DNA of 64,000 bases from Cytophagales bacterium. GTDB taxonomy: Bacteria > Bacteroidota > Bacteroidia > Cytophagales > Cyclobacteriaceae. This document shows, one piece after another, positions 1-64,000 of this stretch. Position 1 is the first letter of the stretch, and every line of letters starts with the position of its first letter. The notes beneath the pieces were generated by a model that saw only the letters and a list, made by a program, of their open reading frames with translations, was not told where the DNA came from and made no database searches. The translations under genes and the position numbers were made by a program. The DNA lies in the NCBI GenBank assembly GCA_017303795.1, contig JAFLBR010000004.1, forward strand, positions 124,001 through 188,000, given 5' to 3'.

Positions 1-509
1 ATTTGTATCAAGCCATTTATGCTTGTGGCGATTTACTTGAAAAGTTTGGCGGTCATAAATATGCTGCAGGATTAACTTTAGACAAATCAAATCTCGCGGC
101 CTTTCAGCAACGATTTGAAGAAGTGGTGGCAAACTCTATTACCGAAGAAATGCTTATTCCGTTAGTGGAGATTGATGTGCCCGTTCAGTTTGATGCCATG
201 AATGGAAAATTCAACAATGTGTTGAAACAAATGGCACCCTTCGGCCCCGAAAATCATAAACCGGTTTTTGAAGCAAAAGGTGTATTCGTGCAAAACGCTT
301 TGGGGAGTTTTAAAGACAAACACATTCGCTTTCTGGCCGGGCAACAAGGAAACGAAGCTGTATTTAGTGCAGTAGCTTTCGATTCGATGGAGCACTACGA
401 AGCCCTTGCATCAGGAGTACCGTTTCGCATCGCGTTTACGCTGGATGAAAATACGTTCAATGGAATTACATCGATGCAATTACGCATCAAAGACATTAAA
501 TTTGATTAG
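1..509 (+). CDS. recJ: Single-stranded-DNA exonuclease RecJ, C-terminal part (cut by window edge)
   Basis: This is the last 168 or so residues of RecJ, the 5'-3' single-strand exonuclease of recombination and repair. The reading frame is open at the left edge, so the true start and the catalytic DHH domain lie outside the window. The segment [19 protein letters not shown] is the DHHA1-domain signature of RecJ (FGGHxxAAG). It is followed by the C-terminal OB-like region, with [11 protein letters not shown] as a typical RecJ patch. The stop codon is two bases before the lptB start, so the two genes are probably cotranscribed. Identity is secure from the FGGH and PFGPEN motifs; nothing can be said about the missing N-terminus. 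Confidence 0.93.
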
Positions 510-511
510 CT

Positions 512-1252
512 ATGGTATTGCGTGCCGAAAATCTGATCAAGCGCTATAAAAAAAGAACCGTTGTAAATAACGTTTCGGTTCAAGTAGAGCAAGGCGAAAT
601 TGTAGGCTTGCTTGGGCCAAACGGTGCTGGTAAAACAACCAGTTTTTATATGATTGTGGGTTTGATAAAACCCAACGATGGAAAAATCTTTTTAGATCAG
701 CAAGACATAACCGACCTGCCCATGTTTCAGCGGGCTAAACTCGGTATTGGTTATCTCGCACAGGAGGCTTCTGTGTTTCGTAAATTAACGGTGGAAGAAA
801 ATATTCTGGCGCCACTTGAAATGCGCGACATGCCCAAGAAAGATCGCAAGGAAAAAGTTGAGCAGTTGTTGGAAGAATTTAGTCTTACGCACGTCCGCAA
901 AAATCTGGGGATGGTACTTTCTGGTGGGGAACGCAGACGAACCGAAATTGCACGTGCACTTGCTGTCGATCCAAGTTTCGTATTGTTAGATGAACCCTTT
1001 GCTGGAGTTGACCCGATTGCCGTAGAAGAAATTCAAGGCATTGTGGCCCGATTAAAAAAGAAAAATATAGGCATTCTTATTACCGACCATAACGTGGACG
1101 AAACCCTTTCCATTACCGACCGCGCGTACCTGATGGTGGAAGGCAAACTCTTTAAAGCCGGAACCGCACAAGAACTTGCTGATGATCCATTAGTACGCAA
1201 AGTGTATCTTGGGCAAAACTTTCAGTTGCGCAGATCGAAGGTTGCCAGTTAA
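512..1252 (+). CDS. lptB: LPS export ABC transporter ATP-binding protein LptB
   Basis: Cytoplasmic ATPase that powers LptB2FG extraction of lipopolysaccharide from the inner membrane. The 246-residue length fits the family. Walker A is GPNGAGKT (residues 35-42), the ABC signature is LSGGERRR, and Walker B with its catalytic glutamate is [12 protein letters not shown]. The run [13 protein letters not shown] followed by FAGVDPIAV is diagnostic for LptB rather than a generic ABC ATPase, and an H-loop [10 protein letters not shown] follows. The ATG lies two bases after the recJ stop. No lptF, lptG, lptA or lptC gene is in the window, as is usual in Bacteroidota, where these genes are scattered. 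Confidence 0.96.
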
Positions 1253-1258
1253 TAATGT

Positions 1259-1289
1259 TTTGGTAATCGGGTAGTCTGCTCTATTTTTG
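1259..1289 (+). promoter_or_regulatory. Bacteroidota-type promoter of the GH3 gene
   Basis: A TTTG element (1259-1262) and a perfect TAnnTTTG element (TATTTTTG, 1282-1289) are separated by 19 bases, the arrangement of the Bacteroidota housekeeping promoter. The -7 element ends 9 bases before the ATG at 1299, so the transcript should have almost no leader. The upstream in-frame TTG at 1287 lies inside this element and is therefore unlikely to be the start codon. Confidence 0.7.
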
Positions 1290-1298
1290 AACCCACCT

Positions 1299-2819
1299 AT
1301 GCAAATCCTGAACTCCATCCTCACCTGGGTAATGAAGAAACGCATTCACCAGATTGAGCTTTTCAAAAAATATCCGCATGATGTACAGGACGAAGTTTTA
1401 AAAAAACTATTGAACACCGCGCGCTATACCGAGTTTGGACAGAAGTATGCGTTTGATGAGTTGATGCACTACGAAGATTTTAAACGCAGAGTACCCGTGC
1501 ATACCTACGAGCAATTGTTTCCCTATATCGAAAAGCAAATGCGGGGTGAACAAAATGTGTTGTGGCCATCGGAAGTAAAATGGTTTGCCAAATCCAGCGG
1601 CACCACCAATGCCCGCAGCAAGTTTATTCCTGTTACAACCGAAGCTCTGGAGGAATGTCACTTTAAGGGCGGTAAAGATTTACTCTCCATTTACGTAAAC
1701 AATTTTCCCGACACCCAAATGTTTAGCGGCAAAGGATTGGCCGTGGGTGGCAGTGCTCAGGTAAATGAATTCGATCCTACCGCCAACTCGCACTATGGCG
1801 ATGTATCGGCAGTGATTATGCATAACCTTCCGCCTTGGGCGCAATTCATTCGCACGCCAAGTTTAGAAGTTGCGCTTATGCCCAATTGGGAAGAAAAGAT
1901 TGAGCGACTGGCCCGCGAAACCATAGATGTAAATGTGACCAACATTGCCGGTGTACCTACCTGGACGGTGTTATTGTTGCAATACATTCTTGCTAAAGAG
2001 AACAAGAGTTCTATTCTGGAAGTGTGGCCCAACCTGGAAGTGTTTTTTCATGGCGCAGTTGCCTTTAAACCATATCGTAATTTATTCCGCTCACTTATTC
2101 CGGGCGATCAAATGAAATACTGGGAAACCTATAATGCCAGCGAAGGTTTTTTTGGTATTCAGGATCAGCCCAACTCAGAAGATTTATTATTGATGTTGGA
2201 TTATGGAGTGTTCTATGAATTTATTCCGGTTGAAGAACTGGACCAGGAATATCCGGAAGCCATTTCGCTTGGCGATGTAGAGGTTGGTAAGAATTACGCT
2301 ATGCTCATTACAACCAATGCTGGCTTGTGGCGATACAACATTGGCGACACGGTTAAGTTTACAAGCACTTCGCCATACCGTATTCGGATTTCCGGTCGCA
2401 CCAAACATTTTATAAATGCTTTTGGCGAAGAAGTAATTATTGAAAATGCAGAAACAGCCATTACCAAAGCCTGCGAACAAACCGGTGCTGTGATCGATAA
2501 CTTTACGGCTGCGCCCATCTATCTGGAAAAATCAAAACGCGGTGGCCACGAGTGGATAATCGAATTTAAAGTTAAGCCCCGCGACCTGAACGAATTCAAA
2601 GCAGTATTAGACGATACCTTGCGAAAAGTAAACTCCGACTACGATGCCAAGCGCACTATGGATATTGCACTGGTAGCGCCAACTATACATCCGGTAAGTG
2701 AAGGAACATTTTACAACTGGATGAAAAAGCGTGGTAAGTTAGGTGGCCAGAACAAAGTGCCACGACTTAGCAACTCGCGCGAGTTTGTGGACGATATTCT
2801 GGCGATGATTCAGAGCTAA
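1299..2819 (+). CDS. GH3 auxin-responsive-promoter family protein (acyl-adenylate-forming fold)
   Basis: A 506-residue protein of the GH3 family, related to plant enzymes that conjugate amino acids to acyl acids through an acyl-adenylate. Visible motifs are the N-terminal ATP-binding SSGTTNARSKFIPVT, the internal YNASEGFFGIQ, and RYNIGDTVKFTS followed by RIRISGRTKHFINAFGEEV, all characteristic of GH3. The bacterial substrate is not known. I chose ATG 1299 rather than the in-frame TTG at 1287 because a good promoter ends at 1289. The gene follows lptB by 46 bases with its own promoter, so it is probably an independent unit. The family call is secure; the reaction is inferred from plant homologues only. 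Confidence 0.9.
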   Translation: MQILNSILTWVMKKRIHQIELFKKYPHDVQDEVLKKLLNTARYTEFGQKYAFDELMHYEDFKRRVPVHTYEQLFPYIEKQMRGEQNVLWPSEVKWFAKSSGTTNARSKFIPVTTEALEECHFKGGKDLLSIYVNNFPDTQMFSGKGLAVGGSAQVNEFDPTANSHYGDVSAVIMHNLPPWAQFIRTPSLEVALMPNWEEKIERLARETIDVNVTNIAGVPTWTVLLLQYILAKENKSSILEVWPNLEVFFHGAVAFKPYRNLFRSLIPGDQMKYWETYNASEGFFGIQDQPNSEDLLLMLDYGVFYEFIPVEELDQEYPEAISLGDVEVGKNYAMLITTNAGLWRYNIGDTVKFTSTSPYRIRISGRTKHFINAFGEEVIIENAETAITKACEQTGAVIDNFTAAPIYLEKSKRGGHEWIIEFKVKPRDLNEFKAVLDDTLRKVNSDYDAKRTMDIALVAPTIHPVSEGTFYNWMKKRGKLGGQNKVPRLSNSREFVDDILAMIQS

Positions 2820-2867
2820 AAGGTTTACAACCTTTTAGCTTCCGGCAAACAAAGGTTGTAAACCTTT
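2819..2867. repeat. Long inverted repeat after the GH3 gene
   Basis: Arms 2819-2835 and 2851-2867 are perfectly complementary over 17 bases, with a 15-base loop. Each arm is itself near-palindromic (AGGTTTACAACCT). It starts on the last base of the GH3 stop codon. There is no long T-run after it, so it may be a weak bidirectional terminator or a dispersed palindromic element like those at 20059, 25388 and 48319. Confidence 0.75.
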
Positions 2868-2941
2868 AATACCCACTCATCCCAAAACCCTTTTGAGTGA
2901 ATTCCATTTTATTCATTTTCCATCTTCAAATCTCAAACTTT

Positions 2942-5119
2942 ATGAAACTCCTGAAAGTAGTTGTGTTGGTGCTGGTGGTTATTTCCGGCTACAGCCAGAC
3001 CAAAACCCCGATTGTGGCTACCGATCTGATGAAGATTGCCACCACCAATCAAATTCAAATTTCGCCTGATGGTACCAAAGCTGTGTTGGTGGTAAATCGC
3101 AAAGTGGTAAAAAATGAAAATGAATATTACTACACGCGCAATCTTTACTTACTGGATCTGATAAACAAAACCGAACCTGTTCAATTAACCTTTGGCGATA
3201 AAAATGATCTTTCGCCTCAATGGAGTCCGGATGGAAAACAAATTCTTTTTGTGCGTGCCGATGGTGATCGCTCACAGTTGTGGTTGTTGCCACTAAGTGG
3301 TGGCGAAGCACACGCTATTACCAAATCGGAGTATGGTGCCAGTAGCGCACAATGGAGTCCCGATGGAAAAAAGATTTTGTATTCGGCCAGTATTCCGTTT
3401 TCAAAAATAGAAGGTAAAACACCGTGGCCATACGAACGCCCTGGTCGCACACAGGGCGATGAACCTAACTTCAAAAATCTGAAAGCTGATGAACGCAAGA
3501 GCGTAGCCAATAGCCCCGATGGATCGCTAACGGAAGTGCGTGCGTGGTTGGCCAAAAATAATTTCGATAACAATCCGCGCGTGTTAGTGCGTCAGGATTT
3601 TCAAGGCGAACTTAATCTTAGTCCGGAAGAAAGTTTTTCGCACCTGTTTATTAAAACAATTGGGTCGGATGATAAAGACATTCAACTCACACAAGGCTTT
3701 CAGGACTTTCAATCAGCAAGCTGGTCTCCCGATGGCAAGAGTATCATATGCTCTTCGCGCGTGTATAAAGTTCATCCCGATCGCGAACAGGATAGTGACC
3801 TGTGGATAATTGATGTGGCCACTAAAAATGCAAAAGAGTTTTTAACCTGGCCGGGCTATAGTATTTCAAACCCAACTTACTCGCCCGATGGCACACACGT
3901 TACTTTTTATGCTTCCGCGATTGATAATCGCCATGCAACACAAAACAACCTGGCCATTGTTGCTGCGACCGGTGGTAAGCCTGCACTTTTAACAGCATCA
4001 CTTGATCGCGACATCGGTAGTCATGTGTGGTCGGTTGATAATAAAACCATTTATTTCTCTTCACAAACCGAAGGCGATATTCCGTTGTTTAGTATTCCCG
4101 CCAAGGGTGGTGCCATTACCAAAATTTTCGGTAACGATAATGGCGTAAACGATTTTGATGTGCGTGGCGATAAAGTGGTGTATGCGCTTACGGAAACAAG
4201 AAACCCCTGGGAAGTTTATCTCTACAATCTGAAAGACAAATCGAACAGGCAGTTAACACAACTAAACGAAGGTTGGGTTAAGAACCGTCTTATCAGTTCG
4301 CCAAAAGAATATTGGTTCACTCGCCCTGACGGAACAAAGATTCAGTATTGGGTACAAGAACCTGCCAATAAAAAAGATGGCTCAAAATATCCTACCATTC
4401 TCAACATTCACGGTGGGCCATCGGCCATGTGGGGGCCGGGTATTTTCAGCATGTGGCACGAATACCAATTGGAAAATAGTTGGGGTTATGGTTTAGTGTA
4501 TTGCAATCCGCGCGGTAGTGGTGGCTATGGCGATAAGTTTAAGAAAGGCAATTTTAAAGACTGGGGCACAGGCCCTGCTGGCGATATACTCGCTTCGTTA
4601 GATGAAGCTATAAAACAACATGCGTGGATAGATAAAGATCAGTTGTTTGTGGAGGGCGGAAGTTATGCCGGCTATATGGTGGCGTGGATTGTGGGCCATG
4701 ATAATCGTTTTAAAGCAGCCAATGCGCAGCGCGGTGTGTATGAACTTACCACGTTTATGGGTGAGGGCAATGCATGGCGTTTGGTGCCTACCAACTTTGG
4801 CGGCTGGCCGTGGGAGAAAGAAACAAAAGCAGTATTAGATTTTGAATCGCCACTCACTTACGTGGATAAGATTAATACTCCGTTATTGATTATACATGGC
4901 GATCAGGATTTGCGCACCGGTGTTATCCAATCTGAAATGCTTTATAAGAGTTTAAAGATTCTGAACAAACCTGTAGAATACATTCGTTACCCGCGCGAAG
5001 GCCACGAACTAACCCGCAGTGGTAATCCGGGCAGAATGATGGATCACATGTTACGCGTAATTGAATTTTTTGAACGCTATGCAAAACATCCGGAGCCTGC
5101 ACCGGCTACAGTGAGGTAA
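2942..5119 (+). CDS. Secreted S9 family prolyl oligopeptidase / dipeptidyl-peptidase-like serine peptidase
   Basis: Exported serine peptidase of 725 residues. The N-terminus MKLLKVVVLVLVVISGYSQ is a signal peptide, and starting at ATG 2942 rather than the upstream in-frame GTG at 2897 makes it begin the protein. The middle is a beta-propeller with repeated WSPDGK-type PD40 blades (four clear copies). The C-terminal alpha/beta hydrolase domain carries the triad: Ser574 in GGSYAGYM, Asp656 in HGDQDLRTG and His688 in EGHELT. The family trims peptides, usually after proline or small residues; the exact specificity is not readable. The stop codon directly abuts the start of the next gene, so the two are translationally coupled. 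Confidence 0.93.
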   Translation: MKLLKVVVLVLVVISGYSQTKTPIVATDLMKIATTNQIQISPDGTKAVLVVNRKVVKNENEYYYTRNLYLLDLINKTEPVQLTFGDKNDLSPQWSPDGKQILFVRADGDRSQLWLLPLSGGEAHAITKSEYGASSAQWSPDGKKILYSASIPFSKIEGKTPWPYERPGRTQGDEPNFKNLKADERKSVANSPDGSLTEVRAWLAKNNFDNNPRVLVRQDFQGELNLSPEESFSHLFIKTIGSDDKDIQLTQGFQDFQSASWSPDGKSIICSSRVYKVHPDREQDSDLWIIDVATKNAKEFLTWPGYSISNPTYSPDGTHVTFYASAIDNRHATQNNLAIVAATGGKPALLTASLDRDIGSHVWSVDNKTIYFSSQTEGDIPLFSIPAKGGAITKIFGNDNGVNDFDVRGDKVVYALTETRNPWEVYLYNLKDKSNRQLTQLNEGWVKNRLISSPKEYWFTRPDGTKIQYWVQEPANKKDGSKYPTILNIHGGPSAMWGPGIFSMWHEYQLENSWGYGLVYCNPRGSGGYGDKFKKGNFKDWGTGPAGDILASLDEAIKQHAWIDKDQLFVEGGSYAGYMVAWIVGHDNRFKAANAQRGVYELTTFMGEGNAWRLVPTNFGGWPWEKETKAVLDFESPLTYVDKINTPLLIIHGDQDLRTGVIQSEMLYKSLKILNKPVEYIRYPREGHELTRSGNPGRMMDHMLRVIEFFERYAKHPEPAPATVR

Positions 5120-5662
5120 ATGAAATTTGGCAAAATCAACTTAGCAATTGCTTCGTTAGCGGCAGTTGGTTTTAGTTTCATTTCACATGAGTTCGCTCAT
5201 TGGATAATGGGCGAACTTTTGGGCTATGATATGGTGATGACATTAAATACGGGTTATCCTAAAGCCTCGCGCTGGAATACAATGGAGGACTACATGATTG
5301 TGAGTGCCGTTGGTCCCATCATAACACTAATAACCTCCGCCACAATTTTTCTTCTAATCCGGTTTGATGGCAGCAAGTATTGGTTCGCGTTACTCTTCTC
5401 TTGCTTTTATCTTGAACTACTTTCTGGTGTTTTGAATTTTAGACACGCAAATGATCTTGGTCGAATAAGTCAATACTTTAATATTGGATTATTTACTTTA
5501 TCCGTACTATTTGTTTCGATACACGGCTGGCTTCTGTATTCAACTATTTTGAATAAAAAATATTCACATGCTTTTGTCGTGCAAACGCTGCTTTGGATAT
5601 TGCTATTCTCTTCTATATGGATTATGGCTAATCAGAAATTTAAAATCATATTGATTTCATAG
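5120..5662 (+). CDS. Small integral membrane protein with HExxH motif (M50-like)
   Basis: A 180-residue membrane protein. About five hydrophobic segments are visible. The first contains SHEFAHWIMGELLGYD, an HExxH zinc-peptidase motif inside a membrane helix, as in site-2 protease (M50) relatives. A possible second metal ligand is the Asp of RHANDLGRI (about residue 115), but the classical M50 LDG motif is not obvious. The ATG directly follows the stop of the S9 peptidase with no intervening base. It could be a degenerate site-2 protease or an uncharacterised membrane metalloenzyme; I would not name a substrate. Its position suggests it shares expression with the exported peptidase. Confidence 0.7.
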   Translation: MKFGKINLAIASLAAVGFSFISHEFAHWIMGELLGYDMVMTLNTGYPKASRWNTMEDYMIVSAVGPIITLITSATIFLLIRFDGSKYWFALLFSCFYLELLSGVLNFRHANDLGRISQYFNIGLFTLSVLFVSIHGWLLYSTILNKKYSHAFVVQTLLWILLFSSIWIMANQKFKIILIS

Positions 5663-5758
5663 TCAGAATTTCAAAAAGAGAAGATTATTATCTCTTTCTG
5701 TTTGATCAATTTAGAATATGTTACTAACATGTACCCGATTTAAAACTCTACCTGTATT

Positions 5759-6073
5759 ATGAAAATAGAAGTAAACACCGACCGGCACATTGAAGGCAGC
5801 GAAAGACTTATTGCGTATTGTAAATCAACTCTTGAGGCGGAGTTCGATCGCTTCAGCGATTACATTACCCGCATAGATGTACACTTTAGTGATGAGAACG
5901 GTGCCAAAGGTGGCGATGACGACAAGCGTTGTCTCATTGAAGCAAAACTGAAAGGACTTAATCCTGTTACCACTACCAACCACGCCTCCAACCTTGACGA
6001 TGCTCTGAGCGGTGCAATTGATAAGATGGCTTCGGTATTGGATTCTACTTTATCGAAACTGCGGGGGCATTAA
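5759..6073 (+). CDS. HPF/RaiA family ribosome-associated protein
   Basis: A 104-residue short-form ribosome hibernation or stress protein. The start MKIEVNTDRHIEGSERLIAY, the central IDVHFSDENGAKGGDDDKRCLIE and the C-terminal NLDDALSGAIDKMASVLDST reproduce the beta-alpha-beta-beta-beta-alpha pattern of the family, which sits in the decoding centre of idle ribosomes. There is no C-terminal dimerisation extension, so it is the short HPF/YfiA class. The gene stands alone, 96 bases after the membrane protein and facing the TPM cluster. Confidence 0.85.
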   Translation: MKIEVNTDRHIEGSERLIAYCKSTLEAEFDRFSDYITRIDVHFSDENGAKGGDDDKRCLIEAKLKGLNPVTTTNHASNLDDALSGAIDKMASVLDSTLSKLRGH

Positions 6074-6083
6074 ACAAATTGAT

Positions 6084-6148
6084 GCCACAGATTTACACAG
6101 ACCAACTCAGATAGGATTAAGTCTGAGGACATCGGTACAATCTGTGGC
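6084..6148. repeat. Nested inverted repeat in the hpf/TPM convergent gap
   Basis: Outer arms GCCACAGATT (6084-6093) and AATCTGTGGC (6139-6148) pair perfectly over 10 bases. They enclose a second perfect 6-base pair, CTCAGA (6106-6111) with TCTGAG (6122-6127). It resembles the dispersed CACAGATTTACACAG intergenic sequences that I recall from many bacterial genomes, but I cannot test copy number here. Confidence 0.6.
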
Positions 6149-6195
6149 TATCTCAATGTTTGAAGTCGATAGCACGAAAATTATTTCTTATTGAA

Positions 6196-6239
6196 ACTTA
6201 TGTGCCTTGAATTTCCAACACCAGATGTTGGACATAAGT
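6196..6239. terminator. Hairpin between converging genes, possible bidirectional terminator
   Basis: ACTTATGT (6196-6203) pairs with ACATAAGT (6232-6239), and CCAACA (6215-6220) pairs with TGTTGG (6226-6231) inside it, leaving an 11-base bulge on one side. It lies just past the 3' end of the TPM gene. There is no clean T-run, so the terminator role is uncertain. Confidence 0.45.
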
Positions 6240-6264
6240 CCTATTGAATAAGACTGACCAAACT

Positions 6265-7185
6265 TTACCAACTACCACTACTACCGCCACCACCAAAGCT
6301 TCCGCCACCACCCGAAAAACTACTACCGCTGCTGCTCCAGCTACTTGAACTGCTTGATCCCCAACTGCTGCCACTACTCCAACTTCCGCCTGAACCACCA
6401 GAGCCGCCACCTTCTTCAAATTTCTTCGCAATTTTTTTACCCCATGGGGTTTGATTCACCAACCATTTAATAATAGGGAAGCCTGCCAGATAAGATACAC
6501 CTGGCACAAACCAGAGATGACCCGGAAAAACAAAGGCTGGAAAAATAGAAAAGAAAGGCGTTAAGAATAAATACATAAACCAACCCCAGCCACCTTTTAT
6601 AAACAACCCAAAAAAAGCAAAGATACCGAGGAAGGCATAGATGCCCAGTCCAATGAGAATGCGGGCCGTAGTTGAAAGCTCACCTATTTCATTACTATCA
6701 ATAGCAGTGTACTCACCACCAATTGCGTTGGTTATTGCTGTTATAGCTGCTGATACACCATCATCAAAATCGGCTCTGCGAAAAGCGGGCGCCATTTCAT
6801 TGCGGATAATTCGATTTGAAAGTGCATCGGTTAATACGCCTTCCAAACCATGGCCAACTTCAATACGCATTTTATGATCGTCAACTGCAATCAGCAACAG
6901 CACGCCATTGTCTTTATCTTTCTGGCCCAGCTTCCATTTTTCAGCTACGCGTAATGAGTATTCTTCAATCGATTCGCCATCTAAAGAAGTGATGGTAAGA
7001 ATAGCAATCTGATTTGAGGTTGAATCTTCATAAGCCTTTAGTTGCGCTTCCAATGCTTCAACCGTTTCATGCTTTAGCACATGCGCATCGTCATGCACAC
7101 GCGTTCCCCACAACTCAGGTACTGGTTTTTGTGCAAGAGCAATACCTGAAACAAACAGAAACAACAGGAAAGATAATCGCATCAT
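6265..7185 (-). CDS. Exported TPM-domain protein with Gly/Ser-rich tail
   Basis: A 306-residue protein with signal peptide (MMRLSFLLFLFVSGIALAQ), a TPM domain (about 25-160) and a C-terminal membrane region. It ends in a low-complexity tail made almost only of Gly, Ser and Trp. The core shows VHDDAHVLKHETVEALE, the NQIAILTI strand, KWKLGQKDKDNGVLLLIA and IEVGHGLEGVLTDALSNRI, the classic TPM pattern (YgcG/Psb32-like). TPM proteins have been linked to phosphatase activity and photosystem II repair in plants, but the bacterial role is unclear. I chose the start at 7185 because longer forms would run back into the upstream gene. It is closely similar to the next gene, 22 bases upstream, and looks like a tandem duplicate. 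Confidence 0.87.
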   Translation of the reverse strand: MMRLSFLLFLFVSGIALAQKPVPELWGTRVHDDAHVLKHETVEALEAQLKAYEDSTSNQIAILTITSLDGESIEEYSLRVAEKWKLGQKDKDNGVLLLIAVDDHKMRIEVGHGLEGVLTDALSNRIIRNEMAPAFRRADFDDGVSAAITAITNAIGGEYTAIDSNEIGELSTTARILIGLGIYAFLGIFAFFGLFIKGGWGWFMYLFLTPFFSIFPAFVFPGHLWFVPGVSYLAGFPIIKWLVNQTPWGKKIAKKFEEGGGSGGSGGSWSSGSSWGSSSSSSWSSSGSSFSGGGGSFGGGGSSGSW

Positions 7186-7207
7186 GCAATCTATTCTTAA
7201 TACAGTT

Positions 7208-7954
7208 TTACCACGAATCACTCGAGCCACCGCCACCGGAAAATCCACCGCCACCAAAATCGCCACCCCACGAACCTCCCGAAGAACCACGGCCACCGCC
7301 TAACATACCACCCAACATAGCGGCCGTCCAGTAACCGCCCATGCCACCACCACCGCCACGATTTTTGCGCGACATCAATAAGATTATTAAACCAAGAAAA
7401 ATTAACGTGCTCCACGATGATTTTTTACCGCGCTTTCGCGGAGTGGGATTATCATTCGTGTATTCACCGGCTACTGCTTTTATAATGGCTACCACACCGG
7501 CTTGAATTCCGGCTTCATAATTTCCCTGGCGGAAGTAAGGTGCAACTTCATTCCGGTTTATCCGGCTGCTCAATGCATCGGTCAATACGCCTTCTAAACC
7601 ATAACCCACTTCAATACGCATCTGGCGTTCTTGCATGGCAATCAGAAACAATACGCCATTGTCTTTTCCTTTCTGGCCCAGTTTCCATTCTTCAAACACC
7701 CGCACACCATAACCATCAATATCTTCACCTTCCAGCGAAGGCACAATTAATACTGCAATCTGGGTTGAAGTTGAATCGCGATGGGCTTGCAACAACGCTT
7801 CCATTTGTGCTTTCGCAGATGCGGAAAGAACATTGGCTTCGTCATGCACCCACACAGCATTGTGTGGTGGAACTGCGCGCTGAGCCTGACCCGCAAAACC
7901 TGCAGCTATCAGCATCAGCAGAACTAAAAATCGTAATGAAGAAAAACCTTTCAT
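7208..7954 (-). CDS. Exported TPM-domain protein, paralogue of the downstream gene
   Basis: A 248-residue protein with a signal peptide ending near GFAGQAQ and a TPM domain: VWVHDEANVLSASAKAQMEA, STQIAVLIVPSL, EWKLGQKGKDNGVLFLIA and EVGYGLEGVLTDALSSRIN. One transmembrane helix (WSTLIFLGLIILLMS) is followed by a Gly-rich tail ending in GGGGSSDSW. The phosphoesterase-like role of TPM domains is only a family suggestion. It sits 7 bases after the third TPM gene and 22 bases before the duplicate, so the three genes form one operon. Confidence 0.88.
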   Translation of the reverse strand: MKGFSSLRFLVLLMLIAAGFAGQAQRAVPPHNAVWVHDEANVLSASAKAQMEALLQAHRDSTSTQIAVLIVPSLEGEDIDGYGVRVFEEWKLGQKGKDNGVLFLIAMQERQMRIEVGYGLEGVLTDALSSRINRNEVAPYFRQGNYEAGIQAGVVAIIKAVAGEYTNDNPTPRKRGKKSSWSTLIFLGLIILLMSRKNRGGGGGMGGYWTAAMLGGMLGGGRGSSGGSWGGDFGGGGFSGGGGSSDSW

Positions 7955-7961
7955 GCGAACG

Positions 7962-8612
7962 TTATTCCAGGCGTAAATCGTCTTTCAACTCGTTCACATC
8001 GTCAGGCGTGATTACAAATCCTTTTTCCAACAGCAAATCGCCACAGCGTTTAATAGCAGATACGATACCATCGGTAATATGACCTTGTTTTACATTCTCA
8101 ATAATTACCTTCACCATGCCGTCCCACTCTTTCTGATCCACCACTTTGCTGATGCCCTTATCGGCCATTACTATTACTTCGTGTTCAAAAAATGAAATGA
8201 AGATCATGATGCCCGTACGCTGGCGGGTGTTGAATACTTCTTCTTCAAGGAATGCACTTTGTGCCCGCTTAAACGTGGCCGAATCCATGTAGGATTGACT
8301 AAGCATAAGTCGCTTAACAAAACCCAGGTAATTTGCTTTGATGGCTCCAATCAATCCACCCAGTACAACCAACGTAAAAATCAAAACCGGATCGTACACA
8401 GCCAGGCTTGGCACGTAGCGATCAAAAATCACGATAAGTGCAAACACCAATGCGGCACCAATAAGGGCGGCCCGAAAATTGGCAATGGTATAATGACTGC
8501 TCTTTTCTACAAACACAGGCACAATCTCGCCTGAGATTTTACTCTCGGCTTCTTTCACAGCATCTTTTATGCGCTGCAGGTCCTGCTGACTAAATCGATC
8601 TTGAATTGCCAT
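7962..8612 (-). CDS. Membrane TPM-domain protein (third member of the cluster)
   Basis: A 216-residue protein without a signal peptide. The N-terminal half has FSQQDLQRIKDAVKEAESKI and SGEIVPVFVEKSSHY. Two membrane helices follow (about residues 48-68 and 75-95), then a C-terminal region with RTGIMIFISFFEHEVIVMAD and HITDGIVSAIKRCGDLL. This matches membrane TPM-like proteins that accompany the exported kind. An upstream start at 8693 would overlap the end of the CHAT gene; I prefer ATG 8612 because a perfect TAnnTTTG element lies 20 bases before it. It probably heads the three-gene TPM transcript. Confidence 0.8.
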   Translation of the reverse strand: MAIQDRFSQQDLQRIKDAVKEAESKISGEIVPVFVEKSSHYTIANFRAALIGAALVFALIVIFDRYVPSLAVYDPVLIFTLVVLGGLIGAIKANYLGFVKRLMLSQSYMDSATFKRAQSAFLEEEVFNTRQRTGIMIFISFFEHEVIVMADKGISKVVDQKEWDGMVKVIIENVKQGHITDGIVSAIKRCGDLLLEKGFVITPDDVNELKDDLRLE

Positions 8613-8632
8613 AGCAATGGTGTTGAGGGAAA

Positions 8633-8640
8633 CAAAGATA
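8633..8640 (-). promoter_or_regulatory. Promoter -7 element for the TPM operon
   Basis: On the minus strand this is TATCTTTG, an exact match to TAnnTTTG, 20 bases before the ATG at 8612. No clean TTG -33 box is visible at the right distance, so this is a partial promoter call. It helps decide the start of the third TPM gene. Confidence 0.5.
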
Positions 8641-8679
8641 GCGGAAAACAAACTCCATCCGGCAGAACGATGTAAATAA

Positions 8680-11508
8680 TCAGTTTGCGCCAATCAGGGT
8701 AAAGGCACCCCAGTAATAAGGTTGCGGATATTGCTGTCTTGTAATTTGCATGGCCTGCCGGTATGCTTCTGAAATATTGTTGGTGCGCAGATATTGTTCA
8801 TAGAATGCATCCATAAACGTAACGGTTGCTTCATCGCTTATTTTCCAGAGCGAACCCATAACCGATCTGGCACCAGCCAATTGAAATGCGCGTTGCAAAC
8901 CCCACACGCCTTCGCCACTCTGAATTTCGCCTAGCCCAGTTTCGCAAGCGGAAAGTACTACTAATCTGGTATCCGGTAAATCGAGTTGGGTTACTTCATA
9001 AGCGGTAAGAAATCCATCTTCATACAACGCATAATCTGAAACAGAAAGGGGTTCAGTATCGGCCGCGCCCGCTAAAATCAATTTTGATTTTAGATAGGTA
9101 TCTGCTTTGGAAAGTTGATCGAACTGACCATGCGTGGCAAGGTGTAATACAGCCGGACTCTTCAATCCTTTTACATTCGATTCGTTGGCATCGGCTCCGG
9201 TTAACATTTTAATTTGAAATCCGCCACCGTCTGCTTTCGAGCTGATGAGTTCAACCTCTTTTTTGGTTCCGGGTAATTCTTCAATACCGGCCCGTGTGTT
9301 TTCGTTGGCTTCCACTGGCACTACTTCATTGCTTCGGTAAACGTTACCACCTTGTTTGCGACTCATTTCAAATCGTGGATTACCCACCAACACAATTGTT
9401 TTGTTGGGAAGGTTTGTATCGGCCACAGCCAACAAATCGCGACCCGTAGAAACACGTTTTACTTCAATTTCATCCAACACAAATTTTTTGGTAGCAGGGT
9501 TTTGCAACGCTACCGGATTAACAATGTGGTACACTCCATCGGCACTTACAATAACCGTTTTGGCTCCCTGAAGTTGTTCGTTGATTTTTTTCCAATACGT
9601 GTTATAACTATCCGTATCTTCCGATTGCGTGCGCACCCGATTTTGATAGTTACGCAGACTGCGAATTTCAAACGCTTCGCCTTCGCTAATCTGAAACAGA
9701 GTGGGTTTGCTTTCGCCCGGTTTTATTACGAGTGCCCAGTATTGAATTTTCGGTTTATCAAACTCGAAGTTATCGCGTTGCAGGCGCAGAATCTCTAAGT
9801 AAACATCGCCCTTCTTCAATCGGGCTTGTACATCCTGCCAACGAACCGGCTTCATAATATTTACTGCTACCAACTTCAGGTTTACTGCTCGTTCCAGGTC
9901 ACCAATGCGAACGGAAAGCCGGTTAATAGAATCGGCTGTGGCCGGATTGCCCGGAGGTTGTTGATAAAATGCTGCGAGCTTATCGCGCAGGCGTTTTATC
10001 TCTGCTATCTGCGCAAGCGTTACTTTGTCTTTGATTTTACGAAGTTGTTTTTCTTGCTCGCGGGTGGCATCGAGAATAAGGCCTTTGGTTTGCAGAATTT
10101 TGTTGAGCAGTTCACCGGTTTGATCATTACCTTTTTCGGTAAGCAGCAAGAGCAGCGAATAGTAGCGCTCCAACTCTTTTGTATAGTTTTTAAAGAACTC
10201 GCGCTTTTCGTTTTCAGTAAAGTATTGGAAGTTTTGAATGAGGTTTTTTTCTTCTTCAGCAATAATGGATTGGGCTTGCGTTAACGCAGTAGTAAGTTGA
10301 TTGGATTTTACTTTGAGGTTGAGGTAGTAGGGATTAATCCAGGAATAATTATTTGCTACATGTCCGTAATTTTCAATTTTATTGAGTTGTCTAATTAAGC
10401 CGAATGTCTCATTATAATTTTTTTCTGCCTCCTGAAAGTCACCCTTTAATTGATTAAATAGGCTGCGTTCAATCAATGTAGTCGTGTATTTCTCTGCTAA
10501 TGTTGGTTGATTCGTCTTCATTGCACTTATCACGAGGTGAACCGCTGATCCAAAAAGTTTATTCGAGATTCTACTGTACTCTTGCGCTCTTGAGACTTGC
10601 ATGCGAATAGAATCTGGTATGCTTGGGTCAGAGAAGGTAGTAATAGAGGTTTGTTGTGCCTCATCCATGAATTTGTAAACTAATTTTAAATCTTCACTAG
10701 ATTGTTGGGCATAGGGAAGGCATTCTTCAAATTTATATTGCTGAAAATAGGAATTTGCAAGTCTGCCGGAATAATCCAATCTACGGCTTACAACAAGTTG
10801 CTCTTTCATTCTTTTCATGGATTCTTCGTACACAACCTTTGCTTTTAAAAGCTGTTGTTTGGTCTCTTCGGGCCATGCGGGATTTATCTTATAGACTGAG
10901 TCTGCCGGTTGCACATTATAATCTAAACTTCCCGACTCAGCTAACTGCTTTAATTGAAGTAACACTTGTATTGCTTCTTCATATTGTTCTGCGCGATAAA
11001 GGCTCATCCCCATTTCTGCATAAAATGCCTGTCTTATAATCGGATTACTATGACTTTCGAGGAATTTACTTTTGGTTTCCAGAAAGCGAAAGCTTTTCTC
11101 ATACAAGTGAGTTGCATTATAAACCGCACTAAGGCCGAGATACACATGAGCGATAGATTCACTGGATACTTGTGAATATCCGCGATTATAAAATGGAAAA
11201 TTTTTCTCATAAGCATTGATAGCTTCAAAATAAAATTGTGCGGCCTTGGAATAATCACCAGCCAATTTTACGTATGAAACTGCTGTAAATCTGGCATTAA
11301 AGTATTCTTCATCTTCGTTGGTGAAGTTTTTATCTACAAACAGAAACAACGTCTGAATAGCTTTGCTCTTGTCTTTGGAGTAATGAACTGCGTTAATCAA
11401 CCTATCATACTCCGTATAATCAACTTGGCGGGTGCGAACCCGGTTTTCCTGCCCGCGCAGCGTAAAGGAGAATAAAAGCAAAATAAAAAGGCCCGTTAAA
11501 AATCGCAT
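8680..11508 (-). CDS. Exported TPR protein with C-terminal CHAT caspase-like peptidase domain
   Basis: A 942-residue protein with a signal peptide (LLLFSFTLRGQ), a long helical region with TPR-like repeats (about 30-430), a coiled-coil-like linker (430-570) and a C-terminal CHAT domain. CHAT domains are caspase/separase-type cysteine peptidases. The expected catalytic residues are present: HLATHG (His789 and His793) and the Cys of VVLSACETGLG (Cys855). These are followed by the signature GEGVWGLQRAFQLAGARSV and SLWKISDEAT. The signal peptide places it in the periplasm or on the surface, unlike cytoplasmic CHAT effectors of defence systems. It precedes the TPM genes on the same strand with a 67-base gap. 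The substrate is unknown. Confidence 0.92.
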   Translation of the reverse strand: MRFLTGLFILLLFSFTLRGQENRVRTRQVDYTEYDRLINAVHYSKDKSKAIQTLFLFVDKNFTNEDEEYFNARFTAVSYVKLAGDYSKAAQFYFEAINAYEKNFPFYNRGYSQVSSESIAHVYLGLSAVYNATHLYEKSFRFLETKSKFLESHSNPIIRQAFYAEMGMSLYRAEQYEEAIQVLLQLKQLAESGSLDYNVQPADSVYKINPAWPEETKQQLLKAKVVYEESMKRMKEQLVVSRRLDYSGRLANSYFQQYKFEECLPYAQQSSEDLKLVYKFMDEAQQTSITTFSDPSIPDSIRMQVSRAQEYSRISNKLFGSAVHLVISAMKTNQPTLAEKYTTTLIERSLFNQLKGDFQEAEKNYNETFGLIRQLNKIENYGHVANNYSWINPYYLNLKVKSNQLTTALTQAQSIIAEEEKNLIQNFQYFTENEKREFFKNYTKELERYYSLLLLLTEKGNDQTGELLNKILQTKGLILDATREQEKQLRKIKDKVTLAQIAEIKRLRDKLAAFYQQPPGNPATADSINRLSVRIGDLERAVNLKLVAVNIMKPVRWQDVQARLKKGDVYLEILRLQRDNFEFDKPKIQYWALVIKPGESKPTLFQISEGEAFEIRSLRNYQNRVRTQSEDTDSYNTYWKKINEQLQGAKTVIVSADGVYHIVNPVALQNPATKKFVLDEIEVKRVSTGRDLLAVADTNLPNKTIVLVGNPRFEMSRKQGGNVYRSNEVVPVEANENTRAGIEELPGTKKEVELISSKADGGGFQIKMLTGADANESNVKGLKSPAVLHLATHGQFDQLSKADTYLKSKLILAGAADTEPLSVSDYALYEDGFLTAYEVTQLDLPDTRLVVLSACETGLGEIQSGEGVWGLQRAFQLAGARSVMGSLWKISDEATVTFMDAFYEQYLRTNNISEAYRQAMQITRQQYPQPYYWGAFTLIGAN

Positions 11509-11547
11509 GTTGGGAAAACAACTTCTTGCAACTTACTTATAAACCCG

Positions 11548-11576
11548 TTGCCGTAAAATCAATTTGACTATTTTAG
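11548..11576 (+). promoter_or_regulatory. Promoter of the ABC permease operon
   Basis: TTG (11548-11550) and TATTTTAG (11569-11576, one mismatch to TAnnTTTG) are separated by 18 bases. The ATG follows 4 bases later, so the message would be leaderless or nearly so. It lies in the 72-base divergent gap shared with the CHAT gene. Confidence 0.5.
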
Positions 11577-11580
11577 CGGA

Positions 11581-13059
11581 ATGATCACCACCTTACTTTC
11601 GCATGGCTGGAAAAAATTCAAGCGCTCTGTAGCGTTCGAAAAAGAATTGGCCACCAATATTTTTCTGGGCCTTATTGCCATCATGGTTTTTGGGTATGCT
11701 ATTGCGCTGGGCTTCTTTCTGGAAAAAATTATAACCAACGGGTTTAATCAACCCGATAGCGTGGGGTTTCTAAACGGCTTGTTGTTTTATTATTTCGGCT
11801 TTGAGTTTATGCTGCGCTACTTCATGCAAAGCACACCTGCGTTAGATGTGCAACCTTATTTGCACTTGCCGGTTAGTCGCAGGTACCTGGTGCATTACAT
11901 GCTTATCAAATCGCTGTTGCATCTACTTAACTTCTTGGCACTGGTGTTATTTGCTCCGTTTGCTTTTACAGCCGTAGCCACACAGGCGGGGGCTTCGGCA
12001 GGCGTATGGTTGTTGTCCATTTACCTGATCAGTCTGTGTTTACATTATCTCGTGCTGATTTTTAAAAAGGGACTGGACGATACCATTATTGGTTTTTTGG
12101 TACTAACCGGAGTGCTGGGCGTTTTTGCACTGGCTGATTATTATAACTGGTTTAACGTTTCAAAAATTTCGGCAGCCGGGTTTAAATTTATACTCAGCAA
12201 CCCAATGGCGATTGTAGGTTTACTCGCACTCTTATTAGCCATCTACTATTTTAATTTTACGTACTTTTTACGGAACATGTATTCGGAAGAGCTTACTCCG
12301 AATAAAAGTTCTAAAGACAGCGCTTCGCAAAACCTGGCCTTTCTGCAAAGCTTCGGCATGTTGGGTGAGTGGGCCAATCTTGAAGTAAAATTAATCTTAC
12401 GCAACAAGCGTACCCGCAGTCTGCTTATGCTTAGTGCATTCTTTTTATTTTATGGACTAATCTTCTACACCAACAAAACCTACACCGAAGGCTTGCCGGG
12501 CTTTCTTTTGTTTGTGGCCATATTTATTACCGGCATTTTCATGATTAACTATGGGCAGTTTTTGTTTAGCTGGCAAAGCAATCACTTTGATTTTACTTTG
12601 ACCAGACCGGTCTCGCTTGCACAAGTTGTTGAGTCGAAATACTGGTTGTTATGTGGCATTACAGTAATCTGTTTTGTGCTTAGCATTCCGTATGTCTATT
12701 TCGGGTGGCATATCTTGCTTACCCATCTCGCGGCAGCGTTGTTCAACATGGGCGTTAATGTTTTTGTAATCATGAACCTTGCCATGTGGAATCCTAAAAA
12801 AATTGATCTTACCAAAAGCAGTATGATGAACCATCAGGGTGTGGGTGCCGCCCAATGGGTTATGGGGATTCCGGTTTTGCTTTCGCCCTATTTATTCTAT
12901 TTACCGTTTAGTATTGCCGGCTACCCCACACGAGGTGTGGTTGCTGTTGGGCTGGTTGGTATTATCGGGTTGGTATTCCGAACCAAATTATTATCACTTA
13001 CAACAAAACGATTACAAGAACGCAGGTATGCCATTGCTGCCGGCTTTAGAAAAGATTAA
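11581..13059 (+). CDS. DUF5687 family ABC transporter membrane subunit
   Basis: A 492-residue polytopic membrane protein with about 11-12 hydrophobic segments, typical of DUF5687, a Bacteroidota family found next to an ABC ATPase. The N-terminus SHGWKKFKRSVAFEKEL and the central LEVKLILRNKRTRSLLML are cytoplasmic, basic stretches usual in these permeases. The ATPase gene starts 5 bases after its stop, so they form an exporter pair. The substrate cannot be read from sequence. The ATG lies just after a promoter-like element. Confidence 0.85.
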   Translation: MITTLLSHGWKKFKRSVAFEKELATNIFLGLIAIMVFGYAIALGFFLEKIITNGFNQPDSVGFLNGLLFYYFGFEFMLRYFMQSTPALDVQPYLHLPVSRRYLVHYMLIKSLLHLLNFLALVLFAPFAFTAVATQAGASAGVWLLSIYLISLCLHYLVLIFKKGLDDTIIGFLVLTGVLGVFALADYYNWFNVSKISAAGFKFILSNPMAIVGLLALLLAIYYFNFTYFLRNMYSEELTPNKSSKDSASQNLAFLQSFGMLGEWANLEVKLILRNKRTRSLLMLSAFFLFYGLIFYTNKTYTEGLPGFLLFVAIFITGIFMINYGQFLFSWQSNHFDFTLTRPVSLAQVVESKYWLLCGITVICFVLSIPYVYFGWHILLTHLAAALFNMGVNVFVIMNLAMWNPKKIDLTKSSMMNHQGVGAAQWVMGIPVLLSPYLFYLPFSIAGYPTRGVVAVGLVGIIGLVFRTKLLSLTTKRLQERRYAIAAGFRKD

Positions 13060-13064
13060 TACTT

Positions 13065-13757
13065 ATGATTTCAATTTCTTCCCTATCGAAAACGTACGGC
13101 ACTGAGCCGGTTGTTAATGTTTCAAGTCTATCCATCCGCAAAGGTGAAAGCTTTGGCCTGGTGGGTAATAATGGTGCCGGTAAAACAACTTTGTTTCGCA
13201 TGATTCTGGATTTGATTCGCCCGACAGAAGGCAGCGTAACCATAGAAGGTAAAGACGTGCAAGGCAATGATGAGTGGAAACATTATGTGGGCTCGTACTT
13301 AGATGAGGGTTTCTTGATTCCATACCTCACACCCGATGAGTATTTTAATTTTGTGGGCAAACTACATAGCTACAGCGATGCTGACCTCAGTCAGTTTCTG
13401 CAAAAGTTTGAAGAGCTATTTAATGGTGAGATTACCGGTAAGAAAAAACACATTGGCGATCTATCGAAAGGAAATTTAAAAAAGGTAGGCATTGCAGCGG
13501 CCTTCATGGGTAATCCACAAGTAGTAATTCTGGACGAGCCTTTCGAAAATCTTGATCCCACTTCACAAATCCGCTTAAAGCGACTCTTGCAACAGGAAAG
13601 AGAAACACGTGCTGTTACGTATCTCATCTCCAGCCATGATTTAAACCACGTAACTGAAATTTGTGGCCGCATTGTTATCCTTGAAAAAGGAAAAGTGGTG
13701 AAAGATATGGAGGGCGGAGATTTACTGGCACAATTAGAAGAATACTTTAAGGCATAA
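13065..13757 (+). CDS. ABC transporter ATP-binding protein partner of the DUF5687 permease
   Basis: A 230-residue ATPase. Walker A is GNNGAGKT, Walker B VVILDEPFENLDP and the H-loop SSHDLNHV. The signature is LSKGNLKK rather than LSGGQ, a deviation common in ABC-2-type exporter ATPases. ATP hydrolysis should drive the DUF5687 subunit encoded 5 bases upstream. The next gene starts two bases downstream, so three genes share one transcript. Confidence 0.92.
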   Translation: MISISSLSKTYGTEPVVNVSSLSIRKGESFGLVGNNGAGKTTLFRMILDLIRPTEGSVTIEGKDVQGNDEWKHYVGSYLDEGFLIPYLTPDEYFNFVGKLHSYSDADLSQFLQKFEELFNGEITGKKKHIGDLSKGNLKKVGIAAAFMGNPQVVILDEPFENLDPTSQIRLKRLLQQERETRAVTYLISSHDLNHVTEICGRIVILEKGKVVKDMEGGDLLAQLEEYFKA

Positions 13758-13759
13758 GT

Positions 13760-14743
13760 TTGAAACTTTTATTCTTTCTGCTGTCACTCGCTTCGTTTAC
13801 GTATGCACAAGATTCGTTGCGTGTAAGTATTGGGCGGGTTGGTTCTGCACGCGATACGCTTACGCAAACCCAAGGCGGATTTGTTTTAGCGGGTGGTGGC
13901 AAAGATGTAGATGCAGCTATGAAGTGGTTGCTTACGCGAAGTGGTGGTGGTGATGTCGTGATCATTCGTGCGTCTGGTTCGGTGGGATATAATGATTACC
14001 TGTTTGAACTTCACCCTGTAAATTCTGCAGAAACATTACTGATTGATTCCCGCGAAAAAGCGATGCTCCCGGAAACGGCTGAGAAAATCAGAAATGCTGA
14101 AGCGTTGTTTATTGCCGGAGGCGATCAATGGAATTATGTAAAGTATTGGAAGGACACAGAAGTATCGAAAGCCATAAAATTTTTAATCGAAGAAAAGAAA
14201 GTACCCGTTGGTGGAACGAGTGCCGGATGCGCGGTGCTCACCGAATTTATTTTTGATGCGCAGTTTGATACCGTGGTTTCTGCCGATGCGCTTGCCAACC
14301 CTTACGCGCAAGCGGTGGGTATTTCAAAAAGTTTTATCACGATACCATTTTTAAAAAACACCATTGCCGATCAGCATTACTCGCAACGCAACCGGCAAGG
14401 AAGGCATGTAACATTTATGGCCCGCATGATGCAGGATTTTAAAATTAAAAACCCAAAAGGAATTGCCGCAGATGAACGCACCGCAGTTTGCATTGACGCA
14501 CAAGGAAATGCATTTGTGTTTGGATCGGGAAAAGCATTTTTTATTTCTGCAAACAAGAAGCCAACACAATGCACCCCCAATAAATCACTTACGTGGGATC
14601 AGAAAGATGCATTAGCGGTTTGGTATTATCAGGCAACAGAACAAGGCACGGCTGCATTTAATCTTAACCAATGGCCAACGCAAAAAACAAATGCGTATTG
14701 GAGTGTGAAGGCGGGAGAGTTAGTTGAGAATGTAAATCACTAA
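13760..14743 (+). CDS. Exported S51 family peptidase (cyanophycinase-like)
   Basis: A 327-residue exported serine peptidase of the S51/cyanophycinase family. The signal peptide MKLLFFLLSLASFTYAQ begins at a TTG codon two bases after the ATPase stop; no ATG is available near, so TTG is the likely start. Motifs are FVLAGGGKDVDAAMKWLL, FIAGGDQWNY and the nucleophile elbow GGTSAGCAV (Ser154). Cyanophycinases cut aspartate-backbone polymers, but many Bacteroidota homologues have no known substrate. The coupling to an exporter is suggestive, not proof, of a shared peptide substrate. Confidence 0.87.
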   Translation: MKLLFFLLSLASFTYAQDSLRVSIGRVGSARDTLTQTQGGFVLAGGGKDVDAAMKWLLTRSGGGDVVIIRASGSVGYNDYLFELHPVNSAETLLIDSREKAMLPETAEKIRNAEALFIAGGDQWNYVKYWKDTEVSKAIKFLIEEKKVPVGGTSAGCAVLTEFIFDAQFDTVVSADALANPYAQAVGISKSFITIPFLKNTIADQHYSQRNRQGRHVTFMARMMQDFKIKNPKGIAADERTAVCIDAQGNAFVFGSGKAFFISANKKPTQCTPNKSLTWDQKDALAVWYYQATEQGTAAFNLNQWPTQKTNAYWSVKAGELVENVNH

Positions 14744-14782
14744 ACTGAACGCACCCTTTTGGGTACTGATAAGTGTCCTCAA

Positions 14783-16726
14783 TTAGTTTGACACTGAGAT
14801 AATTTTTTCCAGATAAACAGGTTGGTTCTGATTTGTTACTCCTTGCAGCACAATCCTGTAATTGCCGGGCATATCGGAGGTGAAGAATGTAGCACCGTAC
14901 CCTTTAGGGCCTTCGTATTTCAACTCTGGGTTCCAATAAAGGGTAGAGCGGTAGTCGGACACAGTTTGATCTTGCACAATACTTTTATAATCAGGGCTAA
15001 CAAAAGTAAGCGGTCGATTAAACCCCCTCAGTTCAATGGTGGGGGTTGTGTCCTCAGGGCGCGAAAACCGATTGAATCCCTCCTTGAGGTAAACAGCTAT
15101 AATTCCATTACGTCCCTGCTCTCCATATAGGACATTCATTTTTCTACTTACTTCAATTCGATCTACCATGTTAATATCCAGATTTTGTAATACGGTGGCC
15201 GCAGAACCACCAACCGGAACATCATTTATTAATACTAGAGGTTCAGTACTTGTACTGATTGACCCAGCACGGCTAAACCGGATTTCACATGGGTTGCTTG
15301 CACAGTTGATTAGTAATCCAGGTATCTTACCTTGAAGTGACAGCAGCAAGTTACCAAAATTCAGCAGGCCTTCTGCTTTTACAATTTTATCAGCACCACC
15401 CCTGATTCCCTTCTGTTGTGAATTCTCAAATCGGTTTGCCCGGACCTCCACTTCTTCCAGCATCTTTACTTCAGGAGGCGCCAGATAATCAGCTAGCATG
15501 CGTTGTGTGCTTTGGGCCGATTCTGTGTTAAACCAATAACCAGGAACAATTAGATTTAACACATCGTCTGTTTCTTTTTCAAGTTGTATCCGTCCATAAA
15601 ATTCACTTCCCTTTTTACCTCTTTTAGCTTTGTAAAAATAGGTTATTGAGTCATAAAATTTCAGGCCATTAACTTGAAACCATCCTTTCTCATCAGTTAA
15701 AAATTCAAGTGCTTCAGACATGTCTTCCCTCATTAAGCTAAGCGTAACTTGTTTACCGGTTTTATATTCTGAAACAAACTGGCCTGTGAATCGAACTCCT
15801 TTTTCCACAATCTGATCAATTGAAACCGGAGGTTCTTTGTCAATACTCTTATCCAAATACCAATTCTGTCTAATTGTCGCTTCCGGAATACGGGCAACCT
15901 GAGTTAAATCGGTTACAGCTATTGCATAATTTCCTTGAGGCAGGTTTTGTAAAGTAACATCTACTCGCTGCCGCAGGCCATAGCTGTTTAAATTTGTTTG
16001 AATAACATAGCCCTCCGAAACAGGTGCAGCAGTATCCGAGAAAGGCAGCGCTCTTTCGGTTAAATTCAAAACCGGAATACTCTTGTAGAAGAAATGATTT
16101 GTTCCAAAATTATACATAAAGCGAGTATAGGCACGAAGGATATAATTACCACTCGGCAAATCATCAGGTAAAATAATACTTCCTGCCAACCGGCCACTGT
16201 CTAACGACAATACTTGCCGAGCCCAAACTTGAGACTGTTTGTTAATTAATTCAAGGTAAAGCACCCGGCTGAGCGAGTCTTTCTTCGTACTATCCAATTG
16301 GTTAAGAAATGCTTTCGTCCAAATAATCTCACCCGGATAGTAATAGGGTTTATCCGTAACTACGAAAACCTTTTCGCGATAACGATTTAATTCAGAAAGC
16401 AATGGGCTTAATGGAGGCAGTTGTTCTTCCTCTAATCTGATCATTAATGTAGTAACCGGGGTTTTTAAATTTACCTTCAGGGTAACAAATGCATAACCAG
16501 TGCAGGAAACTTTTAATTCAAGTTCACCGGAAGGCAGTCCGGAAAATTCAAAAACTCCAAAACTATTGGTGTTGGTTTCAAGCGGTAAGTACTGTGCCTG
16601 AATTTTTGCTTTTACAAGCGGTTTTTGAGTGACGGCATCTATAACCCGACCTTTTATTTGGACTTGAGCGGGCGCAGTAGATGCAGCCATAATTGAGATG
16701 GATATGAAAAAAATTCGCAAATTCAT
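14783..16726 (-). CDS. Surface protein with carboxypeptidase-like, MG2-like and TonB-plug domains but no barrel
   Basis: A 647-residue exported protein. After a signal peptide ending SIMAASTAPAQ comes a CarboxypepD_reg-like beta sandwich (IKGRVIDAVTQKPLVKAKI). An MG2-like region follows with VVTDKPYYYPGEIIWTKAFL, the macroglobulin signature. Near the C-terminus lies a TonB-receptor plug-like segment: LLLSLQGKIPGLLIN, then PLVLINDVPVG and IEVSRKMNVLYGEQGRNGII. No beta-barrel follows, so it cannot be a transporter by itself. This architecture recurs in Bacteroidota and is of unknown role. ATG 16726 is preferred to the TTG five codons upstream. The family is recognisable; the function is not. 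Confidence 0.8.
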   Translation of the reverse strand: MNLRIFFISISIMAASTAPAQVQIKGRVIDAVTQKPLVKAKIQAQYLPLETNTNSFGVFEFSGLPSGELELKVSCTGYAFVTLKVNLKTPVTTLMIRLEEEQLPPLSPLLSELNRYREKVFVVTDKPYYYPGEIIWTKAFLNQLDSTKKDSLSRVLYLELINKQSQVWARQVLSLDSGRLAGSIILPDDLPSGNYILRAYTRFMYNFGTNHFFYKSIPVLNLTERALPFSDTAAPVSEGYVIQTNLNSYGLRQRVDVTLQNLPQGNYAIAVTDLTQVARIPEATIRQNWYLDKSIDKEPPVSIDQIVEKGVRFTGQFVSEYKTGKQVTLSLMREDMSEALEFLTDEKGWFQVNGLKFYDSITYFYKAKRGKKGSEFYGRIQLEKETDDVLNLIVPGYWFNTESAQSTQRMLADYLAPPEVKMLEEVEVRANRFENSQQKGIRGGADKIVKAEGLLNFGNLLLSLQGKIPGLLINCASNPCEIRFSRAGSISTSTEPLVLINDVPVGGSAATVLQNLDINMVDRIEVSRKMNVLYGEQGRNGIIAVYLKEGFNRFSRPEDTTPTIELRGFNRPLTFVSPDYKSIVQDQTVSDYRSTLYWNPELKYEGPKGYGATFFTSDMPGNYRIVLQGVTNQNQPVYLEKIISVSN

Positions 16727-16849
16727 ATTGATAAATTTCAATACTAAGATATTAGAATAATGGATGTTCCGTCATCATTGGCATATCTACCATTGCAGCA
16801 AGACTGATTTATTTAAAGTATAGAAATGCTCATTCGTAGATCCTTGCTT

Positions 16850-18187
16850 TCAGATCTCCTTCCCTTTCCACTTGCCCGACTTCATATAGAAAAATGCCAT
16901 CGAAAACATACTAAGCCAATACACCCACTCACTTCCCCAGCCCCACGCCACAGAAAGGTTGAGGTATTCCAACACCACAAACACATACACCACATAGATT
17001 ACAATCGTAATCAATTCTATCATCAGGTTTACGCGCGAGTTGCCCGTGCCTGTAACGGCATTCAGCCAGATGGTACCGAACGACATCATCAGCAAGGCAA
17101 CGGAAACTATGCGCACAATCGGAACTGCTTCTGCAATAAATTCATCGCCCTGACTATAGAAAGCTAAAAACCATTCGGGTATCAGGTTAAGAATGATGAA
17201 GATGAAAAAGCAAATTCCCAAACTCATTCGCACAACTCTTCTGATTAGCGGCATTACTTCTTCTGTTCGGCCCTGCCCAATAATGTTACTCACCATAGTG
17301 TTAGTCGTGGCCGCAAATGCCCAACAAAAAATGCCGAACAAGCCAAAGATGTTGCGCATAGTATTGCTGATAGCCAATGCGCGTGGCCCGTGGTGTTCTA
17401 CCAGAATGTAAAAGTACTCCCAACTCATTATGCTAATAGCAAACTGCGCAATGAGCGGTGCTGAGATGGTGAGAATAATTTTAATTACAGACATGTCAAT
17501 TTTGGTTTGCTCAAAAAATGCAAACGATTTATGAATGCCTTTGAAATGTATTACCGCATAAATTACAATCAACCCCGATGCTTCTGCAATAATGGATGCA
17601 TAAGCGGCTCCGTTAAAACCGATTGCCGGAAATCCGTAATGGCCGAAGATCATCACATAATCTAACCCGATATTTACAAGGGCTTCGGCAAGCGTTCCCC
17701 AAACCAGAAACCGGGTTTGGTTGGTACCCACCAGCAATGCATTACGCATTACATACAAATACAAAAATGGCAAGCCCCAGATGCGGATCAAAAGAAAATC
17801 AATTACCTGCGTTGCTGTAGCGGCATCGTGAATAAACGTGCGCATTACTACCGGAGCCAACATATAAGTAAGCGCAATACCCATGGCCGCAATAACCAAT
17901 GCTACCCACACGCCATTATAAAACAACCGCCCTATTTCTTTTGGAAGATTTTGCCCCGCCCTGCGCGCAATCAGCGCCTGCAACCCATTGTTCAGTCCGT
18001 TGCCTATTACGGCAAAAATCAGGTAATACACTCCGGTTATTCCGGCACTGGCCAGTTCGCGCTCGCCCAACATGCCCAGAAAAATGTTGTTGGTAATAAA
18101 ATTGATCTGCGGCACCAGCATAGCAAGCGAAATGGGCAATGCCATGAACAAGATTTGTTTGTAGCCGGTATCTAAGCGCAGTTGCAT
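16850..18187 (-). CDS. MATE family multidrug/metabolite efflux transporter
   Basis: A 445-residue inner-membrane antiporter with about 12 transmembrane helices in two homologous halves. Typical MATE features are the N-terminal ALPISLAMLVPQINFITNNI, GNGLNNGLQALIARRAGQ, RNALLVGTNQTRFLVWGTL and the second-half MVSNIIGQGRTEEV. Members export cationic drugs or metabolites using a sodium or proton gradient; the substrate is not predictable. It faces the DUF885 gene across a 168-base gap. Confidence 0.92.
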   Translation of the reverse strand: MQLRLDTGYKQILFMALPISLAMLVPQINFITNNIFLGMLGERELASAGITGVYYLIFAVIGNGLNNGLQALIARRAGQNLPKEIGRLFYNGVWVALVIAAMGIALTYMLAPVVMRTFIHDAATATQVIDFLLIRIWGLPFLYLYVMRNALLVGTNQTRFLVWGTLAEALVNIGLDYVMIFGHYGFPAIGFNGAAYASIIAEASGLIVIYAVIHFKGIHKSFAFFEQTKIDMSVIKIILTISAPLIAQFAISIMSWEYFYILVEHHGPRALAISNTMRNIFGLFGIFCWAFAATTNTMVSNIIGQGRTEEVMPLIRRVVRMSLGICFFIFIILNLIPEWFLAFYSQGDEFIAEAVPIVRIVSVALLMMSFGTIWLNAVTGTGNSRVNLMIELITIVIYVVYVFVVLEYLNLSVAWGWGSEWVYWLSMFSMAFFYMKSGKWKGKEI

Positions 18188-18213
18188 AAAGCGGAGGCGA
18201 AGGTAATAATCTT

Positions 18214-18242
18214 CTATGTGCCCTTTGTGACTATGTGGTTAA
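18214..18242. repeat. Degenerate CTATGTG repeat upstream of the MATE gene
   Basis: CTATGTG (18214-18220) is repeated as CTATGTGGTTAA (18231-18242). The 12-base version occurs again, identically, at 33290-33301. It may be a decayed copy of the palindromic element there. Confidence 0.4.
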
Positions 18243-18355
18243 AGAATTTTACTTAAACATGGCATAAAACCGCATTAGTTACCGCCCATATTAATAACTA
18301 AATGAAATCTCCTTCTAAACTCTTTATCTTTCTACTTGAAAATTCAACTTTGTTT

Positions 18356-20050
18356 ATGCGCTATACCACAATCTGCCTGTTCTTGTTTTGCTGCCTAACC
18401 TCCTTCGCTCAAACCGAAATGCCCAGCGAAGTTTACCCGCTGATTACACAATACGAAGCCGATCGCGGAAGCTTGCAGCGCTTCTACTTTGTGCCCGGCT
18501 CGCCCGAACGCATAGAACGTTTCAACCAGTTTTATAAAGATTACCTCAGCCGGTTGCAACAACTACCGTTTGAAAGTTTTTCTACCGGAGGCAAGGTGGA
18601 TTACATTATGATGAAACGCATTCTTGAAAATGAACTTGGTCTTTTAGCACAAGAAGAAAAAGAAGCCACGCAGGTAACCAAGTTTACCGCCTATGCAAAT
18701 GCCGTGTATGAAATTGAAAAGAAGCGCAGGCGTGGGTTACACTTAAAGAGCGATGAACTTGCCCAACAACTAAACGATATTAAAAAGAACGTGCAGGCTG
18801 CACAACAAAAACTTGCGCAAGAACCTAACTTTACTGTAGCCCTTGCAACACGCGCAGCCGAAATTATTGGTGGTCAGCAAACCGCACTAAAAAGTGTGTA
18901 TGAATTTTACGATGGGTACGATCCGCAATTTACCTGGTGGGTAAAACGTCCGTATCAGCAGTTGGATAGTGTGTTGGGTAAATACGCGGGTGCGTTAAAA
19001 AATAAAATCGATGCGGCCACGCGCCCCAAAGACGATGGCAGCGGTATAATTGGTAATCCGATTGGCCGCGATGAGTTGTTGCGTTTGTTACAATTGGAAA
19101 TGATTCCGTATTCACCAGAAGAGCTGATAAACATTGCCAACAAAGAATTTGCGTGGTGCGATGTCGAGTTGTTAAAAGCTTCGCGCGAAATGGGTTTTGG
19201 CGACAACTGGAAAGCTGCACAAGAAAAAGTAAAACAAGCCTACGTGCCCGAAGGGTATCAGCCCGAAGCGATGTTAAAATTGTATGATGAGTCGATTGCT
19301 TTTCTGAAGAAGAATGATCTGCTCACCATTCCACCAATTGCCGAAGAAACCTGGCGCATGCGCATGATGCCTCCAAGACAACAGTTGATAAGCCCGTTCT
19401 TTTTGGGTGGCGAAGTGTTGCAGATAGCTTATCCTACCGATGCCATGGATCATGAAGCCAAGCTGATGAGTATGCGCGGCAACAACCCGCACTTCTCGCG
19501 TGCAACGGTACATCATGAATTGATTGCAGGCCATCATCTGCAAGGGTTTATGAACAACCGCTACAAAACCTATCGGTATTATCGCACACCATTCTGGACG
19601 GAAGGCTGGGCGTTGTATTGGGAATTGGTTTTGTGGGACATGAATTTTCCGCGTGGCCCTGAAGATAAAATCGGGATGCTGTTCTGGCGCATGCACCGCT
19701 GTGCGCGGATTATTTTTTCACTCAATTATCATTTAGGAAAATGGACACCACAACAGTGCATTGATTTTCTGGTTGATCGTGTTGGGTTTGAACGTGCCAA
19801 TGCCGAAGCAGAAGTACGCAGAAGTTTTACGGCCAACTACGGGCCATTGTATCAACTGGCTTATATGACAGGCGCCTTCCAGTTTTATGCACTTAAAAAA
19901 GAATTGGTTGACAGCGGCAAGATGACTTACAAACAATTTCACGATGCCGTACTACGCGAAAACAGTATGCCGGTTGAAATGGTACGCGCCATCTTAACCA
20001 ACCAACCGCTTACGCGCGATTTTAAAACAAGTTGGAAGTTTTATAAGTAG
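18356..20050 (+). CDS. Exported DUF885 zinc-metallopeptidase-like protein
   Basis: A 564-residue exported protein with a signal peptide (ICLFLFCCLTSFAQ) starting at ATG 18356; an in-frame ATG at 18302 would add a non-signal extension. The zinc site is HHELIAGHHLQ (His387, Glu388, His393 in HExxxGH), followed by the downstream TEGWALYWE that supplies a further acidic ligand. This is the DUF885 pattern, gluzincin-like helical metallopeptidases. A CAACTTTG stretch just before the ATG looks like a variant -7 box. Activity on peptides is the family expectation; no substrate can be assigned. Confidence 0.87.
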   Translation: MRYTTICLFLFCCLTSFAQTEMPSEVYPLITQYEADRGSLQRFYFVPGSPERIERFNQFYKDYLSRLQQLPFESFSTGGKVDYIMMKRILENELGLLAQEEKEATQVTKFTAYANAVYEIEKKRRRGLHLKSDELAQQLNDIKKNVQAAQQKLAQEPNFTVALATRAAEIIGGQQTALKSVYEFYDGYDPQFTWWVKRPYQQLDSVLGKYAGALKNKIDAATRPKDDGSGIIGNPIGRDELLRLLQLEMIPYSPEELINIANKEFAWCDVELLKASREMGFGDNWKAAQEKVKQAYVPEGYQPEAMLKLYDESIAFLKKNDLLTIPPIAEETWRMRMMPPRQQLISPFFLGGEVLQIAYPTDAMDHEAKLMSMRGNNPHFSRATVHHELIAGHHLQGFMNNRYKTYRYYRTPFWTEGWALYWELVLWDMNFPRGPEDKIGMLFWRMHRCARIIFSLNYHLGKWTPQQCIDFLVDRVGFERANAEAEVRRSFTANYGPLYQLAYMTGAFQFYALKKELVDSGKMTYKQFHDAVLRENSMPVEMVRAILTNQPLTRDFKTSWKFYK

Positions 20051-20058
20051 TTAACTTA

Positions 20059-20109
20059 CAAAGCCTGACAGGTCTGTACATAAGTTATTAAAGACCTTGT
20101 CAGGCTTTG
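20059..20109. repeat. Palindromic element, possible bidirectional terminator
   Basis: Arm CAAAGCCTGACAGGTCT (20059-20075) pairs with 20092-20109 across 17 base pairs with one bulged T. It sits between two converging genes. Its core CCTGACAGGTCT is shared with the element at 25388-25439, so the two belong to one family. Confidence 0.75.
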
Positions 20110-20117
20110 TTATAAAT

Positions 20118-20558
20118 TCAATTTAACTTTTGCTCCAATCGCTCAATAACCTTACGCAGGGCTTCGCGGTTTCTGGCTTCATGATAAAACCGGGGAAGTT
20201 TTTCCAACAAAGTATAATGCGTGCGGTTTTTATGTTCGCGCAAGCCCGCACCAATGTATGCTTTCAAATAGGCAAGGTGTTTATCGTTATAGGCCCACAC
20301 TATATTGTTGCGAAAGCGGGCCAGCAACCATAGCGATGCATCAAAATACCCATGTGCAGCCGTTACCAGTGCACCAGTTTTACCGAAGGCAGCAGAAACT
20401 TCTTTGTTATAACCGCACTGCACACAAAACAACCGTACTAATCGGGCATCACGGTTTGCTTTGGCTATTGCTCTTTTTTCGCACGAAGGGCAAACCACCC
20501 ATACCTCGTTATAAAAATCGGAAAGGCGAAAGTTCTTATCGGCAAAGCGGGTGTTCAT
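20118..20558 (-). CDS. Small zinc-ribbon protein of unknown function
   Basis: A 146-residue soluble protein. Two cysteine pairs, VCPSCEKR and CVQCGYN, form a zinc ribbon in the N-terminal half, and the rest is basic and helical with many aromatic residues (LARFRNNIVWAYNDKH, then LEKLPRFYHEARNREAL). I recognise no family. I prefer the internal ATG at 20558, because the longer form from 20621 adds an unrelated tail and a TATCTTGC element (a variant of TAnnTTTG) lies just upstream of it on this strand. It converges with the DUF885 gene. Confidence 0.7.
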   Translation of the reverse strand: MNTRFADKNFRLSDFYNEVWVVCPSCEKRAIAKANRDARLVRLFCVQCGYNKEVSAAFGKTGALVTAAHGYFDASLWLLARFRNNIVWAYNDKHLAYLKAYIGAGLREHKNRTHYTLLEKLPRFYHEARNREALRKVIERLEQKLN

Positions 20559-20674
20559 AAATTTAATCGCAGCAAGATAAGGTTCATTGCTGGCCGTTAA
20601 TAACCGTTTAGCAAAAAGCAATTACCGTTAATTTTCTTTTGTTCAACTTGCATCGTTTAAAATTCAATTCTCCT

Positions 20675-22318
20675 ATGAAAAAAATCTACTTCTGTGTATC
20701 GCTGCTTTGCCTTATGCTGCATGTGGCCCATGCACAGGAATACCGCAACCATGCGCAGCTTTCACAAAAATTAAAAAGCCTCGAAGCTTCTTCTGCCGGG
20801 TTGGCTAAACTTCAATCTATTAGTAAAACCGCTGGTGGTAAAGACATCTGGCTGATGGAGATTGGCACGGGCGACCGCGCCTCGCGCCCGGCTATTGCTG
20901 TGGTGGGTGGTGTAGAAGGCTCTTTATTATTTAGTCAGGAGTTGGCCGTGGGCTTTATTGAAAAATTGTTAGCCGCATCAAAAACCGACAGCATTAAAAA
21001 CCTGCTGGCTACTACTACTTTTTATGTGTATCCATCCATGAGTCCCGATGCCAGCGAACAATACTTTGCTTCGTTGAAGTACGAACGCAGTGGCAATACA
21101 TCTGCTACCGATGATGACCGCGATGGTCGTATAAATGAAGATCCGTTTGAAGATTTGAATGGCGATGGAATCATCACCATGATTCGGGTAGAAGATGTTA
21201 CCGGCAAATGGAAAACCCACCCGGCCGATGCCCGTGTAATGGTGCTGGCCGATGCTACCAAAGGTGAGCGCGGTAACTACAGCCTGTACACCGAAGGTAT
21301 CGACAACGATAAAGACAAATTGTTTAATGAAGATGGCGAAGGCGGCATTCACTTTAATAAAAACCTAACGTTCGATCCGCCCTACTTTACACCTGGTGCG
21401 GGCGAGCATCCGGTATCTGAATTGGAAAGTCGTGCGTTGCTAAATCTGTTACACGAACAAGCCAACGTATTTGCTGTTGTTACATTTGGGCCAACTAACA
21501 ACCTGGCCGAACCGTGGAAGTTTGATCGCTCTAAAACCACAGCCCGTGTTATTACCGGCATTCTGGATGGCGACTCAAAACTGAATAAACTGGTGAGCGA
21601 TCTTTATAAAAAATCGGTAGCCACCAAAGATGCTCCTGCGGCTGCACCTGCCAAAGGTGATTTTGTGCAGTGGGCTTACTTTCATTATGCGCGTTTAAGT
21701 TTTAGCACACCCGGCTGGTGGGCACCTAAGTTCGAGATTCCAAAAGATTCTGCCGCAGCTAAAAAATATAAAACCAACGAAGACAAAAACACCGATGTAG
21801 ATTTTCTGTGGTGGGCCGAGAAGGAAGGATTAGATGTATTTGTTCCCTGGAAAAAAATTAATCATCCCGATTTTCCCGGCAAGGTTGTAGAAGTAGGAGG
21901 CTTTAAACCTTTTGTAAAAAACAATCCCCCTGCTAAAAGTATCGACAAAGCTGCTGCTGATCATACCAACTTTCTGGTTGCCCTTGCCAATATTAAACCC
22001 GAGCTGGAACTACTCAATCAAAAAACCGAATCGTTGGGTAACGATGTTAGCCGCATTACCGTAACCGTGCACAACAAAGGTTTGCTTCCCGCTGTAGCGG
22101 ATATAGGCGCACGCAATTATTGGGTAAAGCTTATCAATGTATCGCTAACGCTTGCCAAAGATCAAAGTTTGGTTAGTGGTAATAGAGTAGTGGTACTTAA
22201 CAACCTGCAACCAGGCGAGAGTCAGGAAATAAGCTGGCTGGTAAAAGGTAAAGGCAGCGCTACGTTAGAAGCAGGCGCACCACAAACCGGTTTCAAAAAA
22301 ATCAACATCACGCTATAA
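20675..22318 (+). CDS. Exported M14 carboxypeptidase-like protein lacking the zinc site
   Basis: A 547-residue exported protein whose fold follows M14 zinc carboxypeptidases and the next gene throughout. However, it has lost the metal ligands. Where the neighbour has DGNIHSNE, this protein reads VGGVEGSL (residues 77-84), so the HxxE pair is replaced by Glu81 and Leu84. Where the neighbour has QSFHNNGG, this has VTFGPTNN, so the third ligand is Gly. The neighbour's catalytic Glu (TNELF) is replaced by a STPGWW region. It carries two acidic Ca-binding-like loops (DDRDGRIN, NGDGII) and an immunoglobulin-like tail. It is probably a non-catalytic partner. ATG 20675 gives the signal peptide its proper start. 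Confidence 0.85.
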   Translation: MKKIYFCVSLLCLMLHVAHAQEYRNHAQLSQKLKSLEASSAGLAKLQSISKTAGGKDIWLMEIGTGDRASRPAIAVVGGVEGSLLFSQELAVGFIEKLLAASKTDSIKNLLATTTFYVYPSMSPDASEQYFASLKYERSGNTSATDDDRDGRINEDPFEDLNGDGIITMIRVEDVTGKWKTHPADARVMVLADATKGERGNYSLYTEGIDNDKDKLFNEDGEGGIHFNKNLTFDPPYFTPGAGEHPVSELESRALLNLLHEQANVFAVVTFGPTNNLAEPWKFDRSKTTARVITGILDGDSKLNKLVSDLYKKSVATKDAPAAAPAKGDFVQWAYFHYARLSFSTPGWWAPKFEIPKDSAAAKKYKTNEDKNTDVDFLWWAEKEGLDVFVPWKKINHPDFPGKVVEVGGFKPFVKNNPPAKSIDKAAADHTNFLVALANIKPELELLNQKTESLGNDVSRITVTVHNKGLLPAVADIGARNYWVKLINVSLTLAKDQSLVSGNRVVVLNNLQPGESQEISWLVKGKGSATLEAGAPQTGFKKINITL

Positions 22319-22329
22319 CAACCTGAGTT

Positions 22330-24066
22330 ATGATTACTAAAAATATATTGTTTTGTTTTCTTTTGATTGGTGGCCTGGCTGCTCATGCACAAGATGCCAA
22401 CGGAGTATTTCGTGCCGCGGGTTCACCCGAAAATCCTAAAGTGGCCATTAGCTGGAACCGCTATTACAACTACGATGGTATTACCGACATCTGCAAAAAA
22501 ATTGCAGCGGCCCACCCGCAATTGGCAAAGTTGAGTAGCATTGGTAAAAGTTCGCAAGGTCGCGATATGTGGTTGCTAACCATTACCGACTTCAACAAAG
22601 GAAAAGCTGATAGCAAGCCCGCGTTTTATCTGGATGGAAACATTCACAGCAATGAAATACAAGGTACCGAAATGGCATTGTACACTGCGTGGTACTTAAC
22701 CGAAACGTTTAAGGACATTACGTATATAAAAGAAATGCTGGCCGATAGAGTATTTTACATTGTGCCAACTATTAATCCCGATGCGCGCGATAATTATATG
22801 AAGGCCCCCAACACTCCGCACAGTCCGCGTTCGGGCATGGTGCCGGTTGATAACGATCGTGATGGAAAACTTAATGAAGATGGTTTTGATGATCTGGATA
22901 ACGATGGCCACATCACCCAAATGATTCGCAAAAGCCCAACCGGAAGATTTATTAAAGACCCCAACAATCCGGGTCGCTTAATGCAAGCTAAAAACGATGA
23001 GCTTGGCGAATATGAAATTTTAGGTTCTGAAGGAATTGACAACGATGGTGATGGTCGTGTAAATGAAGATGGCGAAGGCTTTTACGATCCTAACCGCGAT
23101 TGGGGTTGGAAGTGGCAGCCAAATCCTATACAAGGTGGCGCATACAAATATCCGTTCTCCATTATCGAAAACAGAAACGTGCGCGATTTTGTAATGGCAC
23201 ATCCTAACATTGCCGGTGCACAAAGTTTTCATAACAATGGCGGTATGATTTTGCGTGGCCCCGGTGCCGAAGAAGATGCCAGCACCTACAATGCCGAAGA
23301 CTCACGCATTTACGATGCTATCGGCAAGAAAGGTGAGTTGTTGATTCCGGGTTACAAGTACATGATTGTATATCGCGATTTATACTCTGTGTTTGGTGGC
23401 GAGTTAGATTGGTTTTATGGTGGCCGTGGTATCTACACGTTTACCAACGAGTTGTTTACTTCGTACATGTATTTTAATCGTGCCAGTTCGCGTGGCGATG
23501 GCGGTTCGCAGGAAGAACCGTATGAGTTTAATCAAAGCCTTTTGTTTGGCGATGCATTGGTTTCATGGAAAGAATTTAACCATCCCCAATATGGAAAGAT
23601 TGAAGTGGGTGGTTTCAAAAAGAATTTTACACGAGCCGATCCGGGTTTTCTGTTGGAAAGCGATGCGCACCGCAACATGTCGTTTTGTTTGTATCATGCC
23701 TACCACATGCCTAAGCTAAGTGTGGAAGAAATTTCGGAAAAGAATCTGGGCAACGGACTTACAGAAGTTACTGCGGTAATTAAAAACGAACGCCTGATGC
23801 CCACACATGCCAGCCAGGATTTAAAATATAAAATTGAAAGACCTGATTACATTTCGCTTGAAGGTGCAACTGTACTGGCTGGTATGGTTGTTGAAAATCG
23901 CGATTTGAATCTTACTTCCGAACAGAAAGTAAACCCGGCTGTATTGGAAGTGGCTAACATTCCCGGCCTCGGTTCAGTTACCGTTCGGTGGATTATAAAA
24001 TCGGCTAAAGGATATTCAGTTAAAGTAGATAGCCGTAAAGGTGGAATGCTAAGTAAGCAGAAGTAA
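22330..24066 (+). CDS. Exported M14 family zinc carboxypeptidase
   Basis: A 578-residue exported carboxypeptidase. After a signal peptide ending LAAHAQ comes the M14 domain with zinc ligands His106 and Glu109 in DGNIHSNE and His301 in QSFHNNGG, and the probable catalytic Glu374 in FTNELF. Two inserts rich in DxDxDG-type sequence (DNDRDGKLN, LDNDGHI, IDNDGDGRVN) look like calcium-binding loops. The C-terminal 100 residues form a beta domain. It follows the zinc-less paralogue by 11 bases; the two should be cotranscribed and may form a complex. It cleaves C-terminal residues in family members; specificity is unknown. Confidence 0.93.
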   Translation: MITKNILFCFLLIGGLAAHAQDANGVFRAAGSPENPKVAISWNRYYNYDGITDICKKIAAAHPQLAKLSSIGKSSQGRDMWLLTITDFNKGKADSKPAFYLDGNIHSNEIQGTEMALYTAWYLTETFKDITYIKEMLADRVFYIVPTINPDARDNYMKAPNTPHSPRSGMVPVDNDRDGKLNEDGFDDLDNDGHITQMIRKSPTGRFIKDPNNPGRLMQAKNDELGEYEILGSEGIDNDGDGRVNEDGEGFYDPNRDWGWKWQPNPIQGGAYKYPFSIIENRNVRDFVMAHPNIAGAQSFHNNGGMILRGPGAEEDASTYNAEDSRIYDAIGKKGELLIPGYKYMIVYRDLYSVFGGELDWFYGGRGIYTFTNELFTSYMYFNRASSRGDGGSQEEPYEFNQSLLFGDALVSWKEFNHPQYGKIEVGGFKKNFTRADPGFLLESDAHRNMSFCLYHAYHMPKLSVEEISEKNLGNGLTEVTAVIKNERLMPTHASQDLKYKIERPDYISLEGATVLAGMVVENRDLNLTSEQKVNPAVLEVANIPGLGSVTVRWIIKSAKGYSVKVDSRKGGMLSKQK

Positions 24067-24089
24067 TAAAGGCTATTAATCAACAAGAG

Positions 24090-24124
24090 GGGTTTTCGAT
24101 CTGGCGATTGAAAACCCTTTTTTT
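24090..24124 (+). terminator. Rho-independent terminator of the M14 operon
   Basis: GGGTTTTC (24090-24097) pairs with GAAAACCC (24110-24117), followed by seven T residues (24118-24124). It begins 23 bases after the M14 stop codon, so it closes the two-gene M14 transcript. Confidence 0.85.
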
Positions 24125-24189
24125 AAGCCATTGCCAGCCTCGCATTTTTAGATGCCATCTCCAATTTAAAAACACACCTCAGAATTTCG

Positions 24190-24197
24190 TAGCTTTG
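24190..24197 (+). promoter_or_regulatory. Promoter -7 element of the first PIN module
   Basis: TAGCTTTG is an exact TAnnTTTG match. It lies 24 bases before the antitoxin ATG and downstream of the M14 terminator, so the toxin-antitoxin pair is likely transcribed from here. No strong TTG -33 box is visible. Confidence 0.55.
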
Positions 24198-24221
24198 AAT
24201 TCAATTAATTGCTGACACGCC

Positions 24222-24452
24222 ATGAGAACACTGAGCATTTCAATATCAGACCTCGAGCTTGATAAGTTTGGGATTAAAAAAGACAAGATTTCTTTTTCAG
24301 AATTTCTAGAGCTGGTGAGTCGTGAGTTGATGAAACAAAACTTAAATAAGACTATTGAACTTTCTGAAAAATATGGACTCTCTAAAATGACAATGGAGGA
24401 AATCACCAAAGAGGTCAAAGCCACAAGAAAAAATGCAAAGAATCGTAATTGA
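24222..24452 (+). CDS. Antitoxin of a PIN-type toxin-antitoxin pair
   Basis: A 76-residue, mostly charged protein directly upstream of and overlapping a PIN-domain toxin by 20 bases. It has an N-terminal beta strand (RTLSISISDLEL) and a helical, lysine- and glutamate-rich rest (FSEFLELVSRELMKQ), consistent with a small DNA-binding antitoxin that also occludes the toxin. The sequence does not clearly match a named antitoxin class. The call rests mainly on size and operon position. Confidence 0.72.
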   Translation: MRTLSISISDLELDKFGIKKDKISFSEFLELVSRELMKQNLNKTIELSEKYGLSKMTMEEITKEVKATRKNAKNRN

Positions 24453-24849
24453 TACTAATGTATTCGTATCGGCTCTTATTCAAAAATCGTATCCTTATCA
24501 TATTGTTAATCATTTGTTTTTAGCCAACAAAGTCAGTTTGTGCATTTCTGATTCTGTGTTTGAAGAGTATTGTGCCGTATTTGGGCGAAAGAAGTTCTCA
24601 CGATTTCCGGATTTTTACGAAAGTGCTCAAAAAATCATCAGTGATATTGAGTCTAAATCCATTCGATACACGCCCACTAAGAAAATAGCTATTATTAGCG
24701 ACCATGACGATAATAAATTCTTAGAACTTGCTTTGGAGTGCAAGGCTCACTTTCTGATAACCGGAAACACCAACGATTTCACGATTAAAAGTTTTAAACG
24801 AACCGCCATTGTAACGCCTAAAGAATATTGGGATAGTTTTTCTTCCTAA
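24433..24849 (+). CDS. PIN-domain toxin (VapC-like ribonuclease)
   Basis: A 138-residue PIN nuclease. The N-terminal IVIDTNVFVSAL places the first catalytic Asp at residue 7. Further acidic residues come from SVFEEY, HDDNKFLELAL and the C-terminal ITGNTNDF. This belongs to the PIN family of toxin components that cut RNA. The ATG at 24433 lies inside the antitoxin gene (20-base overlap), as expected for a translationally coupled pair. Confidence 0.88.
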   Translation: MQRIVIDTNVFVSALIQKSYPYHIVNHLFLANKVSLCISDSVFEEYCAVFGRKKFSRFPDFYESAQKIISDIESKSIRYTPTKKIAIISDHDDNKFLELALECKAHFLITGNTNDFTIKSFKRTAIVTPKEYWDSFSS

Positions 24850-24898
24850 GGAAATCTTGACTAAACAATTTATTACTTTAGAGAAAACCTTTCAATCC

Positions 24899-25378
24899 AT
24901 GCGCATCCGTAAAGAAGTCTCACCCTGGAATGGCAAAATGTTTATCCGAATAACACTAATTGTGTTTGTTATTTACAATGGATTAATGCTATTGGCGAAG
25001 ACGCTTGATGGCGATGCGTTGTTTTCACTATCCTATACGTGGATATTCAATTGCATCATTCAGCCGCTGGTGTTTGCCTCCATTTTTACCAATGCATCCA
25101 GAAAGATGACGCTGTTTATAAACGACTTTCAAAATATTGATTCGTTTGAGGACAAGCTTAACACAAACATTCTTAATAAGGGAATGAGTGCCAACCAAGG
25201 TGATGATAATACCGCTCACTATGTGGCTACCGGTTGGTTTTATAAGTTATTCAACCATTGGGATAGAACCGAAACTGTTTCGGTAAAATGGGGAACCGAA
25301 GTTGTGATTGAAGGTTCTTCCAGAATTATATCACAAGTAGAAGATTCACTTACGTGGAATAAGGTTTTTAAATCGTAA
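24899..25378 (+). CDS. Small membrane protein of unknown function
   Basis: A 159-residue protein with two membrane helices (about residues 15-35, LIVFVIYNGLMLLAKTL, and about 45-65, WIFNCIIQPLVFASIFT) and a soluble C-terminal half. I recognise no family. The reading frame can be extended to a TTG at 24857, but ATG 24899 gives a better start. It follows the PIN toxin by 49 bases and precedes the palindrome at 25388. Confidence 0.6.
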   Translation: MRIRKEVSPWNGKMFIRITLIVFVIYNGLMLLAKTLDGDALFSLSYTWIFNCIIQPLVFASIFTNASRKMTLFINDFQNIDSFEDKLNTNILNKGMSANQGDDNTAHYVATGWFYKLFNHWDRTETVSVKWGTEVVIEGSSRIISQVEDSLTWNKVFKS

Positions 25379-25387
25379 CAAGACCGG

Positions 25388-25439
25388 CCAGACCTGACAG
25401 GTCTTGTTTATTATCGTCTTAAAGACCTGTCAGGTCTGG
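25388..25439. repeat. Perfect 18-bp palindromic arms between converging genes
   Basis: CCAGACCTGACAGGTCTT (25388-25405) is exactly complementary to 25422-25439, with a 16-base loop. The arms contain the internal palindrome AGACCTGTCAGGTCT. It ends 4 bases before the converging minus-strand gene. It belongs with 20059-20109 and probably terminates both transcripts. Confidence 0.85.
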
Positions 25440-25443
25440 TTCA

Positions 25444-27150
25444 TTACAACTTCGGCACCAACCATAAAAATCCTGCCGACAACAAAAACAAAACAAAAAA
25501 CCAAAAAGAAGAAATTCGTTTTGTCTCAACAACAGTAGTTTCGCTTTCATTTGCATACGCTGATTCATTTGCGCGATTAAGATTTTGCAAAGCCGAGCTT
25601 CTCACGCCTTGCCACTGGTCGGAGTTAAACACATAAAAATTTGTGATAGTGGAATCAGCCGGTGAAATAACCGCATGCCAACCGGATTGCGCTGCCCAGA
25701 AAGAAGTAGTCCAGTAATTATCAATCACTACATTTTCACGCAAAGGAAGCGCAACACTATCGACTACCAATTCAGGCAAAGATTGATTGGAGATCATTTC
25801 TATTTCAATTGGCTCTTGCACGTAAATCGGAAAATCATTTTTTACTTTAATTTTTGTAGCAACAGAAGTGGGGCGAGCCAATGCTTCCAACAAAGGCGAC
25901 CACAACGAACTATACATTTCCGGCTCGCCAATGGTAAGTTGTGTATAGGTTTCCTGTAGCAATTGCACGCCAATTTTTCCAGCACCCGAAAAGTTATAAC
26001 CACTCAACGCGCGTCTGGCATTTGCCAGCGATGGCACATCTGTTTTAATTCGGGCAGCAACGGCTGGTAATACAATCGTTTTGTTATTCACCCGAACATG
26101 CGCGGTGTCGTCTGCAAAGTTTGAAAGTTCAAAACTAAACAATGGCTTTTGTAATTCCTCTGCAGCGGGCAACCAGAGTAATCCCAAACCAGCGCGGGTT
26201 GCTGTTTCCAATACAACCTGATCCGTTTTTGTTAAGGCTGTTTCGTTAGCAACAATCACCAGATCAAATTCATTCAGAAGTTCATCTGTAATTCGGTTCA
26301 GGTTAATAGAAGACCGATTGCCAAACTCCGTACGGTAATTTGTTTTGGAAACCTGCGTACGCATAGCTACGCCATGACCTTGCTCGATTAAAAAACTTTT
26401 TAAATAGCGCGTTTCCGCTGATGGATACGATTGAAGCATAAGCACCTGAAGCGGTCGCGTAGGGAAAACTTCTATCGGCAAAACTTCTTCTGCATTTGTT
26501 GCCAATGCTTTTAATGAAAATAAAAACGTACCCGTTTGTTGTGGTGTGAATGACAATGCAAACGAATTTGTTCCGGCCGCCACTTTAACCGAATCAACTA
26601 TTCCACCAGGGCTTTCCAATACTAATGTAGTAGCGGCACCGTTCCACACTCCGGTAAGATTAACTTTACGATTAGCATAAATTTTCTCAGGCTTGTTCAG
26701 GTTAACGATTCCATCTGGTTTTGTTCCTTTCAAAAAACTGAATCCCGAATCTGGCAAAGCCCATGTGGGCAAACCATCGCCCGCAATAATTTTAATCTGA
26801 TCTTTAAAATCCAATACACCGTTAGCCGATGTTAATGGTTGTGTATTTAAATACGCTGCCGCATCGGGCATAACTATAAACCGAAAGTCAGGATTTTTTG
26901 CGCGCACACTATCGGCTTGTGCGGCCCGATAATTTTTAGTCAACACTACAACTCCGCTCGTTGTTCGTTCGCGCTGCAAAGCGGGTTGAAGTAAATACAA
27001 CAACACACTCAACATCATTAATGCTACTGCCACTAATCGCATCCACAAAAGTTTAGTGTTGCGTTTCCATTCCAGCCAACCAAACAGCAGCGTGAAGGCA
27101 ATGCTTACCGTAACAATTATCCAAAGCGGAATTAAGGGCTCAACCTGCAT
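25444..27150 (-). CDS. Membrane protein with possible amidotransferase-like domain, end of the MoxR operon
   Basis: A 568-residue membrane protein. Two N-terminal helices (about 8-24 and 37-57) and one C-terminal helix (about 548-565) bracket a large periplasmic part. The middle (RPLQVLMLQSYPSAETRYLK to ANETALTKTDQVVLE) has the alternating pattern of a class I glutamine-amidotransferase-like fold, but I see no clear Cys nucleophile. Proteins of this shape end the MoxR-DUF58-BatA-DUF4175 clusters of Bacteroidota. The start is two bases after the DUF4175 stop. The family placement is inferred mainly from context. Confidence 0.72.
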   Translation of the reverse strand: MQVEPLIPLWIIVTVSIAFTLLFGWLEWKRNTKLLWMRLVAVALMMLSVLLYLLQPALQRERTTSGVVVLTKNYRAAQADSVRAKNPDFRFIVMPDAAAYLNTQPLTSANGVLDFKDQIKIIAGDGLPTWALPDSGFSFLKGTKPDGIVNLNKPEKIYANRKVNLTGVWNGAATTLVLESPGGIVDSVKVAAGTNSFALSFTPQQTGTFLFSLKALATNAEEVLPIEVFPTRPLQVLMLQSYPSAETRYLKSFLIEQGHGVAMRTQVSKTNYRTEFGNRSSINLNRITDELLNEFDLVIVANETALTKTDQVVLETATRAGLGLLWLPAAEELQKPLFSFELSNFADDTAHVRVNNKTIVLPAVAARIKTDVPSLANARRALSGYNFSGAGKIGVQLLQETYTQLTIGEPEMYSSLWSPLLEALARPTSVATKIKVKNDFPIYVQEPIEIEMISNQSLPELVVDSVALPLRENVVIDNYWTTSFWAAQSGWHAVISPADSTITNFYVFNSDQWQGVRSSALQNLNRANESAYANESETTVVETKRISSFWFFVLFLLSAGFLWLVPKL

Positions 27151-27152
27151 AA

Positions 27153-29396
27153 CTATTCGTTCATCAGGTTTTGTAAAAACTGTTCGTCAAGCGGATGCGC
27201 GGTTCTACCTTTTTGAATGGGCGAAGTTGGCGATGCGGGCACAATCTGCCAGAAAATTTTTCGCAGTGTAAGCCAGGCTTTCTTTTGTTCATCTGCTTGT
27301 ACGGTGCCTTCGGTTATTGATTTAAGTAATGATAAACCTTCCAGGTATTTTCCGGGTTGCTCCAACACAACCGTAGCCAGTTCTGTACCGGCACTTGTCA
27401 GAATTTTTTTCTGAGCCTCTGTTGGCGCAGTATTGCTTTCTAAAAGTTGTTCCAGAATTTGTTGCGCCTGTCGAATGGCCGGATAAGATTCCTCAGCAAG
27501 CTTGCGCGTGTTGGTTGTGGCCGAATTGATTTCGGTTAAATCGCCACTCAGACGTTTCTCTTCTTTTAACGGTGGCGGTTCAAACCCCGTGCGATGCACA
27601 TAAATGCGCGAATCGTTGCTGATCTCTTTCAAAAGTTTTAGTGCCGTGTATTGATGAGGTAAAGATTTTTCGGGTTCATACAAACGCAGGTAGAGTTCCG
27701 CATCCCACATTACAGTTAGAGCCGCTTTCAGTTTAGTGCGCATAGATTCTATGAAGAACGTAGCCACTTCGCCATCATCGTGCTGATGTGCAAATGCCGC
27801 CAACGGGTCTTTCTCTTCTTCACCATTTTGTTCGTGATTATGATTATGGGGAACTGCTGCTTTCTTTTGATCAACCAGATTATGTTCGTTCTCGGTATCA
27901 TGTTGATGACCGAAACGTTTAACGGTTTCTTCTGCTGTTTCGTTATCATGATCGTCTTCTAGTGAAATAGCCCCACCGCCAATCTGATCTTCAAACTCCT
28001 CGCCCATAAACTGGCCATAGCGTAAACGCAGTACTTTCTGATCGTAACCCAACTCGTTGCTGGTCGATTTAAATTGCTGTATTGAAATCTTTTTCTTCGC
28101 TTTCAACAACTTCTCTGTATCGATAATAATCTGGCGCTGACTGCGGAAATACTCAGGCATTAGATCAACACCCAGTCCATCTTCATCAACAGTCTCATAC
28201 TGTGTGGTGTCCTGAATGGCTATAAAAAATGTTTCGGTGCGATTGTAATTTGACGTTGGCTGCTGATTGTCGCGCGCCTCCACATAAAAATATAATTCAT
28301 CGCCTGGCTCCAGACCCAACGTGCGCAGGTTCATGGTCAGGTTTGCATCAACCTGTTTCCCCGAAATAGCTTGTGGTGAACTGAAGCGTAGTTTTTCTTC
28401 GCGGAACTTTACCGACTCACCGCTGCCTTTACTCACTGTGGCAATAATCTGCGCATCGGTTAATCCATAATCATCGCGCAAGTTTGTTTTTACAGGCACG
28501 CTCCACGAATCTGTTTGTTTCAATCTGGTGAATTGCTCCAGATTTGTAATTTCAATTTGTGGGGCCTGATCTTTTATAACTTCAATCTTAAAGAAATCAG
28601 AGTAAACCGTTTTACCCAATGTGTTCCACGCCAGTTGATAAAATCCAGCTTCAATAATATTTTTTTGTGTGATATAAACTCCACCCTGCTCCTTTAACGC
28701 AATAGAATCGCGACCAGAAAAAACCAACCATGCCTGTACTGCGGTAGAAAACTTTGCGCTCCACACCACTTTACTGTTTTGCTGTACATTCAGATTTGCA
28801 TCTTCAGCCTTACGGGATGCAAGACCCGTGTAGGAGGGAGGAGTTATGGTTACCTGTAACGAGTTAAGTCTAGCGGCTTGCGGATCAGCAGCTGTTGCTT
28901 GAACCTGATTAACCAACTCTTCAGTTTCTTTTTTTGATGCCGACTGAAACGCCATAAGTAAAGCACTGATCGCAACACTACCTAACAACGTGAGTGAAGC
29001 AATGCGCAATTGATGGGGTAATTTTATTTCAGGATAAATTAACTGCAATTGATTTTGAACACGAGACAACTGAATTTTTTGAATTAAGCTTAATGTCGAT
29101 TCATCTGCCAGCAACAAATCGGCACTGGCCTGAAGCTGCGGGTACCGGTTGTTGAGGTGGTGAATCAAAAAGGGGGCCGCAGGTGAAAGTACTTTTGTTC
29201 GCATCAACGACAGAAGAGCGGCAAACGCTGTCCCTAAAATGACTCCAATTGCTCGCCCAATTGTATCGGTAGCAATCCAGTCTGTTATGGCCCATACCAA
29301 TAACCCAGCGGCAAGCGCAATCAGCAATACCTCCACGCTGCGCATAATTGTATAGCGTGTGCTTAGTTTTTTCAGCAAAGGCGATTGCGTACTCAT
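27153..29396 (-). CDS. DUF4175 family membrane protein with histidine-rich acidic linker
   Basis: A 747-residue protein. Three membrane helices lie in the first 150 residues (VLLIALAAGLLVWAITDWI, then AIGVILGTAFAALLSLM and LTLLGSVAISALLMAF). A long periplasmic region with beta-rich repeats follows, then a helical C-terminus. A segment rich in His, Glu and Asp (HQHDTENEHN, HNHNHEQNGEEE, AFAHQHDDGE) sits about two thirds along and could bind metal. DUF4175 is a fixed member of MoxR/Bat clusters. The start overlaps the BatA stop by 4 bases (ATGA). Confidence 0.83.
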   Translation of the reverse strand: MSTQSPLLKKLSTRYTIMRSVEVLLIALAAGLLVWAITDWIATDTIGRAIGVILGTAFAALLSLMRTKVLSPAAPFLIHHLNNRYPQLQASADLLLADESTLSLIQKIQLSRVQNQLQLIYPEIKLPHQLRIASLTLLGSVAISALLMAFQSASKKETEELVNQVQATAADPQAARLNSLQVTITPPSYTGLASRKAEDANLNVQQNSKVVWSAKFSTAVQAWLVFSGRDSIALKEQGGVYITQKNIIEAGFYQLAWNTLGKTVYSDFFKIEVIKDQAPQIEITNLEQFTRLKQTDSWSVPVKTNLRDDYGLTDAQIIATVSKGSGESVKFREEKLRFSSPQAISGKQVDANLTMNLRTLGLEPGDELYFYVEARDNQQPTSNYNRTETFFIAIQDTTQYETVDEDGLGVDLMPEYFRSQRQIIIDTEKLLKAKKKISIQQFKSTSNELGYDQKVLRLRYGQFMGEEFEDQIGGGAISLEDDHDNETAEETVKRFGHQHDTENEHNLVDQKKAAVPHNHNHEQNGEEEKDPLAAFAHQHDDGEVATFFIESMRTKLKAALTVMWDAELYLRLYEPEKSLPHQYTALKLLKEISNDSRIYVHRTGFEPPPLKEEKRLSGDLTEINSATTNTRKLAEESYPAIRQAQQILEQLLESNTAPTEAQKKILTSAGTELATVVLEQPGKYLEGLSLLKSITEGTVQADEQKKAWLTLRKIFWQIVPASPTSPIQKGRTAHPLDEQFLQNLMNE

Positions 29397-30574
29397 TGTT
29401 TTCTCACAAATGCAAGTAAACGCTCTGCGGCAAGCGTAAGTAAAAACAAAATCAATAGCGGAACATTAAACTCGGCATTTACAATTGCAGCTGTTTTTAC
29501 TTCTGCTTTTTTGAAAAACGCTTCGGGTAAGGTTCGGTTATCTAATGTTGAAATTTTTTTATCAGCAACAACATTATTTGTAATCAACTTTGCCAGTTGG
29601 ATGGTGAAATCATTTTGAAGCGCGGCATCTACGCTTAGTCGTTGCGTTAATTGCCATTGATTTACAGTTTGCTGTTGCAGCAACTGATTGGATTGCGTGA
29701 GATCTGTTGAAATAATCTTTGCAGATGTTTTTGGCTTCGCTTCCGCTGAAAGCCACATCAACCAATCGGTATTGGGTTGTAATGCTGATTGCAGTTCTAT
29801 AGAAACCGGCAACTGCGCTGCAATAGATTTTAATGCAGCCGTAACGATGCGTGCATCTTGCTCAAAATTTTTATCGGCCACCAGGCTTACGCGAATAGGG
29901 TTTACCGGTTGCACCGAATCAGGAAACACACTTAGCGTATCGGTTATAAAATGTGTTCGGTTTGCAAATGAGTATAGCGTTCGCTGAAATTTGTTTCCTG
30001 ATTTCTCAACAGTATATAAGGTGGTTTTCCGTTCCAAAGGCTCAAACACATGCCAGTCGATGTGTGGCCCCAGCGGTTGCGATTCACCTATAAACTCCGT
30101 CAACAATCCGGTTGATAACAGCACAGCATGTTGCAGATGTTGCGTGTGTAATTGATCAATCAACTGCCAGTTATTTTTTGACGAGGACTCTTGATTCCGA
30201 TCTTTTTTTGGAAAGTTTGATTCCAGCCATCGCCATTCATAACCTTTGTCGGTAAGGCTATCGGCCAAAGCCATTGCTCGGGTGTTTTGCAAAAGATCAT
30301 GATCTACTACAACCCACAATTGCCGGTCGGCATTTTTCCAGAACAAACCTGCCAGCAGCAACACAAATAATATTATCAACAACGATCGCACGGCAAGCAG
30401 CAAGAGTTCATTTAGTTTTATTCCGCGAAACTGTTGCGAGGTTGTTTCACGCAAGTGGCGCAGACTACCAACCGGAACCACGCGGCCTTCTTTACGACTA
30501 AGCAAATGAATGGCTATTGGCAACGCAAGTGCCAACAAACCCCAAAGCCAGACCGATTGTGTTAGTTGCATCAT
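29393..30574 (-). CDS. BatA-type (aerotolerance) membrane protein
   Basis: A 393-residue protein with the BatA N-terminal motif: helix VWLWGLLALALPIAIHLLS, then a cytoplasmic RKEGRVVPVGSLRHLRETT and a second helix (LIILFVLLLAGLFW). A large soluble region of weak similarity to VWA-like domains follows, and a last helix (LLILFLLTLAAERLL). The Bat proteins were tied to oxygen tolerance in Bacteroides; that role is family knowledge, not visible here. It overlaps both flanking genes by 4 bases (ATGA), so translation is coupled along the operon. Confidence 0.83.
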   Translation of the reverse strand: MMQLTQSVWLWGLLALALPIAIHLLSRKEGRVVPVGSLRHLRETTSQQFRGIKLNELLLLAVRSLLIILFVLLLAGLFWKNADRQLWVVVDHDLLQNTRAMALADSLTDKGYEWRWLESNFPKKDRNQESSSKNNWQLIDQLHTQHLQHAVLLSTGLLTEFIGESQPLGPHIDWHVFEPLERKTTLYTVEKSGNKFQRTLYSFANRTHFITDTLSVFPDSVQPVNPIRVSLVADKNFEQDARIVTAALKSIAAQLPVSIELQSALQPNTDWLMWLSAEAKPKTSAKIISTDLTQSNQLLQQQTVNQWQLTQRLSVDAALQNDFTIQLAKLITNNVVADKKISTLDNRTLPEAFFKKAEVKTAAIVNAEFNVPLLILFLLTLAAERLLAFVRKQ

Positions 30575-31470
30575 CGCACCAAACGCTTACGGGTTACTAA
30601 AAAATCGCGCAGTACTTTTTCTGCACCTTCTTCCATATTCACCACGTGGTAGCTGATTTGCTTTTCCAACATCCACGCGCGGGTTTGCTGTAACCATTCC
30701 GCTACGCGGGCTGTGTATTCCTTTCGTTGTACCTGTGTATTAACCTTTGTGCGGATTTTTGTTTCAAGGTCTTCAAACGTGAGCGACTCGTCATAGGCAA
30801 GTTCTTGTTCTTGCTGGCCCATCAGGTGAAACACTACTACTTCGTTGCGCGGTGTTTTTAAACGCGAGATAAAGCGAAGCAGATCGCCAGCCTCATCATA
30901 CATATCAGTAAAGAATGCAATCATTTCTTTACCATGATGATCAAACAATTGTTCTTCGCTGCCGGAGTTTTCCCAGCGGCCTTCGCTTTGTACCTGAATC
31001 AACTCCACCAGAAAGCGCATAAACTGTTGCTGTTCAAATCGCGGAAGCAGCGCTTTAATCTGTTTATCGTTAACCGCAAACAAACCAAATGTATCGCTTT
31101 GCTTGCGCGCCAGATAAGCCAAGGCCGCAATCATTACTTTGGCATGTTGAAGTTTTGATAACCCTTGTTCGGCATAGGCCATTGAGCGGCTGGCATCCAA
31201 CATAAACTTTACCGTGATGTTGGTTTCAATCTCAGCTTCTTTAATGTAATAGCGTTCACTTCGCGCAAACATTTTCCAATCTAATTGCCGCAGATCATCG
31301 CCCGGTTGGTAATTACGATATTGATTAAACTCCTGCCCCGCACCCACCGACTGGCTTTTGTTGCTGCCACTCATAAACCCTTCTACAATTACACGCGCCA
31401 CTAACTCCAACCCACTAACCGTGTTGAGCACAGATGGATTGAGAAGTTCTTTTATGCGCGCATCAATCAT
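30571..31470 (-). CDS. DUF58 protein with VWA-like domain
   Basis: A 299-residue cytoplasmic protein. The DUF58 signature YQPGDDLRQLDWKMFAR (54-70) is followed by a VWA MIDAS motif, DASRS (92-96), so it can coordinate a metal. DUF58 proteins act next to MoxR AAA ATPases, probably as adaptors in membrane-protein or metal-centre assembly. It begins 3 bases after the MoxR stop and overlaps the BatA start by 4 bases. Confidence 0.9.
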   Translation of the reverse strand: MIDARIKELLNPSVLNTVSGLELVARVIVEGFMSGSNKSQSVGAGQEFNQYRNYQPGDDLRQLDWKMFARSERYYIKEAEIETNITVKFMLDASRSMAYAEQGLSKLQHAKVMIAALAYLARKQSDTFGLFAVNDKQIKALLPRFEQQQFMRFLVELIQVQSEGRWENSGSEEQLFDHHGKEMIAFFTDMYDEAGDLLRFISRLKTPRNEVVVFHLMGQQEQELAYDESLTFEDLETKIRTKVNTQVQRKEYTARVAEWLQQTRAWMLEKQISYHVVNMEEGAEKVLRDFLVTRKRLVR

Positions 31471-31473
31471 GGC

Positions 31474-32481
31474 TTATTGAATTTTCTCGGCTGTAATTGT
31501 TTCGAGTAAATGTTTTGTCACTTCATCGGAAGTAATGCCTTCGGCTTCGGCTTTAAAGTTTACCAACACGCGATGGCGCAACACGGGGTAGGCCACATGT
31601 TTAATATCTTCCTGAGTTACGGCCAGTCTTCCTTGCAATAACGCCCGAGCTTTTGCCGTAAGAATCATAGCCTGGCCTGCGCGTGGCCCCGCACCCCAAC
31701 GCACCCAATCGCGTACATATTTTACCGATGTTTCTTTGGGTCGCGTAGCACGAACCAATTCACTCACCCAACCAATTAAAGCAGCATTGATGTGTACATC
31801 GCGTACAATTTTTTGTGCTTCCAGAATTTGTTTGCCTTCCATTGCCTTTTCAATGGCAGCACCTTTGCGACCGGTAGTGCCAGCTAAAATGGCACGCTCT
31901 TCTTCGGCAGTCGGGTAACTTACTTTTATGAATAAGAGAAAGCGATCGAGTTGTGCTTCAGGCAATGGAAACGTTCCGGCTTGTTCAATTGGGTTTTGTG
32001 TAGCGAGAATAAAGAAAGGTCTTTCAAGCGGATAGGTAATACCGCCATAGGTAACTTCAAACTCCTGCATGGCTTCGAGCAAAGCCGATTGTGTTTTAGG
32101 CGAAGTGCGGTTTATCTCATCGGCCAGAATAATGTTGGCGAAGATAGGGCCTTTGTTGAATTTGAAAACGCGTTTGCCTGTGCCGTGATCTTCTTCCAGA
32201 ATTTCAGTACCGATAATATCGGTTGGCATTAGATCGGGCGTAAACTGAATGCGCTTAAACTTCAGATCAATGGCTTCTGATAGCGACCGGATCATTAATG
32301 TTTTTGCAAGGCCGGGCACGCCTTCCAGCAAGCCGTGGCCACCTGCTAAAAATGTAATCAACAATTGATCGATGATTTCCTCCTGCCCCACAATAGTTTT
32401 GTGAATCTCTTTTTTCAGTCGGGCGAGACCGGCAATAATTTCCGTAACTGATTTTTCGGCTGTGCTTAATTCTGTGTTCAT
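31474..32481 (-). CDS. MoxR-family AAA+ ATPase
   Basis: A 335-residue AAA+ ATPase. Walker A is GVPGLAKT (54-61), Walker B ILADEINRT, the sensor ILATQNPIEQAGTFPLPEAQ, and the C-terminal lid KAEAEGITSDEVTKHLLE. MoxR proteins are chaperone-like ATPases whose partners are VWA-domain proteins such as the downstream DUF58 product. The gene is second in the six-gene operon, 6 bases after DUF4159. Confidence 0.95.
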   Translation of the reverse strand: MNTELSTAEKSVTEIIAGLARLKKEIHKTIVGQEEIIDQLLITFLAGGHGLLEGVPGLAKTLMIRSLSEAIDLKFKRIQFTPDLMPTDIIGTEILEEDHGTGKRVFKFNKGPIFANIILADEINRTSPKTQSALLEAMQEFEVTYGGITYPLERPFFILATQNPIEQAGTFPLPEAQLDRFLLFIKVSYPTAEEERAILAGTTGRKGAAIEKAMEGKQILEAQKIVRDVHINAALIGWVSELVRATRPKETSVKYVRDWVRWGAGPRAGQAMILTAKARALLQGRLAVTQEDIKHVAYPVLRHRVLVNFKAEAEGITSDEVTKHLLETITAEKIQ

Positions 32482-32487
32482 CTTGTC

Positions 32488-33117
32488 TTAGCTCGTTAAC
32501 GCGTACATAATAATGTTTACACTAAAGCGTGTATTGTCTATTTTATAAAACCGTTTGTTGCGGAAATCGTAATCCCACTCGCAACCATAATCTTTGTTGC
32601 TATACAACACCCCGATTCTGTTTTTCACTTCTATGGCTTTCAGGTAATCGTGCACAATGTCATCGCCCCAGCCATTTAGTTCTTGTGCAGTAGTGGGCGG
32701 CCCATCGAACTTAAAGAATGAAGAATAGAGTACGTGGTTGTTGGGAATTTTCTTTAATGCACCCGCACCAAACGTACGCTCCATTTCTGTTTCGAATGAT
32801 TTGGCAAACAGACCATCAATATCGTGGTTGCAATCATCTACAAATACAAAGCCGCCATTGTCGATATACTTCTTAAAGTTTTCGCGCTCTTGCACGGTAA
32901 ACTCTACCAGTTTATGGCCGCTGAGGTAACAGAACGGGCATCGGAAAATTTCATCGCTGGAAAGCGATACAATGTTTTCGTTGGTGTCAATTTTTAGCGT
33001 GGTGTATTCGATAAGCGAGTTGAGCACGTTAACAGGCATGCGCTGGTCCACATCCCAATCGCCCGACTCGTATTGCAGCCGTGTAAAGAAGAACTTATTG
33101 CCAATGCCCGGTTTCAT
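32488..33117 (-). CDS. DUF4159 family protein, first gene of the MoxR operon
   Basis: A 209-residue soluble protein of the DUF4159 family. The motifs FFFTRLQYESGDWDVD, CPFCYLSGH, GGFVFVDDCNHD and the C-terminal YALTS are recognisable. A CxxC (CPFC) and two His residues could bind metal. No signal peptide is visible. ATG 33117 is preferred to a TTG three codons upstream. It leads the operon with MoxR, DUF58, BatA, DUF4175 and the terminal membrane protein. Confidence 0.85.
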   Translation of the reverse strand: MKPGIGNKFFFTRLQYESGDWDVDQRMPVNVLNSLIEYTTLKIDTNENIVSLSSDEIFRCPFCYLSGHKLVEFTVQERENFKKYIDNGGFVFVDDCNHDIDGLFAKSFETEMERTFGAGALKKIPNNHVLYSSFFKFDGPPTTAQELNGWGDDIVHDYLKAIEVKNRIGVLYSNKDYGCEWDYDFRNKRFYKIDNTRFSVNIIMYALTS

Positions 33118-33214
33118 AAATCTCAACCTGCAATTTTGGATTTTAAACGCTCAGATAATTACTCGGGGCCGACATTTATATAAGCGGAAAAAAGGAGTTG
33201 TTCTATAAAAAAGA

Positions 33215-33242
33215 AAAACCCCGAAATCGGTTCCGGGGTTTT
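33215..33242 (-). terminator. Terminator after the TldD/TldE cluster
   Basis: AAAACCCCG (33215-33223) pairs with CGGGGTTTT (33234-33242). On the minus strand the stem is followed by a T-rich run, so it ends the cluster that finishes at 33305 and insulates the MoxR operon, which lies downstream on the same strand. Confidence 0.8.
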
Positions 33243-33252
33243 GAATGGCGTT

Positions 33253-33301
33253 TTAACCACACAGGCACATAGATCAAATACCTATGTTTCTATGTGGTTA
33301 A
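33253..33301. repeat. Imperfect cruciform next to the TldE stop
   Basis: TTAACCACA (33253-33261) pairs with TGTGGTTAA (33293-33301); inside, CATAG (33268-33272) pairs with CTATG (33282-33286). The right arm CTATGTGGTTAA is repeated exactly at 18231-18242. Confidence 0.6.
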
Positions 33302-33304
33302 GTA

Positions 33305-34639
33305 TTAGACCGCATCTGACAAACTCGAGAATGTAAAATCTCTCACCTTAAGCGGAGGCAACAGGTAGTTCTGGTTTGATTCCACACTAACCGTGCGTTC
33401 AACTTTACCCAACTCTTCCAGGTTGTTGAGCATGATAATCGGGCTCTCATTAAAGCGGAAGTTTTTAATCGGAAATTGAATTTTTCCATTCTCGATGTAG
33501 AAAGTACCATCGCGGGTAAGGCCGGTTAATAATAAACTTTGCGGATCAACATCGCGGATGTACCACAGGCGTGTTACCAACACACCCTTCTTCGTGCTCG
33601 CAATTAATTCTTCCAACGATTTTGTTCCGCCTTCCATAATGGCAGCATCGGGGCCGGGTACAGCTTTCACGCCTTTTTTCTCAGCCCAATACCTTGAGTA
33701 AGAAAGATTCTTAATCACACCTTTTTCAATCCACGAAATTTTTTCCTGCGGGCGGCCATCACCATTCCACGTGCTGGTAGGCAATTCGGGATTAAGCGGA
33801 TCGGAATAAATATTTACGCGTTCATCCACCAGCTTTTCGCCTTGGCGCGTTCCACCACCGGCTTTGCTTAAAAAGCTGCGGCCTTCATCGGCTTGGCGTG
33901 CATCTAATCTGAAAAAGATGTTCTCTAATAAAACTGCTACTGCGGCAGGTTCAAGAATTACCGTGTACTTACCTGGTTCAATAGCACGCGCTTTTACCGA
34001 TTTAACTGCTTTCTCAGTAGCAATCTGCGTAGCCTTCTTCGCATCAAGTTTAGCAATATCGTTATAGCCGCGCGTGGCATATCCAGAACCGGTACCATCT
34101 TTTGTGCGCACGGTAACTGAAAAATTTGTGTTGGTAGAGGTATTGTAGGCAAATAATCCTTTGCTGTTCATCATAGCAGCAAAACCAGTATTGTCTTCGA
34201 GGAAACCGGCAGCCTCTGCTCCGGCATCTTTGGCTACTTTAATACTTTGTTCTACCAAATCCGATCTTAGTTTTGGTGTAATGGCCGCTGTAGCGGGAAC
34301 ATACATTTTAGATTCAGCAAAAGTTTGTGGGCCCAGAAACGGAACGTACTCCGGATTTTCAGGAGCGAGTCTTGCCAACTCTTCCGAACGCTCTACAACT
34401 TTCTTCAGGGAAGCATCATCAAACTCGTTAATAGTAGCCACGCCTAACTTCTTACCAAACGCAGAAGCTACTGCCAGCTGATGTTGGCTAATTCTTCCGC
34501 TTGTACTTACGGCATTGCGTGCGTAGCGAATGTTTCCGCTGTCGTTACCATTCAGGTTTACTTCGCATTCGTCTGCCTTTGAATAGCTCAGCACTTTCTT
34601 TAATAAAGCCTGGGCTTCGTCTTTACTCATGATGGGCAT
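33305..34639 (-). CDS. pmbA: TldE/PmbA family protein (first copy)
   Basis: A 444-residue TldE (PmbA)-type protein, the non-catalytic partner of TldD in a heterodimer that cleaves unfolded peptides. Motifs are DECEVNLNGNDSGNIRYARN near the start, GYATRGYNDIAKLDAKKA, PGKYTVILEPAAVAVLLEN and the C-terminal VRDFTFSSLSDAV, shared with the second copy. There is no HExxxH motif and no signal peptide. The start at 34639 lies one base after the upstream tldD stop and aligns with the paralogue's N-terminus. Confidence 0.9.
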   Translation of the reverse strand: MPIMSKDEAQALLKKVLSYSKADECEVNLNGNDSGNIRYARNAVSTSGRISQHQLAVASAFGKKLGVATINEFDDASLKKVVERSEELARLAPENPEYVPFLGPQTFAESKMYVPATAAITPKLRSDLVEQSIKVAKDAGAEAAGFLEDNTGFAAMMNSKGLFAYNTSTNTNFSVTVRTKDGTGSGYATRGYNDIAKLDAKKATQIATEKAVKSVKARAIEPGKYTVILEPAAVAVLLENIFFRLDARQADEGRSFLSKAGGGTRQGEKLVDERVNIYSDPLNPELPTSTWNGDGRPQEKISWIEKGVIKNLSYSRYWAEKKGVKAVPGPDAAIMEGGTKSLEELIASTKKGVLVTRLWYIRDVDPQSLLLTGLTRDGTFYIENGKIQFPIKNFRFNESPIIMLNNLEELGKVERTVSVESNQNYLLPPLKVRDFTFSSLSDAV

Positions 34640-34640
34640 A

Positions 34641-36278
34641 TTATCCTATGTTTCGTGCGGTGTTAATTACGTTTACTCCATTAAAGCGGGCCGTTGATGA
34701 CCCGTGCGATACAGCATTGCTCTGTGGCGGCTGACCTTTACCATCGCCAAAGGCACCACCCAAACGATAATCGCGCTCATCGGCAATAGCCGTGCATGAA
34801 TTCCAGAACTCCTGCGAGTTTGCCTGATAAGCCACATCTTTCAACATGCCGGCAATCTTTCCGTTTTTGATTTCATAAAACAACTGGCCACCAAACTGGA
34901 AGTTGTAGCGTTGCTGATCGATTGAGAAAGAACCATCGCCAATAATGTAAATGCCCTTCTCTACATCTTTAATCAGGTCGTTTACGCTCTTGCCATCTTT
35001 GCCTGGTTGCAACGATACGTTTGGCATGCGCTGAAATTGTACGCTGCCCCAGTTATCGGCATAGCAACAACCTTGCGAAGCGTTTAGTCCAAGTATATGC
35101 GCCTGGTCGCGGATGGTTTGATAGTTAACCAGAATACCATCTTTAATAATATCCCACTGGCCGCATTGTACGCCTTCATCATCGTACCCAACAGCACCCA
35201 ATGAACCCACTTGTGTTTTATCAGCAACAATGTTTACAATCTTGCTTCCATAGTTAAATTTCTTCGACTCCCATTTATCCAGAGTAAGGAAACTGGTTCC
35301 GGCAAAGTTGGCTTCGTAACCCAACACCCTGTCAAGCTCAGTCGGGTGGCCGGTTGATTCGTGAATGGTTAACCACAAGTGCGATGGATCAAGAATCAAA
35401 TCGTACTTACCTGCTTCTACCGATTTTGCTTTTAGCTTTTCTCCGGCTTGTGCTCCACCTGCTTTGGCATCTTCCAGCATATCGTAGCGGCCTTTGTAAA
35501 GTGTGGTTACACTTTGAATTTTATCTTGTGGCCGAACGTCTAAGTATTCGTAACCCATGCCCATAGGCGCACTTAGTGAATTACGCGTTTCAAATTTTCC
35601 GGTAGTGGCATCAATTTTAGTAATGAAGAATGCCGGCCAGATGCGATGAATATCCTGATCGATATACGAACCATCGGTGGAAGCAAAATATTTCTGTTCA
35701 TTAACCATGAACAACAATGAAGTAATGTAGTTGGCTCCGCTTTGCATGGCTGCGCTATTTACACCCAACAGCAAATCAACTTTTTCTTTCATCGGCACTT
35801 CAAACGCATTCTTTTGAATGGGGGCTTTCCAGCTTACTTCGCCATACCCTTTTTGTGGTGCAAGCCGAACCGGCTCAGTTAACAACCGCGAGTTTTCTTT
35901 TGCAATGGCTACGGCCAACTCCGCTGCTTTCGCGATGCTGTCGTTATCTGTTTTATCGGTTGCTGCAAAACCCCAGCTGCCATTGGCAATTACACGCACA
36001 CCCATGCCGTACGATTCGGTGTTGACAATGTTTTGCACTTTGTCTTCGCGCGTTACTACAAACTGATTGAGGTACCGGCCAATGCGTACATCGGTATAAG
36101 TAGCACCTTTGCTTCGTGCCGCATTAAGTGCGACATCGGCCATACGCTTTTTCAGCGTTACATCCACACGCTCCAGCGCCTTGGCCGGGTCGATTGGATT
36201 TCCGATTACCGGAATTGCGGGAATCATGGAGGCTGCTGCGCCCATGCCCGTGAGGTAAATAAAATCTCTTCTTTTCAA
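34641..36278 (-). CDS. tldD: TldD family metallopeptidase with Tat signal (copy 1, TTG start)
   Basis: A 545-residue TldD with a twin-arginine start (MKRRDFIYLTGMG followed by a hydrophobic stretch). The metal-binding HESTGH (His306, Glu307, His311, an HExxxH) sits in LTIHESTGHPTELDR, and a conserved C-terminal Cys lies in EFWNSC. It pairs with TldE copy 1 encoded one base downstream. The start codon is TTG (36276-36278). Ordinary TldD is cytoplasmic, so export by Tat would be unusual; it depends on the signal being functional. Confidence 0.9.
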   Translation of the reverse strand: MKRRDFIYLTGMGAAASMIPAIPVIGNPIDPAKALERVDVTLKKRMADVALNAARSKGATYTDVRIGRYLNQFVVTREDKVQNIVNTESYGMGVRVIANGSWGFAATDKTDNDSIAKAAELAVAIAKENSRLLTEPVRLAPQKGYGEVSWKAPIQKNAFEVPMKEKVDLLLGVNSAAMQSGANYITSLLFMVNEQKYFASTDGSYIDQDIHRIWPAFFITKIDATTGKFETRNSLSAPMGMGYEYLDVRPQDKIQSVTTLYKGRYDMLEDAKAGGAQAGEKLKAKSVEAGKYDLILDPSHLWLTIHESTGHPTELDRVLGYEANFAGTSFLTLDKWESKKFNYGSKIVNIVADKTQVGSLGAVGYDDEGVQCGQWDIIKDGILVNYQTIRDQAHILGLNASQGCCYADNWGSVQFQRMPNVSLQPGKDGKSVNDLIKDVEKGIYIIGDGSFSIDQQRYNFQFGGQLFYEIKNGKIAGMLKDVAYQANSQEFWNSCTAIADERDYRLGGAFGDGKGQPPQSNAVSHGSSTARFNGVNVINTARNIG

Positions 36279-36312
36279 TGGAGTAAGGATTTACGTGAAT
36301 CAGATTTTAATG

Positions 36313-36326
36313 ACGAGTTAACTCGT
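36313..36326. promoter_or_regulatory. 14-bp perfect palindrome upstream of tldD copy 1
   Basis: ACGAGTTAACTCGT is a perfect palindrome flanked by TTTTAA and TTAAAA, 35 bases before the TTG start of tldD copy 1. It may be a dimer-binding operator. No -7 box is obvious around it. Confidence 0.45.
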
Positions 36327-36398
36327 TAAAATGTTATACCCCAAATAGCGTATTTTGATGATCGGTTCAAAATGAATGTCCGGTTTTGAAGCATAAAA

Positions 36399-36426
36399 AA
36401 AACCGTCCTCAATTGAAGACGGTTTT
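36399..36426 (-). terminator. Terminator between TldE copy 2 and tldD copy 1
   Basis: AAAACCGTC (36399-36407) pairs with GACGGTTTT (36418-36426). On the minus strand the stem is followed by eight T residues. It ends the transcript carrying tldD copies 2 and 3 and TldE copy 2, splitting the cluster into two units. Confidence 0.85.
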
Positions 36427-36454
36427 GGATTTCTGCTTTTATGATTTCTGATGC

Positions 36455-37795
36455 CTATACCGCATCCGACAAACTAGAGAATGTAAAGTCGCGGATTTTC
36501 ATAGCGGGTATTAATGCACTACCACCACCTCCAGGCCCACCGCCACTGGCTACGCGCATTTGCTTACCCAGTGTTTCCAGGTTGTTCAGCATAATAATCG
36601 GGCTTTCGTTAAAGCGGAAGTTTTTAATCGGATGTTTAATCTTTCCGTTTTCGATATAGAAACTTCCATCACGGGTAAGCCCTGTGTATAACAATGTTTG
36701 CGGATCAACAGCACGGATATACCAGAAGCGCGTTACCAGCACACCCTTCTTGGTGTCTTTAATCATATCTTCAATAGATGCGTTGCCTCCTTCCATAATT
36801 CTATTTCCCGGAAACGGTGTTGGCTCCACTCCTTTTTGTTGTGCCCAATAACGATCGTAGAAAAGATTTGAAACCACACCACCTTTAATAAGATCCATAC
36901 GCTTGCGTGGCAAACCACCAGCCTGATTGGCTGTAGGTACTTCTTCATTCCACGGATCGGTATAAATGTTTACACGTTCATCAACCAATTTTTCGCCCAA
37001 CTTGGTACCACCACCTTTTTTAGAAAGGAAGCTGCGGCCTTCATCTGCCTGGCGTGCATTAAAGTTTAACATCAGACTTAACAAATCAGACGCAGCATTA
37101 GGCTCCAGAATTACTGTGTACTTACCCGGTTCAATAGCTTTTGCATTACGCGATTGCAACGCTTTCTCAATTGCAATCTGCGAAGCTTCGGCCGTGTTGA
37201 GTTTGCTTACATCATTGAAGTTACGTGCTACCCAACCCGAACCGGTACCATCGTTGGTGCGCATGGTTACGGTAAAGTTTACACCCGTTGCCTGATTGTA
37301 AGTGAATAAACCTTTGCTATTCATCTGCGCATTAAAGCCACGGTTGTCTTCGAGATAACCTGCAGCAGTAATATCTTTTTTCGTTGCCGGATTAATACTA
37401 TCGGCTGCAGCCTGTGCACGATACTCGGGCGTAATCTTAGCCGTAGATTCAATAAATGTTTTTGCTTCCGGGCCATACGTTTGCGGACCGAGTGGATCCA
37501 TAAACTCTGGATTTTCAGGAGCAAGCTTAGCCAGTTCTTCTGCGCGCCTTACTACTTTTTCAAGTGAGGCATCATCAAACTCGTTGATGGATGCGGCTCC
37601 GGATTTTTTTCCAAAGTTTACTGAAACGGAAAGACTTACGTTGCTGTCTTCTCCGGCTGTGGACACACTGTTTCGCGCATAGCGAATGTTGCCTCCATCA
37701 CCACCATTCAATCCAGCCTCAATGCCATCGGCTTTAGAAAAGCCCACTACCTTTTCCAGGATTTTTTTCGCTTCTTCTTTTGAGAGTATAGCCAT
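36455..37795 (-). CDS. pmbA: TldE/PmbA family protein (second copy)
   Basis: A 446-residue paralogue of the TldE at 33305. It shares the N-terminal GDGGNIRYARNSVST, the GWVARNFNDVSKLNTAEA region and the same final IRDFTFSSLSDAV. A short Gly-rich stretch (GGGPGGGGSAL) near the end is an insertion relative to copy 1. No signal peptide and no zinc motif. It follows tldD copy 2 by a 97-base AT-rich spacer. Confidence 0.9.
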   Translation of the reverse strand: MAILSKEEAKKILEKVVGFSKADGIEAGLNGGDGGNIRYARNSVSTAGEDSNVSLSVSVNFGKKSGAASINEFDDASLEKVVRRAEELAKLAPENPEFMDPLGPQTYGPEAKTFIESTAKITPEYRAQAAADSINPATKKDITAAGYLEDNRGFNAQMNSKGLFTYNQATGVNFTVTMRTNDGTGSGWVARNFNDVSKLNTAEASQIAIEKALQSRNAKAIEPGKYTVILEPNAASDLLSLMLNFNARQADEGRSFLSKKGGGTKLGEKLVDERVNIYTDPWNEEVPTANQAGGLPRKRMDLIKGGVVSNLFYDRYWAQQKGVEPTPFPGNRIMEGGNASIEDMIKDTKKGVLVTRFWYIRAVDPQTLLYTGLTRDGSFYIENGKIKHPIKNFRFNESPIIMLNNLETLGKQMRVASGGGPGGGGSALIPAMKIRDFTFSSLSDAV

Positions 37796-37796
37796 T

Positions 37797-37892
37797 TTTA
37801 ATTCAATATTTAAAATTCAAAATTTTGTTATTCGGGTTTATTTCTGATTTCGAATTCAATTGCTTTTTAAATTTTGAATCCGAAATTTTGAA
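37797..37892. repeat. AT-rich inverted-repeat spacer after tldD copy 2
   Basis: The spacer contains TTAAAATTCAAAATTTTG near its left end and several inverted AAATTTTGAAT copies near its right end. The same style recurs at 39534-39618, also just after a tldD stop, which suggests duplication of a tldD-plus-spacer block. It could form a long AT-rich hairpin. Confidence 0.55.
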
Positions 37893-39533
37893 TTAGATCG
37901 TTCTTCCTGTATTAATCACATTTACACCATTAAAACGCGTAGTGGCTGAGCCGTGCGATACTGCATTGGATTGACTGGGTTGTCCTTTGCCATCGTTAAA
38001 AGCTCCGTTCAACCGGTAGTCGCGCTCATCGCAAATGGCAACGCACGAATTCCAGAACTCTTGTGTGTTAGCCTGATACGCAACATCTTTCAACATGCCT
38101 GCAATCTTTCCATTCTTGATTTCGAAGAATAACACTCCGCCAAACTGGAAGTTGTAGCGTTGCTGATCGATAGAGAACGAACCATCTTTCACGATGTAAA
38201 TTCCCTTTTCTACATTGCTGATCATCTGCTCAGGCGTGAGTTGTTGTTTGCCTGCCTGCAACGATACATTAGGCATCCGCTGAAACTGCACATCGCTCCA
38301 ACTCTGCGAATAGCAGCAGCCATGCGATTCTTTCTGGCCAAGCAAGCTAACCTGATCACGTATAGCCTGATAGTTTACCAACACACCATCTTTAATCAGA
38401 TCCCATTGCTTGCACTTCACGCCTTCATCATCGTAAGCAACTGCACCCAGCGAACCCACTTGTGTTTTATCGGCCACAAAGTTTACAATATCATTCCCGA
38501 ATTTAAATTTCTTTGATTGCCATTTATCAAACGTAAGGAAACTGGTTCCGGCAAAGTTGGCTTCGTAACCCAATACACGATCAAGCTCTGTTGGGTGGCC
38601 AACTGATTCGTGAATGGTTAACCACAAATGCGATGGCTCCAATACCAGATCATACTTGCCCGGCTCAACCGATTTGCCGGCAATCATTTGCTTGGCCTGC
38701 TCAGCAGCCATAGCCGCATCTTCTACTATGTCGTATGATTTGTTATAAAGAATTATCCCACCTGGCCCTTGAATTTTATCTTCAGCTTTTCCATCTAAGT
38801 ATTCATAACCCATACCTACAGGGGCGCTGAATGCCGAACGCGTTTTAAACGAACCCGTTTGCCTGTCCACCATCGATACCTGAAAGTTTGGCCAGGTGCG
38901 ATGTACATCCTGATCGATATAAGAACCTTCGGATGAGGCAAAATATTTTTGTTCGTTCACCAGAAAGATCAAACTGTTTACAAAGCTGGCTCCATTGTCC
39001 ATTGCTTTAGCATTTGCTGCTAACAGCAAATCCACTTTTTCCTTTACGGGAACTTCAAATCCATTTTTAACAATGGGTGTTTTCCAACTGATCTCGCCAT
39101 ACGAAGGATTAGGCGCAAGCTTTACAGGTTCTTTCTGAAATTTTGAGTTTGCTTTCGCAATAGCTACTGCACGTTCTGTTGCCTTTTTGATTCCATCAAT
39201 GGTAACCTCGTTGGTTGCACCAAAGCCCCATGTGCCATTTGCAATTACGCGCACACCCACACCAAACGATTCGGTATTGGTTACTCCTTGTACTTTTTTC
39301 TCGCGTGTAGTTACAAACTGGTTGAGGTAACGACCAATGCGTACATCGGTATAGCTTGCCCCTAACGATTTAGCCGTGTTGAGCGCAACATCGGCTAATT
39401 GTTTCTTTTGCTTTACATCTATGATGGGCGTGAGCAACTCGGCCAGATCAACCTCGCGGCCAAAGCCAGTGAGCGGCAACATCATGGCACCTGCACTTAA
39501 CCCAGCCATGTTAATAAAATCTCGTCTTTTCAT
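37893..39533 (-). CDS. tldD: TldD family metallopeptidase with Tat signal (copy 2)
   Basis: A 546-residue TldD starting at ATG, with Tat motif MKRRDFINMAGLSAG and the metal motif HESVGH in LTIHESVGHPTELDRVLG. Almost every block is shared with copies 1 and 3 (DVRIGRYLNQFVTTRE, GCCYSQSW, EFWNSC). It is followed by TldE copy 2, its likely partner. The signal-like N-terminus again implies export. Confidence 0.9.
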   Translation of the reverse strand: MKRRDFINMAGLSAGAMMLPLTGFGREVDLAELLTPIIDVKQKKQLADVALNTAKSLGASYTDVRIGRYLNQFVTTREKKVQGVTNTESFGVGVRVIANGTWGFGATNEVTIDGIKKATERAVAIAKANSKFQKEPVKLAPNPSYGEISWKTPIVKNGFEVPVKEKVDLLLAANAKAMDNGASFVNSLIFLVNEQKYFASSEGSYIDQDVHRTWPNFQVSMVDRQTGSFKTRSAFSAPVGMGYEYLDGKAEDKIQGPGGIILYNKSYDIVEDAAMAAEQAKQMIAGKSVEPGKYDLVLEPSHLWLTIHESVGHPTELDRVLGYEANFAGTSFLTFDKWQSKKFKFGNDIVNFVADKTQVGSLGAVAYDDEGVKCKQWDLIKDGVLVNYQAIRDQVSLLGQKESHGCCYSQSWSDVQFQRMPNVSLQAGKQQLTPEQMISNVEKGIYIVKDGSFSIDQQRYNFQFGGVLFFEIKNGKIAGMLKDVAYQANTQEFWNSCVAICDERDYRLNGAFNDGKGQPSQSNAVSHGSATTRFNGVNVINTGRTI

Positions 39534-39618
39534 AATTTAAAATTCAAAATTTCGAATTCAAGATTTATAGTACGTTGGTTCCAGATTCAATTTTGAATTT
39601 TAAATCTGGAATTTTGAA
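39534..39618. repeat. AT-rich inverted-repeat spacer after tldD copy 3
   Basis: CCAGATT (39581-39587) pairs with AATCTGG (39603-39609). Flanking AATTCAAAATTTCGAATT sequences are inverted against GGAATTTTGAATT at the right end. It closely resembles the spacer at 37797-37892. Confidence 0.55.
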
Positions 39619-41259
39619 TTAAATAGTTCTTCCCGTATTAATCACATTCACACCATTAAAGCGCGAAGTAGAACTGCCATGCGATACTGCACTTACCTGC
39701 GAAGGCTGACCTTTGCCATCGAAGAATGAACCAAACATGCGGTAATCTTTTTCATCGCAGATTTTCGCGCAGCTATTCCAGAACTCTTGTGTGTTGGATT
39801 GATAAGCCACATCGTTGAGCATGCCAGCAATCTGGCCGTTTTTAATTTCATAAAACACTGTGCCGCCAAACTGGAAGTTGTAGCGTTGCTGATCGATGGA
39901 ATAAGAACCTCTTCCGGCAATGTAGATACCCTTCTCAACATCTTTAATCATTTGAGCCGCACTGTATGGTTCTTTGCCGGGAGCAAGCGACACATTCGGC
40001 ATGCGTTGAAACTGTACATCGTTCCAACCTTGTGCATAACAACAGCCGTGCGATTCGTTTTGTCCCAACATGTGTACCTGATCTCGAATAGCCTGGAAGT
40101 TTACCAGTACACCATCTTTGATTAAATCCCAACGTTTACACTTCACACCTTCATCATCGTAACCCACAGCACCAAGCGAACCTGTTTGTGTTTTGTCGGC
40201 AAAAATGTTTACCTGTTTACTGCCGTAGTTAAAGTTTCCTGATTTAAGTTTTTCAATGGAGGCAAAACTGGTTCCGGCATAGTTGGCTTCGTAACCAAGA
40301 ATACGATCAAGCTCCAGCGGGTGGCCAACCGACTCGTGAATGGTTAACCCCAAATGGTTTGGTTCAAGAACAAGATCGTACTTACCCGGCTCAACCGATT
40401 TAGCCGAAATCATTTCTTTAGCTTGTTTCGCTGCAGTAGCGGTATCTTCAATTATATCGTAACTATTGCGATACAACACCATGCCCATTGGCGTTTGCAG
40501 TTTATCTTCTGCTTTGGGAATCATGTATTCATAACCCAAACCCATTGGGGCACTCATTGCATCGCGCGATTTAAATTTACCGCTGGCGCGATCGGTTACC
40601 GAAACCGTAAACGTTGGCCAGATGCGATGCACATCCTGATCGATATAAGAACCATCAGTTGATGCAAAATATTTTTGTTCATTAACCTGAAACAGGTTTG
40701 AGTTAACGAAGGTTGCTCCGTTAGTTAATGCAGCTGCATTGGCCGCGAGTAACAACTCGGCTTTTTCAGAAACCGGAACTTCAAACGCGTTTTTTACAAT
40801 CGGAGTATTCCACACTACTTCGCCATAAGCAGGCACAGGGGCAAGCTTAACCGGCTCTTTCTGAAATTTTGAATTTGCTTTCGCGATGGCTAAAGCTCTT
40901 TCGGTTGCTTTCTTAATGCCATCGGTGGTAACTTCATGCGTTGCCGCAAAACCCCAGGTGCCTTTTGCAATTACCCGAATGCCCACACCAAACGATTCGG
41001 TGCTGGTTATACCCTGCACACGTTTTTCACGCGTACTGATAAACTGATTGAGATACCGGCCAATGCGCACATCGGCATACGTGGCTCCGCCCGAACGAGC
41101 CGTGTTAAGGGCTACATCGGCAAGTGATTTTTTCTGTGCATTGGTAAGTGGCACTTCCAGCAGGGCTTCAGCGCTTACAGGGTTACCAAACAAAGATGTG
41201 GGCAACATCAAACCGCCTAATCCCACACCGGTTAATTGTATAAAATCTCTACGCTTCAC
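39619..41259 (-). CDS. tldD: TldD family metallopeptidase with Tat signal (copy 3, GTG start)
   Basis: A 546-residue TldD started by GTG (41257-41259), with Tat motif MKRRDFIQLTGVGLGGLML and metal motif HESVGH in LTIHESVGHPLELDRILG. It has no TldE directly next to it; the nearest is copy 2 beyond tldD copy 2. It may pair with that TldE or act alone. It heads the cluster and a TPR gene ends 112 bases away on the same strand. Confidence 0.9.
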   Translation of the reverse strand: MKRRDFIQLTGVGLGGLMLPTSLFGNPVSAEALLEVPLTNAQKKSLADVALNTARSGGATYADVRIGRYLNQFISTREKRVQGITSTESFGVGIRVIAKGTWGFAATHEVTTDGIKKATERALAIAKANSKFQKEPVKLAPVPAYGEVVWNTPIVKNAFEVPVSEKAELLLAANAAALTNGATFVNSNLFQVNEQKYFASTDGSYIDQDVHRIWPTFTVSVTDRASGKFKSRDAMSAPMGLGYEYMIPKAEDKLQTPMGMVLYRNSYDIIEDTATAAKQAKEMISAKSVEPGKYDLVLEPNHLGLTIHESVGHPLELDRILGYEANYAGTSFASIEKLKSGNFNYGSKQVNIFADKTQTGSLGAVGYDDEGVKCKRWDLIKDGVLVNFQAIRDQVHMLGQNESHGCCYAQGWNDVQFQRMPNVSLAPGKEPYSAAQMIKDVEKGIYIAGRGSYSIDQQRYNFQFGGTVFYEIKNGQIAGMLNDVAYQSNTQEFWNSCAKICDEKDYRMFGSFFDGKGQPSQVSAVSHGSSTSRFNGVNVINTGRTI

Positions 41260-41371
41260 AATTCAATAGGTTTAAATGTACCTGAAAGTTGAAAAGTATG
41301 AAAAAGCGAGATGGCGGACAGAAAAAATATGCAGGCCCGCTAAAAGTTGTTACCAGCGGAAAAAACCACGG

Positions 41372-42436
41372 TTACCGGTTAGTATTTACCCATAAATAAA
41401 AGTACTCTAATTTTTCATTGTTTGCTTCAAGCCAAGTTTTAATATCGGCCTCATCAGAAGAAGCCATGACATGGTAACAAAAGGCTTCCGCGTGGCCGTT
41501 CTTTACCACATCAGAAAAGAAAGGCACATATAAATCCCACCAAATGTCTGTTGATTCCACCGATTTTTTCTTTTTAGGTTTCTTCTTTTTGTCCTTTAAC
41601 TCCTTCATCGCATTAAAGAACCTTTCCGAATCGCTAACAAATCTTTGCTGTTCGGTTCTTATGGCATTTTTATCTTTCAGTGCTTTATCAATCTCTGTTG
41701 ATGCTAGTCCCATGAATGAAAAAAAGAGTTCAGCGCTTGCCCACTCCGGGTCTTTCTTTGAATCAGGTAATGTAATTGTGATCACTCGTGTGGAATCTTT
41801 CTTTTGACCTTGACCATAAAACAGTTGCTTTAATACGGGAGCATTTTCTTCTGACCGTTGGCTTGTGTTTTCTAACATCAGAAAAAAGAATAAGCCCAAC
41901 GCTGCTTTAGATTTTAAGTTTTTATCACGATTGATTTTAGCCAATTGTAAATGACTGCCCGGGTGATTAGGGTTGTTTCCAAGTGCTTTTATCAATGCTT
42001 TCTCTGCTTCCTCTGAATTGCCCAACCGTGATAGACTTATAGCATAATTGAAAAGTAGCAGGTAATGATCAGGGAAATCTTTAAGCGCGTCTTTATAGAA
42101 AGCTACTGACTCAGCGGTGCGACCAAGGTCATCCAGTGCGCTTCCTTTTAATATTGTGGGGTGAAGTTTTGTTTCAATAGTAGCGTATGAAAGGCTGACC
42201 TCTGCATACCGAAGGGCTTCATTATATTGTTTTAGTGCGCTGTAACTAAACGCAATTTCATAATTGACTAAGTAAGACTTCGTATCCAAAGCCAAAGCTT
42301 TTTTATACATCTCAATTGCCTCATTGTACTTCCCTGCATCGTGAAGTTTTATCCCTTCTTGCACAAGTGAGTCAAGACTCTGGCCTGTAACCAATAATGA
42401 TTGCAAACAAAAGATTAAAAGAATCGCATTTTTCAT
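41372..42436 (-). CDS. Exported TPR-repeat protein
   Basis: A 354-residue exported protein with signal peptide (LLIFCLQSLLVTGQS) and at least four TPR-like repeats in residues 20-160 (KYNEAIEMYKKALALD, QYNEALRYAEVSL, TAESVAFYKDALKDFP, EEAEKALIKALGNNP). The C-terminal half has a lysine-rich stretch (KDKKKKPKKKKS) and no recognisable domain. It is probably a scaffold. It faces proC across a 118-base gap. Confidence 0.82.
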   Translation of the reverse strand: MKNAILLIFCLQSLLVTGQSLDSLVQEGIKLHDAGKYNEAIEMYKKALALDTKSYLVNYEIAFSYSALKQYNEALRYAEVSLSYATIETKLHPTILKGSALDDLGRTAESVAFYKDALKDFPDHYLLLFNYAISLSRLGNSEEAEKALIKALGNNPNHPGSHLQLAKINRDKNLKSKAALGLFFFLMLENTSQRSEENAPVLKQLFYGQGQKKDSTRVITITLPDSKKDPEWASAELFFSFMGLASTEIDKALKDKNAIRTEQQRFVSDSERFFNAMKELKDKKKKPKKKKSVESTDIWWDLYVPFFSDVVKNGHAEAFCYHVMASSDEADIKTWLEANNEKLEYFYLWVNTNR

Positions 42437-42554
42437 ATTTCAATTTGAAAAATATTCTGATTACCAGCAATCTAAAACCCACAAATTGATTTGTTCCTAA
42501 AAAACCAACCCATGCCTTTAGTTTGGCTACCTTTAACCTTTATTTGAATCTATT

Positions 42555-43352
42555 ATGAACTCAAACAAGATTGCCATTATTGGTGGCGGAAATTTAGGTG
42601 CCGCTATTGCCGAAGGACTTTTAAAAAGTGGTTTTGCCACACCCGCTCAAATTACGGTTACCCGAAGAAACGTAGATCGGTTAGCTACTTTAAAAGAAGC
42701 TGGCGTAACCGTTACCAGCAACAATCAAAGTGCGATTGAAAACAATGACGTGATAATTGTTGCCCTTAAACCGTATAATGTAAAAGAAGTGCTGGAAGGA
42801 CTTAAACAATCCTTTAACCCTGAAAAGCATATTATCATCAGTGTGGTAACAGGCGTTTCACTTAAAGATCTCTCGGCCATATTTAATAACAACACTCCGG
42901 TATTCCGGGCAATGCCAAACACGGCCATTGCTATACAAGAATCGGTAACGTGTTTGTGTTCGGTAAACGCTACTAATGCAAAAGTAAATTATGTAACCGA
43001 TTTATTCAATCAACTGGGCATTAGTATTTCTATTGATGAAAAGCTGATGGATGCCGCCACAGTTTTGGGTGCCTGTGGTATTGCGTATGCATTGCGATTT
43101 ATTCGCGCGGCAACACAAGGTGGTATTGAAATTGGCTTTGATGCAAAAACTGCGAGCCTGATTGCGGCACAAACTGTAAAAGGTGCAGCCGAACTTTTAT
43201 TAAAAGGTAATCGCCACCCTGAAGAAGAAATTGACAAAGTAACTACACCTAAAGGTTGTACCATTGTTGGGCTAAACGAAATGGAACACCGTGGGTTTAG
43301 CTCTTCGTTGATTCGTGGGATTGGAGCTTCGTATAATAAGATTGGTTCGTAA
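42555..43352 (+). CDS. proC: Pyrroline-5-carboxylate reductase
   Basis: A 265-residue enzyme that reduces pyrroline-5-carboxylate to proline with NAD(P)H, the last step of proline synthesis. The N-terminal Rossmann motif is IAIIGGGNLGAAIAEGL. Further family marks are FRAMPNTAIAI, DAATVLGACGIAYALRFI and the C-terminal dimer signature KVTTPKGCTIVGLNEME. The protein is cytoplasmic and of usual length. It is alone on this strand, facing the Uma2 gene. Confidence 0.95.
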   Translation: MNSNKIAIIGGGNLGAAIAEGLLKSGFATPAQITVTRRNVDRLATLKEAGVTVTSNNQSAIENNDVIIVALKPYNVKEVLEGLKQSFNPEKHIIISVVTGVSLKDLSAIFNNNTPVFRAMPNTAIAIQESVTCLCSVNATNAKVNYVTDLFNQLGISISIDEKLMDAATVLGACGIAYALRFIRAATQGGIEIGFDAKTASLIAAQTVKGAAELLLKGNRHPEEEIDKVTTPKGCTIVGLNEMEHRGFSSSLIRGIGASYNKIGS

Positions 43353-43421
43353 GAAATTTGATTTTGCTTTTCAACGTGGCCTGTGATCAACCATGTTTTA
43401 AGCGCTTTAATGTAGGTTACA

Positions 43422-43952
43422 TCAAAACTCAAAACCAGCTTGAAGAAGTGACGAGTCAATTCTTCCGATTCGATCTCCAATTTTTGTAAACCGGCTTTCA
43501 ACCAATGAAAACCCAAGTGCGAGTTTTGTCTCTGGGTCAACAATCCAATATTCTTTTACTCCGAATTTCTCGTATAAATCTTTTTTGGTAATAAGGTCAT
43601 GATCTCTATTTCCTGGAGATAATACCTCCACTATTAAATCGGGCACACCTGCGTAACGACCTTCAACAATTTGATCAGGATTGGATTTTAGAATTACAAT
43701 AATGTCGGGCTGTACCGCATTTCGTGAACTGTCAAGCTTAACATCAAACGGAGCGTAAATAACTAACCCTTTATTGGTGTCTTCTACAAGCTTGTCTAAT
43801 TGCTTTGAGATTAGCTTTGCTAATCGCTGATGTTCGAATAATGGCGAGGGCGACATGTATAATTGATTATCAATGAGCTCTGCAAGTGTACCTTCCGGCA
43901 GCATATCAAATACTTCGATTAGTGTTCGGGGTGGATGTAAGAGCGTTTCCAT
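43422..43952 (-). CDS. Uma2-family (DUF820) putative endonuclease
   Basis: A 176-residue PD-(D/E)xK-fold protein. The family pattern is clear: AELIDNQLYMSPSP with Glu25, QPDIIV with Asp83, GVPDLIVEVLSPGN with Glu109, followed by KKDLYEKFGVKEYWIVDP. These residues should form the metal-binding nuclease site. Uma2 proteins are common solitary genes of unclear biology. It is convergent with proC (69-base gap) and divergent from the methylase gene. Confidence 0.9.
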   Translation of the reverse strand: METLLHPPRTLIEVFDMLPEGTLAELIDNQLYMSPSPLFEHQRLAKLISKQLDKLVEDTNKGLVIYAPFDVKLDSSRNAVQPDIIVILKSNPDQIVEGRYAGVPDLIVEVLSPGNRDHDLITKKDLYEKFGVKEYWIVDPETKLALGFSLVESRFTKIGDRIGRIDSSLLQAGFEF

Positions 43953-44078
43953 TATTTCACATTAAATTTTATCTCATTAAGCCTGCTTTCTTACTCAACG
44001 CAAATTACAATAACCGACCGTCAATAACAATACATCTAAATATCCAACCAAAGAGCCTTCTAAATGGTATCTTGCAGC

Positions 44079-45254
44079 ATGTTTTCATTCTCATCAACTT
44101 CCAAAATAATCATCACTTGTAGCAAACGCCTTGCGCCCTATCTTGAGCAAGAAGTTACAGAACTTGGCTTTACGCCCGAACGCACTTTTATTACTGGCGT
44201 AGAACTTAAAGGCACTGTTAATGATTGTATCAAGCTCAATTTAAATCTGCGGTGTGCCAGCCAGGTGCTTTATTCATTAAAACAATTTCGGTGCAATGGG
44301 CCCGATGATTTGTATGACGAATTGATTCGCTACCCGTGGGAAAATTTACTTACCCCTGAAGGTTATTTTTCTGTAACCAGCAATGCCACGCACTTTACCG
44401 TTAACAACGATATGTTTGTGAACGTAAAAGTGAAAGACGCCATTGCCGATCGCATGCGCAGGGAGACCATGAAGCGCCCAAACTCTGGCTCTGAATTTTT
44501 AGGCGCGGTGTTTCATTTGTATTGGAAAGATGAGCAAGCAGAAATTTTTCTCGATACCTCAGGCGAAACATTAGCCAAACATGGGTATCGCAAAATTCCG
44601 GGCAAGGCACCTATGCTGGAAGCGCTGGCTGCATCTACTGTAATGGCTACCAAGTGGGATCGCAAATCAGTTTTTGTTAACCCCATGTGTGGATCGGGTA
44701 CGGTGGCTATTGAAGCGGCCATGATTGCTACCAACCGCAGGCCGGGTTTGAATCGGAAAAATTATTCTTTCATGCATGTAACTGGTTACGATGCCGCTTT
44801 CTATGAGAGCGAACTGAAAACATTGCACACTCAAATTGTTGAAGTACCCGGCATGCGCATTATTGCCACCGACATTAGTGATGATGCTATAAAAGTTTCG
44901 AAAGTAAATGCTGGTATTGCAGGAGTAGAATCGATGATTGAATTTAAACGGTGCGATTTTGAAGAAACAACGGTGCCCGAAACGGGTGGCATTGTTTACT
45001 TTAATCCTGAATATGGCGAACGCCTGGGCGAGGTTTCGGCATTGGAGAAAACCTATGCCCGCATGGGCGATTTTATGAAAAAGAAATGTCAGGGGTATCA
45101 CGGTTATATCTTTACCGGCAATCTCGATCTGGCTAAAAAAATCGGGTTAAAGGCCAGCCGCAGAATTGAGTTTTATACATCTAAAATTGACTGCCGTTTG
45201 TTGGAGTATGAGCTTTATGGCGGAAGTAGAAGGGAGCCTAAAAAAGAAGATTAA
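44079..45254 (+). CDS. RlmL-type 23S rRNA methyltransferase (THUMP plus SAM domain)
   Basis: A 391-residue class I methyltransferase. An N-terminal THUMP-like region (IIITCSKRLAPYLEQEVTEL) binds RNA. The SAM motif is FVNPMCGSGTVAIEAA and the catalytic motif YFNPEYGERLG is the Bacteroidota variant of NPPYG found in enzymes making N2-methylguanine in 23S rRNA. The C-terminal half of the long E. coli RlmL is absent. An alternative ATG at 44064 adds five residues. It is followed by a GDPD gene with a 6-base gap. Confidence 0.88.
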   Translation: MFSFSSTSKIIITCSKRLAPYLEQEVTELGFTPERTFITGVELKGTVNDCIKLNLNLRCASQVLYSLKQFRCNGPDDLYDELIRYPWENLLTPEGYFSVTSNATHFTVNNDMFVNVKVKDAIADRMRRETMKRPNSGSEFLGAVFHLYWKDEQAEIFLDTSGETLAKHGYRKIPGKAPMLEALAASTVMATKWDRKSVFVNPMCGSGTVAIEAAMIATNRRPGLNRKNYSFMHVTGYDAAFYESELKTLHTQIVEVPGMRIIATDISDDAIKVSKVNAGIAGVESMIEFKRCDFEETTVPETGGIVYFNPEYGERLGEVSALEKTYARMGDFMKKKCQGYHGYIFTGNLDLAKKIGLKASRRIEFYTSKIDCRLLEYELYGGSRREPKKED

Positions 45255-45260
45255 TTGGTT

Positions 45261-46025
45261 ATGAAAGTATTATTCTTTGCAATCTTATCAATAGCTACAT
45301 TTTCTTGTTTTATGACTCAGGAAAAAACCAAAATAATCGCCCACCGCGGTGCATGGAAAAATACTAATGTGCCTGAAAATTCTATAGCGGCATTACAACA
45401 TGCTATTGCATTAAAATGTTATGGCAGCGAGTTTGATGTACACCTCAGTGCCGATTCTGTTCCGTTTGTATTGCACGATCATTCCATTCAAGGAACATAT
45501 ATTGAAAAGACAAATGCTTCAGAGTTATCAAAAATAAAACTGAGTAATGGCGAGACTTTACCCACATTGGAATCGTACCTGCTGGCAGGAAAAAATCAAA
45601 ACCAAACCAGACTTGTACTTGAGATAAAAACCTCACAACTCGGCAAATCGCGTTCACTTGCGTTAACTAAAAAATGTGTGGAGTTAGTAAACAAAATGGG
45701 TGTGGCTTCTATTACCGATTACATCGCGTTTGATTTTGATGTTTGCCTGGAAGTAAAAAAACTGGCACCCCACGCGCATGTGCAATACCTGAATGGTGAT
45801 AAAACGCCTGAGCAACTGGCTGCTGCCGGATTAGATGGTTTCGATTATCACTTCAGTGTTTTACAAAAACATGAAAACTGGTTAGCCGATGCTCATCAGC
45901 GGAAGTTAAGCACTAATGCGTGGACCGTAAATGATGAGGCTGTTATGCAATGGCTGATTGATAGGAAAGTAGATATGATAACCACCAACGAACCCGAAAA
46001 ACTCATTCAGCTTTTAAACAAATAG
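45261..46025 (+). CDS. Glycerophosphodiester phosphodiesterase family protein
   Basis: A 254-residue exported GDPD that would hydrolyse glycerophosphodiesters to glycerol-3-phosphate. The catalytic motifs are IIAHRGAWKNTNVPENSIAAL, GSEFDVHLSADSVPFVLHD (metal-binding Glu, Asp and His) and VLEIKTS. The N-terminus LSIATFSC suggests a lipoprotein or cleaved signal. A TTG two codons upstream (45255) is in frame; ATG 45261 is preferred. A hairpin overlapping the stop probably ends the transcript. Confidence 0.9.
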   Translation: MKVLFFAILSIATFSCFMTQEKTKIIAHRGAWKNTNVPENSIAALQHAIALKCYGSEFDVHLSADSVPFVLHDHSIQGTYIEKTNASELSKIKLSNGETLPTLESYLLAGKNQNQTRLVLEIKTSQLGKSRSLALTKKCVELVNKMGVASITDYIAFDFDVCLEVKKLAPHAHVQYLNGDKTPEQLAAAGLDGFDYHFSVLQKHENWLADAHQRKLSTNAWTVNDEAVMQWLIDRKVDMITTNEPEKLIQLLNK

Positions 46026-46050
46026 CAGGCGCCTGAAATAGGCGCCTGCT
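46024..46050 (+). terminator. GC-rich hairpin overlapping the GDPD stop codon
   Basis: AGCAGGCGCCT (46024-46034) is exactly complementary to 46040-46050, with a 5-base loop. The stem begins on the second base of the TAG stop codon. There is no T-run, so termination would need another factor or may work in both directions. Confidence 0.6.
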
Positions 46051-46133
46051 GAGATGTAAAACCAGAGTAAGTACTATGTATTTTATCTTGGCGTTCTTAG
46101 CGCCTTTGCATGAAGACATTCATAATCGCGTTC

Positions 46134-46631
46134 TTATTTACGTTTCTGAAAATCTTTATCTGTAAGATTAAATCGTTTCATGGTAGCATCGTAATCGGCA
46201 TAGTTAGGTCGGCCCACCAAATCAGCGGGAACAACCACCACTCTGAAAACCTGATCATTTGTCCATTGGCTTCCCAACGCTGATAATGGGAATGTGGCAT
46301 CTAAAAAAATATTTACATCCACATTGGTAAAGTCGTAGTTGTATTGCATCAGTCCTTCTTCAAAGAAAACCTGTTGCGGTAATAATCGCCAGATGTCGTT
46401 GCCATTCACAACATCCCACAGTACATACACTAAAGTTACATCAGAGGACAGTACATTAAATCCATATTCCTCTAAGTGTGCAAAATTATTTGCTGCGGTA
46501 AAATCAACTTCAATCTCAAAAGCTTTCGAGGCAATTATTTCACCATCCTCGCCCGGCAAACCCTCTGGACCCATTGGTCCCTGGCAGGCAACGCCTACCG
46601 CTACAATCAACAAGAACATTAACTTTTTCAT
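46134..46631 (-). CDS. Lipoprotein with short collagen-like GxY segment
   Basis: A 165-residue protein with lipoprotein signal MKKLMFLLIVAVGVAC and Cys16 as the probable lipidated residue. It is followed at once by a short collagen-like run, GPMGPEGLPGEDGE (four GxY triplets). The rest is a beta-rich domain with no recognised family. Such lipoproteins are frequent in Bacteroidota. It is divergent from the S10 peptidase gene. Confidence 0.78.
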   Translation of the reverse strand: MKKLMFLLIVAVGVACQGPMGPEGLPGEDGEIIASKAFEIEVDFTAANNFAHLEEYGFNVLSSDVTLVYVLWDVVNGNDIWRLLPQQVFFEEGLMQYNYDFTNVDVNIFLDATFPLSALGSQWTNDQVFRVVVVPADLVGRPNYADYDATMKRFNLTDKDFQKRK

Positions 46632-46830
46632 ACGTATTTATTTTAGATAAACATTTCACTAAACCGATGCCAACCTTATATGGTAAACGATATACCGTCC
46701 GCGGGTTTGGCTTTTGGCATAACTACCACCCAAGTGATTTTATCTATCTCTGTTTCACAGTTATTGCCCACTGACATAAACCCTGTTGGGAATCCGGGTA
46801 AAGCCTCTGATATTGGAAAAATTTTTCACT

Positions 46831-48300
46831 ATGAATCGTATCTTACTTTCTTGCATCGTTCTCTTTTCTACCATAGCAACATTTGCTCAAGAGCGGGTGC
46901 TTCCTGCCGAGTCGGCTGTAACCTCTACCGCTTCGGTAACCATTAAAGGCAAAGTGGTTCCTTATAAAGTAACAGCAGGCACACAACCTGTTTGGAATGC
47001 CGAAGGCAAACCAAGTGCAGCTCTATTCTATACCTATTATGAACGCACCGATGTAAGTGACAAAAGTCGCAGGCCATTAGTAATTTCATTTAACGGTGGC
47101 CCTGGCTCAGCTTCGGTGTGGATGCATGTAGCCTACACTGGTCCTAAAGTTTTAAATATTGATAGCGAAGGTTATCCCGTTCAACCTTACGGTGTAAAAG
47201 ATAACCCGCACTCCATTCTGGATGTAGCCGACATAGTTTATATCGATCCTGTAAACACGGGCTTCTCGCGCATCCTCGATCCGAAAGCAGAGAAGTCAAC
47301 TTTCTTTGGCGTGAATGCCGATATTAAATACCTGGGCGATTGGCTTGATAATTTTGTTTCGCGCGTGGGCCGCTGGACTTCCCCTAAATATTTGATTGGC
47401 GAAAGTTATGGCACAACCCGCGTATCAGGTCTGGCACTTGATCTTCAGAATAATCATTGGATGTATTTGAATGGTGTGATTCTGGTTTCGCCTACCGAAA
47501 TCGGAATTAAGCGCGATGGGCCGGTTAACGATGCGCTTTCGTTACCATATTACACAGCGGCTGCGTGGTATCACAAAAAACTTCCTGCCGATCTGCAACA
47601 AAAAGATTTGTTGGATGTACTTACCGAATCTGAAAAGTTTACAATTGACGAATTTATTCCGGCCTTATCTAAAGGTGGATTTATTGATCCTGCAAAGAGA
47701 AAAGAAATTGCCGCCAAAGCTGCGCGTTACTCTGGTTTGAAAGAAGAAGTACTGTTGAGTCACAACCTAGCTGTACCCACACAATACTTCTGGAAAGAAT
47801 TATTACGCACGGAAGGTTTTACCGTTGGCCGATTGGATTCGCGCTACAAAGGCATTGATAAAATGGCTGCGGGAAGTAGTCCGGATTACAATTCGGAACT
47901 CACTTCATGGTTGCATTCATTTACACCCGCTATCAACTATTATTTGCGTGATGTGTTGAAATACAAAACCGATTTGCAGTACAACATGTTTGGTCCGGTT
48001 CGTCCGTGGGATAATTCAAATGATAACACCGGTGAGAACCTGCGTTTGGCAATGGCCGAAAATCCGTATTTGAATGTAATGATTCAAAGCGGTTATTACG
48101 ATGGCGCTACTACTTACTTCGATGCGAAGTATTCCATGTGGCAGCTTGACCCAAGCGGAAAAATGAAAGACCGCTTACGGTTTGAAGGTTATCGCAGCGG
48201 CCACATGATGTATTTGCGTGCCGAAGATTTGGCTACTTCAAATGATCACATTCGCGATTTTATTAAGAAGAGTACCGCAACGGGATCGGCAAAGTATTAA
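46831..48300 (+). CDS. Exported S10 serine carboxypeptidase-like protein
   Basis: A 489-residue exported protein. The start at ATG 46831 gives a signal peptide (LLSCIVLFSTIATFAQE). The family motifs are present: VISFNGGPGSASVWMH (oxyanion region), the nucleophile Ser192 in LIGESYGTTR, Asp in SGYYDGATTY and His in YRSGHMMYL. S10 enzymes remove C-terminal residues at acid pH; prokaryotic homologues are exported. The long 199-base divergent gap should hold its promoter but I could not define it. It ends before the palindrome at 48319. Confidence 0.9.
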   Translation: MNRILLSCIVLFSTIATFAQERVLPAESAVTSTASVTIKGKVVPYKVTAGTQPVWNAEGKPSAALFYTYYERTDVSDKSRRPLVISFNGGPGSASVWMHVAYTGPKVLNIDSEGYPVQPYGVKDNPHSILDVADIVYIDPVNTGFSRILDPKAEKSTFFGVNADIKYLGDWLDNFVSRVGRWTSPKYLIGESYGTTRVSGLALDLQNNHWMYLNGVILVSPTEIGIKRDGPVNDALSLPYYTAAAWYHKKLPADLQQKDLLDVLTESEKFTIDEFIPALSKGGFIDPAKRKEIAAKAARYSGLKEEVLLSHNLAVPTQYFWKELLRTEGFTVGRLDSRYKGIDKMAAGSSPDYNSELTSWLHSFTPAINYYLRDVLKYKTDLQYNMFGPVRPWDNSNDNTGENLRLAMAENPYLNVMIQSGYYDGATTYFDAKYSMWQLDPSGKMKDRLRFEGYRSGHMMYLRAEDLATSNDHIRDFIKKSTATGSAKY

Positions 48301-48318
48301 TGTTTGTAAGTAATTCGT

Positions 48319-48351
48319 AAACCTATAAGGTTTTAAAAACCTTATAGGTTT
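48319..48351. repeat. 33-bp near-perfect palindrome after the S10 gene
   Basis: Arms 48319-48334 and 48336-48351 are exactly complementary over 16 bases with a single base between them. Internally each arm is palindromic (AACCTATAAGGTT). It belongs in style with 2819, 20059 and 25388. Confidence 0.8.
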
Positions 48352-48360
48352 GTTAGAAAC

Positions 48361-48392
48361 AAAAATGCCTGGCGTTGAGTCAGGCATTTTTT
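48361..48392 (+). terminator. Rho-independent terminator of the S10 gene
   Basis: AAAAATGCCTG (48361-48371) pairs with CAGGCATTTTT (48381-48391) with a 9-base loop and a run of six T. It follows the palindrome directly, so the S10 transcript has two structures at its end. Confidence 0.85.
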
Positions 48393-48470
48393 GTTAATTA
48401 ATTCGCGGCTTTGGACAGAAGCCGCGTAGGAGGCATCGGGAAAAGGGTTTTATTTCTTTCATTGATTGGC

Positions 48471-48478
48471 TATCTTTG
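48471..48478 (+). promoter_or_regulatory. Promoter -7 element of the second PIN module
   Basis: TATCTTTG is an exact TAnnTTTG match ending 4 bases before the antitoxin ATG at 48483. The transcript should be leaderless, so it supports that ATG over earlier in-frame starts. Confidence 0.55.
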
Positions 48479-48482
48479 GTTT

Positions 48483-48692
48483 ATGAAAACAATAACGCTG
48501 GAAACATCTGATGAATTGGCCGATCGCTTTTCTGAACTCAGCGAAGAAGATAAAAAAGGGTTAAGTGAAATGATTCGTCTATTAATGGAAGACAAAAGAA
48601 CTCTTCGGCAGGTAATGGATGATATTAGCGAGTATGCCCGAAAGCAAGGGATAACCCCGGAATTGCTGGAGCAACTCCTAAAAGAGAAATAG
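48483..48692 (+). CDS. Antitoxin of the second PIN-type pair
   Basis: A 69-residue acidic helical protein (TITLETSDELADRFSELSEE, MIRLLMEDKRTLRQVMDD) immediately before a PIN toxin. It resembles the small antitoxins that begin with a beta strand and continue helical. The upstream in-frame ATG at 48411 would run through the promoter element, so ATG 48483 is preferred. Its stop codon abuts the toxin start. Confidence 0.75.
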   Translation: MKTITLETSDELADRFSELSEEDKKGLSEMIRLLMEDKRTLRQVMDDISEYARKQGITPELLEQLLKEK

Positions 48693-49097
48693 TTGAATTT
48701 TGTTATCGATACGAATGTACTGATTAGCGCAGCAATCTTTAAAGGGTCTGTGCAAGACAAAGCATTTGATAAAGCACGTGACTTGGGCAGTATCATTAGT
48801 TCCGAGCTTGTGTATGCTGAGCTAAAAGAAGTAATCAATCGAAATAAATTTGATCGGTATTTTAAAGCAGGCGACAGAAGTAAGTTTCTTGCACGATACA
48901 AGGCTGAATCAAAATTTATAGTGGTTACCCACCGCGTTTCAAAATGTATCGATCCGAATGATGATATGTTTTTGGAACTTGCTCTCTCAGGAAAAGCAAC
49001 CGCCATTATCAGCAGCGATCCGGATCTACTTATTCTTAACCCGTTCCAAAGTATTTCCATTATCACACCAAAAGACTTTATAGAGCAACATCATTGA
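48693..49097 (+). CDS. PIN-domain toxin (second module, TTG start)
   Basis: A 134-residue PIN nuclease beginning MNFVIDTNVLISAA, with the first catalytic Asp at residue 6. Later acidic residues are in LVYAELKEVI, DPNDDMFLELAL and SSDPDLL. The start is TTG 48693, directly after the antitoxin TAG; the core PIN motif follows at once, so no other start fits. It belongs to the same family as the toxin at 24433 but the antitoxin differs. Confidence 0.87.
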   Translation: MNFVIDTNVLISAAIFKGSVQDKAFDKARDLGSIISSELVYAELKEVINRNKFDRYFKAGDRSKFLARYKAESKFIVVTHRVSKCIDPNDDMFLELALSGKATAIISSDPDLLILNPFQSISIITPKDFIEQHH

Positions 49098-49103
49098 GTT
49101 ATC

Positions 49104-49244
49104 TCAATCATATTTCAAACTTTCCACAGGGTTTTTACTGGCTGCTCTCAGCGATTGGAAGATTACTGTAGCAAGACCAATTAACACCAGCAAGTGTTCA
49201 GGGCAAAACCAACGAAGGAGTCGAAGCTGTTTATTAGAAAGCAT
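49104..49244 (-). pseudogene. 46-codon internally deleted FtsX-type permease remnant
   Basis: An ATG-to-TGA reading frame that begins MLSNKQLRLLRWFCPEHLL and ends VIFQSLRAASKNPVESLKYD. The first part matches the header of the four permease genes (LRxFCPxHLLEEIEGD); the last part matches their common C-terminus (SLRAASxNPVxSLKYE). About 820 residues between the two are gone, yet the frame is kept. It is the remains of a fifth permease at the end of the array, 20 bases after the stop of the gene at 49265. Whether it is made as a short peptide is unknown. Confidence 0.8.
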
Positions 49245-49264
49245 TGATCGTTTAATTGAGGTTC

Positions 49265-51871
49265 TTATTCATACTTAAGGGTATCCGTTGGATTAATGGA
49301 AGCTGCTTTCAAAGAGTGGTAACTTACAGCAATCCACGCGATAAGAATTGAAATGAGGCCTGTGATAAAAAACAAGCCAACGTTCAACTCTACTTTATAT
49401 GCAAACCCGTCAAGCCACTTTTGAAGTAGATATACAGACAGCGGCACGCTGATTACCAGTGCTATTGTTATCAACAGCGTAAATTTCTTATTCAGCATAC
49501 TTACAATATGGCAAGCCGATGCGCCCAATACCTTTCGAATTCCAATTTCTTTAGTTCGTTGCTCAACTGTAAAAGCCGATAGTCCGTAAAGGCCAAGGCA
49601 TGAAATTAAGATTGCCAGGATTGTAAATACAGAAATTGCTTTTCCAAAGATTTTCTCTTTGGTTAAGAGCTCACCAAAATTCGCATCCAGAAAGTGATAG
49701 CGGAATGGTTCGTCAGGTACATGTTGCTTCCACTTTTGTTCAGCTACCGTTAGGAATGCAGGAATAGCCTCCGCGTCCAATTTAAATCCAAGTTCCCACC
49801 GCTCTTTTCCCATAACAATGGCAAGTGGCGCAATTTCTTTCCGTAACGATTCCCAATGAAAGTTGCTGACAACACCAATCACCTTTTGTGTTTCATTAAT
49901 AACAGCGCCTATCGGATTTTCCCCAAGATCAAGGGCTTTAACAGCCGCTTCGTTTAAAATAATGGCCGAAGAATCTGATGCCAGCTCTTTATTGAAATCG
50001 CGACCCGCCTTTAACTGCATTGAATTTAAAGAAAGAAAGTTCTCGTCTGCCGAATAGGTAAAGATGGAGGCCGGATGATCCATTTTTGGAGTTTGATATG
50101 TTGAAAAGGTCATTACGCGATTGCTCCCCGGTTCGCCCGTATGGAAGCTTGAAGTAGTTACTCCGGGAAGTGCGGCAAGTTCATTCCTGAATACATCAGC
50201 CGAATTCTTTAACAAACTAATACGGTCAATGGTGAGCACATTTTGCTGATCAAAGCCGAGATCTTTAGTAGCCATAAAATGTAATTGGTTTTGAACAACC
50301 AATGCACATGAGATTAACAGGATGGAAATTGTAAATTGAAATACCACCAAAAAATTTCTGAATGAACCGCCCCCTGTTTCAATGGTTCCTTTTAAAACCT
50401 TAACCGGAATAAATGAGGTAAGGTAGAATGCCGGATAAATACCAGATAGAATGCCCACCAAAAATGAAAACAAAATAAAGAGACCAACTGTGTACGGTGT
50501 TTGCCAAATGGTATTGAGTAGCGGTGTGCCGGTAACCGATTCAAAAACACGTAGAAATACTTCTGCTAATAGCAAGGCTACTACCATGGCGATGATACTG
50601 GTAGTAACAGATTCTAACAGATATTGTCCTACCAATTTACTTCTTACAGTACCCAACGCTTTGCGAATACCTACTTCTTTTGCTCTACGCGTAGCCCGTG
50701 CGGTGGTTAAGTTTACAAAGTTTACGGCTGCCAGAATTAAAATAAAAAATGATACGGCAGAGAATATGTAAATGTTAGTTTCATTTCCGCCAGGAGAGAG
50801 CTCATGATTCAGTTTTGAATGCAGATAGATGTCCTTCACGTTGTGGACATAAAATTTTATAGCCATATCGTTTTTCCGATAATCTTCGAGTGTTGCAAAA
50901 CCCATCGGCTTTCCTGATTCCGGATACACATGATGTTCAAAAAGTAAATCCAGCGCGCTTGTTAAGTCTATTTCCGTATTATTTTCCTTCAGCAATACAT
51001 AGCTATAAAAGGCGGCTGAAGACCAAACCGGATCTCCTTTTAACTTACCTTGATTGGACAACCACAATTGTGATTTAAGATGTGAATTAAAACCAAGTTT
51101 TTTAACCACCGCGGTAATTGTGAACTGTTCGCGCGACTTACCAACTTCAATGGTTTTGCCAATCGCTTCAGAGTCACCAAAAAATTTTCTGGCAAGCTCT
51201 TGTGTAACTACAGCCGCGTTGGTTCCGCTTAATGCCCGTACCGGATTTCCACTGATAAACGTGTAATCAAATATTTTAAAGAAGGCAGTATCGGTATAAT
51301 AAACAATGGGTTCTATTAAAGTTTGATCCTCAATTTTGATGGGCACATTCTTTTCTTGTCGAATGCGGGTAGCCGTTTCTATTCCGCCAAATTCTTTGGG
51401 CAACACATCAAGCAGTTCTTCCGGAGCACTAGCAAATTTGCCAATGTTAAAGAAAGATATACCAATACGATAGGTACGGTCAGCCTTGGCAAAACCCTTG
51501 TCATGACTCCACTCGCCATGCACAAAAAGGAAAATAACCAGGCTACACGCTATGCCAATAGCCAAACCGCCAATGGTAATAAAAGAATAGCCTTTACTGC
51601 GCCACAGCGTTCGGAACGCAACTTTTAAATAATTAGTGAGTAACATAGTATTGATAAATTTTGGGGTGATTTTATTTCTTAAAATTATTCCTGGTCTTAA
51701 AAACCGAACGGTATTCCAAAGCAATCTTCGTTTTGCCTTTCGCTCATCAAACACTTTTACATCCTTCTCAAACTTTTGAAGAAGATCGCCTTCAATTTCT
51801 TCCAGCAGGTGTGGCGGACAGAAAGCGCGGAGCAGGCGGACAGCAAAAGGTGGTTGTTCTATCCTATTCAT
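49265..51871 (-). CDS. FtsX/MacB-type permease with N-terminal prefix domain (array gene 4)
   Basis: An 868-residue permease. The header RLLRAFCPPHLLEEIEGDLL (prefix domain) is followed by a membrane helix (GYSFITIGGLAIGIACSLV), a MacB-like periplasmic domain, a trio of helices ending RRAKEVGIRKALGTVRSKL, and a second periplasmic/FtsX half with RTKEIGIRKVLGASACHIV. This is the duplicated orphan permease layout; no ATPase is adjacent. The ATG overlaps the previous stop by 8 bases. The transport substrate or signalling role is unknown. Confidence 0.88.
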   Translation of the reverse strand: MNRIEQPPFAVRLLRAFCPPHLLEEIEGDLLQKFEKDVKVFDERKAKRRLLWNTVRFLRPGIILRNKITPKFINTMLLTNYLKVAFRTLWRSKGYSFITIGGLAIGIACSLVIFLFVHGEWSHDKGFAKADRTYRIGISFFNIGKFASAPEELLDVLPKEFGGIETATRIRQEKNVPIKIEDQTLIEPIVYYTDTAFFKIFDYTFISGNPVRALSGTNAAVVTQELARKFFGDSEAIGKTIEVGKSREQFTITAVVKKLGFNSHLKSQLWLSNQGKLKGDPVWSSAAFYSYVLLKENNTEIDLTSALDLLFEHHVYPESGKPMGFATLEDYRKNDMAIKFYVHNVKDIYLHSKLNHELSPGGNETNIYIFSAVSFFILILAAVNFVNLTTARATRRAKEVGIRKALGTVRSKLVGQYLLESVTTSIIAMVVALLLAEVFLRVFESVTGTPLLNTIWQTPYTVGLFILFSFLVGILSGIYPAFYLTSFIPVKVLKGTIETGGGSFRNFLVVFQFTISILLISCALVVQNQLHFMATKDLGFDQQNVLTIDRISLLKNSADVFRNELAALPGVTTSSFHTGEPGSNRVMTFSTYQTPKMDHPASIFTYSADENFLSLNSMQLKAGRDFNKELASDSSAIILNEAAVKALDLGENPIGAVINETQKVIGVVSNFHWESLRKEIAPLAIVMGKERWELGFKLDAEAIPAFLTVAEQKWKQHVPDEPFRYHFLDANFGELLTKEKIFGKAISVFTILAILISCLGLYGLSAFTVEQRTKEIGIRKVLGASACHIVSMLNKKFTLLITIALVISVPLSVYLLQKWLDGFAYKVELNVGLFFITGLISILIAWIAVSYHSLKAASINPTDTLKYE

Positions 51872-54512
51872 GCTTTAATGCTTCTGTAGCATTTGTGTTG
51901 GCTGATCGAACCAAAAGAAATAGGATTGAAGCAAAAGCAAAAAACGCCACCAATAAAAAAGGCAAAATAAAATCCAGTGAACCTAACCAAATCCTTATCG
52001 GATAGTTAGATAACCATAAGTTACTTGCATAATAACTTATCGGAAAAGCAAGTACTCCGGCCAGTGTTAATAAGATTGCAAATTCTCTGGAAAGTAGTCG
52101 GATGATATTTAGCATTGTAGCTCCCAATGTTTTTCGAATCCCAATTTCTTTAGTGCGCTGGTAAGTCATAAAGTAGGTAAACCCAAAAAGACCCAGGCAG
52201 GCAATGCTTAACCCGATAGCCGATAAATAACTAAACACTTTTTGCAATTGATGTTCGCGTTGATATTGGCTATTGAAAAATTCATCTAAAAAGAAATAGT
52301 CAAAAGACCTGTCAGGAAAAATAGTTAGCCATTGTTGCTGCAAAGAAGTAAGTGTTTCGGTAACATCATTTGAGTTGATCTTAACTGTAATGAATTTCAT
52401 ATACCCTTGCCCCGGTGTGTACATAGACGCCAGAATAGGTTCTTGTAATGAACGCTCATGAAAATCATTCACTACCCCAATAATCTCACTACTCCCCATC
52501 AACTTGTTTCCCACGGCCTCTTGCGCATTTTTATAACCAAGCATGGTAACGGCTGTTTCATTTAAAATAACCTGCTTTGGGTTTTCATCAGCGAAGTTTC
52601 TTCCGGCTACTAATTTCAACCCATACGTTTCAATAAAATCTGTGTCAACACGTGTGCGTGAAGTTGAAATCAATTCCGGATTATCTTCGGATTTTCTCAA
52701 GCGACCCAACCATTCATTTTCGCGTCCGGGAATGGAAGAGGTAATTGTTGCGTTAACCGCAAACGCTTGATCTTTAATTCTGCTCTTAAAGAGATTTATC
52801 TTATTTGTAAACGAACTATCCATTTCGGCTCCGGGGCCGCCAATCGTTTTGATAACAACATTTTGATCAGCATCAAAACCAAGTTCCTGACGTTGCATGA
52901 AAGAAACCTGTCGTTGAATAATGAGCGTTGCGCTAATCAGCAAAATTGTGGTAAGAAATTGGATGGATAGTAAAGACCTTCTAAGAAATTGTCCATTTAA
53001 ATTTGAAAACTTACCGCCCTTCATTGCCTGAAGAGGATTGATGGAGGCAAGATTCCGTGTGGGGTAAAATCCAACTACAAATGAAAAGATAATAAGGAAT
53101 CCTAAAACAATAGAAACGAAAACAGGATTTAACAGTACTATCATTTCCATTTGCTTTCCCGTTAACGAGTTGAAAACTGGTAAGAGGATTAAGGATAACA
53201 TTACAGCAATGGCAAGCGCAATAAGATTGATGATAAATGATTCCGTAAAAAATAAGATTTGCAATTGATAACGACTCGAGCCAACAATTTTACGAACACC
53301 AATTTCTTTCGCTCTTCGGATAGCACGAGCCAATGATAAATTGAGGTAGTTAATCAACGCGAGAACAAGGATAAACGCAGCAACTAATTGAAGTACATGT
53401 ACGATTCGTTCGTTTCCGTTTACTTGCATTTCGCCCGTGAGATTGGAGTGTAAATGAATGCCTTCAAGGGGTTGTAGAAAAAAACTGGCTGTTGCCCGAT
53501 TGGCATTCTCATTGCTTTCCATTTTTGCTGTCAATACTTTTTGAATGGTGGATTCTACTTCGGCAAGATCAACATTGGGTTGTAGTAGCAGGTAGGTATA
53601 AAATCCATCCCAGTTCCAGGCGCTTCGGTCTTCATATACATTCATCCATGAAGCCAGGAAATTAAACTGCATGTGAGAGTTTGCGGGCAAATCCTTGTAA
53701 ACACCCGTAACCAACCAATCACCCATCCCTTCCCAATGAATGATTTTATTAATGGCTTCAGAATCGCCAAAATATTTTTGTGCTGAAGATTCGGAAAGGA
53801 TCAGTTTATTCTCACCATTCAATGCTTTCAGCGGATCGCCTTCAATAAAATCTAAAGGAAAAATGGTTAAGAAGGTTGAATCCACAGCATAGATCGATGA
53901 TTCCATAAACGTGCTCTGCTCATCACCCTCGCCAATGACCATCACCGCCTCTACATGTGTGGTTACCGGAAAAAGCCTCGTGAAGGTTTCAACGACCGGA
54001 ATAGTCTCCTTTAGCGTTTCGCCAACAGCCGGAAAAATCTGTGCCTTGCTATACTGTAATTCATTATCTATAAGACGCGAATAGCTAATGCGCACAATGT
54101 CTTTCGATCGTGGAAAAAATGTATCATACCTTTTTTCGAATGAAACATAATTTTGCATGAGCAGGCAAACGGCAATGCCTACAGCCAATCCAGTAACATT
54201 AATAAAAGTAAAAAGTGAATGTCTGCGCATGCTGCGAAAACTGAACCTCATATAGTTTAGAATCATACCCGAATGTTGAGATGAAAGCTTATTTCTTTGA
54301 ATGATTCCCGGCCTGAAAAACCGAATTGTATTCCAAAGCAATCTTCGTTCGGCCCTCCGAAGTTTATAGTCGTCCGTCCACTCGGAATGGTCGGATGACT
54401 TGAGATCGCGTTCGTAGCGTTGCAGCAAATCACCTTCTATCTCTTCCAGCAAATGCGGTGGGCAGAAACTTCTGAGCACTCGGAAACACCAATGCTTGTT
54501 TTGATTATTCAT
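51864..54512 (-). CDS. FtsX/MacB-type permease with N-terminal prefix domain (array gene 3)
   Basis: An 882-residue permease. The header CFRVLRSFCPPHLLEEIEGD precedes an extended linker (RYERDLKSSDHSEWTDDYKL). The first FtsX trio carries RRAKEIGVRKIVGSSRYQLQ and the last RTKEIGIRKTLGATMLNII. The header is close at nucleotide level to array gene 2 (a 42-base identical stretch at 54426-54467 and 57049-57090). It overlaps both neighbours by 8 bases, so the whole array is translationally coupled. Confidence 0.88.
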   Translation of the reverse strand: MNNQNKHWCFRVLRSFCPPHLLEEIEGDLLQRYERDLKSSDHSEWTDDYKLRRAERRLLWNTIRFFRPGIIQRNKLSSQHSGMILNYMRFSFRSMRRHSLFTFINVTGLAVGIAVCLLMQNYVSFEKRYDTFFPRSKDIVRISYSRLIDNELQYSKAQIFPAVGETLKETIPVVETFTRLFPVTTHVEAVMVIGEGDEQSTFMESSIYAVDSTFLTIFPLDFIEGDPLKALNGENKLILSESSAQKYFGDSEAINKIIHWEGMGDWLVTGVYKDLPANSHMQFNFLASWMNVYEDRSAWNWDGFYTYLLLQPNVDLAEVESTIQKVLTAKMESNENANRATASFFLQPLEGIHLHSNLTGEMQVNGNERIVHVLQLVAAFILVLALINYLNLSLARAIRRAKEIGVRKIVGSSRYQLQILFFTESFIINLIALAIAVMLSLILLPVFNSLTGKQMEMIVLLNPVFVSIVLGFLIIFSFVVGFYPTRNLASINPLQAMKGGKFSNLNGQFLRRSLLSIQFLTTILLISATLIIQRQVSFMQRQELGFDADQNVVIKTIGGPGAEMDSSFTNKINLFKSRIKDQAFAVNATITSSIPGRENEWLGRLRKSEDNPELISTSRTRVDTDFIETYGLKLVAGRNFADENPKQVILNETAVTMLGYKNAQEAVGNKLMGSSEIIGVVNDFHERSLQEPILASMYTPGQGYMKFITVKINSNDVTETLTSLQQQWLTIFPDRSFDYFFLDEFFNSQYQREHQLQKVFSYLSAIGLSIACLGLFGFTYFMTYQRTKEIGIRKTLGATMLNIIRLLSREFAILLTLAGVLAFPISYYASNLWLSNYPIRIWLGSLDFILPFLLVAFFAFASILFLLVRSANTNATEALKHE
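54426..54467. repeat. Permease header direct repeat, copy A
   Basis: A 42-base stretch identical to 57049-57090, encoding the EEIEGDL part of the header of array gene 3. It is far more conserved than the body of these genes. Confidence 0.7.
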
Positions 54513-57141
54513 GTTTTAGTGAATCAACAGGATTAGCCCTGGCAGCGTTATACGATTGAAAGAACACAACTGAATAGACTAACCCTACAGCTCCTATTAA
54601 TACAAAAACAATAGTGAGATAATTGATAGAGGATCGAAAGGCAAAACCTTCCTTCCACCAGATAACAGTGGCAATCGAGGCTGGTGCAGCAATTAAACTA
54701 GCCACTATCATCAAAATAATTGCTTCTTTAGAGAGCAGTGAAATAAGATGTGACATTCGCGCACCTAACACTTTTCTGATTCCAAATTCCTTCGTTCTTC
54801 TTAACGCATGAAATGATGATAACCCAATTAACCCTAGCGCAGAAATAAAAATGCACAGGTAAGACAATGCATTCAGGAGTTTGATTTGTGTAACATCAGA
54901 TTTGTATTGTTCATCAAATCGCTTGTCTAAAAAATGATATTCGAAAGGATGTGGACTATCGATTGACTCCCATTGATTTTGTATCGATTGAATGGCTTCG
55001 GAGACATTCCCAGTTACGCGAACCTGAAGAAACCCATGCTCCTGGGGGATTTTGCAAATGAGTGTCGGCTCAACGTTGGAGTGGAGCGAAGCAAAATTGA
55101 AATCCTTTACAACTCCTATCACATGGGCATCTTCCGTTGCCTGATAAAACCTAACTTTCTTTCCGATGGGATCGTCCCAGCCCATGGCTTTTACAGCAGC
55201 TTCATTTGCAAGAAATGACTTAAGTAAATCTCCCTGTTCTCCAACGCGAAAATCGCGACCTTCCTTTAATTCAATTCCCATTGTTTGCAGATAATTTTCT
55301 CCCACAAAAAAAACGGTGAATCCATTTACCTTCATTCCTTCTTTACTTTCAGCCCACATCCCCCATTTTTCATGGGTATTCGTCATACCAATTACATTTT
55401 GCGATGTAGTGACAGATAAGATGTTGGGGTTCTTTAAAATTTCGTTTCGGATAGGAGTGATTTGCTTTTGGATGACTGTATCCTGAATAGGAATAACCAG
55501 CACATTCTCTTTTTCAAAGCCGAGATTACGGGACCTTACAAAATCGATCTGATCTTGCATGAATAACGTGGAGGTAACTACAAAAATTGAGACTATGAAT
55601 TGAACTCCGATCAGTATCCTTCGGGTATTCGTACCTGAAAAATATGACACTTGAGTTACTCTCAGGGTTTTCATAGCCGGAATTCTGGAGAGTACCAACG
55701 CTGGGTAGGAACCTGCCAGACAACCAACACCAATAGAAATGCCGAACGCGACAATCAACAACTCAGGCTGATTTATAATGTCAAGTGCAAGATTTTTTCC
55801 AATCAATAAATTAAACGATGTGAATTTAAGAATGAAGGCCACCAAAAAGAGTGCAAGGATGAAAGAGATTAGAGACAGCAAGATTGATTCAATAAAGAAG
55901 GCACCCATTAAATTTTTATTGCCCGACCCCAACGTTTTTTTGATTGCAATTTCCATCGACCTGCCTGATGACTTAGCCGTGGCTAAATTCATGTAATTAA
56001 TGCACGCAAGCAGAATAATGAACATTCCAACACCGGCAAGGGTATAGAGATACATTATATTTCCTTGAGGTAAATCTGCCTTAAGAGTGGAATACAAATG
56101 AATAGCCGCCAGTGGCTCCAGAATGGGTGTGTACTTACCTTCAATACGGTCGCCTGTCTCCTTAAAGTATTTATGATATATAGTCTGAAATGCGACCGCA
56201 AATTCCTTTGGATTAAAACCTTGTTTGACGAGGAGATAGGTATACACATCCGGGTTCCAAAAACTTTCAGAAGGAGTATCAAACCAATCCCGATCGGGTA
56301 AGCCTGCCAGTAGTATCTTAAACTTGACATGTGAGTTTTCGGGCACATCCTCAATCACAGCAGTAATTGAATAAATCGTATTCTCAATCAAAATAGTTTT
56401 GCCAATAACATCGGTAGTCCCAAAGTATTTTTGTGAAGCAGAATTTGTTAACACCACAGAGTTTAAGTCGGTTAGGCACGAAGCTTTATCGCCAGCTAAA
56501 AATTTATGGGTGAAGATGTCGAAGTAGGTAGAGTCGGCACGTATAATTTCCTCTTCGTAGAAAGACTTAGTTTCACTAACACTGGGGGTTACAAGTGTTC
56601 GTCCCCATACTTCAAGTCGAGTTACTTTTTCTATTTGAGAAAATTCCGCTTGCAAAACAGGTGCTAATTCGCGGGCAGTTATTGCGCCATGAAAGTCATC
56701 GCCTTGCATTTGTTGTCTTGCTCCTAATCGATAAATGCGATTGTGGTTAATGTGCTGTTGGTCGTATGTCAAATCATATCTCAGAATCAACACCAGTATA
56801 ATCCCAACCGAAATTCCAAGAGCAAGGCCGGACACATTTAGCAAAGAATGAAATTTTTCCTTCTTAAAAATGCGCCATGCAAAAACAATATGATTGATGA
56901 ACATATCGAATGAATTTATTTTTCTTGATTTCTTGCCTCTTAAAATGATTCCCGGCCTGAAAAACCGAATCGTATTCCAAACCAATCTTCGTTTGGCCCT
57001 TCGAACTTTATAGTTGCCCGACTTGAGATCGTGCTCATAGCGTTGGATCAAATCACCTTCTATCTCTTCCAGCAAATGCGGTGGGCAGAAGCATCTTAAA
57101 AACCAAAAAGCTAAACGATATGTGCGTGAGTTTTTACTCAT
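54505..57141 (-). CDS. FtsX/MacB-type permease with N-terminal prefix domain (array gene 2)
   Basis: An 878-residue permease starting MSKNSRTYRLAFWFLRCF, then CPPHLLEEIEGDLIQ. The first permease trio contains the atypical SGRSMEIAIKKTLGSGNKNL, the second RTKEFGIRKVLGARMSHLI. Its order of domains is as in the neighbours. The header shares a 42-base identical run with array gene 3. The ATG overlaps the stop of array gene 1 by 8 bases. Confidence 0.88.
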   Translation of the reverse strand: MSKNSRTYRLAFWFLRCFCPPHLLEEIEGDLIQRYEHDLKSGNYKVRRAKRRLVWNTIRFFRPGIILRGKKSRKINSFDMFINHIVFAWRIFKKEKFHSLLNVSGLALGISVGIILVLILRYDLTYDQQHINHNRIYRLGARQQMQGDDFHGAITARELAPVLQAEFSQIEKVTRLEVWGRTLVTPSVSETKSFYEEEIIRADSTYFDIFTHKFLAGDKASCLTDLNSVVLTNSASQKYFGTTDVIGKTILIENTIYSITAVIEDVPENSHVKFKILLAGLPDRDWFDTPSESFWNPDVYTYLLVKQGFNPKEFAVAFQTIYHKYFKETGDRIEGKYTPILEPLAAIHLYSTLKADLPQGNIMYLYTLAGVGMFIILLACINYMNLATAKSSGRSMEIAIKKTLGSGNKNLMGAFFIESILLSLISFILALFLVAFILKFTSFNLLIGKNLALDIINQPELLIVAFGISIGVGCLAGSYPALVLSRIPAMKTLRVTQVSYFSGTNTRRILIGVQFIVSIFVVTSTLFMQDQIDFVRSRNLGFEKENVLVIPIQDTVIQKQITPIRNEILKNPNILSVTTSQNVIGMTNTHEKWGMWAESKEGMKVNGFTVFFVGENYLQTMGIELKEGRDFRVGEQGDLLKSFLANEAAVKAMGWDDPIGKKVRFYQATEDAHVIGVVKDFNFASLHSNVEPTLICKIPQEHGFLQVRVTGNVSEAIQSIQNQWESIDSPHPFEYHFLDKRFDEQYKSDVTQIKLLNALSYLCIFISALGLIGLSSFHALRRTKEFGIRKVLGARMSHLISLLSKEAIILMIVASLIAAPASIATVIWWKEGFAFRSSINYLTIVFVLIGAVGLVYSVVFFQSYNAARANPVDSLKHE
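57049..57090. repeat. Permease header direct repeat, copy B
   Basis: The 42-base stretch identical to 54426-54467, in the header of array gene 2. The pair suggests recent gene conversion or strong nucleotide-level constraint. Confidence 0.7.
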
Positions 57142-59758
57142 TCCTCAAACTCTCCACTGGATTAGCCTGTGCTGCACGAATGGTTTGGGTGCCCGTAATC
57201 AACATGGCCAAACCAATTACAGCCAAGGCCGCAATAGGAATGGTTAACACACCCACTGAAATGCGATACGGATAAGACGATAGCCACCAGTTCATCACAA
57301 ACCATGCCTTAGGACCAAATATTAATACAGCAATTAAAATGGGCTTGATGGATGACCAGGTTAACATCTTAGTAATGCTTAAGACCGAGCCGCCCATTAC
57401 TTTACGGATACCAATCTCTTTTACGCGCACTTCAATCATGTAGGTTGATAAACCTAACAAACCTAAGCCCGCTATAACAATTGTTAAAAAACTAGCCAGT
57501 AGTGTAATGGTGCGTGTTGTTTCCAGGTTGGCAAACTTGCGTGCATAAGCAGCATCCACAAATTGATATTCGAATGGATAGTCGGGATTGTATTTTTTTG
57601 AAAGCTCTTCCATCACACGAATGTTTTCCTGCATAGGATTATTAATATTCAATTTTATGTGGGCTACAGAAAATGCCCACGATTGATTGCATCCGAAAAG
57701 CAGTACAGGTTCTACTTTATGAAAAGGTGAGGTGAGAATAAAATCTTTTACAATGCCGATCACATGCCACTCCACTCCATTGTCTTTAATAATTTCTCCA
57801 ATCGGATCGGCAAAGCCCATTGCTTTGGCTGCTGCTTCATTCAATACCACGGCTGTTGAGTCGGTGGGAAATTTATCCAAATCCATATCGCGGCCACGCA
57901 CAACAGTAAGCCCTGCGGTAGTAGCAAAATGCTGGTCGGCATAAATGCGCTCGAACATGGTTTTGTCATCAGGATCTTTGCCGTTCCACTCAATACCACT
58001 GGTATTGCTCCAGCGGTCGGTAATGGGTGTACTGGTTTTGGTAACCGATGTTGCCACTCGGGCTTGAAGCAAATCGTTTCGGTAAGCATTAAAGTTTTTG
58101 CCCAACGTGCCGGTAAAGTATTGATAAACGAGGTTAGCTTTTTCATAGCCGGCATCGCGGTTTTGTACATAGGTAATTTGCCGCTGCACCACAAACACCG
58201 ACACCATTAAAGTAATAGCAATACCAAACTGAAACACTACCAATGCTGCGCGCAGCCTGCTTTTTCCGGATGCCGCTACACCAATACCTTTTAAAATTTT
58301 TACTGGCTTAAAAGCCGATACGTACAGTGCCGGATAGCTTCCGGCCAATAAACCTACAACCATAATCAGGGCTAAGCCTCCTAACCAGAAATTAAGGTTG
58401 GTGAATTCCAACACAAGTTGTGATCCTATCAATCGGCTGAAATACGGTAAGCCCATATAAACAGCCAACAACGACAGAACTCCGGCACCAAATGCCAGCA
58501 ACATCGACTCGCACAAGAACTGACCGATTAATGAATTTCTGAATGCACCCGTTACTTTACGCACGGCTACTTCTTTGGATCTACGCTGCGCGCGCGCTGT
58601 GCTTAAGTTAATGAAGTTAATACACGCAATGGCCAGCAAACAAATTCCTAAAATACCCAACAGGCGAATGATCTCGATACGACCGCCAGCCTGTACACCG
58701 TTTTCGAAACGTGAGTACAAACGCATTTTGGTTAGTGGATATAAAAATACTTCCTGTGTATCCGGGTTTTTGCTATGTGTTTTTACAATATCCTTTACAC
58801 CATCATTAAACTGATTTACATCTGTTCCCGGTTTCAGTTTTACGTAGGTGTAAACTGAATTGATTCCCCACTTTATTTCTTTGCCGCTCAGCATTTCTAC
58901 CAGCTTGTATGGAATAATATATTCAAACCGAAAATCGGTATTGGAAGGCAAGTCTTTCAACACCGCGGTAACAGTAAGCGAAAAAGATTCTCCGCCCTCA
59001 CCTATGGTAACAGTTTCACCAAAGGCTTCTTTATCGCCAAATAATTCTTGTGCAAACTTTTCGGTTATGGCAATGGACATTGGGTCTTTAAAAGCCGTTT
59101 TTGCATCTCCGCTTATGAGCGGAAAACTGAACATGGTGAGAATGGCATCATCGGCATAAGCACCCGTGGTTTTAAGGATACGTTTATCGCCTTCTATAAA
59201 CAAATGCTGCTCGCCCCAGGCCGTGTAGCTAATAGCGCTTTCCACTCCTGTATATTCTTCTACCAGCGTGGGTGCTAACACGCGCGCGGTTACGTCCCAA
59301 CAATTAATTTTCCCGTTGGCATCGTACCGGTTCCAGACTTTATATAGCCGCTCTTTATCCGCATGAAACTGATCATAACTAAATTCATTCTGAATCCATA
59401 AAAACAAAAACGCAAAAGCGGTAATACCCAATGCCAGGCTAAACAGATTAATAAACGAATAGCTTTTGTTACGCAGCATTACACGCAAGGCAACTTTAAA
59501 ATAGTTAGAGAGCATATCAGTATAGTTTGAATGAAAAGAAAGTTTGTTGCGTAGTAAAATTCCAGGGCGGAAAAATCGAATGGTGTTCCAAAATAATCTG
59601 CGCTTAGCCCTTCGAAGTTTATAGCCGTTAGACCACTCAGGGTGAGCTAACGATTTCAGATCGCGCTGGAATTGCTGAAGCAGGTCTCCTTCAATTTCTT
59701 CCAAAAGGTGTGAAGGGCAAAACCATCTTAAGAATCGTATGATGCACGAATGCTCCAT
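57134..59758 (-). CDS. FtsX/MacB-type permease with N-terminal prefix domain (array gene 1)
   Basis: An 874-residue permease, first after the PadR gene. The header IIRFLRWFCPSHLLEEIEGD is followed by the two-half permease, with RRSKEVAVRKVTGAFRNSLI and VKEIGIRKVMGGSVLSITK. ATG 59758 is preferred to a TTG at 59767 because it lies one base after the PadR stop (TGA G ATG). It heads the permease array and should be PadR-controlled. No ATPase gene is adjacent. Confidence 0.88.
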   Translation of the reverse strand: MEHSCIIRFLRWFCPSHLLEEIEGDLLQQFQRDLKSLAHPEWSNGYKLRRAKRRLFWNTIRFFRPGILLRNKLSFHSNYTDMLSNYFKVALRVMLRNKSYSFINLFSLALGITAFAFLFLWIQNEFSYDQFHADKERLYKVWNRYDANGKINCWDVTARVLAPTLVEEYTGVESAISYTAWGEQHLFIEGDKRILKTTGAYADDAILTMFSFPLISGDAKTAFKDPMSIAITEKFAQELFGDKEAFGETVTIGEGGESFSLTVTAVLKDLPSNTDFRFEYIIPYKLVEMLSGKEIKWGINSVYTYVKLKPGTDVNQFNDGVKDIVKTHSKNPDTQEVFLYPLTKMRLYSRFENGVQAGGRIEIIRLLGILGICLLAIACINFINLSTARAQRRSKEVAVRKVTGAFRNSLIGQFLCESMLLAFGAGVLSLLAVYMGLPYFSRLIGSQLVLEFTNLNFWLGGLALIMVVGLLAGSYPALYVSAFKPVKILKGIGVAASGKSRLRAALVVFQFGIAITLMVSVFVVQRQITYVQNRDAGYEKANLVYQYFTGTLGKNFNAYRNDLLQARVATSVTKTSTPITDRWSNTSGIEWNGKDPDDKTMFERIYADQHFATTAGLTVVRGRDMDLDKFPTDSTAVVLNEAAAKAMGFADPIGEIIKDNGVEWHVIGIVKDFILTSPFHKVEPVLLFGCNQSWAFSVAHIKLNINNPMQENIRVMEELSKKYNPDYPFEYQFVDAAYARKFANLETTRTITLLASFLTIVIAGLGLLGLSTYMIEVRVKEIGIRKVMGGSVLSITKMLTWSSIKPILIAVLIFGPKAWFVMNWWLSSYPYRISVGVLTIPIAALAVIGLAMLITGTQTIRAAQANPVESLRNE

Positions 59759-59759
59759 C

Positions 59760-60086
59760 TCAACCAATTTTTAGCTGCGGTACCAGTTTCCATAAATCCA
59801 CACGTGCTTCTTTCATGGCTTTAAGCACAGCCACGCCTGCGTTGGTAATAGTGTAAATTCGTTTTCTGCGACCACCGCGTTCGTTGGTACCGCCACCCAT
59901 ACCCGATTTTAAAAAGCCTTTATCCTCCAGCCGGTAAAGCGTTACATGCACGGCACTCAGGTTTACATCGCGCTTCATGCGGGTTTCTATTTCTTCGGCT
60001 ATAGCCGCACCGTAGGCATCATCCTTCAATGCGGCCACCAGTGTTAAAACCAGTTCTTCAAACTCACCCAGAAATTCCTTAGCCAT
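59760..60086 (-). CDS. PadR-family transcriptional regulator
   Basis: A 108-residue winged-helix regulator. The PadR pattern is clear: FEELVLTLVAALKDDAYGAAI, then IETRMKRDVNLSAVHVTLYR (recognition helix), LEDKGFLKSGM, GRRKRIYTITNAGVAVL. PadR proteins are usually repressors released by a ligand. It precedes the four permeases on the same strand, and a 12-base inverted repeat lies 27 bases upstream of its ATG. It probably represses itself and the array. Confidence 0.92.
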   Translation of the reverse strand: MAKEFLGEFEELVLTLVAALKDDAYGAAIAEEIETRMKRDVNLSAVHVTLYRLEDKGFLKSGMGGGTNERGGRRKRIYTITNAGVAVLKAMKEARVDLWKLVPQLKIG

Positions 60087-60113
60087 ATACTTATTGTTTT
60101 TATATCCTTATAT

Positions 60114-60146
60114 TTTGTTAAGCAAATAAATGAATTGCTTAACAAA
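60114..60146 (-). promoter_or_regulatory. PadR operator: 12-bp inverted repeat
   Basis: TTTGTTAAGCAA (60114-60125) is exactly complementary to TTGCTTAACAAA (60135-60146), with 9 bases between. It lies 27 bases before the padR ATG, where an autoregulatory site is expected. The right half on the minus strand contains TTTATTTG, which resembles a -7 box. Confidence 0.75.
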
Positions 60147-60162
60147 CTTCCAAATCAGAATT

Positions 60163-61338
60163 TTATAAGAATCTAAATATGCCTGCCCTTTGGGATTTTA
60201 AGCGGTTGAAGGCATTACATAATGGAATCATCAGCAGCACTATTGCTATCCAGAAAAGATAAACCCAGCCCAATGAATAGCCGCCTTCGGGAGTAATACC
60301 ACCAAACGATTTTGCAAAGTGTAAATCAATTTCACTAAATGATTTGCCCGTGCGCAACATTGTGCTGATTAATGCAAAAGCGTGGATCACATAAAAGTGA
60401 ACGATAAAATAAAACAAGGGTACGCGCCCAATAGTATTTAACACGTGGATCAATTTCGTTTCAACTTTTTCCAGCCAGGCCAACAGCATTAACAATGGTC
60501 CGATTGTCATTAGTGTAAAAAGAAACGAAGGCGGGTATTTACTGGTGTTGAGAAAAGAAAGTACAGTGTACCAACCCGCTTGTTGTGCAGCCCACGGAGT
60601 CGGATCGCCATAGCTATTAATAAATCGCAACGCGATAAAAGCAATTACACTGGTAATGCCCACTCGCATTAATAATTTCTGCCTGGTATCTGCATCTGTA
60701 TTTGTGTACCAAGTTCCCAGGCTGTAGCCCAGTAACATTATCCCCAGCCATGGAATTATCGGGTAGGTAACAACAAAAGCAACATCCGGTGTAACGGAAA
60801 GAAATCCCCTACTCATAAATATGGTCCACGGTACAAATCCTAAACTTGTTGGTTCAACAGAAACGCCTTGAAGCAAATTGTGGCCGACAACAATAATCAA
60901 CCCCAAAATCAAAATCCATCGATTCGGTAAATGAATGAGGGCGGCCAATAGCATCATGCAAATTCCAAACAACCAAAGCACACTTAGAATAGTAACATCA
61001 AAATAAAAATTGAAGAAGTACCCAAATCGCAATACAGTAAACTCCAAAACTACAAACCACAACCCGCGAGTAAACAGATAGCGCGAGAGCTCTGTTTTTG
61101 ATTTTCGTTGTAGCGAAATGTTTGCGGCTAAACCGGAAAGCAGCACAAAGCCCGGCATACAAAAGTGTGTAATCCAGCGCGTGAAGAACAATGCGGTATG
61201 GGTTTTATCCATGTCGGTGGGATTGAAGACAAACGCATCGGCATGAAAATAATCGCGGGTGTGATCCAGCGCCATAATCACCATGATGAGGCCGCGGGCT
61301 ACATCAATGGAAGAAATGCGATTTTGATTTAGTGCCAT
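60163..61338 (-). CDS. DUF1624-type membrane acyltransferase-like protein
   Basis: A 391-residue polytopic membrane protein with about ten hydrophobic helices. The N-terminal RISSIDVARGLIMVIMALDH, then FFTRWITHFCMPGFVLLSGL, are the signature of the heparan-alpha-glucosaminide N-acetyltransferase-like (YeiB/DUF1624) family. The conserved His of MALDHTRDYFHAD may be catalytic. The substrate cannot be read. It lies upstream of padR on the same strand with a 76-base gap holding the operator. Confidence 0.83.
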   Translation of the reverse strand: MALNQNRISSIDVARGLIMVIMALDHTRDYFHADAFVFNPTDMDKTHTALFFTRWITHFCMPGFVLLSGLAANISLQRKSKTELSRYLFTRGLWFVVLEFTVLRFGYFFNFYFDVTILSVLWLFGICMMLLAALIHLPNRWILILGLIIVVGHNLLQGVSVEPTSLGFVPWTIFMSRGFLSVTPDVAFVVTYPIIPWLGIMLLGYSLGTWYTNTDADTRQKLLMRVGITSVIAFIALRFINSYGDPTPWAAQQAGWYTVLSFLNTSKYPPSFLFTLMTIGPLLMLLAWLEKVETKLIHVLNTIGRVPLFYFIVHFYVIHAFALISTMLRTGKSFSEIDLHFAKSFGGITPEGGYSLGWVYLFWIAIVLLMIPLCNAFNRLKSQRAGIFRFL

Positions 61339-61425
61339 CGTAATACAAACTTGATTACGAGATTAGAAAAGTATATGCACTACAACAAGCACGCAGGTTG
61401 ATCTGGCAGAACTACCAGATTCTGT

Positions 61426-64000
61426 TTAGCTGAGCTTCGCCTTTAAAAACTCAGCCGTATAACTGCCTTTGGCTTTCTTCACCATGTCTTCGGGGGTGCC
61501 TTCAAACAACAGTTTGCCACCATACTTCTCACCACCTTCGGGGCCGAGATCGATAATCCAGTCGGCACACTTAATCACTTCAAGATTGTGTTCAATCACC
61601 ATAACCGAATGGCCCTGGTCAACCAGCGCATTAATGGCTTTTAATAATTTAGAGATGTCGTGAAAATGTAAGCCGGTAGTGGGTTCATCAAAAATGAAAA
61701 GGATATTACCCGTTGTGTCTGAGTTATTCTTGCCTAAGAACGAAGCCAGTTTTACCCGTTGCGCTTCGCCACCCGAAAGCGAGTTTGACGATTGCCCGAG
61801 TTTTACATACCCCAATCCCACTTCAAACAATGGTAAGATGCGATCGTACACGGGTTTTTTGTCTTTGAAAAATTCAAGACCAGCCTCTACAGTCATATCC
61901 AGAATGTCGGCAATGTTCTTGCCTTTGTGTTCAACCTCCAGCACTTCCTGCTTAAAGCGTTTGCCGCCACAACTTTCGCATTTCAAAAAGATGTCGGCCA
62001 TGAATTGCATCTCCACTTTAATCTCACCTTCACCTTCGCAGGTTTCGCAACGGCCGCCTTCAACATTAAACGAAAAGTGCGAGGGCTTATACCCGCGTTG
62101 TTTACTCAGCGGCTGGTCGGCATAGAGATTCCGAATGGCATCATACGCTTTTACATAGCTTATCGGGTTGGAGCGCGATGATTTCCCAATTGGATTCTGA
62201 TCTACAAATTCTACTTGCGTGATTTTATTGATATCACCTTCCAGGCGATCGTACTTGCCAGGCGTTTCGGCCACCGAGCCACTCATGCGACCCAAAGCCG
62301 GGTACAAAATCTTTTTTACCAAGGTCGATTTACCCGAACCACTTACTCCGGTTACAACCGTAAGCACACCCAGTGGAAATTTTACCGTAAGGTTTTTCAG
62401 GTTGTTCTCGCGCGCGCCCGAAACAATTACCGCATCTTTCCATTTTCTGCGATGTTTCGGAACCGGAATTTTTTCAGTTCCATTCAGGTAATCGACTGTG
62501 TGCGATTTAACCTTGCCGTTCAGTTCGTGCTGCGAACCCTGAAAGATTAATTCACCACCATGCGAACCGGCATCGGGACCAATATCAATAATCTGATCGG
62601 CAGCCCGCATAATTTCTTCTTCGTGTTCTACCACAATCACGGTGTTACCCATATCGCGCAATGATTTCAACACCTCCACCATGCGGGCAGTATCTCGCGG
62701 ATGCAAACCAATACTCGGTTCGTCCATAATGTACATAGAACCCACCAACGCACTGCCTAGCGAAGTAGCCAGTTTAATCCGCTGAAACTCGCCACCCGAT
62801 AAAGTTGCTGTTACGCGATTTAAGGTTAAGTAGCCCAAACCAACTTTGTCCATGTATTCTAACCGCGATTTGATTTCGGTAAGAATGCGTTCGGAAATTT
62901 TTTGTTCGTATGCCGGTAACTTCAGATCATTAAAAAATACCAGCGTTTCTTCAATCGGCATTAACACCAGATCGGTAATAGATGTATCGGCAATTTTTAC
63001 GTACGCTGCATCTTTACGCAACTTGGTCCCGCGACAATCAGGGCATGTTGTTCTTCCGCGGTAACGCGAAAGCATTACGCGGTATTGAATCTTATGTGTT
63101 TTGGATTCGAGGTACTTGAAAAAATCGTGAATACCATCGAAGTGTTCATTGCCTTTCCATAATAAGTCGCGCTCTTTTACACTAAGCTCGCTGTATGGAC
63201 GATGAATCGGAAAATCGAACTTGATTCCATTTTTAATCAAGGGCTTTGCCCATTCGCTCATCACTTCGCCACGCCACGGAGCAATGGCTCCTTCATAGAT
63301 AGAGAGCGATTTATCGGGAATAACCAGGTCTTCATCAATTCCCAACACTTTACCAAAACCTTCGCAGGTAGTGCAGGCCCCAAAGGGATTATTAAAACTA
63401 AACAGGTTGATGGAAGGCTCGGTAAACGTAATGCCATCTAACTCAAATCGATCGGAAAAATTAAATTTTTCATTTTCAAGATATACTACACAATCGCCAT
63501 GACCTTCAAAGAAAGCGGTCTGCACCGAATCGGATAGGCGAAAGGTTAAGTCTTCATCGGTAGCTTTTACCGCTGCGCGGTCAATGAGAATTTCGACCTC
63601 TTCAGTATCGATTTTAGAATTGGATTTCTTTTTTGCCTCACCCCTGCCCCTCTCCCGCAGGAGAGGGGTGTCAGCCTCAGGCTGACGGGGTGAGGCAATC
63701 TCCTCAATAAACTTTACTTCTCCATTTATCAGCACCCGCGCAAAGCCTTTGCTCAGTAACAAGTTCAATTCATCGGCAAGCTTGCGGCCTTTGGTTATCT
63801 TAAGCGGGCAAACCACCATAATGCGTGTGCCTTCCTTTTGTTTGTTGATGAAGTCCACCACATCCGTAACGGAATCGCGTTTTACTTCTTTGCCGCTGAC
63901 TGGTGAATAGGTTTTACCAACACGTGCAAACAACAACTTCAGGTAATCGTAAATCTCTGTTGTTGTGCCTACGGTAGAGCGTGGGTTGCGGGTGTTAACT
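61426..64000 (-). CDS. uvrA: Excinuclease ABC subunit A, N-terminus cut off by window edge
   Basis: UvrA, the damage-recognition ATPase of nucleotide excision repair. The 5' end lies beyond the right edge; visible sequence begins near NTRNPRSTVGTTTEIYDYLK. Both ABC signatures are present (LSGGEFQRIKLATSLGS and LSGGEAQRVKLASFLG), as are the second Walker A GVSGSGKST, the zinc-binding CETCEGEGEI and CESCGGKRF, and DEPSIGLHPRD/DEPTTGLHFHD. An extra peptide of about 20 residues (ASPRQPEADTPLLRERGRGE) is inserted after NGEVKFIEEI; it is encoded by a palindrome at 63635-63696. The frame is intact. Confidence 0.95.
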   Translation of the reverse strand, partial: VNTRNPRSTVGTTTEIYDYLKLLFARVGKTYSPVSGKEVKRDSVTDVVDFINKQKEGTRIMVVCPLKITKGRKLADELNLLLSKGFARVLINGEVKFIEEIASPRQPEADTPLLRERGRGEAKKKSNSKIDTEEVEILIDRAAVKATDEDLTFRLSDSVQTAFFEGHGDCVVYLENEKFNFSDRFELDGITFTEPSINLFSFNNPFGACTTCEGFGKVLGIDEDLVIPDKSLSIYEGAIAPWRGEVMSEWAKPLIKNGIKFDFPIHRPYSELSVKERDLLWKGNEHFDGIHDFFKYLESKTHKIQYRVMLSRYRGRTTCPDCRGTKLRKDAAYVKIADTSITDLVLMPIEETLVFFNDLKLPAYEQKISERILTEIKSRLEYMDKVGLGYLTLNRVTATLSGGEFQRIKLATSLGSALVGSMYIMDEPSIGLHPRDTARMVEVLKSLRDMGNTVIVVEHEEEIMRAADQIIDIGPDAGSHGGELIFQGSQHELNGKVKSHTVDYLNGTEKIPVPKHRRKWKDAVIVSGARENNLKNLTVKFPLGVLTVVTGVSGSGKSTLVKKILYPALGRMSGSVAETPGKYDRLEGDINKITQVEFVDQNPIGKSSRSNPISYVKAYDAIRNLYADQPLSKQRGYKPSHFSFNVEGGRCETCEGEGEIKVEMQFMADIFLKCESCGGKRFKQEVLEVEHKGKNIADILDMTVEAGLEFFKDKKPVYDRILPLFEVGLGYVKLGQSSNSLSGGEAQRVKLASFLGKNNSDTTGNILFIFDEPTTGLHFHDISKLLKAINALVDQGHSVMVIEHNLEVIKCADWIIDLGPEGGEKYGGKLLFEGTPEDMVKKAKGSYTAEFLKAKLS
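63635..63696. repeat. Three-stem palindromic element inserted in frame in uvrA
   Basis: Closing stem GCCTCACCCC (63635-63644) with GGGGTGAGGC (63687-63696); hairpin CCCCTCTCC (63647-63655) with GGAGAGGGG (63660-63668); hairpin TCAGCC (63671-63676) with GGCTGA (63680-63685). All three stems are perfect. It resembles dispersed palindromic elements that insert into genes (such as Rickettsia RPE), and encodes part of the UvrA linker. Confidence 0.85.

Follow-up and report, generated by a model that had tools for sequence, protein, structure and literature searches.

A palindrome of 62 nt that lies in frame within the uvrA gene of a Cytophagales bacterium (Cyclobacteriaceae; GCA_017303795.1, contig JAFLBR010000004.1, positions 124,001–188,000, a stretch of 64,000 nt hereafter called the window) is a dispersed, in-frame repeat of the triplex-motif (TM) kind. 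It is well supported that the ends of this repeat are also the ends of a larger in-frame element that carries a DUF559 gene. We consider it probable that the uvrA palindrome is a nuclease-less, MITE-like TM copy and that a DUF559 nuclease copies the element into sites. This reading builds on the dispersed copies and their in-frame insertion, the presence or absence of elements in relatives, the DUF559-less ends found in one of them (G315), the linkage of DUF559 with the repeat, the constraint on the nuclease and its predicted fold; from these we infer cutting activity, mobility, copying by repair and an action of the nuclease in trans on short copies.

The element occupies 63635..63696 of the window within uvrA (61426..63999, minus strand; the 5′ part lies outside the window, and the open frame in the genome has 993 codons), whose product matches the UvrA profile TIGR00630. 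Read on the minus strand, it encodes ASPRQPEADTPLLRERGRGEA, 21 residues added to a UvrA linker with the frame kept, in line with the approximately 20 residues of a preliminary description. That description also proposed a junction of three stems of 10, 9 and 6 bp; the three stems and the junction stand, but hairpin 2 has 7 bp and the closing stem extends to 12 bp. In the predicted three-way junction, the closing stem pairs 63633–63644 with 63687–63698, and 10 of its 12 bp fall within 63635–63696, with GCCTCACCCC (63635..63644) as left arm, GGGGTGAGGC (63687..63696) as right arm and 2 extra bp in the flanks (63633–63634/63697–63698). Hairpin 1, CCCCTCTCC...GGAGAGGGG (63646..63669), which is the conserved hairpin of the family and is present in most copies inspected, pairs 63646–63655 with 63660–63669 in 9 bp and one G-T. 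Hairpin 2, GTCAGCC TCA GGCTGAC (63670..63686), is the variable one, in which 63670–63676 pair with 63680–63686. As single-strand DNA, the element folds at −32.6 kcal/mol, against −11.85 ± 2.18 for shuffled sequences (z −9.5; 0 of 200 as good), and its RNA fold reaches z −8.5. Within the window, GCCTCACCCC is found in its two arms only (chance expectation 0.06). Rfam covariance models gave no match in 62500–64000 at E up to 1, and a known RNA family was therefore rejected. Three of the six frames of the uvrA element are free of stops, as are four of six in four other copies, compared with a mean of 2.6 for random 62-mers, 998 of 5000 of which reach four open frames. This advantage is modest, so in-frame survival would mainly reflect selection among landings.

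Judged by its sequence, the core of the repeat is a known G/C-rich intrastrand-triplex motif, for which a triplex is predicted. PIT is another name for triplex elements. The core lies at 63635..63668 on the minus strand and consists of the hairpin, CA and GGGGTGAGGC; there, a hairpin with C-rich and G-rich arms adjoins a G-rich third strand, GGGGTGAGG. It aligns with TM_ECO no. 1 of the 23 copies listed for E. coli K-12 (PMC4666352), and 0 of 2000 shuffled sequences did so as well. TM repeats have been reported in more than 260 bacterial genomes and linked with genome instability (Holder et al., 2015; PMC4666352). The present repeats resemble them in this architecture, in their occurrence in many bacteria and in the many near-identical copies per genome (up to 97 pattern sites, in G026). 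However, according to the accessible portion of that paper, the E. coli copies are always intergenic and no mobility gene was found near them, whereas the copies described here lie in frame in core genes, form three-way junctions and bracket DUF559 genes.

Other known families share part of these features. Rickettsia palindromic elements and the GTAG and CGTC REPs are also short palindromes translated in frame inside protein genes, among them uvrA and tRNA synthetases; in the accessible text of the same source, the GTAG class is tied to RAYT transposases and the CGTC class has no known dedicated transposase (Di Nocera et al., 2013; PMC3733652). The repeats of this genome are likewise in-frame palindromes in presumably functional proteins. 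Nevertheless, neither an unpaired GTAG nor an unpaired CGTC tetranucleotide is present at one end of the repeat, the outer ends CCTCACCCC and GGGGTGAGG pair together, and the link is with DUF559, not RAYT. With MITEs, they share a short length and terminal inverted repeats that are the same as the ends of a gene-carrying element (the LeuRS element and the G315 ends, below); they differ in that no transposase is linked and the ends are hairpins plus tails. No target duplication was found, the relatives being too diverged at the sites for one to be read.

Whether the genome held a second copy, a point on which the preliminary description staked its reading, was answered by BLAST of the 62-nt element against the 4.87-Mb genome, which returned 24 places (some being the two halves of one copy), and by the pattern CCTCACCCC N1-4 CCCCTCTCC, which has 25 exact sites (0 for the reversed control). 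In total, about 30 copies are dispersed in the genome. The short form consists of the tail CCTCACCCC, 2–4 nt and the hairpin CCCCTCTCC..GGAGAGGGG; the long form, to which the uvrA copy belongs, also has a variable second hairpin and is closed by GGGGTGAGG. By eye, the base preceding CCTCACC in the copies appears to be G, C or A rather than T. When 30 copies were checked for frame, seven without DUF559 proved to be intragenic and flanked by host sequence at either end, namely in UvrA, HrpB, AlaS, N-acetylornithine carbamoyltransferase, TraG ATPase, Ada and GcvP. For two of these hosts, Pfam domains flank the insert on both sides: the carbamoyltransferase, which scores just below the cut-off of its model (279.7 vs. 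288), and Ada, which clears the ogt model and falls short of the full Ada model. The remaining copies lie at gene ends, between genes, or where there is no frame with a recognised family. The TraG-family host is a conjugative transposon ATPase (copy at L038:1490-1521), and copies can thus ride on transferable elements. The window also contains, at 33405-41089 and 51677-59728, two paralogous repeat sets (families D1-D10, copies 62–91% alike to reference copies), apparently tandem repeated genes.

The history of the uvrA element was read from 30 UvrA loci: this genome (G000), 21 of the genus (from 24 searched) and 8 from other families of the order. G302 alone among the 21 has the same element in the same place; G318 and G307 carry a decayed, non-palindromic descendant; G303 and G305 have different elements in the same linker; the element of G314 is doubtful, and 12 of the 21 have none that is recognisable (G316, G301 and G311 were left out of the tally, the search expression having caught another stretch). 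The likeness between the G318 and G302 elements was equalled by 0 of 2000 shuffles, and in G318 and G307 the fold is lost (−17 vs. −54 and −57 kcal/mol), so UvrA seems not to need the element. In all eight loci from other families, the linker is short and holds no recognisable element; as the preliminary description anticipated, the residues of the palindrome are therefore not conserved in more distant UvrA, at the level of the order. On its question whether only this lineage has the insert, the element is shared with G302 and is thus older than this one species. Since one linker has received different elements and retains descendants, it is a repeatedly hit tolerant site, which supports the idea of a mobile palindrome landing where the protein tolerates it.

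A comparison of G000 with G302 shows 2 differences in the 62 sites of the element and 519 in the 2914 sites of the remaining uvrA, and no other 62-nt window among 2791 is as alike. One outer pair of the element is T-A in one of the two genomes and G-C in the other. The element is thus far better conserved than its gene, which suggests that the palindrome has been renewed, by re-insertion or gene conversion, or is constrained as DNA. No target duplication can be read at the uvrA edges, because the surrounding sequence has diverged by about 18% even in G302, the nearest relative with the element. At gcvP, 22 genus loci include one copy, that of this genome; G305 has another element and 20 have none that is recognisable.

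DUF559 (PF04480) has two hits in this genome, and both touch a repeat. The one on contig C18 lies in frame in leucyl-tRNA synthetase (LeuRS), between NWIGKSVGAELEFG and IRVFTTRPDT, and is bounded by two inverted tail-plus-hairpin ends. No LeuRS other than this interrupted one was seen in the genome (the remaining matches listed are about 30% alike or are DUF559 itself), so the gene should work. The stand-alone DUF559 gene ends, at L049:1418-1521, in the palindrome pair CCTCATCCC..GGGGTGAGG, one half of which forms its C-terminal residues. Among 22 genus rows inspected for the LeuRS site (G321 not among them), 8 contain DUF559, 11 are empty of this element, and two, G299 and G296, are short and may hold scars. 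In G315, the two ends are present and DUF559 is missing, a form that resembles the uvrA copy. G000, G302 and G318 have closely similar DUF559 sequences, and a second, separate pair comes from G314 and G305; the site has therefore been filled at least twice. With a dN/dS of 0.09 between G000 and G302, at synonymous sites near saturation, DUF559 is under purifying selection.

Other repeats were seen at the same site. Four loci without DUF559 (L232, L233, L235 and L251) carry A/T-rich AATTCAAAATTC-type repeats at WIGKS..TTRPDT, as if another dispersed repeat used the site, and comparable A/T repeats are found at 37802-37825 and 39529-39566 of the window. In addition, the LeuRS inserts of L102 and L111 contain several tandem end copies (PSPQERG or PSPRGEG peptides), as if ends accumulate.

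The association of DUF559 with the repeat ends extends well beyond this genome. Named genomes were scanned with a DUF559 alignment (L086 and L107 left out), and of 577 confirmed relatives the best 80, ranked by likeness to the LeuRS-borne DUF559, were retained; 79 have Bacteroidota titles. An end motif, that is, a C-rich tail plus hairpin within 250 nt, accompanies DUF559 on either side in 60 of these 80 loci and on both sides in 39, compared with 3 of 64 and 2 of 73 controls 1.8 kb away, none on both sides; by this rule, 20 of the 80 are without it. Within the class, 26 of 29 loci have it on either side and 15 on both (31 loci, L092 and L093 being too short). End sequences vary by lineage, with CCCCTCCCAAAGGGAGGGG in a Prevotella locus and ATCC-type ends in Flavobacteriaceae. 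The two ends of one element nonetheless pair with each other: over 78 of the 80 loci, the longest match averages 13.3, compared with 8.4 when ends are swapped (0 of 10000 as good); for the in-frame loci alone, the values are 11.4 and 8.4. Across 295 genomes of the class, the exact repeat pattern is present in 70, DUF559 in 139 and both in 61 (odds ratio 12.8, p 3e-15, a statistic that ignores relatedness). Conversely, 78 of the 139 DUF559 genomes lack the exact pattern and 9 of the 70 pattern genomes lack a DUF559 hit; zeros in the PF04480 tables may miss some genes, since their E. coli control is zero although ycjD of K-12 is a hit. Among the UvrA rows listed for the 295 genomes, none has a DUF559-sized insert, and the largest listed frame is 1031 aa. 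On a contig titled Anaerolineae (Chloroflexota; L205, downstream of 373), DUF559 is followed by tandem GLGGEENSLATTR-like repeats.

An open frame of at least 100 codons continues on both sides of DUF559 in 54 of the best 80 of 577 loci, on one side in 11 and on neither in 15, a share that is biased because the ranking was by likeness to an in-frame DUF559. The sequence that follows the insert assigns the 54 hosts to 23 LeuRS (19 + 4, at two sites), 3 MetRS, 1 IleRS, 1 ValRS, 9 methionine synthases (MetH, two sites), 3 methylmalonyl-CoA mutases, 2 RecG, 1 acetyl-CoA synthetase and 11 others. Profile models over the same hosts give 11 matches for MetH and 28 for leuS; the latter equals all synthetases together and thus probably includes cross-matches. 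Ten of the 54, comprising LeuRS, RecG, methylmalonyl-CoA mutase, MetRS, IleRS, MetH, ValRS, acetyl-CoA synthetase and Lhr, were scanned with Pfam, which recognised nothing besides the host domains, DUF559 and a related nuclease model; a protein-splicing domain around DUF559 was absent from these ten.

A tree of 105 DUF559 domains (L086, L092, L093 and L107 left out; L177 and L211 skipped for a stop in the domain) was labelled by host site with a narrower motif than the 54-host tally, so that L152 and L223 are labelled other. The labels are clustered, with 43 changes against 70.5 when shuffled (0 of 200), and MetRS (3/3) and RecG (2/2) each form a single clade, whereas the main LeuRS site shows at least seven label changes on well-supported branches. 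Many forks are unresolved because the domain is short; the tree fits same-site spread, homing-like or vertical, together with jumps to new genes.

The predicted model of DUF559 matches the homing endonuclease I-Bth0305I (PDB 3r3p) and Vsr, with remote sequence likeness as well (42 of the 80 named loci entered the structure alignment), which points to a Vsr/EDxHD-type nuclease related to I-Bth0305I. In addition to fold and remote sequence, the two share their occurrence at recurrent conserved sites. As far as the accessible account of I-Bth0305I goes (PMC3943268), DUF559 differs in lying outside introns and inteins, in having a catalytic domain of about 110 residues with no added DNA-binding modules recognised, in its inverted hairpin ends and in its nuclease-less derivatives. 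Published DUF559 genes have suspected mismatch-nuclease, homing or mobile-element roles: Caulobacter VsrA is one (PMC12907096), a Thermosynechococcus gene is filed under the EDxHD homing family (PMC9403480), and transposase/DUF559 segments of Legionella are recombination hotspots (PMC12308824). Palindromic ends and in-frame insertion in essential genes are not described in the accessible portions of these three papers, and a search of open-licence literature, a scope outside which most subscription papers fall, found no report of DUF559 between palindromes or in frame in tRNA synthetases. The larger DUF559-carrying element between repeat ends thus seems to be the new part.

A similar neighbourhood occurs in E. 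coli, whose ycjD belongs to DUF559 (E 1.4e-49) and has a TM sequence 167 nt past its 3′ end (TM at L254:3705-3740, ycjD at 3908-4261). This TM is identical, at the same coordinates, to no. 9 of the published 23 (PMC4666352). By our own arithmetic (23 copies, 4.64 Mb), the chance that a particular gene of this size has a TM no more than 250 nt away is about 0.4%. Of 5426 genomes, 3333 cover at least 80% of the ycjD region. In three E. coli loci without ycjD, fabI is followed by a regulator and an efflux gene, so that they offer neither a clean empty site nor a readable boundary. On the other side of ycjD from the TM repeat, its 5′ end has a strong inverted repeat, CACCTCATTCTGACAA..TTGTCAGAATGAGGTG (L254:4259-4301).

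Alternatively, another enzyme, such as a RAYT/Y1 transposase, or replication slippage might move the palindromes, with DUF559 as cargo between copies. The published tie between GTAG-kind REPs and RAYT, the many short copies that are half elements, and five Y1-transposase hits in this genome, four of them above the cut-off, are compatible with this. However, none of the five has an end motif within 250 nt, against two of two DUF559 genes touching a repeat, and the link of DUF559 with the ends recurs among the best 80 loci despite differing end sequences, as well as at ycjD; we regard this alternative as unlikely. A RAYT/Y1 transposase was accordingly rejected as partner, only isolated CCTCACCC (L053) and CCCTCTCC (L051) being seen. 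There is a smaller chance that DUF559 is a homing endonuclease of the free-standing type that spreads at the same site only, the short palindromes being unrelated repeats kept by the host because they stabilise transcripts or serve chromosome structure, or through selection on the UvrA linker. The clustering of host-site labels and the conservation of the uvrA element, far above that of its gene, favour such a view, but the label changes at the LeuRS site indicate that sites change too, G315 retains just the two ends there, the element has decayed in G318 and G307, and the gcvP copy is confined to this genome within the genus.

We give almost no weight to the possibility that the insert with DUF559 represents an intein, or sits within an intron, and has the palindromes as its parts. 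Its habitat in conserved essential genes and its homing-endonuclease fold are indeed alike, but in the loci inspected host, ends and DUF559 share one uninterrupted reading frame, so that no intron is needed; a DUF559-less insert of 21 residues presumably cannot splice. The open frames and the lack of a splicing domain in the ten hosts scanned led us to reject this reading.

We thus favour copying by a DUF559 nuclease. The full-length element would have the C-rich tail and hairpin at each end, in inverted orientation, and a small DUF559 gene in the middle. Its nuclease may cut or nick DNA at the hairpin ends, or DNA structured by them, or at the empty target, and the break would be repaired by copying the element into the site, with or without the nuclease gene. 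Copies that fall in frame in a protein loop or linker would add a harmless stretch of about 20 or 150 residues to the translated product and could survive even in essential genes; the nuclease would also act in trans on short copies. More generally, and more tentatively, TM-type palindromes from Bacteroidota to E. coli could be the footprints of one new selfish class, a palindrome-ended, non-splicing homing element in which DUF559 sits in frame in essential proteins and nuclease-less copies seed genomes.

The link to a nuclease goes beyond the preliminary description. A DUF559 gene with TM-type ends in tRNA synthetases and methionine synthase is a concrete candidate for a mobility enzyme, and it would fill a gap for the E. 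coli TM and CGTC REPs, which have no known mobility gene in the accessible parts of the sources (PMC4666352; PMC3733652). Since ycjD lies beside a TM repeat, this candidate is accessible to test in E. coli. The DUF559 element thus suggests how the widespread TM repeats may spread and, if the proposal is true, a homing-type nuclease could live in essential genes without splicing.
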